From positions 9,870,394 to 9,934,393 of the forward strand of contig CM038470.1 of assembly GCA_021464415.1 (NCBI GenBank): a stretch of DNA of 64,000 nt. The letters run 5' to 3'. Origin of the DNA: Lonicera japonica. Its lineage: Eukaryota > Streptophyta > Magnoliopsida > Dipsacales > Caprifoliaceae. The notes beneath the pieces are model-generated. The model had not been told where the DNA came from. It made no database searches and saw only the letters and a program-made list of their open reading frames with translations. The stretch's first letter is position 1. The number at the start of each line of letters is the position of its first letter. The translations under genes were made by a program, and so were the position numbers. Of the stretch, positions 1 to 64,000 are shown one piece after another.

Positions 1-707
1 TCGACTTCTATCGGTTTAATCTTTCTATCTCTTGCTCTATTATATTGTGTTACTTATTCATTGTGATTGGAATTAACTTTGTTTCTTGATTGCTTGATCG
101 ATATAGATATTAAACATTTTTAAATCAATTTTAAAAATTCGATTAAGTTTTAAAAATCATATTCACCCCCTCTCTAGGGTATTTTCCGACCTACACCGTT
201 AATTATTAATTTTTTTAATAAACTAATGTTTATTAAATGAACAAATGATTTGTATTTATTTTAATATGTATAGATGTTTGTCCTTACATTTTACAAGTTT
301 TAGTTTTATATTCATCTTATTCTATTAAAAAAATAAAAAAATATTTTTTTATTTTGAATTATCTCCCGTACTAACTAGTTGTATCGTTTTACACTATAAA
401 AATATGAATTGTTTACGAATTCAGAGAACTCACCTGATAATTGATCAAACTGGTGTTTGGACGATGAGAAAATTTATACAAATTTGTTACAACCCGACTA
501 GAACTAATCCGTTGACATGTCTAGGTGCGTTTATCACCGCCCACAAAGAAAGTGGATTTGAACCAATTTCGGATCTCCTCGGGTAATCGGATACATCTGA
601 AATTGGATTACCTAATTCCTCCCTTAAAAACCAATTCCCCTGCTCTCTCAGTAGTCAGTATACCTCTGGCTCTCCCTCCCTCGGCATCCAAAGAAGTTGC
701 CCTGGTT
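1..707. other. Intergenic, no gene recognised
   Basis: AT-rich sequence with no protein I recognise on either strand. Around 165-200 a CCCCCTCT-containing stretch followed by a TTTTCCGACC motif resembles the untranslated ends of plant Copia elements, but there is no second copy and no coding remnant, so this is only an impression. Confidence 0.4.
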
Positions 708-788
708 GGTTTATATATACCACTCTTCTTCTTCGGTTTATATATACCACTCTTCTTCTTCGGTTTATATATACCACTCTTCTTCTTC
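708..788 (+). promoter_or_regulatory. Three perfect tandem 27-bp repeats, each with a TATA box
   Basis: Copies lie at 708-734, 735-761 and 762-788 with no mismatch. Each unit has a TATATATA core followed by a CT-rich tract (CTCTTCTTCTTC), which is the layout of a plant core promoter: TATA box then pyrimidine-rich start region. The repeat lies about 500 bp upstream of the ALP1-like start codon. A TTGCAG acceptor at 1259-1264 just before that ATG suggests a 5'-UTR intron, so this repeat could be the promoter. Promoter function is inferred; the repeat itself is directly visible. Confidence 0.6.
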
Positions 789-1279
789 TGTTCCCTGCCC
801 CCTCTCCTATTTCATCATCTTTTCGCAGTTGATTTTGGGTTGCTTAATGATTCAGACAGCACTTTCATTTGATTGCATTTACAAAATCATTGCCCTGGTA
901 CCTCCTCTTATGGTTTTAGCCATGTTTTGTTATTATTATTAGTATTATGTGTTTTTTTTACTATCTTCATCTACATTCATTTCATTTTGATCAGATTGTA
1001 TTTTGAAAACTGCCCATAAATCTATGTCAAATGATACCAGCCAGGGTTTACTAGGGTCGAGATTTTTTTTTTGTAAAATATTTGATAATTTTTTTTTGAC
1101 TTCGTTGAAATTGTTCTTTTTCCTTTAAATTGTTTTGTAATTTTCGCTCTCTAATTGCTAGCTAGCAATTGCTCTGATGTTGTAATTTCTTTCAATTACT
1201 GGTGTATAATTTTGATCATATAATATACAATTCAATGTTAGATAATAACATCAGTGTCTTGCAGGGAATTTCTTGAGCT

Positions 1280-3420
1280 ATGGATAGCTCTGATGATGAG
1301 AAGGATGGTGCCTTTGAGAATTATATACCCAAAGAAGTACCGACTCATAATATAGCAGCTAATGGTGCTAAATTTGTAGATATAGTTCTCAATGGTCAAA
1401 ATGAAACTTGTTTGGAGAATTTTCGAATGGACAAGCATGTATTTTACAAGTTATGTGACATTTTACAGGCCAGAGGTCTACTACGTCACACTAACCGAAT
1501 CAAGATTGAGGAGCAGCTAGCAATATTTATGTTCATTATAGGCCATAATCTACGCACTCGAGAAGTCCAAAAGCTATTCAAGTACTCGGGCGAAACCATT
1601 AGTCGTCATTTCAACAATGTTTTGAATGCAATCATGGCCATTTCGTTAGATTTCTTTCAGCCTCCAGGTTCTGAAATTCCACTAGAAGTTCGAGAAGATC
1701 CAAGATTTTATCCGTACTTCAGGGTAAAATCAAATTATTATTATTATTACTATTAAGATAAACCAAAATTACCACTCTGCATTGAAATTAGCTCACATTT
1801 TTTGACCTTCCTACTAGGATTGTGTGGGGGCTGTTGATGGCATACATTTACCAGTGATGGTGGGTGTAGATGAACAAGGACCTTTCCGTAATAAAAACGG
1901 TTTTCTTTCACAAAATGTTTTGGCTGCTTGCTCATTTGATATGAGGTTCCATTATGTACTAGCTGGTTGGGAAGGCTCGGCTGACGATTTGCGAATACTG
2001 AATTCTGCTCTGACAAGGCGGAACAAACTGCAGGTCCCTGAAGGTACCCTTCTGTCTTTTGCCAGAAATGCACAGTTCCTTATATAGATGATAGGGCAAA
2101 ATGAAGTGATAGTTTATCTTATATAGCTATTGAAAATAATGTGCTGTTACACCAAGTACTTGTACATCTCAACTCGAATCCTCTCCTTATATTTTGCTCA
2201 AATTTGAGGATAAATTTGATGAAAAAGTCATATTTGAGGCTCCAACTTTATTTCCCGTATTTGAGTGTTTAGAGTTGTTGTGTACTAATTATTTTGAAAA
2301 AAATGCAAATTTGTGCTTTAGTATAATGATTCTTGGTGTTTGGGGAGCCCTATTCTTCTCCCCATATTTAATTGATTTCTCCCCAAATTGAAATGAAGGA
2401 TTTAAGTTGCTCTTTGAATAAGCTCCTTGAGTTTCATTATTTGTTGGGATGATTTCTAACCTTAATTTCTTCTGCAGCTGTAGATAGACTTGGCAAAATG
2501 GATCACAACATGTTAACATGTCACGAACACAAAATCATCAGTTAATGGATGAAGGGTCACAAATGGGTTGACCTATAACACAAGACTACACAATTAGGTT
2601 ACCAAAATTTAGCTATACACCAGATGAAGTAGCTTAATTTTCTTTTATTTTTTTGTTGATACAAGCGATGATAGATGTGGGTGATTATAGGATGGGGAGG
2701 GACGGAGGGTCGCGGGGCTTGTGAGTACTCACATTTTCAATGGCTTGGGCTTAAGCCTTAAAGATAACAGAAAATATACGCTTTAAAGATAACAGAAAAT
2801 CCTCAAAAAATACTCACATTATTTTGCAAATGAAGAAACTTGATTCTGTTTCTTGAACTCGCCCTGTTCCTGTAACTACATATAAATTGAAAAATCACTT
2901 GGGTGCAGGTAAATACTATCTTGTTGACGACAAGTACGCAAACATCCCAGGCTTCATCGCCCCATACCCAAACGTCCCCTATAGCCTGCTTGAATTCGGC
3001 GGTGCTTTCCACCCCCAAGATGCCAAAGAGCTATTTAACCACAGGCACTTGTCACTCCGAAATGCCACTGACCGCACATTCGGCGCTTTAAAGGCACGCT
3101 TTCCTATACTAATGTCGGCTCCTCCTTACCCACTACCGACACAAGTGAAGTTAGTCGTAGCAGCATGTGCTATACACAATTATATACTCAGAGAAAAGCC
3201 TGATGATTGGATATTTAAGATGTACGAAGAGGATGTTGGGTTATTGCCGATGGAAGATTCGATGCCGCCTTTGGAAATCGAACAACCATTGATAGTTGAA
3301 GAGAAGCAGGTTTTGGACTCGCCTTTTGATGAAGAAGAACTAGAACATAGTTTGCAGTTGAGAGATGCCATTGCTGCAGAGATATGGAATGATTATATTC
3401 ACGATTTTTCTACTACTTAG
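1280..3420 (+). CDS. ALP1-like protein (PIF/Harbinger transposase-derived nuclease)
   Basis: Three exons, 1280-1723, 1818-2043 and 2909-3420, join in frame with GT-AG introns to give 393 aa. Residues about 55-115 form the helical N-terminal domain usual in plant Harbinger transposases (FRMDKHVFYKLCDIL...). The DDE_Tnp_4 nuclease domain follows: AVDGIH holds the first acidic residue (D155), GWEGSADDLRIL the second (D205), then GFIAPY and RTFGALKARFPIL. The third acidic position, normally Glu in an ERTFG motif, is Asp278 here (TDRTFG). The C-terminus is acidic (FDEEELEHS). Length is typical of the family. In the transposon this protein cuts and joins DNA at terminal inverted repeats; Arabidopsis ALP1 is a domesticated relative tied to Polycomb repression. 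I see no paired Myb-like gene and no clear terminal repeats around it, and the frame is intact while neighbouring elements are wrecked, so a host gene is plausible. A recently active transposase is the alternative. Confidence 0.85.
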
Positions 3421-4289
3421 TTTTTTTTTTGGTTGGTTGGTGTATTAGGCAGGTGTAGGATGATATCTTTTCTAGAGTGATGTAAAGCATTTTTTATTTT
3501 TTTCGGTTTTGCACTTTGGGCTCTATTTGTTTATAAGAACTGAAATACAGTGGCTATAATCACGATTTCTCCAGATACATTGATGGGAGAGTTTGCTTTT
3601 GAGACTTTTCACTTCTTATATACTAGGTTCAAGCGTTAAGTTCTTGGTTCTTTCACTTCAATATGCAATTATCCAAGAAAATACTCCCTCTGCAGTTGGC
3701 GTGATGTCTTGTATTAAGATTTCTATTCTTATTTTGAGACATAATTAATGTATAAAATTTCGAATAGAGAATATATTGGATTCTTGACTGTTGTTTATGT
3801 TGAATTTAGTATTTTTGAAGAAAGTACGGAACTCAAAATTTCACTGATAATTTGAGATCGATGGAGTATCTGCTAATTACATTGTACGTGAGAATGAAAT
3901 TCTCTGTTTGACAACATATCTATGTTTTTTCTAATTGAAAACTCTTAAGTCTGTTTAGCTGTGTAAATTGACTAATTTTAGAATTAGTTCACCTTTAATT
4001 AATAAATCGTGAATTTGTGCACTTACAAATAATTCAATTCTAATTGGTGCAGTGTTTGGAAGACTTGAATGAGAGTTTTTGAATATTAGTGTAAAAATGT
4101 ATTCTAAATTCCTCTTTGTTATTTAAATTTGTCTGGAGGCATCAACATCAAATGTGGACACTAGATTTTCTCAAAGTACAGAATTTGAGTGAATTCTCTG
4201 CTTCTAAGATTCAGCATTTCAAGTTTTATTTGAGTTTTCATGAATCAACTTAAATTATCAAATTTACACGTGGAATTTACTTGAGTCTT
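3421..4289. repeat. Intergenic; start of duplicated unit A
   Basis: There is no gene. The stretch from about 3798 to 3950 (TGTTGAATTTAGT ... GACAACATA) matches stretches at about 18059-18190 and 26208-26340, marking the first copy of the duplicated segment described for the histidine-rich array. A TACTCCCTCTGC sequence at about 3685 looks like half of a Stowaway MITE end. Confidence 0.55.
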
Positions 4290-5494
4290 TAAGGTACTGC
4301 TCAAACCTTCCTTGGATCTGCTTTGGTGACTTCAATGAAATTATTTCCAATTCAAAAAAAGATGGGGGCTACCTAGGTCCCAAAGTTTGATGGATAATTA
4401 TAGACAAGTCGTGCGGGTTTATGGATCTCTGGTTCAGAGGGGTCGGTTCACTTGGCAAAAAATGTGCGCCAATGGAATTTATGTCCATGAAAGAATTGGT
4501 AGAGCTTGGTGTAATGCGCCTTGGCTCACCGTCTTCCTGATGCCTTAGTTTTATCACTTGTGCGCCCATACTTCAGATCACTGTCCGACTGGCGACTAGC
4601 ATTATCACAGATGGTGGTATTAATATTTGGTCTCAAAAAACACATCTTTGATTTGAGAATTGGTGGGCAAAGGAAGATGCCTCAGCAGATGTTATTAACG
4701 AGGCTTGGAATGGGAACAATTGGGGCTCTGACTATAGTGTTGTTTGTGCAAAAATTAAGGCGAGTCGATTAGGCTTGCTTAAGTGGAATAGGGAAATTTT
4801 TGGTTCTTTCCGTATCAAGATTAAGCCGAGCCAGTTGCATCTATTGGCCAGGGTCCATCTACAGAGATGACAAGGGGGAAGAGAAGCAGCTAAGGGATCA
4901 AATCGACCAATTACTTGAAATTGAATAATTAAGATGGCAGCAAAGGGCACGATCAAGTGGCTCAAGGAGGGGGATCGAAACACGCGCTATTTTCATGCTA
5001 AGGCAACTTAACGTCGTCAAAGGAATTTAATTAACTATCTGATAGATGAAGAAGGGAATGTGTGTCGTCAGAAGCCTGAAATTATTCAATGTTCTGTGAG
5101 CTACTTTCAACAATTGTTTCAGTCAGCCAATCCCTAATGTGAGGCCTAAGAGGAAATTTTGAGATGTGTGAACAATAAGGTGGTGACTGCTGAAACGAAT
5201 TCTATGTTGACTAGGCCATTTACTGCTGAGGAAGTTCATGCAGCGCTTTGTCAAATGCATCTGTTTTAAGCCCCGAGACCAAACGGCATGCAAAAGCACT
5301 TTTTTTCTAATGTTGTTGGAGTATTGTTGGTCCAAGAATCGTTAAGAAGACATTAAATTTTCTGAATCATGGACACTTTGATATAAAAATAAATTTCACT
5401 TGTATTACTTTAATCCCTAAGGAGACTTGTTTTACCGGATATAATTTCTCAAAATTAAAGCGCCTTCGTTCGTGGACGACTCATTATAGATAAT

Positions 5495-5875
5495 ATGATT
5501 GTTGCTTCTGAGCTTAATCATTTTCTCAGAAATAAAATTTATGGCAAATCGGGTTTGTTAGCTTTGAATTTGGATATGAGTAAAGCTTATGACAGGGTTG
5601 AACGAGTTTTTTTTTTAAAGAATATGATGTTGAAACTTGGTTTTGATAGTAAATGGGTGGTTTTTATTTTTCAGTGCGTGTGCTTGGTTTCGTATTACAT
5701 CAATATTAATGGTGAGCACCATTGTTTCTTTTCTTTTCAAAGGGGCCTTCGCCAAGGTAACCCTTTGTCTCCTTATCTTTTTTTGATATGTGCAGAGGGC
5801 TTTTCAGCTTTGTTTAAAGATGTGGAGGATAAGGGTTTGCTAAAAGCAGTTTCGGGCTAGTCGGAACGGGCTGCG
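5495..5875 (+). pseudogene. LINE reverse transcriptase fragment
   Basis: An open stretch of about 120 codons reads LNLDMSKAYDRVE (RT motif A with the catalytic Asp), then FQRGLRQGNPLSPYLFLICAEG (RT motif B). It stops just before the region where motif C (FADD) should be. This is the most readable part of the 4.3-7.6 kb LINE; it cannot encode an active polymerase. Confidence 0.85.
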
Positions 5876-7149
5876 AATATCCTACCTGTTCTTTCCCGAA
5901 GAAAGGTTGGAAAGAGCAATTCCTTTCTCTTGGGCAGGAAAGAGCAACTCCTTTCTCGGGCAGGAAAAAGATTCTCGTCAAGGCCGTGGCATAATCAATT
6001 CCTATATATGCTATGAGTTGCACCGAAAAGGATCTATGATGAGATTTCAACGACGATTCATAATTTTTGGCGATCTATTAAAATTCACTGGAGTAGCTGG
6101 GAAACGCTATGCAAACTGAAGGACGAGGGAGGTATCGGTTTTTGGGATATTAAGGCCTTCAACAAGACTTTGCTCGCAAGATAGGCTTGGCGAATTTTAT
6201 ATCAACCTACTTCTTTAATGGCTCAAACTCTAAAGGTGAAATATTCTTTGGGCTTGTAAAGTGATTGATAATGGGTATCGTTGGATGGTAGGTCACAGCA
6301 ATAACGTGAAAGTATGGGAAGACAAGTGGATTCGATTCCAATCTCAACTACCTTTAGACCGGTTAGTCGGTTACCACCTAGAAATTGCCGAGAGGATATG
6401 TTGGTAAGTGATCTTAGTGATTCTTATACTAGGCAGTGGCATCGTGATTTAGTTCATGAGGTTTTATTGCTGCTTGAAACTAAAATTATTTGCAAAATTC
6501 CGGTCAGCTCATTTAGCATTGCGAACTGAATTGTTTGGCACTATTCTAGTAATGGACTTTACTCCCTGAAAAGTAAATAACATTTAATCAAAATTTTGAA
6601 TCTTACCAATTGTAATCTGCACCATGAAGCTTCTTCAAGTTCAAATTTTTGCACATTCAAACATGTGTGAAAGTTTTCTATTCCAAATAAAATTAAGCAG
6701 TTTGCGTGGTGCGCTTGGTTGAGTCTTTACCTACGCATCATAATCTAGTTCATTGGGGTGTTTTGGTTTATAAGAGTTGTGCCATGTGTGGGCTTTATGA
6801 TGAATCTGCTTTGCATTTGTTTTGTGACTGTTTTCGCGAAAAGCAGTTGGCTGGATGGTTTTGAAAGTAATAATTTTTGGGTCGGTGATAGGATCCCAAT
6901 AATGAAACTATGGATTCTGCCATTGAGGATATGCCGGAAAAAATTGACAAATCTACCTTTAGCTTGGTTGCAGTTACTACGTGGTTTACTTAGTATAATA
7001 GAAATCAGATTGTTCATGGTGAAGCGTGTCTCATGGCTTCGAGAATTGCGAAAAAGTCGACTGCTCTACTAATTAACCTTTTTTTTGGATGCAAATTATG
7101 AGTCCCAACCATTTATGTGCCACTTTTCAAAGTCGGTGGATAATGCCCA

Positions 7150-7544
7150 AGTGGTAACTTTATTAATGTTAATTTCGAAGTGGCGATTTTTGAAGAGCTG
7201 AATTGTATGGGGATCGGGGTTGTAATTCGGATGAATTTGGGGACTTTTTGGCCATGTTTGTAGTGCAAGCGCCGTTTCTTTTAGATGCCCAAATTGTCAA
7301 AGCCTTTGCTGCTAGCCAGGCTATGCATTTAGCTTTAGAATCAAGGTTTTCTCAAATAAATGTACAAGGGGATTGTTTGGCTGTTATCAAGGCGTTGAGC
7401 CGTGAAGAAGTATTGATATCCTATTATGTAATTTTTATTGCAAATTCCAAGAGATTGTTTAGGTCCGATAGTAGGTCAAAGATTTCCTTTACTCATAGGG
7501 AGGGTAATTCAATGGCTCATTGTCTATTGAAATTCTCTAAATAA
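7150..7544 (+). pseudogene. LINE C-terminal RNase H fragment
   Basis: The translation includes AFAASQAMHLALES (position of the RNase H Glu), VQGDCLAVIKAL (an Asp position) and FTHREGNSMAHCLLKF, the characteristic end of plant LINE RNase H domains. It is the 3' end of the LINE starting near 4290. Upstream motifs are in other frames. Confidence 0.75.
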
Positions 7545-7669
7545 GTTGAAAATTTTATGTCATGGATAGAAGAGGCATCCGATTTTTTGTTGCATCTCAC
7601 ATGGATGTAAAATACACGGAAATGTAAAAATTGTAAATTACCTAATTATGAAGTCATCCAAACATGCAC

Positions 7670-7950
7670 TAAAAAATCATAAGAGGTAAAAGGTCATAAT
7701 GAACGAACCAGAAAACAAAATGAATGCATATTAGTAATTTTTGTCGAGATGTGCTAACATAAATCATAAAATGGATACTTATGCAATTGGATCTTGAAGA
7801 ACATTATTGAAAATACCAAAAACATGGTTTCTCTTTCAACTCCAGTTCTAAGCTAATAGCTAATAAACATTACTCATATTCCCAATTAATTTTGAATGCT
7901 AGCTGTATTGCAATTACATGATCTCAACTTTAAAGAAATAACTAGCTTGC
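7670..7950 (+). repeat. Duplicated unit A, second part
   Basis: This matches about 18225-18465 of unit C over long stretches (GATGTGCTAA, TTGGATCTTGAA, CATTATTGAAAATAC, AATTACATGATCTCAACTTTAAA). In units B, C and D this segment is immediately followed by the 3' end of a histidine-rich gene. Here the match ends at about 7945, so the gene was lost or never present. Confidence 0.7.
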
Positions 7951-8756
7951 AGCTCTGCGCAGAGGAAATGTAAAAAGAAATCTATGCGTTATGTTATGAA
8001 TTAATGAACATATTTATTATAAACATTGTCGACAAATTTTAAGAGAAAGATGTGTGTGAATTAAAACTGATGTTTTAATTTTAAATCGCAGTCAACAAAA
8101 AGATAACATCTACGTACTAAGTAATATTGGAATCACAGATAATGAATTGTAATTATAAAAATAAAAATCCAAGTATGTTGAAGAAAAAGGAAAGCAACTC
8201 CACATTGGTGCATGCAATTTGGAAGGCCCTGAAATGATAATGCTAAAAAACCAACGCCAATTATGTTGGTCTTTATATATTATATTAGTCATATGTATTA
8301 ATTGAGAAGACAGGGTAATATTTATTAAATTGTAATTATAATTATAATTATACATGAGAGCTAAAACACCTCTTTTCCAATAATACATATGGTTGCTCTA
8401 TATATAATTCTATTTTTTATATAAAACAAAATTTAAAACGACACTAAAATTTGATAAAAGTCTATGAAGTTAAAAGATATATATAGAGCTTTTAGAATTA
8501 ATTTTGCTTTTTAATTACTACTAAAATTTGAAAAAAAAAATAGTATTAACATATATTAAATTTTACATATTTAAAATTTACACTTTTTGTTTTAGTTACT
8601 ATTAAAATTTTCAAAATTAACTTAAAAGAACAGTATTAACATATATAAAATTTTAAGTATTAAAATTTGGTATTTCTTTGAAAATCTACAAGCAATTGCT
8701 TTTTTCACCATTATTATAACCACGTACATAAAATAACCATATATGTATATATATAT
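7951..8756. other. AT-rich intergenic stretch
   Basis: No gene. There is a short ATAATT microsatellite at about 8328-8352, and two imperfect copies of a roughly 110-bp AT-rich segment at 8500-8690 (each with ACTAAAATTT and TATTAACATATAT). Confidence 0.5.
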
Positions 8757-9385
8757 ACAGTTCCGTTCTCAAATGCACTAATGCGTACGCATTAGTGCTT
8801 TGAGGTGGGTCCCAGCTAACTTTTTTTTTTTACAGATGAATGAGAAAGTTAACATAAGCAGGTTTCCTTCTTCTCTCTTTGACTTGTTCTGTCTAACCTT
8901 CCTCTCTCTTTCTCTCCACAGTTCCGGCAGTAACCCAAACCCACCATCACTCTCTCACTACCGGCAAGGAAGACCTCACTACCGACAAGAAGCTTCGGCT
9001 GAAACATTACTCTCACTACCTATCGGAAAGAAGTGGGGACGAACCTCTCTCTCACTACCCCGCAGACGATCATCTCCCCTCACTACCCAGCGCACTCGTC
9101 TCCCTCAAACGGACCACACTGACATGCGTTCCCTCTCAGCTACCAGTCCCCCTTCCTTTGGCCTTACCGTCGACAGTCCCAAACCCAACAGAATCACTTC
9201 CTCCGAGTCACGATTTTAGAGCTCACTCTGTACGCGATTTGGGGTAAATAATCTGAAATTTTTTGTTAAGTAGCTGCTTAGATTTCGAGGAATCAAAACT
9301 TAAGTTTTTGTTTAGTTTTCTTTAGTGCTTTTCGGAATTACAATTATCGGAGTTTTCATAGATTAATGAGGATCCATTATGTGTA
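8757..9385 (+). repeat. MULE left terminal inverted repeat
   Basis: Inverted partner of about 12210-12890. Within it, 8775-8798 is a perfect 24-bp palindrome (half-site GCACTAATGCGT), and the 9-mer CTCACTACC occurs five times at about 8954, 8975, 9012, 9051 and 9079, candidate transposase-binding sites. The apparent open frame across 8800-9219 is low-complexity Ser/Pro/Arg sequence and is not called a gene. Confidence 0.85.
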
Positions 9386-10053
9386 ATTACATTTGATTTG
9401 GGTGCATTACTTGTTAGATTTTCTATAATCAGAACTGAAATTTTGGTTTAATTTTGCGTGCTTTTCGAAATCAGTTGTTTTGATTTCTAGTAGTATTTCG
9501 TTGGAATTTCGAAATCAGTTGTTGCATTTCCAGGCATGTGCATTTCGAAATCAGTTGTTACATTTCAAAATCAGTTATTGCATACCTGTACTAGAATTGC
9601 TATTATTCTGTGGGTGCATTTCGAGTTAACAAAATGGGATTGTCATCCACCAGAATTGGTACTAGTCAGTGGGTGCATTTCTTATACCAGAATTCTTGAA
9701 CCAGAGGCATGTGAACTTATTATACCAAAATTCTTATACTTTTAAAATCTCAATATACCAGAGTTGCTATACCATAATTGCTATTATGGTTTGGGTGAGG
9801 TTTTGGGCTCAATATACTTATTAGTATTTTGTATTTGTCCACTAATAGTTATACTAAAATTATACCAAAATTCTTATACTTTTAAAATCTCACAACCTGC
9901 CCTTCTGTTTTACTATCCATTGAGTTTAATATATGCCAATTGTGAAGAATCCATGTGTAGGCTAATTTGGTTATAAATTCTTGTTTTAGTAGGCTTGTAT
10001 GTATAAAACAGTGAGTATATAGATTCATGTTGTCTTGTTGAAATTTGACAGAT
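9386..10053. other. MULE interior, non-coding
   Basis: Holds short internal repeats. A 34-bp segment at 9719-9752 recurs exactly at 9859-9892 (core ATTCTTATACTTTTAAAAT). GAAATCAGTTGTT-like words recur at 9465-9580. No coding similarity is seen. Confidence 0.5.
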
Positions 10054-11910
10054 TCAAATGGCGTCTTCATCCAAGAATCCTGTGGAAACAAACTCAAGTA
10101 TAGAAGTGGATATTAGATTCATGTTGAAACAATGCAACTTTACTAGTTGCGACCTTCGTTCTTTGAATTTGATAAATACGCTGATTCTCAGTTTCATTAA
10201 CAAGGTGGATCTTGTAGTTAAAGCTATTAAGCACCTCACACTCAAACTTGTAATACATCTCATTAGTGTAAATACCAGCCATTTGCGACAAAAGGTCAAG
10301 ATTGATTCTAAGTTTAGGTGTCTCAATGATATCTTTATGATCAGCCATCAACTCTTCATGACGTTGGCGTACAAGTCCCCTGCCAAATTGTATCATAAAA
10401 TTCACTAATGAATTGCCCTTAAAAACAAATCTCTTAAAAAATGCATGACCACTCTCTGCACGTTGGCTACTTGACATGCCAGCTGAAAACACGTGATTAA
10501 CATATGCAGGAATCCATCTTGAACAAAGTTCATATTGGTCTTACAACCACTTATTTTCTTCTAACCCACTTTTTTTAATAAGGGTTTTCCATTCCAATTC
10601 AAATTCTTCGGGAGTCTCTGATTTTCAAATGCAAGCTGAGAACTCATTCTTGTAAATACCATACTTCACTGCATCAATTTTCTCCGAAAATTTCATTAAT
10701 ATGTGCCAACTACAATACCTGCGACAATAATTAAACAAGTCTTATGAAAAAATAATGAGCATACATATATAAAAATACAATATGAAATATGGAATAGGGA
10801 ATGGAAGTAATACCTATGCAAAGTATTTGGAAGAACAATAGGGAATGCTTTTGTCATTGCTGGCTCTTGATCGGTAATAATCATTTTCGGGGCTCCGCCA
10901 GGCATACTTTTCAAAAATTGATTAAATAGTCATATAAAATCATCAACGCTCTCGTGATTCAAAAAGCCGCAAGCAAAAATAATAGTTTGCCCATGATTGT
11001 TGACCCCTATTATTGGTGCAAATATCATTCCATACCGATTAGTGTTATAGGTCGTATCAAAAATCACCACATCACCATAAAAATTGTAAACCCACCTTGA
11101 AATTGCATCGAACCAAAAACAACGAGTAATCTTTTGATCTTCATCAGCCTCAATTTGAAAAGTAAATGACGGATTCCTTCTTTGTTCCAATTTTAAAAAC
11201 TCGTAAAACATTTCACCATTATGGCCTTTTTTATCGGACACGTACATCCCTTTCATGGTTATACAAATCCCTTTGCGTACACCCAATATTTTCTATACCT
11301 CCAGATTGCACTCCAAGGAAACTAAATTATTAATGCTGGGGTATATTCACCATGGACAACTGTTTAGTCAAAGACTTTGTCGCGGCTGAAACATTGCGAT
11401 GAGATCTTAAAAGGTGAACCTTTGATGGGGTTAGAAAGCGGGTGGCTGCGCCCTTCATTAAAAACAGTAACGATGTATTTTTCAGAGTTTGACCTTAAAG
11501 CAGCAATTTTAGCGGTACAATTTCCCCCAAAGCTTCCTCGGCGTCTTTTCTTTCCAAATTCAGGAAATGTCTTAGATTTTCCTTGTTTAAAACAAACATA
11601 TTATTTTCTTCTTATTTCCTCACTTTCTGGCTCTTTCTGAGTAGTCCAAGCACGTACACTAAATCCAGCTGCTTTAGCATACGCGTTGTAGAATTTCACA
11701 ACATAATCGATTATGTCAAATTGTTACCCTTTCTTTGGCTTTAACTCATCGGATACTTGAGGAGTGTATATCATACTATTTTCATCCGAGTCTACATCTA
11801 AATTAGGTTCATTATCCACATTTTCACGGTTCCCCCCTACTTGAATGCTAGAATTTTTCCATATTTCACAAAAATCTGTTCATGACATCTACATTAGCTT
11901 CATTTTCCAT
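10054..11910 (-). pseudogene. Decayed MULE (FAR1-related) transposase
   Basis: Read on the minus strand from an ATG at about 11910. An acidic leader (NVDNEPNLDVDSDEN) is followed at about 11740-11370 by a FAR1-type zinc-binding domain (DYVVKFYNAYAKAAGFSVRAW ... GNCTAKIAAL ... YIVTVFNEGRSHPL). The MULE transposase core lies at 11286-10930 (VIFDTTYNTNRYGMIFAPI, GVNNHGQTIIFACGFL), with a second acidic motif at about 10880 (MIITDQEPAMTKAF). The conserved C-terminal region is at about 10490 (SSSQRAESGHAFFKRFV). In-frame stops interrupt the FAR1 domain at least twice, another stop follows it, and more lie before 10490, so no full protein can be made. Related host genes FHY3/FAR1 are transcription factors, but the surrounding TIRs show this copy is the transposon's own. 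Confidence 0.85.
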
Positions 11911-12209
11911 ACACATAAATATACATTGTATATCGGCAAATTTAGTGTAATTCTAGCACGCACTAACATCACCAACCCGTATACAATCACCAACCCGTGT
12001 ACAATTATTGGTTAACCAGTGTACAATTAACTCATCATTGAATTATTATCAATTTAAAAATAAACTCAATTTGCAATAAATAAACAGAGCTTCACTTTTA
12101 CATGTACAAACAACCAATTTCCAATACACTGTCCCGTGCAACATAGCTTCACTACTATTGACTCCAATACAAGAGCTTCACTACAACTGACTCCAATACA
12201 ATAAACAGA

Positions 12210-12890
12210 GAGTATATAATGGATCCTCATTAATTTATTAATATACAGCATCCACAAGAAACGATGGTTACACTAATTAATCTATGAAAATTTCAACAAC
12301 TGTAATTCCGAAAAGCACCCAAAGAAAACTAAACAAAAATTTAAGTTTTGATTCCTCGAAATCTAAGCAGCTACTTAACAAAAAAATTCACATTATTTAC
12401 CCCAAATCGCGTACAAAGTGAGCTCCAAAATCGCACCTCGGAGGAAGTGATTCTGTTGGTTTTGGGACTGTTGACGGTAAGGCCAAAGGAAGGGGAACTG
12501 GTAGCTGAAAGGGAAGGCAGGTCAGTGTGGTCCGTTTGAGGGAGACGAATGCACTGGGTAGTGATGGGAGAGGATCGTCCGCGGGGTAGTGAGAGAGAGG
12601 TTCGTCCCCGCTTCTTTTCGGATAGGTAGTGAGAGTAATGTTTCAGCCGGAGCTTCTTGCCGGTAGTGAGGTCTTCCTTGCCGGTAGTGAGAAGAGTGAT
12701 GGTGGGTTTGGGTTACCGCCAGAGCTGTGGAGAGAGAAAGAGAGGGGAAGGTTAGACAGAACAAGTCAAAGAGAGAGGAAGGAAACCTGCTTATGTTAAC
12801 TTTCTCATTCATCTGTAGAAAAAAAAGTTAGCTGGGACCCACCTCAAAGCACTAATGCGTATGCATTAGTGCGTTTGAGAACAGAACTGT
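12210..12890 (-). repeat. MULE right terminal inverted repeat
   Basis: Reverse complement of 8757-9385. It keeps the 24-bp palindrome (12849-12872) with one central change, and about five GGTAGTGAG/T words between 12555 and 12690, the partners of the CTCACTACC series in the left end. Confidence 0.85.
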
Positions 12891-12900
12891 ATATATATAT

Positions 12901-13331
12901 GTGTTCGTATATAATCTAAACAAAATAATAAAAAAATGAAAATTTAAAGTGCAATGAAAGTGATGATGGGTAACCTTTAGGAAGTATGACTTCTTTTCAA
13001 TGTAGTGGAGGAAAACAATGTTGGTCATCCGGAACACTTCAAAACGCATAAAAGGGAAAAATTGCGAAAATAAATTTTGAAAGGAAAAGCCATAGTATAT
13101 TGAAGAGAAGTTAAAAGAAAATAGTATATGTAAGAAGAGAGATCATCAATCTTTTGCAACAAGGTAGGAACAAAGAAAGTTTGGGATGCAATTATCTTAC
13201 TAAAACTAATAAAAATGGAGTCCCTTATTACCAAATAAATGCCACATGTCATCTTCATATCAACTAAGCATTTATATCCCATTTATTTAGATTAAGCATT
13301 TAAATCCCACTAGCATTATATCATATATCAT
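12901..13331. other. Intergenic, no gene recognised
   Basis: AT-rich. The open frames here show no recognisable protein sequence. Confidence 0.4.
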
Positions 13332-14135
13332 ATCTAATCTATCTAATCTAATAGTATATGTATAAAATAGGAGGAGTGAGAATGTTTTGTTGTGAGAATG
13401 CTACATGGCACTTATTAATACAAGAATTAATTAGTTATCTTTTTTTTTTTTTGCCTTTTTCTCTTTATTTTTTTTTCTAAACAAATTTTGTTAATCTCCT
13501 CAATTATTAATAAAGAAAAATATGTGTTCTCTTTATTAATCTTAACTTACATACCTCAATAATTTACAAATTGGTCTTTGTCTTTTCTACTTTGATTATA
13601 ATTTATTTTTACTATTATATTATAGATCAATTTGAATTTGATTTTGTATTTAAAAATAAGACAATGTAAAATTTTTAATTCATTTATAGAATTATAGTTG
13701 ACAATTCTTTTTTGTGAGAAGTATTTGTTATGAGATTACCACATGGCAGTCATTAATGCATGAATTAATTAGCTACATTGTTAATCTCCTTTTTCTTTTC
13801 TTTTTTCCTTTTTCTCTTTGTTTTTTCCTTTCTAAAAAAACTATGTTAATCTCCTCAATTATTAATAAAAAGAAATATTTGTTTTCTTTATTAATCTAAA
13901 CTTACGCACCATAAGAATTTACAAATTGGTCTTTATCTTTTATACTTTGATTATAATTTATTTTTATTATTATATTATAAATTAATTTGAATTTCATTTC
14001 GACTTTATAAATAAGACAGTGTAAAATTTCTAATTCATTTGAATAATTATAATTGACAATTTTTTTTTGTAATAATTTTTGGCGCAGACACAACTTTTAT
14101 AAAAGTGCCCGTGCATAGCACGGGTTATAATCTAG
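13332..14135 (+). mobile_element. Non-autonomous Helitron with internal tandem duplication
   Basis: The 3' end is textbook: a hairpin with 7-bp arms (CCCGTGC ATA GCACGGG, 14108-14124), a short spacer, then CTAG (14132-14135) followed by a T. The 5' end is less certain; a TC-start at about 13332-13340 (TCTAATCTATC...) followed by GTGAGAATG...ACATGGCA fits. Internally a segment of about 350 bp is present twice, at about 13380-13700 and 13730-14065 (both contain ACAAATTGGTCTTT, TTGATTATAATTTATTTTTA and AGTTGACAATT or ATTGACAATT). It has no coding capacity, so it would depend on a helicase supplied elsewhere. Confidence 0.75.
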
Positions 14136-14490
14136 TTATTAAATAATTATTGAACAAATGATATCAAGGAGAGGTAATGAATAGGTTGATGAAGAATTTA
14201 ATATGAGAATGGTGGAGGGAGATGATTTGGTTTAAGACTATTGAATTTTTTTTTTAAATAAATTGTATTTTTGTAAGACAAAGGGAAATCAAAATTATGG
14301 AACTAATATATATATATATATAAATGAAAAAAAAATCCGGTCCAAAAAGGTAAATGGAACTATACATTATAAATATAATTTAAGAAGGAGATATTAGCTT
14401 TTTTTAGTTTGCAAAATGAACTAATTATGTTGTAGAGAAATAAAAAAGAAATGAACATGATCAAAAGGAGTTGAAGATTATATATATATA

Positions 14491-14878
14491 GGGAGCATTT
14501 CAGGTGCGGATTACTGTTCACGGACCATCCGTACGGATTAGTCCGTTTGGCACGCTTTCCGATGGAATGTTTTGATGAAATTTGGTGGGGATGTTCTTCA
14601 ATGTGTGTACAACATCTCCACCAAATTTCATCAAAAAATTCAACCGGAAAGTGGGTTAACTATACGATTGAAAAATATTGGATTTTATATATCTATTTCT
14701 GGACCAATAATTTTCAATCGTATAGTTAACCCACTTCCCGGTTGAATTTTTTGATGAAATTTGGTGGAGATATTCTACACACATTGAAGAACATATTTCA
14801 TCAAAAAATTATAGTGTGCCAAACGGACCAATCCGTACGGATGGTCCGTGAACAGTAATCCGCACCTGAAATGGTCCC
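14491..14878. mobile_element. Palindromic foldback MITE
   Basis: 388 bp that reads almost as one inverted repeat. The ends are GGGAGCATTTCAGGTGCGG and its complement (last bases GGTCCC), the arms share CGGACCATCCGTACGGAT, and the inner arms share GGGTTAACTATACGATTGAAAA. Each arm contains a smaller hairpin of its own (GATGAAATTTGGTGG facing CCACCAAATTTCATC at 14574-14632). It sits in (TA)n, which hides the target duplication. Non-coding. Confidence 0.85.
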
Positions 14879-15325
14879 TATATATATATTACATTTTATA
14901 ATTCAAATGACCGGTTAGAATACAGATTTTGCATATGCATATATAATAGGAAAATTTATACCTTGGTTAAAATTAAGAGATACATTATAACTTTATATTT
15001 AAACAAAAGAACAAAAAACACATAATTAATGGGGAATAATAATTTAATGGTTGATTAATTGTATATGTGCAGGTAAGAGAGAGGAATCAATTGAAAATTT
15101 TTAAATTTTAGAATTTCTTGCGAAACGTAAACATTTATGGTATATTGGTTAATATTTCTTGGATATAAATATTTAATTAGGTGGATCAAATAATTTATAT
15201 ATCTTTGAGATATTATTCAATGTGTTTCAAATTAGTATTTCAATTATTTTTTAAATATCTCAAAATAATAGTCTTATTTATATTATTAAAGATATTATTT
15301 TAATCTATTTCTTGGGTAATCATTT
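14879..15325. other. Intergenic, no gene recognised
   Basis: AT-rich, with no coding similarity. The last bases (GTAATCATTT, 15316-15325) form the left copy of the SINE target duplication. Confidence 0.4.
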
Positions 15326-15434
15326 TTTTTTAAGCAATCGGGCCTGGAAGGATTTGAACACCGATTTTGCAGCTAAATAGATCGTCACTCACAAAAACCT
15401 AGTAAATCACTAAGCTAACCCTGTAGAGTGATAA
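15326..15434 (-). mobile_element. Very short tRNA-derived SINE
   Basis: On the minus strand it has an A-box-like TTAGCTTAGTG near its start and a B-box-like GGTGTTCAAATCC about 60 nt later, the split RNA polymerase III promoter of tRNA genes. It ends in a short A-run (T-run at about 15322-15332 on the + strand). GTAATCATTT is present on both sides (15316-15325 and 15435-15444), a good target-site duplication. At about 109 bp it is near the lower size limit for plant SINEs. No cloverleaf can be drawn with confidence, so it is not called a tRNA gene. Confidence 0.65.
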
Positions 15435-15444
15435 GTAATCATTT

Positions 15445-16309
15445 CAAAAATAGGAAGATAAATAAAGGGTGTTCTTAAATGCACCCACAAAATTAGTCTT
15501 CTCACCCCAGTGTGAGAATACTTTCTTCTCACCCCATTAAATCTTTAAAAAATCTTACACTTTATCCCAACAGTGGGGTGAGTTTATTGAAATAATATAG
15601 GGATGATAAAATTTCGTCGCTAAAAGTAAAAATATTAAATAATATTAAATTTTTCATTAACTTAAAACATAATAATAAAATCTACATCGTTCTTAATAAA
15701 TTTTATTAAAAATTTCATCTAAATAGTACCTCCAAGATACAAAATATTAATTTTCATAAATAAGTTTTAGTAATTATATGATATTTTATATAATCTTTTC
15801 TTAAATGTTTATTATTCATATTTCAAATTTATTTACAAATTTTATTTTTATCTTTATCAAATAAGTAAATATAATACTTAATTCACTACTTCAAAAATAT
15901 TAAAAGATCAATTTGTTGTTTGAAAATATATGTTATCTTTTGTGAAAATGGAAAAAATTAATTAGAAAAATAAAATAGTTTTCATAAAAATAAATCATTT
16001 ATTAACATATTTTGTTACTTTCGATTTCTATGATATTTAATTTTTCGGAGATTCAAGAAAACGATTTCTTTACAAAATATTAAAATAAAAGAGATTTTCT
16101 CACCAAACTATTTCCTTTTTCAATATTTTTTTACGATTAATTTTAAGAAATTAAATATTGAAATAATGGAATAGAGCAATTGTAAAGAGCCATTCCATAT
16201 AAGGAATTATATATGGAATAGAGCAAAGAAGGAACTATAGAATAGATGTGGGGAATTAAAAACAGTGCATTCTCATTGATGTAACCAACTTTATATATAT
16301 TATATGATA
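15445..16309. other. Intergenic, no gene recognised
   Basis: Strongly AT-rich. Around 15490-15580 GGGGTGAGAAG-like words occur in both orientations and could fold, but I see no element boundary. Confidence 0.4.
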
Positions 16310-16459
16310 TGAAAGGGTTTTCTCACATTTCCAATTAATCAAACGTTATGTTGCAATTACATGGTCTCAACTTCAGATAAATAAAAGGGTTCTTCATTAA
16401 TTTATTGAGGAAGCAAAAGCCCTAAAACACTAAACTTTGATTAATGTCTGTAGATAGAT

Positions 16460-16873
16460 TTACCATAAAAAGTTATACCAATGTGTGTGCTTGGAGTGAT
16501 CCCTTTTTCCGTGATGGCCATGATGCTTTTTGTCATGATCATGATGGTTGTGATGCTTTTTATCATGGCCGTGGTGGCCATTATGCTTTTTGCGGTTATC
16601 GTGGTCATGACCATTGTGATGATGATCATGCGACTTTTTCGGTGCATGGGCATAGAAACCGTCTGGTGCATGGGCTTCGTTAGTTTTCTTAGAATGATGG
16701 ACATGGGGCGTTTCCGGTGCACGGGCATGGTTCAATTTTGAATGATGGTCATATGGATGGATTCGGTCGTGATGAGGTTTATTTGAAGGATCATCTTGAT
16801 GCGGTTCAGTGTGCCCATTTATAGTAACAAAAATTATACATGTGAACAAAAGTAACACAAATTTAGTCGCCAT
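16460..16873 (-). CDS. Secreted histidine-rich protein (intact copy, HRP1)
   Basis: Single exon, 137 aa. Residues 1-20 (MATKFVLLLFTCIIFVTING) form a clear signal peptide with a hydrophobic core. The rest is a low-complexity polar chain with 35 histidines in the whole protein (about a quarter). It starts with spaced His/Pro/Asp segments (HARAPETPHVHH, HAPDGFYAHAPKK) and passes at about residue 80 into repeats of the type GHDKKHH / HHDHDKKHH. It ends in a short hydrophobic tail, HWYNFLW. The only cysteine is in the signal peptide. Alternating His and Asp suggests binding of Zn, Cu or Ni in the secretory pathway or cell wall, but that is inference; I recognise no named family. Two broken paralogues lie at 18.5-19.3 and 27.8-29.0 kb. 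Intactness against decayed copies suggests this one has been kept. The opposite strand also has open frames, which are mirror images of the repeats. Confidence 0.75.
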   Translation of the reverse strand: MATKFVLLLFTCIIFVTINGHTEPHQDDPSNKPHHDRIHPYDHHSKLNHARAPETPHVHHSKKTNEAHAPDGFYAHAPKKSHDHHHNGHDHDNRKKHNGHHGHDKKHHNHHDHDKKHHGHHGKRDHSKHTHWYNFLW

Positions 16874-16957
16874 TGTAAATAAGTTAAAAAGGAAAAAGAA
16901 GTAAAAAGAGAAATGAAGAGATGTGTGTACGTTAACAGATGAAATGAGTTGGATATA

Positions 16958-16970
16958 TGTATATAAATTT
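16958..16970 (-). promoter_or_regulatory. TATA box of the histidine-rich gene
   Basis: On the minus strand AAATTTATATACAT lies about 90 bp before the start codon. The transcript would then start near 16930 and have a pyrimidine-rich leader (CTCTTTTTACTTCTTTTTCC) before the ATG. Confidence 0.5.
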
Positions 16971-17805
16971 GATGATCAAATTTTAATAAATCCCAAGTAT
17001 GCATGTTTGAGTTATTAAGAGGGCATTTATTAGAAATGAATTTTAAGCAAGTTATGTTAAGAATGGATTTAATTCGGCACTTTGACTCTAAATGGTATTA
17101 AGACTCTTTTTTCATTTCCTTAGGTGTGGTAAAAAAATTCATATGTAGGAATAAATTTTGGATTCAAAACAAAAATATATTATAACTCATAATTTTGTTA
17201 AATTGAGTATATTTTTCGTTTTTATTTTCAGTCACTTTTTTTTGTCCACTTCACTTTTTCCTTTACTAATTTGTAATACCATTTTACGTTATAATTGCTT
17301 TAATAAATATTTTCCTGTAATATTGAAGTTAATTAATGTGTGTCCTTCACTGAGATGTGAGAAGGGCTATTCATTGGGCTTCAATTCGGGGTTCCAATGT
17401 AACCAGGGCCTAGACTTTTTCTCAAAGGGTAATAATTTTTTCCGAGTAAGAAAAAATAACTGAAAATCAAAGATAAATATTGTGCTAAAAATAAAAAAAT
17501 TACATTGATGTAAGTCCCACCACGGCAGACACATAAATATATATTGTGAACCCTATTATCAAAGCAAATATTGTTTTGACAAAGCAACATATTGTTGTAA
17601 AAAATATTGCATTGCTTTTGCGAGTTAGGTCATATTTGCTTCAATTGGTGTATCCATATCGTTGACATAGTAATCTTGGGCCAATGATGATAAATATTGG
17701 GTGTTTAAGAAGGTGCAGGTGAACGACTCGAACAGTTACCCTCTTTCAACTTTCAAGACACTATAACCATTTGGGATCTTTAATATTAATTATATAGCAA
17801 TTTCT

Positions 17806-17840
<35 letters not shown>

Positions 17841-18526
17841 AGATTAATGAATAATCATGAAAATAATAGGTTTACTGATAAGTTTTAAGTCGGTCCTATG
17901 TTTATTAGCTAAGATAAAATTAACTTCAATAGAAATAAATAGTGTGATTTATTTTGGTCCAAGCTAACAACAGTCTTTCGGGATACAAAATATAAATTCG
18001 ATCATGATTCTCTAATAGGAAATGTTCTACTTGTATTCTTGCCTCTTTTTTATTTTTATGTTGAATTTAGTGTTTTTAAAAAATGTACGAAACTCAAAAT
18101 TTGACTGTTACGTACGTACTTTGAGACCGGAAGTATCTGCTACTTACATTGCAAGTGAATGAAATGCCCTATTTGGCAACATAGATATTCCTATTTGAAC
18201 ACCCCACAAATATCCTAAAAGGGTTGAAGTGAACAAGCACAAAATGCAAAATCATATTAGTTATTTTTGCTAAGATGTGCTAAAATTATTAAATCTTAAA
18301 AAGCGTACTTATGTAGTTATGTACTTGGATCTTGAATAACATTATTGAAAATACTTAGAAGAAGGGTTTTTTTCAACATTAATTAAATCCATCGTAATAG
18401 CTAATTAACAACACTCATATTTTTAACTAATTTCAAAGGTTACTTTGCCAATTACATGATCTCAACTTTAAATAATAAAAAAGCTCTCCATTAATTTATT
18501 GAAGAAAGAAAACCCCAAAACACTAG

Positions 18527-19322
18527 CTATGTGCTAATTAATGTCATTAGACAAGTTGACCATAATAAGTTATATGTGTTCTTGGAGTACGTGATTTTAT
18601 TTTCATTTTTATCATGATGCCCATGCTGCTTTTTGTCATGACCGTGATGGCCATGATGCTTTTTATCATGACCAGGATGGCCATGATGCTTTTTGTCATC
18701 ATCATCGTCATGGCTATGGTGATTATGGTCATGCAACTTTTTCGGTGCATAGGCATAGAAACTTTCTGGTGCACGAGCGCCATGAGCCTTTTTTGGAGGG
18801 TGAGGCTATTGCCACACCCCATATGTCTCTGTAACACTCCCTATATTTGATTCGGTATATTTGGACCGAGTATATGATCATTTACTCGGTGTAATGGAGC
18901 AGAATTATTGTTAAAAATAAAAAAAATACATTGACTCGGCCCAATAGCACCGAATAATGTGCACATATTCGGCCCTATTGCAACGAATCAATGTGCACAT
19001 GCTCGGTCCTATTGCACCAAATTAAAGCAGGAGTGTTACGGAGAGATATGGTGGGTGGCAATAGCCCCACCCTTTTTGGATGATGGATACAGGTCACTTT
19101 CAGTGCATGGGCATCATCAATTTTCTTAGGATGATGTACATGGCGCATTTCCGGTGCATGGGCATGACCCAATTTTGAACGATGGCGATGGGACAGTAGA
19201 TGGATCCGGTCGTGACGAGTTAGGTTTCTTTAAAGGGTCATCTTAATGCGGTTTAGCATGTGCATTTAAAGTAAAAAAAATATACATGCCAACAAAAGTA
19301 ACACAAATTTAGCCTTCCATTG
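18527..19322 (-). pseudogene. Histidine-rich protein pseudogene (HRP2) split by a MITE
   Basis: Paralogue of HRP1. Its 3' part (18527-18797) still reads FYAYAPKKLHDHNHHSHDD then DKKHHGHPGHDKKHHGHHGH, with the HRP1 stop lost so that the frame runs on about 12 codons. The 5' part (19081-19322) begins ATGGAAGGCTAAATTTG where HRP1 has ATGGCGACTAAATTTG; one extra base shifts the frame at codon 2. A CAA codon seen in HRP1 (PHQDD) has become TAA. Between the parts sits a 275-bp MITE. Three independent lesions make it a pseudogene. Confidence 0.85.
18798..19072. mobile_element. hAT-like MITE inside HRP2
   Basis: 275 bp with terminal inverted repeats of about 42 bp (GGCTATTGCCAC ... GTAACACTCC and its complement). 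It is flanked by an exact 8-bp target duplication, TTTTTGGA, at 18790-18797 and 19073-19080. An 8-bp duplication is the mark of hAT transposition. Removing one flank and the element re-joins the HRP2 reading frame as ...HHPKKAHGARAPES, matching the HRP1 pattern. The interior holds CTCGG(C/T)CC(A/T)AT(T/A)GCACC-like words several times. Confidence 0.85.
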
Positions 19323-19570
19323 TAGATAAGTGAAAAAGTAGAAAGATGTAAAAGGAGAAATTAAGAGGTGTGTGTTAAGAGATGAAATTGGGTAATTTTA
19401 AAAAATTCCAAACTTCCATGTATGTTTGAGCTATTAAAGAGGGGATTCATTGGACATGAATGTTAAGCAAGATATGTTAAGAATGGATTTAATTTGGCAC
19501 TTTGAATCGAAATAGTATTAAGATTCCTTCTTCATTTCATATATATTAGGTGTGTTAAAAAAAAGAATAA

Positions 19571-19907
19571 TCATACATAGGGATATATTTGGATTTAAAT
19601 ATATATATATATACATATGCTATAACTCATAATACCATTTCATGTTATAATTGTTTTAATAAATATTTTCTTGTATTGTAAAATTGAAGTTAAATTAATG
19701 GGTATATATTGCCCCAAACTATAAATCAGATTCACTAGACGAGAAACTCAATTCCACACTGCTACCGAATCACCAGACTTATCCACCAAGGGATTCGTGG
19801 AATTTTTGTGGATTGCGCTGGGGAAATCCACCAAAACTAGGCAGAAAGATAAACTCCTTTTTCGCTGCTAAGGGAGAGCAATAACCAACGCGCCTGCGCC
19901 ATTTTGG
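19571..19907. other. Non-coding, part of unit C
   Basis: The start contains a TATATATATA tract and TTATAATTG...TTTTAATAAATATTTTC, which matches 17285-17315 in unit B. No gene. Confidence 0.45.
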
Positions 19908-20962
19908 GTATATATGCAAATGCTAGCTAAGTGTCCTCTCACTACCAACCAGTAGGCATCTGTTGCTGGGTCTTGCACACTGAGAAGGGCTATTCATTGA
20001 GTCTAATTCGGGGTTCCATAGTAAGCATGACAAATTTTTTTTAGGGGCAATTAAAAAAAAGGGCTTATTAGAGAAAGATTTTCACACTAAGGCCAAGGAA
20101 TAATTTTTTTTTAAATAAGAGCAGGCCGTATTTTTTATTAGTTATTGATACATATGACATGTGTATTTTTGGTTTAGCTCAAGCTTCCGAGATCACAAAT
20201 GACATCCACAAAGCTGCTTCTTCAGCTTCAAACCCACCACCAATAAACTAAAAAAGATACCAATTGCATTAACACCCGAAATAGTTATTATTCAGGCTGA
20301 ACTTTTGCACTATCAATTTCACTGCAATATGAACTTTGCCTCAGTACCACACTTTCTTGTTATCTGCATGATAATGGAACTTTAGCAGTACGGTTATGTT
20401 TTTCTATGTGAAAACCCAATCCATTGAAAAGAGTTGGATTTCATAGGTTATTTTTTTGTAGGGAAAAGTTTTTTGTAGAAAACAAAATCTTAAGTCGGAT
20501 TTTACTGCAATTACTTATAACTTAAGCTGCCATGGTGTACCATGGAAATAAATTTTTGGAAAATTATGCAATCAATCACAACTAAAGATGGAAATGACGA
20601 AACTTCAAGTGACAAAACTTCAAGCATTGTCCATGGGATACGTATGCGGTATGCCTAGAGAATTTAGGGTTTCAATTATACCCTATCGGCCTATCCCAAG
20701 AAGCTCAGCAGTCAGCACATTTCCCGCCATGACTTCTTTATCCACCGGAATGAGAATAACTCTATCATGGAATTTTTACATTAAGCCCCCTTGGATCTAT
20801 AATCCTGGATCCGCCACTGATTTTGTGTATATATGCAAATGCTAGCTAAGTGTCCTCTCACTACCAACCAGTAGACATCTGTTGCTGGGTCTTGCACACT
20901 GAGAAGGGCTATTCATTGAGTCTAATTCGGGGTTCCATACTAAGCAGGACAAATTTTTTTTA
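19908..20962 (+). repeat. 135-bp direct repeats flanking an inserted segment
   Basis: 19908-20042 and 20828-20962 are nearly identical (GTATATATGCAAATGCTAGC ... GGGGTTCCATA(G/C)TAAGCA(T/G)GACAAATTTTTTTT). The inner part also matches 17360-17400 of unit B, so this sequence belongs to the duplicated unit and was itself doubled around the insert. It lacks TG...CA ends, so LTRs are unlikely. Confidence 0.7.
20043..20827 (-). mobile_element. Insert related to the 31.9-32.6 kb foldback element
   Basis: The first 120 bp (GGGCAATTAAAAAAAAGGGC, TTATTAGAGAAA, ATTTTCACACTAA, GACATGTGTATTTT) match the reverse complement of the right end of the 31,934-32,585 element. ACTGCAATATGAACTTTGC at about 20323 is the unit of that element's internal minisatellite. 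The right boundary is unclear; GGATCCGCCACTG at about 20808 looks like a hAT-type end. It has no coding capacity. Confidence 0.5.
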
Positions 20963-21399
20963 TTTTTTTTCAGGAAAGCCATTATTTTAATATTTTTTTT
21001 AAACGTTAATTATTTTTTCGATGGTGCAAAAATAAATGAAAAATAATAAAAAAAAATATTATGCTAAATAAGTGTAGCATTGTTAACATTTAAATACGAT
21101 AACACATATATATATATTTGTATATCTCATATAGACCAGAACCTTTAGTGACAGTTTTTCATTACTAAAACATTGAAGAAATATTTTTAGGGATGAAAAA
21201 TCATCTCTAAAGATTCAGTTCGTATGAAATTTTTTTGCGTACATATATTTTGGTCTTCCATGAATTATCCCTACATCACATTGAATGTAAAACTAATCAT
21301 TGTTGACCAAATTGAACTTGTGTTGTCTGCGAGCAAATTTGCACCTATAGAAAGTCAAACACAAAATATCTCACTAAAATGCTAAAATACTAAACCATG
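20963..21399. other. Non-coding, part of unit C
   Basis: TTATTTTTTCGATGGTGCAAAAATA at about 21010 matches 30915-30950 in unit D, so this is duplicated-unit sequence. No gene seen. Confidence 0.45.
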
Positions 21400-21987
21400 G
21401 GTTAATTTTTGTTAGATGGAGTTTTCCGGCTAAAGGGAGATTCAAGCTTAATTCTGATGGGTATTGCAAAAGAAATCCAGGCATAGGAGGTGGTGGCAGT
21501 ATACTTCGAGATGAAGGTGGTAATATTGTTTTTGCTCAAACTGACTTTTATAGAGAAACCACGAACACCATTGCTGAAGCTCAAACTCTGTTGCAAGGTA
21601 TGTTCCTTCCTGTGGATAGAGGCATATTCAATGTCGATATAGAGGTTGATTCGTTGCTGTTGGTTAATGTTTTACAAAATAAAGTTGCTGTCCTTTGGAG
21701 TATCGCTTATGAAATTCACAATATCAGAATCATGTTGCAGCGTGTTGACACTTTTCTCCAGCACACCTTCCACGAAGTAAATCGTGCAGCTGATTTTCTT
21801 GCAAAGTTAAGAGTTCAAAGAAAGCAGCATTTTATTTTCAATAGAGATAATATCCCAAAAAAACTTATGGGAATTACTAGAATGGATAGAGCTGGGCTGT
21901 ATCATTTGAGAATTCGTAAGTTTTAATTTTTTTGTTTGATCTAATATATTTTTAGGGGCTCTGCCTCCTTTGCCAAAAAAAAAAATG
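21400..21987 (+). mobile_element. 3' end of a LINE (RNase H domain and poly-A)
   Basis: A continuous frame reads FKLNSDGYCKRNPGIGGGGS, ILRDEGGNIVFAQ, AEAQTLLQG, VDIEVDSLLLVNVLQ and TFHEVNRAADFLAKL, the plant LINE RNase H (RVT_3) from its first Asp to its last. The sequence ends in GCTCTGCCTCCTTTGCC and an 11-A tail at about 21977, the usual end of plant L1-type LINEs. Everything upstream of RNase H is missing, as in 5'-truncated insertions. The domain frame itself is open for about 170 codons. Confidence 0.8.
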
Positions 21988-22447
21988 AATCAACCCAACA
22001 AAACCCAGTGGTAGACGAACTTTCACAATTGCTGGGTCGTCATGTATTTGCCATCTCAATTGGTGCGTACCCATATTTTTGACATTGCTATCCTTGGGCC
22101 ACTGGGCCAGCTCGTTTGGGTCTTGAGCAGCTCAGGGATAACAAAGTGGGCTCTAATCTCAAAATATATGCATGGGCATGGCAGTGGCAGTGGCTGAGTT
22201 ATTGCCCACTCATATATATTACTCCCCCGTTCCAATTTTTTTTTTTTTGAAAACAGAAAATAGAATATATTAATTCAAATCACGAAGCAGAACATCGGTA
22301 ATGAAGTGGGGAGACACACCCTCCCACACTAACTGACCAGACACAGAAGATGATTCTCTCGCTAAGCAATGAGCAACCGAGTTCGCTGACCGAAAAATAA
22401 AAACAACCTGACATTGATCTAAGCTCCCCAGAAGAGTCTTACAATCG

Positions 22448-22750
22448 TCAATAATTACCCCCCAAGTACGAACTATCCCTCTCGAAACTATTTAACGCAT
22501 TCACAACTAGTTGCGAATCAGTTTCGAAAATGCAATTACACATGTTACGGCTCTTGATCCAGCTGAGAACTTCATAGAGACCAATAGCCTCTGCTAGAAC
22601 TGGAGTGAAACGGCCATCCTGAGAACCTTGAAGTGCTGCCACAAATGTTCCTTCATTATCGCGGACAACTGCACCATAACCCATTTTTAACTGCTCCTGA
22701 AAATTGCAGCGTCAATGCTCACTTTAAGAAAACCAGCATTAGGACGCTGC
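22448..22750 (-). pseudogene. LINE RNase H domain
   Basis: Reads FLKVSIDAAIF, then, after a one-base shift near 22687, MGYGAVVRDNEGTFVAALQG, LAEAIGLYEVLSWI and CIFETDSQLVVNAL. The first Asp, the Glu and the second Asp positions of RNase H are all present. It is the C-terminal domain of the LINE at 22,239-25,618. Confidence 0.8.
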
Positions 22751-22999
22751 CACCTATTAGTTTGGCTTGGAACCTTATAAATCGGAACCGAGTCAGCTTC
22801 GTTGGGTGACTTCCATTCAGCAATACAAACTCCTGCTTTGAACAGCACTGCAGAAACTGAGTTCGATGATCCGTTCCAAATTAAATCATTCCGATTACAC
22901 CAATTACTCCAAAGAATAGCAGCACAAAAATCTGCCTCGTCATTCGATACCCTACGTCTAACTTCGTTCCACCAACACGAGAAAACACCAGCAGAGACC

Positions 23000-23511
23000 G
23001 GCAGAAAATTAAGAGATGAAGCAGCCCAAACACGTTGAACTACCGGGCAAGAAACAAGAGCATGCATTACCATTTCATTCTCACTATGGCAGAAAACACA
23101 GCGGGTATCTAGCTCTATATGACGAGCAGCTAGCGCCATTTTGGAAGGCAGGTTGTTAGATAAAGCCCTCCACATAAAATTACGGACTTTCGACGGAGTT
23201 TTTAAAGACCAGACGAAATCCCAATCCGTCACCGAGGGGGACATCAGTTGCTGCGAGTTACCAAGCAATAAATTATACCCAGATTTGACAGAATACAAGC
23301 CCTTAGGATGCCAAGCCCACCACCAACCATCCTCTCTATTGCTTCGAGGCAAAGGAACCGAAATTATCTCATTTATATCACGAGAATTAAATAGAGCAAT
23401 AACTAAATCAACATCCCATTCTAGTTTACCCGGTAACATTAAACCGTCCACTGTAGCTTCAGCAATTTCTTCTATAATTGGCGATTGAATACAAGGTTGT
23501 TCCTTATCCAT
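23000..23511 (-). pseudogene. LINE region with zf-RVT zinc finger
   Basis: Reads DGWWWAWHPKGLYSVKSGY, WRALSNNLPSKMALAARHI and CVFCHSENEMVMHALVSCP, the zinc-binding zf-RVT domain (C-x2-C...H-x4-C) that follows reverse transcriptase in plant LINEs. Its frame differs from that of the upstream RT. Confidence 0.85.
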
Positions 23512-23779
23512 GAGCCACGGAGAACCCCAGATTTTCGAGTTAACACCATTCCCGATACGACGATGCGCGCCAGCTTTAATAAGGTCTTGCGAGGACAGAA
23601 TGCTCCTTCAAACGAAGCTCGGATTACTACCCAATTTAGCATCAATGAATGACGAGTCAGAAAAATATCTAGCTTTAAAGATTTTGCTGCACAGGGAACC
23701 CGAATTGGATAAAAGACGCCAAGCTTGCTTGGCAAGCATAGCCGTGTTAAACTGACGAATACTACGAAATCCCAAGCCT

Positions 23780-24896
23780 CCTTAAGTTTTTTTGAAACAG
23801 AGCTTATCCCAAGATTGCCACCTCAACTGATTACCTCCGTCTTTCTTTCTACCCCACCAGAAATTGTTCATCATTTTCTCCAGATCATCACACAAGCGAA
23901 GAGGGAGCAAAAAAGCACTTGAAATGTAGCTAGGGATGGCCTGGATGACAGACTTTAAGAGGATCTCTTTCCCCGCTCTAGATAAATTCTTTAATCTCCA
24001 ACCATTCAACTTCTTCCACGCCCTTTCTTTAATATACGAGAAAACCGCGACTTTATTTTTGCCAATAAGAAAGGGAGCACCAAGATACTTGCCATGATTG
24101 GAACAAATTTGACCTCAACAAACTACATATTTCTCCTCTCACGTCATCAGGAGTATTAGCGCTAAAAAGAATGGAAGACTTAGCAAAGTTCACCAATTGT
24201 CCTGAAGCCAACTCATAAGAAAGCAGGCAATTTTTAATCGAAATACTTTCCTCCACCGTAGCTTTGAAAAAAAGAAAGCAGTCATCAGCGAAAAAAAGAT
24301 GCGAGATAACCGGAGCTGATCTCGCAACACGGCACCCATGGACTAGACCTCGACGGCACCGATCATAAATGATAGATGAAAGACCCTCAGCACAGATAAG
24401 GAAAAGATAGCGAGAGATATGATCCCCCTGTCGGAGACCCCAAGAAGGAATAATAGGGCCCATATCTCGACCATCCTGGCGAATAACATATTTAACTGTT
24501 TTAACGAAAAGCATAACCAGACCAATCCAAGCCTCTGCAAACCCCAAAGCTCTCATCATTTCTTCCAAAAAGATCCATTCAACCCGATCGTACGCCTTAG
24601 ACATATCAATCTTCAGCGAAGAAAACCCGGACTTGCCCCTGCGTTCTCCTGTTCAAATAATGGCTAACTTCGAAAGCAATCATCACATTATCGGTAATGA
24701 GTCGACCAGGAATAAACGCACTCTGAGATTTAGATATTACTGAATCCAAAACCAACTTTAATCGATTAGGAACCATTTTCGTCATGATTTTAACAATGAC
24801 ATTACATAGAGAGATAGGCCTCAAATCAGATAACTTATCAGGGCTCTTAATTTTTGGAAGAAGCACAATAATCGTCTCATTAATATCGTCAGGCAA
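23780..24896 (-). pseudogene. LINE reverse transcriptase
   Basis: Reads INETIIVLLPKIKSPDKLSD, LRPISLCNVIVKIMTKMVPN and SAFIPGRLITDNVMIAFEV. After a frameshift at about 24605 come SKAYDRVEW, WGLRQGDHISRYLFLICAEG and FFADDCFLFFKA (the catalytic FADD), then KAGKEILLKSVIQAIPSY-like sequence. All catalytic Asp residues are present, but the frame is broken at about 24605 and 24050. Confidence 0.85.
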
Positions 24897-25129
24897 TTCA
24901 CACGAATTAAGGCATTATAAACAGAATGAAGAGACATCAGTACCTATCTTCGCCAAGAAAGATTGATAGAAACCCGGATTAAAACCATCCGGGCCTAGGC
25001 TTTTATCCGGGTGCATGGATTTGACCGCAGCTTCGACTTCCTCAGCTATGAAAGGCCGAGTCAAAGTCGCATTTTATTGAAGGGTGAGTTTCTGCCTAAC
25101 CGTACTCAAAACTTCAGCTGCATTACTAC

Positions 25130-25633
25130 CCCTACTCGAGAACAAATCCCCATAATAAACCAAGAATATACTCCTGAAGGCCTGAATCCCAACTCAATCG
25201 AACCCCATTCTCATCGATCAGACACTTGATTTCATTCTTTTTCTTACGAGCCGACGTGAAAGCATGAAAGGTTTTTGAATTCGTATCCCCCGACTTGAGC
25301 CAATTTCGATTTCTCCTGCAAAACCCTTTCCTGCGAAAACTCGTCTCTACCCCTAGAGAAATAATTGATCCGATTTCTGCAATGGTTGACTTCAGATCTG
25401 AACTGTTGTCGAAGAGAGTCGCCCCAAACTTGGAGCGCTTGTCTGCAATTAGATAGTCGGTCCCAAAAATCCATGGGACAATTTTTACCCCAACTCGCAG
25501 ACACAATTTCGGAGCAATTTTTATCAAACCTCCAAGCGTTCTCAAAGCGAAAAACCCTTCTCCTCGGAACAGAGGATGAGGAAAAATGAAGAAAAAACGC
25601 AGAGTGATCCGAGGATAGACTCCCCCGTTCCAA
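25130..25633 (-). pseudogene. LINE endonuclease C-terminal fragment
   Basis: Starts SLSSDHSAFFLHF, containing the SDH catalytic motif of apurinic-type endonucleases, then RRVFRFENAWRFD and CFCRRNRNWLKSGDTNSKTF-like sequence linking to the RT. A frameshift near 25300 divides it. The upstream two thirds of the domain is absent because the insertion is truncated. Confidence 0.75.
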
Positions 25634-25919
25634 TTTAATTGTCCAACTTTGAAAAAATAAATATTAAGGAGACATAATGATTATTCTAAGAGAAAATATT
25701 TATTTCCAAAAATGACCTTTACTTTTCTCCTAATAAAAAAAGGTTGCGGGACCCACAATAAAGAAAGTGGTGATATTTTAAAGGGTAATATTAGAAATAA
25801 CAAAAAGTACTCTAATTAATGACTTGCTAAATATAGAAAGTAGACAATTATTTTGAGACATCCAAAAATGGAATAGTGGACAATTAAATTGGGACGGAGG
25901 GAGTAGCAAATTTTATGCA

Positions 25920-26345
25920 ATTTTTGTTAGATTATTGAATAATCTTAAAATTTATTATGGTTACTGATAAGTTTTCAATTCGGTCCGGCATCTATTAGCT
26001 AAGAAAAAAAATTATTTCAACCTAAACAAATATTGTGATTTTTTGAATATTTATGAATTAAGGAGTGATGAGTGAATATCTTAACTAAAATACCAAAAAC
26101 ATATTTATTTTGGTCTAAGTGTACAACAATCTTTGAGACTACAAAATATAACTTCATTCATGATTCTCTAATAGGAAATTTTCTATTTGTATGCTTGTAT
26201 GTTTTTATGTTGAATTTAGTGTTTTTTAAAAAGTTATGAAACTCAAAATTTAACGATTAATTTGAGATTAATGGAGTATGAGTTATTTACAAATGTATGT
26301 GAGAATGAAATGCCATGTTTGGCAACATAGATATGTTATTTTCGA
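25920..26345 (+). repeat. Duplicated unit D, first part
   Basis: GTTAGATTATTGAATAATCT, ACTGATAAGTTTT and GATTCTCTAATAGGAAA match 17850-18190 (unit C) and 31860-32840 (unit E). Later insertions follow. Confidence 0.7.
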
Positions 26346-26965
26346 AGATCCACAAGCGTAAGATTGACCAAACAATTTTGCGTATAATAATTAAAGAAAA
26401 AAGCACCACTAATATTAAAGCAAGATGAAAAACAAGAGATTAAAGAATAAAACAACTAATCAAACAAGCAAGCAATTAGGTGGTATCGGCAATACCGCCA
26501 CTAATACACCGAGTAATAGCTATTATTGATTAGACCAATTCCGAGTACAACGCGCGAAGCAAACCCTAGCTGTTAATTAGAGCTATCAATATTATCTCTC
26601 AAATATACTCTCTAATCTAGCTAATAAACAATACAATGCAACTCACAAATAAAATCTATAACAATAGTTCTATTTATAGGGTATAAATCCTATGAATTTA
26701 TGATTGCACAAAGTCAAAACCTACTAGAAATTGAATAATAAAAATCCAACTAGGATTTGGACAATACAAAGTCAATTATGAATTGGACAATATAAAACCA
26801 AATAGGAATATGATTTATATACAAAGCCAAATCTTCAATTTAGTGAAATAGTGTAAACCGATGGAACATTGGCTTTGAGTTAATGTAAATACAACAGTTC
26901 TGTGAGACTCAGCGTTTAGGGGATGATTGAGATGTGTTGTTCGGTCAAGTGACATGTTTGTAATT
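26346..26965. other. Inserted non-coding DNA, possible LTR remnant
   Basis: This stretch interrupts unit D and has no counterpart in units A or C. CTATTTATAGGGTATAAATCC at about 26672 resembles the TATA region of a Copia LTR read on the minus strand, but neither boundary nor a second copy is visible. Confidence 0.35.
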
Positions 26966-27268
26966 GTAACGACTCGGTCCCACCTCAGTACGATATTGTC
27001 CGCTTTGGGTAGCGTCCAGCCAGGCCTCAGCCCCGAAACATCTACTTTCACAGCTTTGTTTGGGATTGCTCTGGTCCTCTACTCGCTTAACTTCAGAGTT
27101 CTTATGGGATCCGAAGCCAATAAGCCCCCAAAATGCCTCGTACTTAATTGGCAACCATATCTTACTTATATGGGTCTCTAAGGATCCCACATCTTCCCAT
27201 GTGGGATGCCCCCTTTGAGCTACAATTCATCCTCCCAAGGGAATACTCCTCGCTCGCAGGGCATCACA
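26966..27268 (-). mobile_element. Cassandra-type TRIM solo LTR with 5S rRNA-like core
   Basis: On the minus strand it starts TGTGATGCCCTGCGAGCGAG and ends GAGTCGTTACA, 303 bp with TG...CA ends. At 27078-27107 the minus strand reads CGGATCCCATAAGAACTCTG then AAGTTAAGCG, closely matching the plant 5S rRNA segment just before and into its internal A box. Carrying 5S rRNA in the LTR is the defining feature of Cassandra TRIM elements. Flanks GTAAT (26961-26965) and ATAAT (27269-27273) fit a 5-bp target duplication with one change. No second LTR is nearby, so it is a solo LTR. Confidence 0.8.
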
Positions 27269-27274
27269 ATAATA

Positions 27275-27560
27275 TTGGTGTCGATCAGCTAAAAAGGTTC
27301 AAAACTCTTGCAATTCTTATTGCGGTAAATGAAACTATTTCTCGGGTTAGGATAAAGTCAAATTTGAGACTCTCCCATAAGGTTATAAATACTATTAACT
27401 ATGGGAGTTTATGAATGAAGTGGGCTCTATTGTGGAGGATATTATAAGGAAAAGTGGAGGTAGTGATTTTATTTTTCTCTTTATCCATATGAATGGTAAT
27501 AAAGTGGCTCATGAGTTGGTTCACCATGCTTTATGAATTCACGCAATGGAAATCAAAAAT
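27275..27560 (+). mobile_element. LINE RNase H tail remnant
   Basis: Short broken translation reminiscent of the end of plant LINE RNase H: LFIHMNGNKVAHELVHHAL at about 27480-27535 corresponds to the conserved FxHVxRxxNxxAHxLA end. Upstream codons are frameshifted. The Cassandra LTR lies directly 5' of it. Confidence 0.5.
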
Positions 27561-27589
27561 TCCTAACTTGTTTCCAGAATGGTTGACAT

Positions 27590-27834
27590 TCTCAACTTTA
27601 AATGATATTTTGTAATTGTGTTTGTTCGCTACAAAAATGTGATAGCTAATTAACAAAACTGATATTTCCAATTAACTTCAAATGTTACATTTCCAATTAC
27701 ATGATCTCAACTTTAAATAACAAAAGGGTTCTCCATTAATTTATTGAAGAAGCCAAAGCCCTAAAACACTAAGCTACATGCTTAATGTTATTAAACAAAT
27801 TTAGCATAAATAGTTATACCAATGTGTATACTCA
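27590..27834 (-). repeat. Duplicated unit D, downstream flank of HRP3
   Basis: TTTCCAATTACATGATCTCA, AAAGGGTTCTCCATTAATTT, ATTGAAGAAGCCAAAGCCCT and AGTTATACCAATGTGT match the regions just downstream of HRP1 (16340-16490) and HRP2 (18410-18570). Confidence 0.75.
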
Positions 27835-29017
27835 GGCAGTGGCGGAGTCGAGAAATATGGTTAATGGGGTCATTAAATTATGCATCAAAATATGATTAGT
27901 GGGATTATTAAATAATGTATCGCCAAATCTCCCACTAATTATTAAATTATCAATCGAAAATAATGAGAATGAGCAATGGTACTTGGCCCAAAAAAACACA
28001 ATCCAATAATTAGTATAAATGAATCTCATATCACTCATAACTGTCATGTAGGCATTGATATTAAAGTGTATATTTATGGTCAAAATGCATTTAAGATACA
28101 ATTTAAAAAAAATGGCTGAATAGCATTTGTTATGGAAAACATTTTTGAGCCACACTTTTCATATATATATATATATATATATTTTAATTTGACTCCACTA
28201 CTAATTACTTTTTAAATTTTAAGTGGTGTCAATTGTATACACCAATATAAATCTATCTAAAATTTACCTTATTTAATTGTTTATTCTAAATTTTAGGTGA
28301 GGTCATTGGACCCTATATTCTTGCACATGGACACACCTCTGTGCTCGGGGTGATCCTTCTTTCCATGATGGCAATGATGTTATTTTTCATGACCACGATG
28401 GCCATGATTCTTTTTGTGGTTATTGTCATGGCCATAGTGTTGATAATCATCTGACTTTTTCAGTGTATCGGTATAAAAACTATATGGTGCATAGGCACCT
28501 TAAGCCTTGCCATGACCACGATGGCCATGATGTTTTTTGTGGTCATCGTCATGGCCATGGTGTTGATGGTCATGCAACTTTTCCGGTGTATCAGTATATA
28601 AATTGTCTGGTGCATGGGCACCTTGAGTCTTGTCATGATCATGATGGCTATAATGCTTTTTTTTGTGAGCACGATGGCCATGATGATTTTTATGGTCATC
28701 ATTATGGCTATGGTGACGATGGTCATGTGACTTTTTCGACGCATCGACACCTTGAGGCTTTTTCAGATGATGGGCATGGGACAATTCTGGTGCACATGTA
28801 TTATTAGTTTTTTTTAGGATGATGGACATCGGGTGTTTCAGGTACATGGGCATAAACTAATTGGTCCAATTTTGAATTATCGTGAAGGGGCATCGAATGG
28901 ACTCGGCCGTGATAAGGTTTCTTTGAAGAGTCATTTTGATGTGATTCAACCCATACACTTGTGGTGATCAACAAAAGTTATACATGTCAGTAAAAGCGAC
29001 ACAATTTTGATAGCCAT
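27780..29017 (-). pseudogene. Histidine-rich protein pseudogene (HRP3), expanded and split
   Basis: The start codon at about 29017 and MAIKIVSLLLTCITF resemble the HRP1 signal peptide; then a frameshift, ESHQNDSSKKPYHGRVH, and PETPDVHHPKK followed by a stop. The His-rich part (28853-28500) is open in another frame and carries an extra internal duplication: SHDHRHHSHNDDHKNHHGH is repeated as LHDHQHHGHDDDHKKHHGHR. Two more in-frame stops follow before 28330. The final 3' tail (about 27780-27834) is separated by an inserted element of about 500 bp. It cannot make an HRP-like protein, although the middle 117-codon frame is long enough to be mistaken for a gene. Confidence 0.8.
27835..28337. mobile_element. 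hAT-like element inside HRP3
   Basis: It separates the HRP3 tail from its body exactly where HRP1 reads GTGTGTGCTTGGAGTGATCC. The left end CAGTGGCGGAGTC is a common plant hAT terminus; the right end reads CAGAGGTGTGTCC on the minus strand, a degenerate partner. The flanks TACTCAGG and TGCTCGGG look like a diverged 8-bp duplication. Non-coding and AT-rich. Confidence 0.55.
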
Positions 29018-29227
29018 TGTGAACAAATGGGAAAGTAGGAAAGAAGTTAAAGAGAAATGAAGAGATGTGTGTTAAGGGATGAAATGGAGCAGTTATATAT
29101 AGATTTAATTATCAATATGTAATAAAATTCTAAGAACATTTGAGCTATTAAGTGGCTTGCATTCAGCACACATGAATACGTTTTTAATAAAATCCAAGAA
29201 ATTTTTAGACACAAAGAGGCTGATTAA
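29018..29227 (-). repeat. Duplicated unit D, upstream flank of HRP3
   Basis: AGAGAAATGAAGAGATGTGTG and GATGAAATGGAG, followed by TTGAGCTATTAAG, correspond to the HRP1 leader and promoter region (16905-17030). The homologous continuation resumes near 30030 after MITE insertions. Confidence 0.6.
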
Positions 29228-30002
29228 AGCATTTCCAATGTAATAACTAAAATTAAATAATCAAAATGACTAATCACAAATTTGTAAGGTCCATTACATA
29301 TATATATTGATTGGCAAAAAATTTATCGATTTGAATTTTGTTTTAAAAAAAAGATTGTTATGGAGATTATCTAAATTTGAAAAGATTTTATTTTAGTAAT
29401 AGAATTAGTGGGTCATTCATTTTAGTTATTGAAGAAGGTTGTTAACTTTGATTATAAAAGGTCTAAATTTAGTTATTAGTTAAAAGGTTGCTAAAATTTA
29501 ATTATGCTGTTGGGGTGGTATTTTTAGCCAACAATTATTAAAATTGATTATAATTATTATTTTAATTATACCATTGGAGATGGGTGGTGTTATTTACACC
29601 CCCACTTCTGTCACAAATATCACCCTTGTCACAAACACCTTCCAAATGTAAATTTTCAATCACTAATACCCTCTAAAATTCGGCTAATGAGAGGTAAGTG
29701 CAAATGAACACACTTACCCCACTTGGGGAGAGTATGTTTATAATAACTCGCCTAATATCAGACAATGGATTATTGAAGTGTTTTTTAAATAAGGCTCACC
29801 TAATGAGAGGTGAGTACACATATATAAACTCGACTTACATGAGAAAAGTGTGTTGCTAAGCACTCACCTAATATCAAACAATGGACGAGAGTATTTGTGA
29901 CAAATAAAATAGTGTTAAAATGTGTTTTTAATTAAATTTTAAAAAAAGTTATTTGTGACAGATTTAAGGGTATAAATAACACCACCCTTAAAGATACTCT
30001 TA
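29228..30002. mobile_element. MITE interrupted by a second MITE
   Basis: The left end GCATTTCCAATG and the right-end sequence CATTGGAGAT are inverted. The right tip (AGATACTCTTACT) is displaced by another element at 29582-29987. Neither part has coding sequence. Confidence 0.5.
29582..29987. mobile_element. MITE with 20-bp TIRs (nested)
   Basis: Starts GGGTGGTGTTATTTACACCC and ends with its complement (GGGTATAAATAACACCACCC, one mismatch), 406 bp. The inside shows diverged copies of CACCTAAT(G/A)...AGGTGAGT. It sits in the end of another MITE. I could not settle the target duplication. Confidence 0.7.
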
Positions 30003-31086
30003 CTCATGAATGTTAACATTTAGGAAAATGACTATTGGAGTTTAAAAGCACGCAAGTCATGTTAAGAGTGTATCAATTCAGCACTTTGACTCTAAAAAGT
30101 TTTTTTTTAACTCTTTTTTATTTCATATATAAGAATAAATTATATTAAGCAGGGCCTACAATTATATTTTATCATATAACTAATATTAATAATGCTAGAA
30201 TTTCAGAGTTTTTTTAGCACATGTCTTCTCGCTTTACTTTCTCTCTCCTCATTTTTTCTGTTTATAATATATAAAAAAGTAATAGTATCTACACATAACT
30301 ATATATCCTCACTTGTCTATTTAAAAAATAAAATACGTAATACTATATATATACTCAATTATTTACATACATATATACAAAAATTAATTTCAGTACTTTG
30401 ACGAATAAAAATGTAAACTTAGGGAAAATTTTAATATAACTATTATTGATAAGTACGTTTCAATCGGGGGAAATTACTAACTTTGCTAGAAATTTGTTGT
30501 TAGAGTCATAAACTTTAATTGCATGTTTACATAAATAATATATCTTAACCATTAGAAAAATAAAGATTTTTGAAAAGAATAAATAATTTTGAATTTTTTT
30601 GGCTAAAGTGGAGTTTAAAAAATTATATTGAAAATGGTTTAATTCTGCAGTCTATACTCGGCATAGGCTATTGGTGATACGAAACTAATTGGTAACTTCT
30701 CATATGTCTAGGTAGATTACAATTTTATCTGGAAATATACTTGGTACGAAAAAATTTTGTTTTTGTTATGGCAAAATAAAGCAATAAAACAATGAAAACT
30801 TATACAGTATAATATATGTTTTACAATTTAATATATATTTGTATATTAATTATAAAGCACTTGCACATCGCATTTTGCAAAACTAGTTTTTTTTTTAAAA
30901 AAAAAAGAAAATAAATATTTTTTTGATGATGCAAAATAATAGAAAAATGTTGAGCTGAAAATAAATAGAGTGTGCCATTGTTAAAACATCGTACCCATAT
31001 TTTGGACATTGTAATTCTCTGGGCATGATACCACTGCTGCTTTTTAGTTAATTACGTGGGCTTGAGATTTGAACGGTTACCCGTCT
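30003..31086. other. Non-coding, part of unit D
   Basis: TCAGCACTTTGACTCTAAA at about 30076 matches 17075-17095, and the stretch 30900-31080 (GCCATTGTTAAAACATCGTA, GGGCTTGAGATTTGAACGG) matches units B and C. In between is AT-rich sequence with no recognisable gene. Confidence 0.5.
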
Positions 31087-31580
31087 TAAAGTATTTTCAA
31101 TGATAAATGTGTAAATTAAATATGTAAAAATATATGGATCAATAAAAAATAGATATTTGGAGGATTAAAAATTAATTTTACACAAATATTTTACACATTC
31201 TTATTTGTGCTCTAATGGTACACTTTAAGATTATTGTGTAAAATTTGAATAAACCAATAACATTGCAATATTTTTTATTTATAAATTAACAGTGAAAATG
31301 GGTGTTCTTTTAAAGCTTTTGATGAGTAGAATTCAAATAAACAAATATCATATCATAATAAAATTATATTTTGATTTTTACTTATATTATTTTTAATATT
31401 TTGTAAAAAGTTGGAGAGAGAAAGTGATGTAGATGTATAAAATAGACACCCATTTTACACAAGTAATGATGTGGCATTTTTTACATAACACTATTGGAGC
31501 ACCAAAAATTATACACATTATATAAATTTTACACAAATCCTTTGTGTCATAGTTTACACATACCCATTAGAGATGCTCTT
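31087..31580. mobile_element. MITE, family also at 53.7 kb
   Basis: Ends: AATGATAAATGTGTAAATT and, read inward from the right, AGAGCATCTCTAATGGGTA then TGTGTAAA. The whole element is the reverse complement of 53,700-54,222 (shared words include CATTTGGAGG/CCTCCAAATG and CCATTTTACACAAGT/ACTTGTGTAAAATGG). Non-coding. Confidence 0.7.
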
Positions 31581-31933
31581 ACTTGACTAGCTCTTGGCCA
31601 CCCGTGGGCTGGGCTCGTCTGGGTCTTGAGCATCTTGGGGATAACAATGTGGGTGTATAGCTACTCTAAGCCCAATATATATATATACACTTGTATAACT
31701 TTTTATACAAGTGACCAATTTCTTTCTTTTCTATACAACCAAAGTTCAATACCGAATTCATGTGGGTCGAATCCATAACTCCATTATTACGAGGATACTG
31801 ATGATACCAAGTAGGAAACAATGGATATAGTAATTTGCCCACTCATATATATTAGTAAATTCTATGGTATTTTTGGTTAGATTATTGAATAATCTTAAAA
31901 TTAATTAGGGTTATAGAGAAGTTTTTAATTCAA
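31581..31933 (+). repeat. End of unit D and start of unit E
   Basis: GGGTCTTGAGCATCTTGGGG, GATAACAA and TGCCCACTCATATATATTA match 22100-22222 of unit C; then GTTAGATTATTGAATAATCT starts the next unit, as at 25925. This junction shows head-to-tail arrangement of units D and E. Confidence 0.65.
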
Positions 31934-32585
31934 CTAGAAATTAGGTAGAATGTCTTACTACACATTATTTTTTACCAAAACTCCAATGAATAATATTTTT
32001 TTGAATGAAGGGCCTATTTTTAATTGGTAATTAGTGTGAGAGGCCTATTTTATTTTATATTTTAAATGAAGGTATTTGAATAAATTTAAATATCATTTAA
32101 TTAATAAAAGCATATTATATATTACCTAAATTACCCCCTCTTTATGAAATTTGCACAAAAAATATGAATATTGCAGTGAAATATGGACTACAATATGAAC
32201 TTTGTACTAGAAATATGGACTGCAAAGTTCACATTGCAGTAAAATATGGACTGCAATATGAACTTTGCACCAAAAATATGGACTGCAAAGTTCATATTGC
32301 AGTAAAATATGGATTGCAAAGTTCATATTGCAGTAAAATATGAATTGCAAAGTTCATATTGCAGTGAAATATAGACTGTAAAGTTCATATTGCAATCCAT
32401 ATTTTAATGCATATTGGTATTTTTTTAGTTTATTTTAAGGGTTGGGATGTCATTTTATAATGAAAAAAAAAACACATGTCATATTATTAATAAAATAAAA
32501 AATAGGCCCTTTATTTACAAAAAAATTATTCATTGGCTTTAGTGTGAAAATTTTTCTCTAATAAGACCTTTTTTTTAATTGTCCC
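31934..32585. mobile_element. Foldback element with a minisatellite core, inside unit E
   Basis: Flanked by an exact 9-bp duplication, TTAATTCAA (31925-31933 and 32586-32594). Inner inverted repeats read CCAATGAATAAT and GGGCCTATTTTT near both sides (31990-32035; 32500-32555 reversed). The centre is the minisatellite at about 32160-32405. Related sequence occurs at 20,043-20,450. No coding sequence. Confidence 0.7.
32160..32405. repeat. Minisatellite with units in both orientations
   Basis: About seven copies of a roughly 31-bp unit (ATATGGACTGCAAAGTTCAT then ATTGCAGTAAA). Some copies carry GCAAAGTTCATATTGCA and others its reverse complement TGCAATATGAACTTTGC, so neighbouring units can pair. 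Confidence 0.8.
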
Positions 32586-32594
32586 TTAATTCAA

Positions 32595-32840
32595 TCTGAT
32601 GTCTACTAACTTACTCAAAATTAACTTCAATATAAATATATATTGTGATTTTTTTGAAAATTTATGAGATAAAGAGTGACGAGTAAAGGTTTTAACTAAA
32701 GTACTAGACAGTTAAGACAGATATATCAAAATTATCTAACAAAATTATTTTGGTCTAAATGTACTCTTTGATCGAGACTACCAAATATAACCTTGTTCAT
32801 GATTTTTTAATGGGAAATATTCTACTTGGAAAAAATAAGA
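32595..32840 (+). repeat. Duplicated unit E, last recognisable part
   Basis: TTATTTTGGTCTAA, TTCATGATT and TGGGAAATATTCTACTTGG match 26110-26190 and 17950-18030. Similarity then ends; no histidine-rich gene follows. Confidence 0.65.
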
Positions 32841-33287
32841 AGAACAATGTACACAACATACACATCAAGCTTTTGTATGATTGTTTCGTGCGCGCCATTG
32901 ATTTATTCTTTATTGTCTTAATACTATGAATCTAATGGCGGTAGGGATAATTAATATTTTCCTTAAAATTTAATTGTTTATAAAGCTTTTACATACAAAT
33001 TGAGAAATGGAAGGAAGCTAGCTAGGGTTGATGAACTCTAGTCATTTTAAATACACTTCAGATCATCAACAGTTGCGACGGAAATTAACTCATACTTTTA
33101 ACTATTGGTCCTAGTATAACATTAGGCGTCGTGTGAAAGAAATGATTATCCCTTAATTAACTATATATTGAACAAGAGGGTTTAATTTTATGAATAAATC
33201 TTACCCGTGCATTAAATTAAAGGATCTATATATAATTAGCCTGACAAAATCTTTATCGATTGCTTAAGCCGAATGTAGTGATTCTAG
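32841..33287. other. Intergenic, no gene recognised
   Basis: AT-rich, with no convincing coding sequence on either strand. Confidence 0.4.
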
Positions 33288-33560
33288 CTAGCTAGCTATT
33301 TTATGTTTTGCAAGCAAGAACTGATCGAAGATTTTGAGGAGCTTCTCAGCTTCAACAATATCATGCATGATGTCTGCTTTTACCTTTCGTAAAAACTATA
33401 AACATGGATATATTGTACGTTATCATTATAAAATTTAGTTAGAAAAAAAAAATAAAAAAATTAACAAGAACAAGTTGGTGGTACGTACCCTCTTCTCGAT
33501 CATTTGAGTTAAATTTATTAAAATGTTTCCTTTGGTGGAGAGAGAGGAAGCACCATAAAA
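33288..33560 (-). CDS. Two putative 3' exons of an unidentified gene
   Basis: On the minus strand, exon 33489-33560 (24 codons, FYGASSLSTKGNILINLTQM then IEKR) has a GTTTGCAG acceptor and a GTACGTAC donor. After a T-rich intron of 105 bp, exon 33288-33383 reads VKADIMHDIVEAEKLLKIFD then QFLLAKHKIAS and a stop. Phases match exactly and the sequence looks like an amphipathic helical C-terminus (55 aa). I found no upstream exon that joins convincingly. The family is not recognised. It could be a gene remnant or a gene with its 5' exons further up; the good splice sites and open phase argue against chance. Confidence 0.4.
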
Positions 33561-33856
33561 CTGCAAACGTCATTATATATAATCATATTTGAAATTTGAC
33601 AACCTCATCTTAAAATTCCTTCATATATATTAATTTCTGCTTACACAAACTCATAATATACATATAATTCACCAAATTAATGAAGCCACGATATGATGCT
33701 AAATAGTTTCTCGAAAGTAAATCATATCCCCAAGGCGTGCATGTTTTGATTTTCCATCACTTATGCATTTACACCACTATCATATAGCCCTTCTATATTT
33801 CACTGCTAATTCTTGTGCTCCTACATTCTAAAATCCTAATCCTAATTAAATTGATA

Positions 33857-33860
33857 AACT

Positions 33861-33902
<42 letters not shown>

Positions 33903-33903
33903 A
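33857..33903. repeat. (CA)n(TA)n microsatellite
   Basis: About nine CA repeats followed by about eleven TA repeats. Confidence 0.9.
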
Positions 33904-34287
33904 TTAATTCATTCAGACAATATCAGAGGTACGGTCTACATATTAGAAGTAATCAGAAAAATGTGTGAGGGGTACGTAAAATGTTGAGAAAACTAAAGAA
34001 AACAGATTAATTGTGCATAGAAATAGGTACGTAGTATCACTCTACATTGATATGAACGAAGGTACAATAGGTGGTACAACAACTTAGGCAACCCTAGTTG
34101 TACTTGGTGAACTGCATAGATAATGTTAGGTATTAAGTGACCTTGCAAATTAAGTACTATTTAATTAAAACCCCTAATTACATATATAGAAGAAAGCTAC
34201 AATACTTAGTAAATAGAACTCAACTTATCTCCTCAACACACCATGACATCAAACCCAAGAATCCTCCGAACTATGTAACTCTGATAA

Positions 34288-34437
34288 TTACGCTGCTGGC
34301 GCCACATTCGCTCCATCATCATCATCGTCGTCGTCATCTCCTTCACGGTTTTCTTTAAATATGTGGAGCCGCGTTTCGATATCATCTTCTTTGATGATCT
34401 TGGAGTAGCCAAGTTTCTTGATATTAACTATCACCAT
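34288..34437 (-). CDS. Small hypothetical protein with Asp-rich tail
   Basis: 49 codons: MVIVNIKKLGYSKIIKEDD, IETRLHIFKENREG, a run of eight Asp, then GANVAPAA and stop. A well-formed TATA box (TTATAAATAG) lies about 95 bp upstream on the same strand, giving a leader of roughly 65 nt. The residue mix looks coding, but it is short, of unknown family, and could be a first exon of the gene ending at 33288. Two tandem codon types (GAC, then GAT) make up the Asp run, so part of it is a trinucleotide repeat. Confidence 0.4.
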   Translation of the reverse strand: MVIVNIKKLGYSKIIKEDDIETRLHIFKENREGDDDDDDDDGANVAPAA

Positions 34438-34530
34438 GTTTGAAGTGGGGGTAAAAAGATGAGCGAAAGCACTTCTTCAAAGCAATGACGACAATGTTTA
34501 CAGATTGGATGAAGCAATGCAAGTATTCTT

Positions 34531-34540
34531 CTATTTATAA
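34531..34540 (-). promoter_or_regulatory. TATA box for the small Asp-rich ORF
   Basis: TTATAAATAG on the minus strand, matching the plant TATA consensus, at a suitable distance from the ATG at 34437. Confidence 0.45.
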
Positions 34541-36499
34541 CTTGAAATCCTACATGGAAAGTGGTTTTGTCCACATAATTATACACAACTTTACTTCCTT
34601 TTTAATTTCGTCAGTATAATTTGAGCTCCAGTGTAAAAATGAAATAATTTGAAGTCTAGTCACTTAACTTGTAACTCTTGATGCTACATATTTTGCTTAA
34701 TTTTTTAACCATCATGGATTGATCGATCATGTTTAATTGATAGATCTGGCTCAATCAATATATAGTTCCCTTATTAATTTTTTGTTTACCATTAGAAGTA
34801 ATTTTTAAAAGATTTAGTCAAAATTTTGACAAAAATGGCCGGAGGGTTCTTAGCCCTAAAGAATTGAGCCGCGCGAGTCTTTCTCATATCTTTGCTTTTG
34901 GTGCTTTCACAGTCACTTTTTTTTTGTATTGATATCGATCTGATACGGTAGGGTACGTGCAAATTGGGGTTGAAAAAGTAGGGAAAGAGTGACATGGTGA
35001 ATTTACAGGCCACACATTTCGTAAACCTCAGCTTACCTCATGCACTACACATTCGGCACGTGACTCCAACTGTGTATGCACGTGTCTTGCCTAATCCATC
35101 GTGTGCAACCTATGTGCCACCTTGGATATTTAGTCAATTTGTTTCAACTTTTGGTCAAACTTATGACTCTTATATATTTCTTGTCTTTTCGGTGTTAGTG
35201 GAATAATTTTCAAGCACCTTAGGATTGTGATTGAAAAAAAGACTGAAATAACACTAATATTATAATATTAGTTGATGAGTAAATCGATAAGAGTACTGTG
35301 CATGTGAGTCTTACTCGTCAATCAATATTTAATACTATTATGATTTATTATTTGAGTCGATCACTCTCCTATATATATATATTCCAATATTAGTCTCCCT
35401 AAAATTCCTTATGTTGGTGAAGTCCCAGTTACAACTTGGATGGTTCGAAGGAGCTAGCTGTCAACTCTTGGTCATTATTCTAGATAGGTATATTTATTTA
35501 ATATCAAACATAAATGATATTTGATATAAAACAGTATAGTAATGATATTTTAATTTAACAATTACTTTTGGATTACATTGTGATAAAAATAAAATTCGTA
35601 TATATGGAGTCTTGGTCATAAAATGTGTTGATCATATCTTGTAACAACTTGAACCAACTTTGCTGTTGTGTTGCGGATCCTACTGATAAGGTTTATGTAA
35701 AATAAAATGAAAGCGAGTCTTTTGGCAAAACAAAAGTGTTTTAGTCGGGTTAATTTGTATGAACCTCAAAGTTTAATGCCGTGAATTTATTTCTAGCTGA
35801 CCGTTTGCACAAAATGGATATGAAACAATTTATCATACAAGAAAAACTGTGAGAGAGTAACTTTCAGCAGTTAACAATTTCTCTGATGAGAATCATTTAA
35901 TTCCAATTGTTACATTAATCTACTCAAACTTTATAAGCAACTCGAAGTACCACCTTTTCTTTCCATCTTTTTTTTTTCTTTGATCTAAAATGATAAAAAT
36001 AAACTTGAAACAAGCCAATATTAGTAGTAGCAGTAGGACTCTTAATTTTAAGATGGGGGAATATTACACACGTGAACCAAGGAAAACTTCTATCAATTTT
36101 AAAGTATAACTCTTCAAAAGAACCATTTCTCTGTTAATATGGTGTGGTGATTGCTAAAAGCACTTTTAAAATTACTCCCAAATATCATATAAATGTTTAA
36201 AGGATGATGCTAAGAGCACCACAATATTAACTCAAGCGCACTTTTTAAAAAAAAATATATGTTTGTTTTTTCTTGGAAGATCCACTTATTAAATTGTGGT
36301 ATAAAAAGTAATGAAAAAAATATGTGGTGAAATATTATATTTATATATATATATACAAAACATACATATATACATATACACAAAGACGTGTATATACTTT
36401 TTTTCAACTAGAATGCACTGAAGTCCATTAGCTAAATTTGGGTTTATGTCAGTGGAATGATATATTTATCATTAGTAAGCCAACTATGTATAGAAATTG
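34541..36499. other. Intergenic, no gene recognised
   Basis: No protein similarity on either strand. The open frame at about 34994-35206 has no recognisable motif and poor coding character. Confidence 0.4.
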
Positions 36500-36745
36500 G
36501 AGTTTTCTTGTTTAAATAGACCACTTTTTTAAGTTATTATTCCAATTAAGCTATTTTTTGACATATTTACCAAACTAGCGTACTTTTTAAAATAGTGATT
36601 CAAAATCACTATTTTTCTATTAAAACAGTTATTTGAAATCACTATTTTATAAAGTGTGCTAGTTTAGCAAATATGTTAAAAAGTGGTTTAATTTTGCTAA
36701 TAACTTAAAAAAGTAGCTTAGTTTGGAAAAAAAAACTCATAGAAA
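36500..36745. mobile_element. Palindromic MITE
   Basis: About 245 bp whose halves are inverted copies: GAGTTTTCTTG...CCACTTTTTTAAGTTATTA on the left against TAATAACTTAAAAAAGTAGC...AAAAAACTC on the right, and a central AAATAGTGATT / AATCACTATTTT pair. Arms of about 110 bp. Non-coding. Confidence 0.7.
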
Positions 36746-37100
36746 TTGCTCTTTTTTTCTTTACTATTAATCATGGTCGTGATTAAGTTTTGAGTGTATT
36801 TGTGTACCATATTATACTTAATTTGTGTTTAAAACATGCACATATACATAATACATATATATCACAAACAAACAACACATTCTTAAGTCATTTATATGAA
36901 GTACCATTTCTTCCTTTCTCTCTCTAAGAAAGAAAAACATGCACACGCGCCTATATATATATATTTCATGTGGGGGGGAGCCTTGTATTTTTTTAGGGAG
37001 AAGAAATGCCTTTTTCTTCAATGAGTGTTAATTAATGGGTTATTTTTTATTTTTTTTAGATAGAGAGGCCTTGCTTTGAAATATTTTATATCTCATTAAG
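36746..37100. other. Intergenic, no gene recognised
   Basis: AT-rich. CACACGCGCC followed by a TA run at about 36943-36965 is the only notable simple sequence. Confidence 0.4.
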
Positions 37101-37734
37101 GGCTCATTTGGTTCAAGTTTTGGGAATGAAATCGGTATGGAATGAACATACTTGATTCCTGGAAAGTTTTTTTTTCTGGCATCTAGGATGTCATGCCGAT
37201 GTTTGGTTCAACCGAGAATAGCAATGGAATAAAGCATCAATTACAAAAATACCCTTCTTTTTATAAGATAAGAATACATTACTTACTAATTTTTCAAAAG
37301 AGACAATTACTATAATAAATTACAAAAATTACACATGCCTAGCTAATAACTATCCTACAAAAATTACTATTTTTGTAATTAAAAAAAAATTACAACAGGA
37401 AAAAAGAAAAGAAAAAAGTTCCAAATATTTTTTTTTTCATTTTTGTGCAGCAACGTTACTAAAAAAAAAGTTCCAAACAATATTTTCATAAACGGATGGA
37501 GAAAGAATTGTTCATTCACAAGGAAGAGTGTTATTTTAGTCCTAACATGAAAAATTAAAAAAGATGACCATTAGTAATGGTTTATGCCTTATGATTTAAA
37601 TGGGAGAACTTGGGGGAAAAGGTTTGTTTCTGAAATCAATTATTCCAGACTTAAAACTTGAACCAAACGTGGAAATCGTTTCGGAATGGAATTTAGCATT
37701 CTCGGAATGGTTTAAATCTTTAACCAAACGAGCC
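37101..37734. mobile_element. MITE with GGCTC(A/G)TTTGGTT termini
   Basis: Left end GGCTCATTTGGTTCAAG; right end, read inward, GGCTCGTTTGGTTAAAG. Sub-terminal GGAATG words are repeated in both halves. Flanks (TTAAG and ATAAG) are consistent with a short target duplication. 634 bp, no coding sequence. Confidence 0.65.
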
Positions 37735-38123
37735 ATAAGTGTTGGTTTGAATAACTGTTACGAAATCTAGAGCGTTACAAAGAAGGTGGATGTTCGAGTT
37801 AATTTAGTAGTGCCTTTAGCACCACCCATGTTTAAAATGAATCCAACATCTTCAAAAAGTTGTGCATGCAGTATTAGGAAGCAACTTTTTGGGCGTCTTT
37901 ATCGACGGCCAAATGGCATTCTATGGTAGTCTAGTTATATTTGTATCTAAAGAATAGGTGGAAATTACCTAAACCGCATTTAATTCTTTTGTTGATCAAC
38001 AAACAATCAGAAGCAAAATGCTACCCAGAAACAATCAGAAAGTGTTTATTCAGGCTATTTAAATTGCTGATAATTCTCCGTGATTATATTTTTCCACATA
38101 CAACAAAGTTTCCCAGAGAAAAA

Positions 38124-39814
38124 CTAATCATACTTTCTACTGCGGAACTTTTGCGTTGGGATTCTACTGAGCACACCTGCATCCAGCCTCTGATAATGGT
38201 GCCGAACCTGCCCGAATATACTGTACACAAAGCCGTCAACTTGGTCATCATACCTCTCATACAGAACCGGCAGCGTGTGGGCAGCAACAAAACCTTAACC
38301 CAACAAATAAAAAAAATAAAAAAATTAGCATGAATGAATGTACTCTTGATAATAAAATTAGGTTCCAATCAACTAATGTGTGCTGCTTAAAATAGCCAAT
38401 GTAGGGGATTTCAGTTGTGAAATGAATTATAAAATTTTCATTCGAGATTCGTATTCAATGTATATGTTATCATACTAGTACAAACCTCTGATACTAAAAA
38501 TTTAAAAACTTTGATGTAGATAATAGAGGGATATAAATCTTACCAATGTACAAAACAGTTAAAAAGTTGCACCAGCTTCCAATAACAGCGGCAGCCCACA
38601 AACTTGCTACAACCTACAAGGATTCTCAAATGTTAACTTTAGTGATCTTCATAAAGCACTCAAAATGATTTGCTTTGTTCTTATTTACCATTTTGAAATT
38701 ATTTTAAGAAAATGAAAACAAAGATTAATATTGTTCTTACTTACCATTTTGCAATTATTTGAAGAAAATGGAAACAAAAGATTAAACATCCATGTTTGTT
38801 ATGCTAACAAGAAAATTCTACTCCCTCCTTCTCATCCATGTTTGACTTCAACACTTTTTAAGAATACACTAATTTCAACATATTCGATGGCTAAGTACGA
38901 AACTTGTTTACTATGTGGGATTTCGTTCATTTATTATGCCCCAAAAAGAAAACTGGAACTCAGACTCTTAGTCTAGAGCATCCAAAAAAGGAAGAGTGGA
39001 CACTTAATTTGGGACATATTAGTTTAACAAATTGAAAATAATATAGGAAAAAATATATGGGTGAGAGGCATATGCATTCCACTCATACCAAGAATAATAT
39101 GCGAGAGAAATATTGAGTTCAAACATACCCCTAGAAACTGTTTCAAATTTCCTCCACATGAAACATCCTGAAGGAATCTCAAAGCATGGTTAACCTCGGC
39201 ACCAATCGCCATGGCAACATTGACAAACAACTCATCAGGCAGAACAAGGCGAGGGACTTTAGAAGAAGACCTGTTTTCATCAAGAAATTATCGCGATAAT
39301 GTAGTGATTAAGCATAAATGGACAAAAACAGAGCATGATGGATATATTTTCCAAGCACCTGCTTAATACGCCAGAGGCATTTGACCATAGGAACTGAACA
39401 ATCATACCAATAACCACAGCAAAGAATAGGAGACTGAGCAAATGGTAATTAAGCCATTCAAATAGCACCCAAATGGCTGTAGCACCAGTTAAAACACTTG
39501 CTGAGATCTTCTTGTTCCTCCATAACAGCACATCAGCAGCTGCATATTCAATAGATAAATTTTTTTAAGAACAGCAAAAGTTGCTGCAATTATATGAAAA
39601 GAAACAGAACAGATTAATTAACTATCCTACATTTGCCACCCCCTAAAATATGGTGAACCGGATTTTGGCGCCCAAACAACCTATCAAACTGAGAAGCTAC
39701 CGAGTCCAGTTTTTCCTGCTCAAAGAATGACACAGATTTCTTCTTCGGTGTACTATCACCGAGTGTTTCCATAATGTTGTTGAAAAGATTCTCAGCTTTT
39801 ATTCCCTCAGGCAT
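38124..39814 (-). CDS. Reticulon-like protein B (RTNLB)
   Basis: Five exons on the minus strand (39814-39631, 39539-39359, 39270-39129, 38613-38544, 38293-38124) join in frame with GT-AG introns to 248 aa. The cytosolic N-terminus (residues 1-61) is followed by the reticulon homology domain from about residue 62: DVLLWRNKKISASVLTGATA, then a long hydrophobic hairpin (IWVLFEWLNYHLLSLLFFAV...), a loop (SSSKVPRLVLPDELFVNVAM, ALRFLQDVSCGGNLKQF), a second hairpin (VVASLWAAAVIGSWCNFLTV...) and a short tail ending SRKYD. Reticulons insert as wedges in the ER membrane and curve it into tubules. Length fits plant RTNLB proteins. The ATG at 39814 follows TTTAG|GAGCA, a likely acceptor. A GTAAGT donor at 41,986 suggests a 5'-UTR exon and a 2.1-kb leader intron. 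An upstream in-frame ATG would add 8 residues if that region is exonic. Confidence 0.92.
38821..39015. mobile_element. Stowaway-like MITE remnant in the reticulon intron
   Basis: CTCCCTCCTTCTCATCC following a TA, and ACACTTAATTTGGGACATA at the other side, resemble Stowaway ends; the right terminus has lost its GGAGGGAG. It lies in the intron between the third and fourth exons. Confidence 0.45.
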
Positions 39815-42100
39815 TGCTCCTAAACTTCCAAAGAACATTGAAAGTGATGTTAAAGAATGCACTTCAAAGCTAACCAAACAGCAGTGAACATCATCATCAT
39901 AGATATATTGTACATTTGTACATAGACTGGCTAAAAGCAAAACCAACATGATATTCACTTTGTAATTTAACCTTGTTTGCCGCAACATCTTACAAGGAGC
40001 ATGCACTTTAGACACCACATACAAGTATATCCAGAAGAGTCAATAGTCATACACTTAGTCTAAATCTTACTCAATTATAGTTTGATGGTTATAAAAGAAA
40101 AAATAGTACAAATCTAAAACCTTACATGAACCTCTAAATATATAGATTGTGAAGAACTTGACCTTTAAACGTAAAACATAAACGATGAGATGACACGAAT
40201 CTACACGGAATTATTAGATAGTGCATCAAGGCTTACCCATTCAGGCGCTCTTTAAACATAATATGGAACTGATACGACATGAACCTGATAATCCAAGGCT
40301 CTTAATTGTGTATGGATTGAGAAATTTTTACACTGACATGCTGCCATTTCTACAGCTAACTGAGACAACAACAGCAACAAGTACCAGCATGATATGATAT
40401 GGTACATAGAATCGTGGACCACCTTAAAGGCAGAAGGATATGGACCTGAATAATTCCTAAGGCCTTAAGGCAAGATTTTGAAGCTTCTGGTAGAGTCACA
40501 CACCTTGATTTCTAATAAAAACAAGGCGCATAAGACTTGATCAAACAATATGGTCCGCATCTTACTCTTCAATTATGCGTACGTACCAAAGGAAAAAATC
40601 CGTCTTGCTTTTTTTTCTTTTTCTTTTTCGTGTGTGTGTGCATGTGTTGGGGGGGGAGATATCCAAAAACTGACTATTTGACCTTGACATATAACCCTCA
40701 TACAAAACCAAGACCAGAGACTAACATCTTCCATTGCCAGTAAAATACAGCAGAAAAGACAACCAGACCTTATGTAATAATGGGAAGCAAATATAGGTAG
40801 CCGGACCATAGAGGGGAGATTAAGGGTGTAACCAAAATCATATCCGCTTGAGCACTCCAGTAGCAAGAAAATAACTAGTGAAGGACCTCTAGTACCCCCA
40901 AAATAGTACAACTTCATAGTAAATAATTGATGGTGAAGCAGCGTACAAGACACCATTTCCATGCTTGTTAATCAAGTAGACATATAGATCATCAATAAGT
41001 TGGACTCATAAATTGAACAGGATAAAGAAATTCAAGAGCTACGATGACGGTTAAATAAAAAATACCTTCCAAGTTTAAAGGAATGAATTATAGACTATTG
41101 TTGAGAAACTAAATGCCCATATAGAATGAATACAAGAAAATTGGGGATGTGAAGCCAGGTGCGTGGCAATACAAGAAATCAAGAATAGATGAGTAAAGGT
41201 AGAGTGAGATGGTTTGCCACCGTGTACTGTTCACAATGTACACATGAAAAATGTTCTAAAAATCTATGAAAAAGGTGGGCAGCAGAGTTGACTAGCACCT
41301 AGGAGATGACCCAGGCCAAAGGCACAATGGGCCTCATTTACCTTTTCTATATACTATTTCATCCACCCTATCTTTAATCTCGGCTCTCCGATCATTCATC
41401 CCTTAAACATTTTTTAGATTTGAAACCAAATGTAAATGTAGCTAAAAAATGTAGAAAAGGTAGAAAGCAAAAGGCAAACAGGAAAGGTTAAAATATAAAA
41501 TTATTGTTGCAGCTAAAAGTAAGAAATGTACAAAAGCTGCTGATCTTAAAATTCATGAATTAGCTAAAAGAAATTAGTCTTCTCAATACAGAAAGAACAG
41601 AACATTTGATACGCTAAACTCGCACCAATCCATACAAAATGAAAACTTTAACCACGATCAATCAACATGAGCAAGCATACACAGCATTATTAATTCCAAA
41701 TCATAGCAGACATAGTCACTGATAAATAAAAAACTAAAAAAAATGCAAGAGAGAACAAAACTCGAATCCATAAGTAGAGCAAAACATAGAATGAAACGAA
41801 TAAAAAGGAATCCCTAAATCAGAGCATAGATATATCTTCTTCAACTCAATTACTCGAGAAATGCAAAAGAGCAGAACGATCGAGACGCAAAACAGTAAAT
41901 TCGCACGAACTTCATAACAATTGATAATCAACGAATAAGCTTACACAACATCAATACCACCAAATCATAAATTTCGAAGTACTTACGTTCAGATTCGAAG
42001 GATTTTGATTTTGTTGAAGAAAATTGTGATATTTCAAGGGGATAAATAAATGAGAATGGTGTGCGTGTATTAGAGAACAGTAGCAGCCGCCTTTGCTTCG
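39815..42100 (-). other. 5'-UTR intron and first exon of the reticulon gene
   Basis: No other gene is recognisable in 2.2 kb. On the minus strand a consensus donor (GAAC|GTAAGT) ends a likely UTR exon at 41,987, with its start around 42,070-42,100. The intron contains a pyrimidine/GT tract at 40609-40660 (CTTTTTCTTTTTCGTGTGTG) and eight Gs in a row. Inferred from splice signals only. Confidence 0.45.
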
Positions 42101-43357
42101 AACTAATTGCGTCGCGTGGGCAAACAGAACTGGTCCAAAGTCAAATAAATTCATCGGAAGTTCAAAATTGGTCAATTTAATTACGTTCGTCGAAAGTTTT
42201 TATTAAATGTAGCCGGTAGAGGGCTCGAGTAAAACGTGGGCCGTTGATTGTACTGTGGACCTTGTGGCCCAGTTTATGTTGAGTTGTGGATGATTGGTCA
42301 ACGGGCTAGGTTTTAGTTACCGGTGTTGGGCTAGGTTTTAATCTTTCTTAACCCAAAAATCTCATTATTATTATTATTTCACAACAAATACAAAATTATG
42401 AATAGAAGAGGTACAATTTGTATTTTGGCTGAAATACTTAATTATTGATCCTACGGGTTATATTATTTTCTATACTTTAGTTTAATTATATCTAATAACG
42501 TATTTAAGTGTGTTGTAAATACAACACACTTAGTCAATCATATCAACAATTCCTATAAGAATAAATTAAGATCATCACTTGTACTCGAAAAATATATAAT
42601 AATGTTTCACTACGTTCACATGCAAACCCTCCTATTTAGTCAAAACGATGAATCCAGAATATAAGAATCTTAATTTATGTTTAGTTGTTATTTTTTTAGT
42701 GAAAAAAATATTCACACACTACATTTACACAAAAAATTTAATTTTGTAGTCCATTTTTCACAATGAATGATGTTGTGCCACTAAAACTAGACTAAACAAA
42801 AGTTATAGCCAAACAACATGAAATAGAACAAAAATAAATAGTAAAGTTTTGAAAACAAAACACTACCATCAATAATTTGTCTCACATCTGATGTGGTGTG
42901 AAAATATTTCATGGAAAAAAAATCGAGAACAAATAATCCTCGTAAGTTTACATAAAAAAAATGCTCATCCATGAAAATTGCATAAATTAGATAAATGTAT
43001 ATATATATATATATAATCCAATCCAGATAAACTTAAAAACCATTCCGAAAACAAATATCGTGTCACGGCGACAATGATTTTGGATAATAAAAAGATGATA
43101 TTATCGAATCAACCAAAAAAATGTCCAAAAAATGAGTTTTTAGAAGAGACTAGAAGAACACAAGAGGACAGAGGAAAATAAATAATGTGGTATGCCATAT
43201 ATGCCAAGGTGGCACCAATGAGAGCCCATACAACCTTATCCTCCACCATACACACTAGCTTAATCTTTAATTCCCAATCATATATTTTAATTCTTTCCCA
43301 TAATCTCCGATTCAAACAAAGCTCGCAAAAGAAAGAGAATAACAACATTAAAAAATA
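42101..43357. promoter_or_regulatory. Shared divergent promoter region of reticulon and PSBP
   Basis: The two genes run away from each other across about 1.25 kb. Close to PSBP are CCAATG (43215) and CCTTATCC (43234-43241), the reverse of an I-box GATAAG, typical of light-regulated plant promoters. No other coding sequence is seen. Confidence 0.45.
42505..42532. repeat. Perfect 13-bp hairpin
   Basis: TAAGTGTGTTGTA, a 2-base AA loop, then TACAACACACTTA, a perfect inverted repeat between the two divergent genes. It may be the relic of a MITE or a protein-binding palindrome. Confidence 0.8.
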
Positions 43358-46270
43358 ATGGTTTCCATTTCCACAGCATGTTTCTTGCATTACCATCCAC
43401 TCTTTACCCCAACCATATCTTCCTCTTCCTCTTCCTCTTCTTCGCTACCCCATTTCTCTACCATCATTAAGCCACGGCCCCGCCAGCTGATCTGCCGCGC
43501 CGCCCAAAAGCCGTCGGATGTTCAGGAAGACGATGCCACCGGCGCCATAATGTCTCGCCGGTTGGCCCTCACGGTGCTAATTGGCACCGCTGCTGTTGGA
43601 TCCAAGGTGTCACCTGCCGATGCAGCCTACGGCGAAGCTGGTACTTACTCTCTATTTATAGACTTTAATTTAACACTTTCTCCTTTTCCTTTTTAGAAGA
43701 AACCTTTGTTCACAGATCAGATTATGTATTCAATTCAAAGTGATTTTAAGATGGTTTGCGTGAATTTATCGATTTAAGATACCAAAAATAAGGTAGCGCT
43801 CGATAAAATTACTGAAAAAATTAAAATAACTGTGTTTACTTCTAAAATTTGTATAACACATTTATAAATTGAATATTTTTTAAGTAAACTTAATCATATA
43901 TAAAATGAGAAATACAGAGGTAAAATAAGTATTTTACAATAGAATATTTTAAGTTTTTTGATTTAAGCGATAAATTTGTCACTTAAAATTTTTGCCCCAA
44001 ATTTTTAGTTTAAGTGGTAAACCACTTAAAAAAAATTTGTAAACAAACAACTTTAAAATCACTTAAATTTAAAAACTTTAAATTTTTAGAATTATGTGGC
44101 CAAAACAAACAACCCTTGAGCCATAATCTCTAATGGGATTCCGTTTAAGTAGAATAGTGCGAGAGAGATTTATTCCACTCAAAATGAGTATTAGAGTTTT
44201 TTTTGGCATGTTAAATGAGAAGACTGCGGCACACTGTTACTCTAGCTAACGAATTTTGATGCAAATTAATTACACATTATAAAATAGTGTAATTGCTGTT
44301 ACACCTACCACTGCTGCCAACCAAAATGTTACTAGACACTGTATTTACATGAGAAACTTTTTTGAATGAAAACAGTTTACATTGAATTGTGTTTTCAACG
44401 AACCAAAGACGCTCAACTGTAGTGTTTAAGAACATGGAAAAATTGTTATTTTACTCTTTAAATTATTTTGGAAAATTAGAAGTACACGTATATTAGTTAA
44501 GTTACCCCCCCCCCCCCCCCCCAAAATTTTTTTTAGCTCTGCCTCCGAATATTGCAAGAGGATTTTGGCTTGCAAGAAAAATTTAAGATAATGTGTCTGA
44601 TTGCCAATTTAAATGAAAAGAGTGAGATTTATATTAGCACTAATATCCACATTTTAATGCAAAGCAATTGCACATCAAAAAGAAGTGCAGTTATCTTCAT
44701 CATACTGACCAAACAAGCATAAAACATTTCATTTGCAAGAAAAACTCTTTAGATAGAGAGCATTTAACACTGCAAGTGAGTTTACAGCGGAGCAAACACA
44801 ACCTAAATAACACAAACTTTGCTTCAAAAAATGATTAAATGAAAATGAAATCTAAACCATATGTAGTAATGGATTGACTGCAGCAAATGTGTTTGGGAAG
44901 CCAAAGAAAAACACAGACTTCCTGCCTTATGAAGGAAATGGATTCAAGCTGTTATTACCTTCAAAATGGAACCCTAGCAAAGAAGTGGAGTACCCTGGCC
45001 AAGTTCTTCGATACGAAGACAACTTCGACACCACAACCAATGTCGCTGTTACGGTTACCCCTACCAACAAGAAATCCATCACTGACTTTGGTCCCCCAGA
45101 AGAATTCCTCTCACAAGTAAACACTTAAGTTTTCACTTGATTAAGTTTTGTCGCATTTCTTATATTTCTTCTAAAGTAACAAATTTTCGGTGATTTTGCA
45201 TTGGAGATACTTTTGTTTCTGTTATTAAGAACGTGAATCTTGCTTATTGTGGCATATTATTTGTAGGTTGAAGAGCTCAATTGCGAATGCTAGAAAGCTC
45301 ATACGACAGTGTTTCTAATAGACTTCCAAATGCGACTTGGATGTTTCCGAATACAGGGGTTTTCTTTCCCCTGTCATAAAAAGGAAACATATTTATTATT
45401 TTCAAATTAAGAGTCGCAATTTGAAAGTCAAATTTTCCATAAACCGATTGGCTAGGTTGGAAGCAGCTTTAACTGACAAATTTTCTTTGATTTGCACCTT
45501 TTCAGGTGGACTATTTGTTAGGGAAACAAGCCTACTCTGGGAAGACTGTATCAGAGGTAATCTACGAGTCATTCTGAAAGGGATTAAGGAAGTGTTTGGC
45601 TGCACCTCTTTCCATTTAAAATGCTCAGAAATTTTACATTTTAGTTGTCTTTATATATAATTTTCCGGGAAATCAATTTCAGTGGTAGAAAGGTTTAGCT
45701 GACCCATCTCATTTTTCATGAAATACAAATACTAATTTTCCACTTCTATGTTTTTTGTCGAAACTTTTTCCATGTTGAACAATTACATGGAATTCAATTA
45801 TATTCCATGTGAAGTGTCAGACACATTTCCTACATGGATAATTAAAGTAAAATAACATGACGTCACTATATACATCCTACATGTGTAAACTAGAAATCAC
45901 ATGACGTCACGATATACATGGCTATATGAAACTAACACAACGCAACCTATTGCCGGTCCTACATATATATCACGTATAGATAAGAAAATTTGAACTGGAA
46001 AAATTTCAGGGTGGGTTTGACCCGGACGCAGTGGCAACAGCGAATATATTGGAGAGTTCAACTCCAGTGATCGGAGGAAAACCATACTACTTTCTGTCGG
46101 TGCTGACGAGGACGGCAGACGGAGATGAAGGCGGCAAACACCAGCTGATAACGGCGACAGTGAAGGATGGTAAGCTGTATATTTGCAAGGCCCAAGCTGG
46201 AGACAAGAGGTGGTTTAAAGGAGCTAGAAAATTTGTTGAGAATACTGCAAATTCTTTCAGTGTTGCATGA
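43358..46270 (+). CDS. PSBP: Oxygen-evolving enhancer protein 2 (PsbP), chloroplastic
   Basis: Four exons (43358-43640, 44884-45116, 45506-45556, 46010-46270) join in frame to 275 aa. Residues 1-60 are a Ser-rich stroma-targeting peptide. Residues 65-89 are a thylakoid transfer signal with a twin-arginine motif ([16 protein letters not shown]) and an ADA cleavage site, so the lumenal protein begins [18 protein letters not shown] and is 186 aa, the usual mature PsbP length. The mature sequence keeps the family motifs FPYEG-like [46 protein letters not shown] and [20 protein letters not shown] then [20 protein letters not shown]. PsbP binds the lumenal face of photosystem II and helps retain Ca2+ and Cl- at the Mn cluster. 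Exon 3 is only 17 codons. An AATAAA lies about 142 nt after the stop. The frame is undamaged and the gene is probably functional. Confidence 0.97.
44505..44522. repeat. 18-base C homopolymer in PSBP intron 1
   Basis: An uninterrupted run of 18 C followed by AAAATTTTTTTT, in the 1.24-kb first intron. Homopolymers of this length are rare in AT-rich plant DNA and their length is easily misread by sequencers. Confidence 0.95.
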
Positions 46271-47457
46271 CAAGAAATGTTTGGTTTGTAAGTAAAATTC
46301 ACAACCTAAAAGTCTAAATGTTTGGACCACTTTGTCTAAGACTTGTCTTTTCTTTTTTCCTCCTATCCTTTTGAGAGATGTTCAATTGGAGTAAGGTAAT
46401 GTGAATAATTCAATAAATAAAAGGGATCCTCTTGGTGTGATAATGTGGTTGCCATTCGTCTATTCATCTTTCGATACAAGGTAGCTAATTTCAATGATAC
46501 AATTGGAAGAAGCTAATTTTCTGCTCACTTCTACATAAAACACAAACAATCCGGATATGTTTGATTGTACTTTTCCATAGAAATTTAACAAAACTGCACT
46601 ATCTTTTTTTTCACTTTCTATATTCCGTGGTGTTTGAATGCTTCAACTTATTTTAGATTATTTTTGTTACATTCCTAACTTTTTGCGTGGTCCACAGTAA
46701 AGCCACCTTGAAACGACCGTAATGTCGTCGGCAGCTTGCTATATGTGCCCCATTGTAAATGCAGTAGGTGCTAGTAGGTCAAACACTATAGCCCACAATG
46801 CCCAGTGTAGTAAATTGATGTGATATGTGTAATTAGTATACTAGTCAATCCTACTAAGAGACATTTTGGGGACATAATCACTAAAGCAGACTATCTTACT
46901 CGACCCAACCAAGATATGACACACCTCCCCAGAACCTCCTCAATCACTAGTCTTATCACTTGCCCAACTATGGTTACGATCACTGTTCGCTGGGGCTACA
47001 GTCATTAGCTCTACCGCCACCCACTGTTCACTGTGGCTACAGTATTAGCTTCCCTGTCATCAGGCCACTAATGTTCTCGGCCTTCCCGCATTGGGGAAGA
47101 CATTAAGGTCATACTAGAAATGGTTTGTGAAATATCAATGAAGAACTAGCTAAAAGATAATGACTTCACAAGAAAGATGCTACTTGTGTTGGTGTAAACA
47201 GAAAAGTAAAATCCGGTCCAGATATAATCCATCGATTGAACAAGTAATTCGGGGAAGTAACATATGGGCAAATAATGCTCCATAAACAAAAAAATCAAAT
47301 ACAGGAATAAACAGGTAGACAACTTATTATCCGAAAGTCAATGCACATTTCATACACAATTTTGTTACCAATGTCAGGTTGACAGGAAAGTATTAGTAAA
47401 CATATATACACGAATGCAATGAGCCAAATCAAGATATTGACATACGAATCAATACAC
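46271..47457. other. Intergenic between PSBP and WDR26
   Basis: The two genes converge here. 46670-47110 is richer in GC than its surroundings and contains ACTGTTC(G/A)CTG(G/T)GGCTACAGT twice (about 46982 and 47026), possibly a retroelement fragment. No protein recognised. Confidence 0.4.
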
Positions 47458-50400
47458 TCAAGATTCCATGCCTTTATCCTCCTCCATCTTTATAGTTCCA
47501 CCATTGCAGTAATGGAAACCATTGGTGTGCGTACCTTTTTGCTTCATGTTTACCTGATTTAATCCCCAGACACGTATTGTTCGATCATCACTAGCCGAAG
47601 CCAACATGTGGGGGTTTGATGTGTTCCAGCTAACGCAATTAACAGCTCCGGAATGGCCCGCCAATGTCTGTATCAGCTTTCCTGAGCTTCTATGCCATAT
47701 ATATACCTACACGCATGCAAGCAAACACTATTACAATCTTGCTCCTCAAAGAGCAGAGACTATGCTCAGAAGCCGAGAAGGTCACTGTCACGTCCCAGTC
47801 CAACCCATCGAGATATTGTCTACTTTGGGCCCAAGCCCGCTTAGTTTTGTTTTTCTCCCAAAAGGCCTCTACTAGAAAGGACTAGTGACTGCACGTGCAT
47901 GGCACATCAGTTCAACTTGCCCAGAAGGACTGTTACTGGGGGTCGTAACAGTCACAATCTTAATTAGATACTTGGTTTACTTTTTAAAGTTCGATTTTAA
48001 AATGAAAGAAAGGACATACCTGAGAGTCCTCACTACCACCAGCAACAAATGCTTGCTCATGTCCGCCAAAACAGGCTCTAACAACAAACCTTGTACGTTT
48101 ATGACCTTTGTACTTCGCAACACGCCTTATATGCCCCTCAATATTCCAAAGATGTATTTCTTGGTTCAAAAGACTAATAAGCAAGAATTTGTTGTCCCTC
48201 GATAAAGAAAATGACGTAATTACTTGATCCTCCTCAATTACTTTTTCGGCTCTCGCTTCCCTATCAAACAATTGTATCACATTATTTCTACAAATAGTAA
48301 TAATCTGCTTCCCATCGCTCATTACTCCCAAATCCGAGATCCTAACAGTTTGTTGCCCTTTCCAAGATTCCATTTCTTTCCCTTCTAAATCCCACATGCT
48401 AATGCTTTTATCTGTAATGCCAGAGAATATCCATTTTCCGTTTGGAGACCATCCGCAAGAGACCAAACCAAGTCCATTTTTCTCATAAACACAGAGGCAT
48501 TCACCCGAAGAAACATCCCAGCGTCTCACCGACTCCTCAACACCACAGGTGAGGAGCTGCTGGTCATCAGGGCTCCATGAAACACATGAGACAGGTTTTT
48601 GATGACCCGATAGTCTATGCTTTAGCACCACTCTACCCTCCACATTGACCTAAAAATAAGAGAAATTTTCAAAATAAAACATTGTTAACACATTAAATGA
48701 TGACAACTAAATGCTACAACGAAGGTATCTACCAACTATGCTACATATGAAATAACAGCTAGAGGTGTGCAGAAAACTTTTTGGACTGACAAAACCAAGC
48801 GGACCGACACAGTTTTGTCGGTCTTTTTTTATTCCACGGTTCATTCCAATCCAAAATTTTGAGGAGCTGAAACTTTGGTCCAAGTCCTCAGTTTGTGAAA
48901 AATACAAACTGAATTGAACTGAACAGCCTCACTTCTTTTTCTTCCTTTTCTTTTGTAAGGTTCTTTTAAGCATATGGTATTTTTTGTGACATATTCTAAT
49001 ATATAGCATTTTCTTAAGTAGCATACTTTCTGTTTCGTGTATGTAGTTTTAGGCATATTCTTTTTAAATGGGGCCCAAAAACTTATGGGTTGGATACAGA
49101 GTCCAACATATTTTAAGGCATAGACTCTTTAATAAATTCATTGATTCTTCTAACAAAAAAAAAATCGAAGGATAAATAATAAAAGAATTTTGATTACAAC
49201 TTTAAAGTAATAAGTAAATTATAAACCTGCCTCAAACAGTTCAGATCGAGTCTAAAAACCTAGCGGGTTAAGTTTTTTTGGCCTTTCTATTTGATTTTTA
49301 TCTTTTGTCTAAAAAAATTCATAAATGGGGAGAACAAATCAAGGGGGCGACATCTCTATAATTTCGGAAGAAGATGATTAATTGGATAATTAGAACTTTG
49401 AAAGTAGTAGTATAGAAAGAAAACGAGGCTTTAAATAGAGTTAATGGAGTGGAAGGGTTTAAAGAGATTATAGAGATGAAGAAGAAATAATACATAGGGT
49501 TTGGGAGAAGAATATGTTTTAGATAGAGAGAATGGAGTGGATGGATTTAATAAGATTATAGAGATGAAAAAGAAATAATACGTTGGGTTTAGGAGGAAGA
49601 TGGAAGAGAAATCCATGTGAAATCTTCTACTTCAAGAGAAGATTTGTTAGTGGATTTGTTATTCATAAAAATGCTCTCACATCCATCAAAATCTATCAAT
49701 TTATAAAATCCTTCGAAATTTATTGAGTTTTGAATACCATAAGATTTTAAAAGATTATTTTTAATCCTAATTGAATACCACAAGATTTTAAAAGACTTTT
49801 TAAAATCCTAATTGAATACCATAAGATTTTAAAAGACCTTTTAAAATCTCAATTGAATACACATAAACTTTAAAAATCTTAAAAAATCCTACAAATTCTA
49901 AATTGAATACACCCACTTAAAAATTGATGGGCCAAATGCACATATGGTTCGGCCAACCTGACTGGACAGACCTTGCAAAAACCGAAGTGATCCGGTCCAG
50001 TCTAAGAGTGATAATCGGTCTGGACCAGTTTCTAGTATTTCAAAACCGACCATGTAGGTCCAATCCGAAAAATGATCCAAAAGCCGGACCAACAGGGCTG
50101 TGCACACACGTAACAGCAATAATAATATCGCTTGATGTTATGCAGATATGAAAAGAAGACTTTATCTAGAAGCCTTAATGCAAATAAATCTTCACAGCAA
50201 ATAGAGAAACAGTGAAGGGTTACAAAGGAACAGAGGGACACTAAAACCTAACACCCAAGAAGATAACTTACCTTCCATATAATTGCAGATCGATCCTTAG
50301 ATGATGAGGCTAAGTATTTCCCATTATGTGAAAATTGCAAGAACCAGACTTCATCAGTGTGTTCTTGTAATACCTGTTTCATTGATTTCAAAAAGAAAAT

Positions 50401-51864
50401 ATCGGTGCTTGGAATTAACGAAGACAAATGCAAAACAGATAGTAAAAGTTGATCAAGAGTACGAAATCCCAATTTATGTTTTTAAAAGAATGGGTAAGAA
50501 CAGGAATTTAAGCTAAACTGAACACATATTAGGGGGTTACCCCCATTCTTGCAGTCCGTTAATCTCTCTTAATGAAATATCACTCTAGCCATGACTATTT
50601 TATTCTTTTAAATATAAACATCCCAGTCCATATATTTACACTCATTCTAAGCTGCAATATAATAAATCCAGGCAAACCTCCCATCATAATAAAGTGCAGG
50701 AACATATGCAAATCTCCCTTTGAAGTCCCCCATGTTTGAACTTCCATCCAAATTCAGATAAATTTACTTCTTGCAAATAGCTATTACACTTGTAAAAGCA
50801 AATAATAATAACATATTGAAGATGAAGCCTTCTTGCAAAATCTCATTCCTATGGAGTCCACAATGCAGCATCTTAAACATTAACTTAGTTCAGCAATACA
50901 AGTTATTAAGTATATACAAACAGTTCTACACAGAAGTGGGGAACAGCTTCTCTATGCACAAGCTACATGATAATAGATGGAATTTAAGCAGTTTCTACCC
51001 TAATTCCATGCTTGCTATCAAACACACCATTAGATCAAATGATTAGAAATGTTGTCCAAACAGGAAACATGGCCTCACCTGTAAAGTTTGAGAAGGGATA
51101 TAATCTTTTCCACATTGATGATCAGATAACAATGACATTTCCCCAACCAAAGAATTGTGAAACAAGCAAGCATCTTGTTGCAAATCGAGAGCCTGCTCAA
51201 CGAGATGTACCAACCTTCTTTCTGGTATAATCACTGTAGGAGGAAGCAATTTCTGTAACTCCTCTAGTAGTTTCGGCCTAGACTTTATTCTCACAACATT
51301 TTGACCAACAAGAACACGCTGTGAAGGAGATACAATACAGGAACAAAGGTCGCGTACTCTACCCATATTTATGCAAAGAGGCGCAAGATCGTTCCTCAAT
51401 GTCTTTAAAGCATCCATAACTTTTTCCCCATCCAAAAGTTCAAAAAACTTTTGCTCTAATATCATAAAAGATGCAGACTTAACGATACTCTCGTCGACTA
51501 GGCCAATTTTATGCAATGTGGCTACACTTTGGTCCCAATTACCATCAAGAATTTGCTGCATAAACAAGTTTACTGCGGTGGAGTGTAAGTGTATTCCGGA
51601 TTCTTCCTCTAGATTTGCCGCGGTTTTGTTATAGCCAAGAGAATATAATGCTTCAGCTATGATTCGGACGAGTTCCACCTTCTTGATCCTTTGTGAGCCA
51701 AAAATTTGTTCGTCCCCTTGAGAAGCTAGGGGCCGAGCCATTGAGACACTCAAAGAGCAACTTGTGGGGTCCGCAAGAGACTTACCGTTGGAAAGGCCTC
51801 TTGATTCTCCTGAAGATACTTTTACGCGTTTTGAGGGTGGTTCTTCATCCTCTACACCTCCCAT
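47458..51864 (-). CDS. WDR26: WD repeat-containing protein 26 homologue (LisH-CTLH-WD40)
   Basis: Four coding exons on the minus strand (51864-51079, 50373-50272, 48649-48020, 47706-47458), all phase 0, give 588 aa. The N-terminus [16 protein letters not shown] is basic and possibly nuclear-localising. LisH is at about 63-92 ([18 protein letters not shown]...), CTLH at about 97-158, and WD40 repeats run from about 263 ([20 protein letters not shown]) to about 555 ([20 protein letters not shown]), with repeats ending IIWK, RRWD, SMWD, HLWN and RVWG. This order is that of WDR26/GID7, a scaffold of the GID/CTLH E3 ubiquitin ligase; plant WDR26 is also linked to Ran-binding proteins and stress signalling. 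A GTAAAC within the last exon (after LNQ) could be an alternative donor, so the last 25 residues are less certain. Introns contain transposon debris but the frame is clean. Confidence 0.95.
47786..47950. mobile_element. Short solo LTR (TRIM-like) in WDR26 intron 3
   Basis: 165 bp with TG...CA ends (TGTCACGTCCCAG ... GGGGGTCGTAACA), flanked by an exact 5-bp duplication GTCAC (47781-47785 and 47951-47955). The inside reads ATCGAGATATTGTCTACTTT and GGGCCCAAGCCCGC. The Cassandra-type LTR at 26,966 has a similar ATATTGTCCGCTTTGGG word on its + strand, but this one lacks the 5S segment. Confidence 0.8.
48650..50271. other. WDR26 intron 2 with repeats
   Basis: A 1.6-kb intron. It holds a direct duplication of about 80 bp at 49437-49515 and 49520-49597 (AATGGAGTGGA...TTATAGAGATGAA, AAGAAATAATAC) and the 41-bp minisatellite listed next. 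GAGGTGTGCA (48764) and CTGTGCAC (50098), both next to AAAACCGAC-like words, may be the ends of an older insertion. Confidence 0.5.
49730..49910. repeat. 41-bp minisatellite in WDR26 intron 2
   Basis: Units start TTGAATACC or TTGAATACA at 49730, 49771, 49812 and 49853, exactly 41 bp apart, each with AAGATTTTAAAAGA followed by TTAAAATC. The ATTGAATACACCC end at about 49903 is shared with a common plant MITE terminus, so the array may have grown inside a MITE. Confidence 0.85.
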
Positions 51865-53600
51865 GAAATGTACACCTCAGCCCATGTATGAATACAAGGT
51901 GATAAACAGAGGGAGTGGATGTGGATTTCTATTCAAATAGTTCCAATGAATCACAAGCAAGTTCCTGATGAAGAATTGAAAGAAAAAGTCATAAATTGAT
52001 ACGTTAAAAATATAAGAGGAATAAGAACTGGTACCCAAAGATGCATAATATCCATCTAACGTTAATAGTTAATAGTTGTACTTACACACCAGCGTATACT
52101 CTATATATGTATAGAGAGAGAGGGGGGATGTGTTACATTGTTTTCAAGGATCTACAAATTGAACAGACAAAAAGGGTTCATGTATGTTCTACCTAAAGTT
52201 CAGTAAAACTTGACTCAAGGTGGAGTAGAGAAATCAGTTGTGACTGTAAATTATAACTAGTACTTTCTCTGTCCAAAATTAAGAATGACATTTCCTTTCT
52301 ACAACATCCCATTCTAAGCGTTACATTTCTTTTCCGGCCATAATCGATGTACTACAGTAGAAAACAAGTTTGATTGTTGCGAGGGGACCTGAGCCGGGTA
52401 ACCTCTGGGTCTAAGAAAACCTAAAGAATGTTAACGTATAAGAATTCACACTTGAATCACACCTAAATGGAACATTGATCAGTAGAAAGTAGTGCTTTTT
52501 CTTAGATTTTTGAAAGTCAAGTAATGACTGTTAATTCAAAACAGGAGATTCTTGTTCATGTTGATTCACAAGTTCAAATGCATACGCATCTTTCCAAAAT
52601 GCATAACAAAGATAATGTCCCTACTTGCTTAATAAGTATAAACATCTTTTACATATGCTGATGGCTAGCAATTTGATTTACAAGTTAACAACCACCTCAA
52701 GCATTAACGTTCACTAAATAATCCACTTCCTAATAGAACAAAATGCAAATACAACTACTTGAACAACTATCACTCTATAGTCTATAGTAAGATAAGTTCC
52801 CTAAAAATGATATTCTTTCTAAATATACTATCGAAGTTCAATCATCCAAATTAAAACAATTTTGAGTTGTACTATCAACTATATCTTCGCATTGAAAGAC
52901 GGTTTTAAAACCCACGTCAGAACAATCAAATTATAGATAAATCTTACAACTTAAAACACCAATCAAATCCAAAAAAAAAAAAAATGGAATTTGACAAGGA
53001 AAATTTTATGAATCTCTTACATACCTGCAAGCATTTACAGGAAAATCTGACCCACTACAAAACTAAACCCAACTCAAAATCTGAACACCGTAATACATCA
53101 AGAAAAGGAAATCCCAATATACTGATAATCAATAAACTTTAATAGTGATTTGTGACCAAAAACAGCTGATTTTTCAACACCCACAAAACTGATTGCTGAT
53201 TTAGATCGAAATTAGATTGGATTCAACCAGAAAGGGGATTCGAAAGTCTGTAAAATGATGATGGGTAAAGGTGGATGGATAGACCCAAAGAACCATAAAA
53301 TAAGAAAACCAAAAGAAAAATTTATTTTTATTTGTCGGCAAAGTTAATAGTAATTTAGGTGGGCAAAAGCAGTGGATTGAAGAAAGGTGGATAGAGAGAA
53401 ATTAGGGAATCAATTAGACAAAATTGAAGGAGAAAAATTACAAGAATTATTGGGGGTTTGAGGTCTACAAAAGGCTTTTCTTTTCATACCCAAGAGCTGA
53501 AGGACATTAAGATTGTTGTTGCGGCAGATGTAAGAAGGTCTAGTCACAGCATAGTACCCTTTGCGTGGAAGAAACTAGTTCAAGGGACATATAGGACGAC
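51865..53600 (-). other. WDR26 5' leader with an intron
   Basis: Minus-strand signals suggest a UTR exon from about 53,550 to 53,026 (donor GCTTGCAG|GTATGT), an intron of about 1.05 kb, and an acceptor (CTTCATCAG) near 51,972. The leader ends in a three-codon upstream ORF (ATG GGC TGA at about 51,883), 17 nt before the main ATG, which could lower translation. A Stowaway-like half-end lies at about 52,262. Inferred from splice signals. Confidence 0.45.
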
Positions 53601-53699
53601 AACACTATCTCTCTGCATATAATAATTTTGTGTCATATTTTTATTATTATTTTTTTAATAAAATAAATTTGGACAGCTTTAAAAACCACCTCTCTGAGA

Positions 53700-54222
53700 A
53701 CATATCCAGTTGACATATGTAAATTATGACACATAAAATTTATATAAAATTTATATAATGTGTAAAATTTTGGGTGTTTTAATAGTGTTGTGTAAAACAT
53801 GCCACATCATCACTTGTGTAAAATGGGTATATATTTTACACATCCATATTATCATTTTCTCTCTCCAACATTTTACAAAATATTAAATGTAATATAAGTG
53901 AAAATCAAAATATGATTTTATTATGATATTTTTATATTTAAATTCTACTCATCAAAAGCTTAAAAATAATACCCATATTGATTATTAAATTATAAATAAA
54001 AAATATTAAATATTACATGTGAATATATATATTCCATGTGGTACAATATTATTGGTTCATTCAAATTTTACACAATAATCTTAAAGTGTACCATTGGAGC
54101 GCAAATGAGAATGTGTAAAATATTTGTGTAAAATTAATTTTTATCCTCCAAATGTCTATTTTTTATTAGTTCACATATTTTTACACAATCAATTTACACA
54201 TTTACCATTAGAGATGCTCTAA
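53700..54222. mobile_element. MITE, second copy of the 31.1-kb family
   Basis: Reverse complement of 31,087-31,580 over nearly its whole length. The right end ACACATTTACCATTAGAGAT then GCTCT is the family's terminal repeat. It lies just upstream of the WDR26 leader. Confidence 0.7.
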
Positions 54223-57200
54223 TAGTTTTCTAAGAAATTTAATACTCTAATTAAATCACTTTCCTAACTTATTAATTATTATTATACAAAATAAATGTGT
54301 ATAATAACACACACCCACTTTTTAGATCCATATCATCATCTTTCTCTCCTTAATTTTTTAACAAATTTTTTTTTTGAAATAATATAACTTTAGATCTAAA
54401 ATTTTAAAGGGTAGGTTTTTCTCCATATGACCATTACTCGATTCTCATAATTTTTAATGGTTTCTACCCACTATATCTTGTAATTAATTCACTCTTAAAT
54501 CATGAATGTTTTAAACAAATTTTCATAATATTACCTTTTTTAAATTAATAATTATATCCGCCAATTAAAATTAATTTATATTTATATCAATTTAGATTTT
54601 ATTTAATTAAGATTTCTAATCCAAATATAATTTTTTAAAAATTTATTTCATATTTATTTTTTAAGAATTTTCAAACGGTTTTAGGATTAGGGTTTAGTGA
54701 CCATTGTGCATGGATTGATTTCAAAATAATTGAACATCGATCAACTTATCAGTATGTATTTTGTTAATGAAAAATGCAAACCCTAATATCAGTACATAAT
54801 TTAAGCATACAACAATAAAAAATCTTTTGCCAACGAAAGAATTGAAAAATACCTTATAACACGAAGAAGACTCTACAGTATAATGGATTAATGAAGCATT
54901 GGAATTTGAGAAAGAATTAGGTATTAATATTGAATACGGTTTATTTTCGTCGCAATCAACAAAGATTGCACATTCAATGATATGTTCTTTTTTGTTTTGC
55001 TTATGAATTTGTACTTGAGATTATATTCTTATTTGAAATATAGTAGATAAACTTAATTATAAATACAACATTACAAACTGTTGCAGAATCTGAGTTTATA
55101 TCTAATGCTAAATTCAAAACTAATTTGTTGTCCCAAAATAATAATTGTATTTTTTTTCCTTTTAAATTTACGAAAATCAGTTATGATTTTTTTAAGATCT
55201 TAAGTTATCTACCCCAAAAGAACTGATTATTCTAGAAACTTTATAGGTGTTAAAACAAGTTAAAAGTGATGTCAATGATGTATCCATGCAAAAAGTGTTA
55301 CAATCGCTTAAAACTTAATCAGTTTTTAAGATATATACACACATATTTATTAATTATTAATATAATCCCTAGATGAAGAATATAAAGATAAAGTTTTAGG
55401 GTTTGTGATGAAGAAGACGAAGAAAGCTAGCATGGTCCTTCTAAATATGGCACATAACTTGTGATGAATGATGAGATAGTGGAGAAAAAGGGAATAAAGA
55501 GGAGACAGTTGATAAAGTGGAAAGAAGAACGAGTATGTGGAGGAAAAAAGGATAGTGGGAGTAAAGGTTTAATTTTTGTTTTTATAATTTTACTTCAAAG
55601 TTAATTAAGATTTACCCATTGCTTAATAATATTGGGATATAACCTTTTAAAGTAGATATACTTATTAATCTTGTGGATATATTAATATTAAATTATTATT
55701 CAAAATAATATTTATAAAATTACATTAATAATATTTTTTTTGTGAGTCTATCCATGCTCGCAAATTAACTTAATAGGTAATGTGGATTAACTTAACAACA
55801 CGGATTAACTAAAAGATATCACAGTTATAAACAAAATCACCTAATGTTTAGTCCCTGGTTCATGTTTATTTTCATCCTAAGGTTAAATACATACTCGTAT
55901 ACCTTTTATATTAGAAACAAATTATGTAAGTTTGTGTTACGGTTTATAGTTTCATGCCAATAATAAGATTTGAAGTATTTGTCATTACCTATTTTGTTTA
56001 ACTACGCGGTAATTTACTGAGTTGTTAATTTTTTAAAAAATATTCAAATTTTTATTAAAATAAGTGTGTATCAAAATTATGAATTTTCATGTAAATAGTA
56101 AGATTTAAATTGTGGTTACCTTTATAACCAAAGTATTATTATGAGAAGTTGTATAATATTCGTCTTATTGGTGCAAAAATCTAGAGCTGGTCTGTTTTCA
56201 ATCACACGGTCAAATAATTAAATAATAATTAAAACGACAGAGAACAAGACAAAGCTATATGGAGGAGGTTCGCCCTTTATATGAATATAGTGGTTAATCC
56301 TCATATTATAAATCGAGATAGGAGCTCAGAGTTGCTTTGTATTATAATTATTGGATTCGAATTATAAGCAAAACGATGTTTCTCTAGCTATTTTATTCGT
56401 ATAACATTATAGTTAAAAGAATTATAAGCCACTCGAGCCTAATCGTCATATATTTGGAGCTCTATTGTATGTTTTATAGCTCTATCTCTCTATATGCCTC
56501 TTTTGAGTACTATTTTTTTATCGTGTAGTTGTGTAATAAAAGCTTATATGAAAAACTTGGTGTGAGAATCCACAAATATGGCCCTCAAGTCTCATACTCT
56601 AGTTGGGGTTCTCAACATCGAAAATAATTTCGTTGTTCCATTTGCTTCTGCATGGTGATAATTTTTATCATGTGTCTTACTATCTTATTCTAGATGCATG
56701 AGAGTTTGTTCAGAGTCGCCAGTATGTTTTACGAGAAAACGGACAAAAGAGTTATGTAAGGGGGAAAGGCTATAGATAAGCTTCTTCCTTACACGTTTGT
56801 CTATGAAATCAGGATTCTATAGGGTTCGGGAACTATTTTATAGATTGAGAATGTGTTAAGCACCCGTTCTGCCCTTTCGGTCTCTAGTGGCATTTATATG
56901 TTTATTATATGTTGAAGAACTTGGATGTTTTTACTAATATTCTACTATTTTCGAAAATCTCTAATGAAAACCTGATTTTGAAAAAACCGAGAAAATGGAT
57001 AAAAACCTTTGTATTCCGTGATCTGATAATTGGTTTTGTCAAGTTTGTTTTTCTAATGTTTAGAAGTTTGTCTTAGTTTGAAAACTTGAGATTGATTAGG
57101 TATTGTTCCCTTATATAACAATATCAATTATCTTGTTTGTTTAATTTAGAAAAAATCGGATCTTACCGAAATTAATTTAATATGGAATTGAACTCTTAAG

Positions 57201-60200
57201 GAGAGTGTATCAGATACATTACAGTCTATATGGAAGACAAACTGTATTCGAGTTTATTTTCCTAAATAAGTTTTATCAGTCTGTGTTTTAAAAACTTGAT
57301 TTTATCCGGATAATAAATGGCATTACCTCTTTTAGTTTTGCAAATAATTTTATCAAGGTTTTACTAAGTTGTTTTGTTTGAAAATGATAGGATATTTGTA
57401 ACTTGACAATAAGTTTATTCAACTAGAATATGGACAGAGTAACAGATATAAAAATCTACAATATGAATAATTTAATTAAAATAATTGCAGTAAAACAAGT
57501 ACACAATTATATAATTAAATACTATAAGAGACTTTTGTTACCTTCCTGACGATATATATATAAGAATAAGAGAAAAAATATAATACAGTAAAGAAAACCT
57601 ACGGCGAATATCAGCTTTCCTTCTCCATATATCTCCGAGAATTCGATTCCAGAATATAACACTTCGAGTGTCAATAATGGACTCGAGAATTCCTCAGAAA
57701 TTAGAGGAATATATAAAACACATTTGGAATCACTTAAAAATCAGAAAGTTAGAGAAAATAATAGAATTTTTGAGTTAAAAAACCTCTCCTTAAAACCATG
57801 GGGGTGCAGGCCTATTTATAGTACTGGGGAAAGATTGTCACGCGATAAACCACAATAATGTGCCATTTGTCGTGCAACAAATGCCCTTATGTCGTGCAAC
57901 AAACAACTGAAATTATGCATCTGACAGACTAATGTGTCCAAAAGTTGGTGATCTGTGTTTAGGAAAGTTGTCGTGTGACAAAGAGGTTTCTCGCATTGTG
58001 ACAAACCCAACTACTAAGCATGTTTGTCCTTTGGCAAACTCTCCTCAAAACAGTTTCTAATATGCGAGTGTGTAACACCCAGTATTTATATTAATGTAAT
58101 TAAGTTTTTTTTTGCTTATTTTGTGTGGGAAAGCGTTGTAAAAGATGGAAATATATGAAAAAAATTAATATTCCCGCATAGAAATCGATACCGTCTACCA
58201 AACTTGCGAAATTCACCAAAAATTTATTTTTTTTATCCTTTTTAAATGATTCCAAAATCATATGTTAGATATTGAACCATATTTTAAGATGAATATTTGG
58301 TACATAACATGCGCTTGTTCACGATGGAACAGGCGACTGTTGGAGGGCAGCCTTGAATCAAAATTATCTCGTAATTGGACATGAGTCTATTTATGTCCAA
58401 CAGGCGCCTGTTGTGGACTAAACAGGTTCCTGTTGGGGCAAATAGGTGCCCGTTGCTATATCAATTTAAAAATTTAAATGGAGTTACAGACTATTCCTTG
58501 GCCATTTCATCACCTCCTTACACCATTTTTTAGAGTTTTTTTTCTCTATCTACTTCTCTTTAAAATTTCATCAAAAAATAAATTTTGGTTTTCGATTCGG
58601 CCTTAGGAAAAGTTGTTCTACACGTGAGGGGATCAAGGTGAAGTAGAGATTTTTGGATTTCGTAGGACGGAACTCTGATTATCATATTTTTTTCATCCTT
58701 TTTGTTTATAACTTCAAGGTAGGGGTTTAAATGTTTCAAAACTCGATAATATGATTTTATTTAACGACAAATGAATGACTTTATAAATGTATGTTTAATA
58801 TGATAACCATATTATTTGATATTCATAAGAGATGCATGTTTGAACTATGATTTCATATGGTGAAGCGAGATATGCCATATAAACTTGATACCCATGTAAT
58901 AATTGATTTCTACGAGATGTCCTTCGAGTGTATAGTTGATGGTTTGATGAAAATGAATTAGCAAATGCTTTTGTGTACAGCTAGGGACAATGATGGATGT
59001 TTATTGGGGTTTGTATGGCATATGTTGTTTCTAGTTTCATTTGAAGCATGAATTGCATGTCATGCATTATTATTGTGTCAACCCGGCATTATTGGCGATA
59101 TTCTTGATAGGCTCAGAGTACTCTCATGCCATATGGCATGTTATCTATTTCTGGGAGGTTAATATCTCGTATCTGTAAAGATGGAGAGCTTTCTGTGCTC
59201 ATATTGGCATTTCTGAAACTGTTGATTATTATTATTCTCGGGAACTCATCATTTATGTGAGATCTATTATCGACTATGTTATATGGTGGGGTGTTGCCTA
59301 CAGTTGTTTGTATTTACTGTGGCCTTTTTCTGTGAAGGGAATGAATGTGGTTAGTACTTACCGGTATGAAAATAAGTAGGGCCTGGTGCCATTGGGTTGA
59401 AAATCCCTAAGCATTCGGAGGGGCGGCAAATCATTGGCTGTCTAGAGTCAGCGGTGAGAAGTCCAAAAATCACTAACTTTGATCTTACTTCTCTATGTAT
59501 TTTGGTGCATTTAATGCAATTGGTATGCATTTAATGAAGTTGAGGAAAGTTTTGTGGTGCTTGTAAAGTTGGTGATAGTCGCCCATGCCGCCTGTGCTTC
59601 CTCTGACGCAGTTGTTGGCCGAGGTCTTTAGAACTCATTGGAAGAGTTATAGCATTCGAGATCTAAAATCTGGTGTACAAAAATCATGTTTGGGCCGAAT
59701 GTGTATACTTTCCGGAGCTCTTACCCCCAAGTGGCGTTCAAACTAGAGCTCTTAAGCTCTTCTCGCCATTGTGGACTTGATTGCCAACCTGAAAGGCCAC
59801 GTATCCTCTTGAAAATTGGCCGAATGAACCAATTTAGTAATTTACTTTATCACATGTAATGTTATTTATTCATTTAACAATAATCATGATTACTTTGTTA
59901 ATATTTACTCCTACATTTTTTATAATTATACTTAACTATTCAGTCATTTATCATTTTATAATTTTTATGCGCAGAAGATATACATCGCACGAGTAAAACC
60001 GAATCAACCCAAACAGAATCATTGCGTATATGACTCGAAGATAATATTACTTAAGTACTTAAAATTTCATGTACGTAAATTTTACAAGCTCTAGTGAGAA
60101 TACAACTCTTTAAACTATCACGAATATTGGAACTGTATTATACATACATGTAAGAGTTCATACTTTTTGGACTAAAGTAAGCAGTAGCAAGTATAAAGTT

Positions 60201-60850
60201 ATTTTTATTTTATTTTTGACAAAAAAAAGTATTGCCTTACAATATTTTTATTTCTTAGAAAGAATATATACAAAAGTAGAATAAAACCAAACAGAAAAAT
60301 TTGTTCCAAGTTTAGGCCTAAATTGAACCGAATCACTTTTGGTTAGAGTTTGATTATTAAATTAGTTTAGAATCTCAATTTAAAATGCCAATGGACCCTA
60401 TTTGAAAGTTGAAAATTTCAATTTAATTAGGTCTCAACATTTGTATACAAATGAATAATATTTATAGTATATATGGAATAAATATAAAATATTATTATTA
60501 TCTAATGAATCGGGGCTGGATTCTTACAATAATTGATATAATTTACTTTATTATATATTGAATTAAAATCTAAATTATATCTAATATAATCTTGCTGCTG
60601 ATATAACGTGATAAATTTATAGATCGAATTATTATTAAAAATTTAATACTATTTATTCATTATGAATTATTTAACTATTATAGTATTTACATCGATTAAA
60701 ATTGTCAAAATTGAAGCAAAAGACCCGAACCAATCAAATTACAACTCTCACTGCTTTCTTAATTACAATAAAGTACAAATTCTAGGGAGAGAAGGAGACT
60801 TTAGGATATAATATTATTAGCGTGAATAAATAGGATAGTTACTTGTTGCT
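54223..60850. other. 6.6 kb without a recognisable gene
   Basis: AT-rich. 56,640-56,900 (CAGAGTCGCCAGTATG, GGGTTCGGGAACTATTTTAT, TGTTAAGCACCCGTTCTGCC) resembles a GTCGCC...GTTAAGCACCC motif that I recall from plant LTR-retrotransposon leaders. 58,072 starts TGTAACACCC, a common LTR start, and 58,330-58,460 has several diverged copies of CAACAGGCGCCTGTTG. 59,080-59,830 is less AT-rich. No gag, pol or other protein is seen, so these may be non-coding remnants of LTR elements. Confidence 0.45.
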
Positions 60851-61107
60851 TCTTGCTAGTTCGATTCACCAATTTGGATACCCAGATTAGCGAAAGGTTT
60901 GATCTTTTCTTCTCCTCCTTCTTTGTTGCTGAGAGAGAGAATTCAAAAGAGGTAATTTCTCCTCTCTTCTCTCCTACTTTTATTATTCATTTTTTAATAA
61001 ATTTGATCGTCAAAATTGAATTATTTATAGTACTGAAGTTGCGTTTTCTATCCTTTAGGGGAATCACTTGTGCTCCATCTACACCCAGAAGAAGCAAATA
61101 TATATAA

Positions 61108-63518
61108 ATGGTGATGGTGCGGCTTTCGACTAGAGCTGTTTTACAGAAGGTAATTTCTCATTCTAGTTCAGCGTTTTCGTTTTGTTTTCCTGAAAAGATT
61201 AGAGATGGTCCACAACAATTTTAAATTAAAGGACACAGTCTTATCTTCCTCATAGTAGTATCTATAGTGGATACTTTTATTAGTATCTCCGGCTTCTGTA
61301 ACCGGTACCTCGGTTGCGGTTAAATAGTATCTCCCGATTCTACACCAAGTATCTCCATGTTTCTTTCTTAATTTTGTTTTATCTGAAACTTTTTGACTCT
61401 GCAAAAAAGTGGTCCAGAACCTTTTAAAGGATGTGTTGCACTGCTGCCTCGTAGTGGTTTAAGATACTGCGACCAGTACCTCTCAGTTCTACAACTAGTA
61501 TACCTCTCGGTGGTTGTAATTCCGTGACTAGTATCTTCCGATTCTAATCTTTGCCAAATTCAGTATACTGTGAGGCAGATAGATTGTCACATTTATAAAA
61601 AGGAAACAATTGTGGACCGAACGCTAAAAAAAAAATTTAACTCTTTTTTGGGGGTTTGGGGTGTGAAGTAGAGGCTGTCAGCTGAATCTCCTCTATTTTT
61701 ATGATTTTCTTCCAAGTTGTTGTTTTGATGCCTTTCTTATTTCTATATTTTCAGTGTCACAAAAATGGGAGAGATACCTACCAGGAAGATAAAATTAGCG
61801 GGTTACCTGACGAAATTCTTGCTGAGATTCTGTCCCTATTGACATTTAAGGAAGCGATGGCGACTAGCATTCTGTCGAGACGGTGGAGGTATCTCTGGAC
61901 TTTCATCACTCGTAAATTGAGTTTCGATACTCGCAAGCGCTTGTGCGACAAGGCGTTTTACCAAGAGTCATTTCGTAGAGATGTATTCAAGTATAGGGCA
62001 AAGTTTGTTGGTTGGGTAAACCATGTGCTGAAACATCACCAATGTACCACTGAGGTTGACCAATTTAGAGTTTGTTTTAGTTTGGGAGCTAGTTATTCAG
62101 CAAATCTTGATAATTGGGTTAAGTTTGCAGTCGAGAAAAGAGTTCGGAAGCTTGAGTTGAATTTGACAAACTTCGATGGTTTGAGTCAGCGATATCCTTA
62201 TGTTTTCACGAGTGTGGAAAGGCTGAAGCTGCTGCCTCGGAATTTTACCTCCTTAATATCCCTTAGCTTGATGAGTGTTGATGTGACCGGAGAAGTTGTT
62301 CAGTATTTCTTGGCCGAATGTCCTTTTCTCGAGTATCTATGCGTGGTACACTCAACCACTATATCAAATCTTAAAATTGCAGGCGAATCACTCAAGTTGA
62401 AGTGCTTGGACTTGTACCGGTGCAGACCGATGGAAAATTTGGAGATTTCTGCACCGAATCTTGTCTCATTTTCTTACACTGGGCCCAAGACAGACGTGCC
62501 TTTAAGAACGTCCCCCTCCTTTCTGAGCTGCGTCTAGGGGATGAGTATTGCGACTCCTTCATTTTCGAAGCTCCCAAGCATTCCATCTATTTCACTCAGC
62601 TTGAGAGGCTTACATTAGTATTACCCCTAACGGTTGGTAGCTACAAACATGTTTTCTTAGTTGTTTTTTTTCCCTTTGATTTCCGTTTTGTTCCTTTTAG
62701 TTTATTAGTAGTTACATCGCTGACTTGTTTTCTCTCTTTAGGCGAGCGAAACGGAGATCTTCCCTTTAAGTCTCCCCAAATTATCTAATCTCAAGCAGTT
62801 GGAATTACATATAGGAATAACTCGCGGCTATCCGCTCGATTGCTTTACTGCCATATTAGAGGCGTCTCCCATATTGTCTAAGTTTGTGATAAAGGTAGAT
62901 CCTCTTACTTCCAGTGTGTGTTTTAAGAGAGTGCATTAATGTTTCTATGTTTTAGTAATGCAACTAGGATTTATACTACACTAGTTTCTTGGTAAGATAT
63001 TGCTCTCTTATGTATTTGTGCCCTTTGTGGGTTTACTTGCATAGTTAACCTACTCTGTTGTTTGAAGATGATCTACACTTTCCACATTCTAATCCTGACA
63101 AAAGTACGCATTTTCAATATACGGTTATTTTTATTTTACAAGCAAAGTTGACTTTAGGTTTCTTTTCTTTTCATTTTTCTGATGGCAGTTGGCATTTATC
63201 GACTCTATGCCCGATTCGCAATATATGGATCTAGAATGGTGGTCCATAGGTACAAGTCATCCGTGCCTGAAGGAGATTGAATTTGTTGGATTTGTCGGGC
63301 ATCGAAGTGATTATGGATTGGCCTTGCACTTGCTTGAGACTGCACGGTCACTTGAAAGGATAACCTTTGATACTCGCCATCCTGGTTACGTGTGGGGCCC
63401 AGATGTCTTTTGTGATGCTTTTGCGGACAAAGTGCCTGAAGACCGAGAATTTGCAAAAGCGCGTGCCCGACAGTTGAGATCAAAATTACCCGCAGGCGCT
63501 GATTTAGTAATTGTTTAG
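61108..63518 (+). CDS. F-box/FBD/LRR-repeat protein, apparent frameshift
   Basis: Exons 61108-61149, 61755-62632, 62742-62894 and 63189-63518 have good GT-AG sites; a 5'-UTR intron (60952-61058) is also likely. The F-box is at residues 27-66 ([20 protein letters not shown], then [15 protein letters not shown]). LRR-like segments follow ([35 protein letters not shown]), and the FBD-type C-terminus ([34 protein letters not shown]) ends with [15 protein letters not shown]. Such proteins select substrates for SCF ubiquitin ligases, their F-box binding SKP1/ASK. The summed exons are 1,403 bp, one base short of 468 codons. At about 62,500 the frame changes between KTDVP and [15 protein letters not shown], so one base appears missing. 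That means a pseudogene in this individual or a sequencing error; without it the protein would be 467 aa. Confidence 0.8.
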
Positions 63519-64000
63519 CTTAGATTAATTAATATTTTTCTTCTCTTAAAAGACTTGAACAAACATGTTACTGTGATATGTTTTATAGGCCAAGTAGTAG
63601 CACTTAGATAAGTACTTTTGGAACTTTTTCCTTGTATCCATTGGAGTTGTTATTGACTAAGCATTGTAAAGCAACCTGAAATATATTTATAACCACCCTT
63701 TATGTCAAACAGAGTGTGTCTTGATGAGTAGTTCATAGTAGTGTTTTCTTTTAATACTATTTCCGTGTCCCGTTTGAATCGTGTGTTGGTAATGGATTCA
63801 TGTGCTCTGTCTCTGGATTTTCTAATTGATTAGTTTAATTATGAGTAATGGGAAACCATTGGTGATTTAAATGTGATAATCCTTAGAGAATAATAGCTAT
63901 GAAACCTCACAAAGTTTGGCTCATTATCATCAAGATTGTTAAAATTTCTGTCTTGCAAGTTTTTTAAACCACTGTTATATAAAATATAAACCATTCGGAT
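63519..64000. other. Downstream of the F-box gene, no gene recognised
   Basis: Probable 3' UTR and intergenic DNA up to the window end. Confidence 0.4.

Follow-up and report, generated by a model that had tools for sequence, protein, structure and literature searches.

Probable tandem duplication of a 2.1 kb unit carrying a histidine-rich gene, with later inflation of the array by transposons

The locus analyzed here raises the question of whether several similar segments around a small gene for a histidine-rich protein arose by local tandem duplication or belong to a dispersed transposon. The window, a stretch of 64,000 nucleotides, resembles plant nuclear DNA, with many mobile elements and, among the recognizable genes, PsbP (an exon at 44.9 kb and, judged by eye, the first one at 43.4 kb); Pfam matches also revealed genes of the F-box type (61.7 kb) and of the WDR26-like WD40 type (48-52 kb). 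Immediately left of the array, the ORF at 2887-3420 has a Pfam match to DDE_Tnp_4 and is presumably of the PIF/Harbinger type, and the neighboring ORF at 1280-1756 has no Pfam match. A first-pass annotation of the sequence had described at least five copies of one segment with a common order of blocks, and had suggested tandem duplication followed by heavy transposon invasion.

The self-comparison and the pairwise block comparison recommended there, made by BLAST (the pairwise one at low stringency, with E-values from 8e-4 for short pieces to 1.8e-105), confirmed five segments, A to E, near the coordinates first given, and a block order common to all of them, with all used matches on the plus strand (Table 1). 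The blocks are named, in order, a1, a2, b, c0, gene, c2, d, e, and f, where c0 is the 3' flank of the gene and c2 is its upstream, 5' flank. Blocks d and e were not recovered in segment D by pairwise BLAST. The weakest block is f, with local scores of 51.5 for B-C (shuffled maximum 26.0), 67.5 for C-D (27.0), and 32.5 for B-D (24.0). Comparison of the sequence preceding B with blocks a and b gave scores of 29.0 (shuffled mean 28.7), 35.0 (mean 29.0, maximum 42.5), and 24.0 (mean 26.2). By hand-set intervals, unit sequence accounts for ~6,241 of the 29,053 array bases.

Table 1. Coordinates of the array segments, gene copies, and insertions in the window
Feature	Position	Strand	Description
Segment A, matches	3776-3934 and 7715-7941	+	self- and pairwise BLAST
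Segment A, part 1	3776..3944 (right bound approximate)	+	block a2 from the left edge of the array (TTGGATTCTTG); 79.5% to D 26187-26346, 78.2% to C 18055-18183
LINE-like insertion in A	3945..7690 (bounds approximate)	+	separates a2 from b, which are contiguous in C
Segment A, part 2	7690..7941	+	block b and first ~65 bp of c0; 73.1% to C 18239-18475, 80.5% to D 27642-27720, 75.0% to B 16319-16384
A-to-B interval	7942..16318		8.4 kb without recognized unit sequence; MULE-type element, tandem duplicate, foldback element, further DNA
MULE-type element between A and B	8747-12900		~0.63 kb terminal inverted repeats, 92.8% identical
Tandem duplicate between A and B	13376-14070		self-comparison
Foldback element between A and B	14480-14889		self-comparison
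Segment B	16319..17835	+	blocks c0, gene, c2, d, e, f; in-order matches to C and D
Intact gene, copy B	16460..16873	-	ORF of 137 aa, 35 His
Segment C	17836..22221	+	blocks a1 to f, several insertions; pairwise BLAST
Dead gene, copy C	18560..19322	-	stop at fourth codon after ATG, frameshift, further stops, hAT-like MITE
MITE in gene copy C	18798..19072		inverted ends GGGTGRGGCTATTGCCAC, 8 bp target repeat TTTTTGGA
Element splitting C and D	22222..25903		Stowaway-like ends CTCCCCCGTTCCAATTT and CTCCCTCCGTCCCAATTT, TA target repeat
Segment D	25904..31854	+	blocks a, b (part), c0, gene, c2, f, several insertions; pairwise BLAST
Dead gene, copy D	28340..29015	-	frameshift near start, stops, insertion, internal repeat
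Segment E	31855..32828 (matches 31855-31944 and 32586-32828)	+	block a1 and start of a2, ~0.65 kb insertion inside (31945-32585); pairwise BLAST

Reading of the junctions bore out the head-to-tail arrangement noted earlier for D and E and extended it to B/C and C/D. Segment B adjoins C directly, as D adjoins E. The C/D junction is split by an inserted element; with this element removed, it reads CATATATATTA-GCAAATT / CATATATATTA-GCAAATTTTATG, and its counterpart at D/E reads CATATATATTAGTAAATT / CATATATATTAGTAAATTCTATG. The B/C junction is of the same kind as D/E and less conserved (local score 68.0, a value without a shuffled control for that pair).

The outer edges of the array define its unit. 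The left edge of A (3776, TTGGATTCTTG) and the right edge of E (32828, CTACTTG) are one and the same unit position, with TTG common to both, and the internal copies at this position read CTACTTGTATTCTTG (C) and CTATTTGTATGCTTG (D); the join within a2 is seen in both. Homology ends sharply there: edge scores are 157 and 138 inside the array and 18 and 19 outside it, with shuffled means of ~20, and the sequence left of 3776 has no match (18.0 vs a shuffled mean of 19.8). Simple arithmetic puts at ~0.3% the chance that two truncations arising independently would coincide to ~3 bp in a unit of 2,064 bp. The coincident edges of A and E thus place the unit boundary inside a2 and mean that the array consists of complete units only, with E as the tail of the unit begun by D. 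The resulting layout is [A ... B + left of C] [C + left of D] [D + E], each unit measuring ~2.1 kb without insertions. Therefore, the count of at least five copies holds for segments, whereas the units number only three or four.

The number of units depends on the first ~65 bp of c0, which are carried by both A and B (55 of 68 positions alike, a divergence as in other pairs). The cause would be either loss of the middle from a fourth unit or formation of a local repeat where one unit was split. We give roughly even chances to an array of four units, in which a deletion between the first and second took the gene of unit 1 together with blocks a-b of unit 2, and A and B are remnants of different copies. 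The overlap has indeed diverged like separate copies, but the ends of such a deletion must by chance fall within ~65 bp of matching positions. An array of three units, in which the 8.4 kb insertion separates A and B as the two halves of unit 1 and a local repeat of 65 bp marks the split, is a serious possibility that we rate at somewhat under even. It agrees with the finding that A, B, and the left of C sum to one complete unit (2,064 bp by hand-set bounds), but it would require the 65 bp repeat to have an age close to that of the duplications themselves. The overlap is not a simple product of splitting one unit, which also counts against the tandem explanation as a whole.

Nevertheless, a ~2.1 kb stretch that was tandemly duplicated and then inflated by transposons is very probably the best explanation of the locus. 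The three like head-to-tail junctions and the outer edges that coincide in unit coordinates imply tandem duplication, and together with the order of divergences described below they support the scenario first suggested for this region. As expected of a local array, the copies are adjacent, lie on one strand, share one block order, and have like junctions. The competing explanation, in which the blocks represent a dispersed transposon, or a gene captured by one (Pack-MULE or Helitron), that inserted here several times in one orientation, appears very unlikely, even though the region is dense in mobile elements and some rolling-circle elements make head-to-tail rows. The TTGGA present at both outer edges is read here as microhomology; it could instead be a 5 bp target repeat, as a transposon would leave. 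Inverted ends were not seen at the array edges. Pfam gave no transposase or reverse transcriptase match for the one gene that the blocks contain, and three like abutting junctions are not expected from independent insertions.

Copies elsewhere would also favor a dispersed element, and 5 of 13 block queries (two of them hitting one place) do match outside the array, as against 18 of 130 shuffled queries. This excess over the shuffled rate indicates that small AT-rich pieces are shared, but the matches are just 22-36 bp long (E-values from 4.4e-5 to 0.007 within the window), and no block-length copy was found in the window outside the array. The first-pass annotation had named spread of the blocks all over the genome as the outcome that would speak against tandem duplication; the comparison covered the window, and a dispersed family in the genome is unlikely.

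From the block order, the junctions, the matching edges, the gene states, and the insertions, all of which are observed, a tandem history of the locus may be outlined as follows. It would start from a single-copy chromosome stretch of ~2.1 kb with one small gene, encoding a secreted histidine-rich and probably metal-binding protein, and its upstream region. This stretch would have been duplicated head to tail, the break presumably being joined within a2 at TTG(GA) microhomology, and the array would have grown to three or four units, most simply via unequal crossing-over. Gene copy B would have remained open while C and D decayed and the A side was left without a clear gene. Insertion of DNA transposons, MITEs, and LINEs into many spacers and two gene copies would have expanded ~6 kb of unit sequence to 29 kb.

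The divergences are consistent with this order of events. For seven pairs of copies with at least 200 aligned sites, the non-coding K2P distance is 0.222-0.299; smaller comparisons gave 0.247 for 59 sites of A-B and 0.159 for 49 sites between B and the second e block in C, and forced alignment of the poorly conserved block f gave 0.40-0.55. The poor conservation of f counts against the tandem explanation, as does the lack of a single tree for the blocks: C and D are closest in b and c0, and B and C are closest in c2 and the gene. With assumed substitution rates between 6.5e-9 and 1.5e-8 per site per year, the seven pairs would be ~7 to 23 million years old, and the terminal repeats of the MULE-type element (K2P 0.066, 623 sites) would by the same arithmetic be ~2 to 5 million years old. 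Other repeats are also less diverged than the copies, with K2P of 0.029 (the 143 bp repeat in C described below), 0.129 (13376-14070), and 0.139 (two copies of a MITE). Against this, divergence exceeds that of the array copies in the arms of two insertions, the MITE in C (66.9% alike) and the insert in E (~65%); such arms need not begin identical and were therefore not used for dating. The contrast between the copies and the MULE-type repeats, along with recognized insertions within single copies, supports duplication before insertion. The simplest, though unproven, order has the duplications first and most insertions afterwards.

The insertions are of several types. The insertion in A contains an RT-like ORF at 5495-5860, judged by eye, and the MULE-type element holds a MULE transposase domain fragment in the ORF at 10930-11286 (Pfam E 4e-11). 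The element that splits C and D carries a minus-strand LINE with RVT_1 and zf-RVT domains (Pfam; ORFs 22687-23511 and 24053-24604). The MITE in gene copy C is called hAT-like from the 8 bp length of its target repeat. Segment C also contains a 143 bp direct repeat (19901-20043 and 20820-20962, 97% identical, K2P 0.029) around a ~776 bp insertion. Related foldback-type insertions lie in opposite orientation at 20040-20340 in C and 31949-32589 in E, with ends like TTAGGGGCAATTAAAA, and the one in E holds 31 bp tandem repeats. A dispersed repeat is present at 31086-31579 in D and, in opposite orientation and ~80% identical, at 53697-54222 in the gene-rich right part of the window.

As annotated initially, the gene is open in B and dead in C and D, where three-frame reading revealed frameshifts, stops, and insertions. 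Copy D has ~0.5 kb (about 27829-28339) inserted into the end that codes for the C terminus, as well as a 123 bp (41 codon) tandem repeat of 2.2 copies at 28388-28662, and its gene frame is still open over 117 aa. The reported absence of the gene from A and E held insofar as neither has a clear remnant and no score exceeds the shuffled maximum; however, two scores for A come close to it. Region 7942-8746 of A scored 31.0 against the B gene (shuffled mean 23.6, maximum 32.5) and 40.0 against D 28950-30140 (mean 31.9, maximum 41.5), and A may thus contain a heavily decayed gene remnant. The sequence after E scored 28.0 against the B gene (shuffled mean 28.1) and 37.0 against B 17200-17800 (mean 28.2, maximum 40.0).

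The B protein contains 35 His, 15 Lys, 12 Asp, 7 Gly, and 1 Cys in 137 aa. Its N terminus is hydrophobic and, by eye, signal-peptide-like, which suggests secretion; the sole Cys lies inside that stretch. No Pfam family matched at E 0.001. In a database of 5.8 billion proteins, one homolog was found (P0001, 152 aa), 68% identical over the full length and 80% over aligned columns, by a search that reaches only relatives of similar length sharing short exact words. This protein was the sole match among 7 candidates with the B gene as query and again among 209 with a two-row alignment as query; viral contigs, considered as a source of relatives, gave 5 pattern matches, 0 of them confirmed. Compared by tblastn with the pieces of the dead genes, P0001 is 62.7% and 50.0% identical to those of C and 40-46% identical to those of D, as expected if these copies have decayed. 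It contains a 17-residue stretch that is absent from B, and this stretch and the 41-codon repeat in D are candidate changes of histidine-rich modules.

The changes specific to B hint at selection. At three-way aligned sites, they number 9, 4, and 16 at codon positions 1, 2, and 3; the corresponding counts are 13, 14, and 8 in C and 26, 26, and 22 in D. Five alignment settings, two of them with identical counts, were compared. Fisher p-values for B vs C plus D are 0.0056, 0.0282, 0.184, 0.0194, and 0.0282, and binomial p-values for B alone are 0.013, 0.068, 0.133, 0.036, and 0.068. The B changes comprise 10 synonymous and 19 non-synonymous ones (17 in one setting), with 22-27% synonymous expected without selection, and the B-C divergence of the gene (0.222) is no lower than that of non-coding blocks (0.225). 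B changes lean to third codon positions, unlike those of C and D, in an alignment-dependent manner that is suggestive only.

Judging from composition alone, a secreted, Cys-poor, and His-rich chain would be a plausible cell-wall binder of zinc, nickel, or copper. We tentatively propose, as somewhat less probable than its opposite, that the gene belongs to an uncharacterized, lineage-restricted family of secreted, disordered, His-rich metal-binding proteins, one evolving along two linked routes, the copying of entire 2.1 kb units and the gain or loss of His-rich modules in frame, with only one copy of the array under selection. Having no Pfam match and one relative found, the B gene is a reasonable candidate for a test of extracellular metal binding.

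Several known plant proteins invite comparison. Glycine- and histidine-rich proteins of actinorhizal plants are represented by those of Alnus, described as a gene family in a title (Pawlowski 1997, cited in PMC11534348), and by DgGHRP1 of Datisca (PMC3756986). Compared by description rather than by sequence, they are His-rich plant proteins like B, which has Gly at only 7 of 137 positions. Histidine-rich defensins share the His-rich character, and four of the four that were expressed bound metal, which makes them a precedent among His-rich plant proteins (PMC7557933). Defensins have eight conserved cysteines (PMC7557933), and the B protein, with one Cys in 137 aa, was rejected as a plant defensin. 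Neither the locus nor the gene is named in the parts of PMC7557933, PMC3756986, and PMC11534348 consulted.

The array itself provides a readable example of a small plant gene array that appears to have begun at a microhomology break and decayed to one open copy. Transposons have inflated it about fivefold with the original edges intact, and existing views are not overturned. Tandemly arrayed plant genes evolve by birth and death, and the present locus resembles such arrays in its head-to-tail copies, one open gene, pseudogene copies, and transposon-filled spacers. There is no difference in kind: we regard the array as ordinary gene birth and death in which both original break points can still be read despite heavy insertion.
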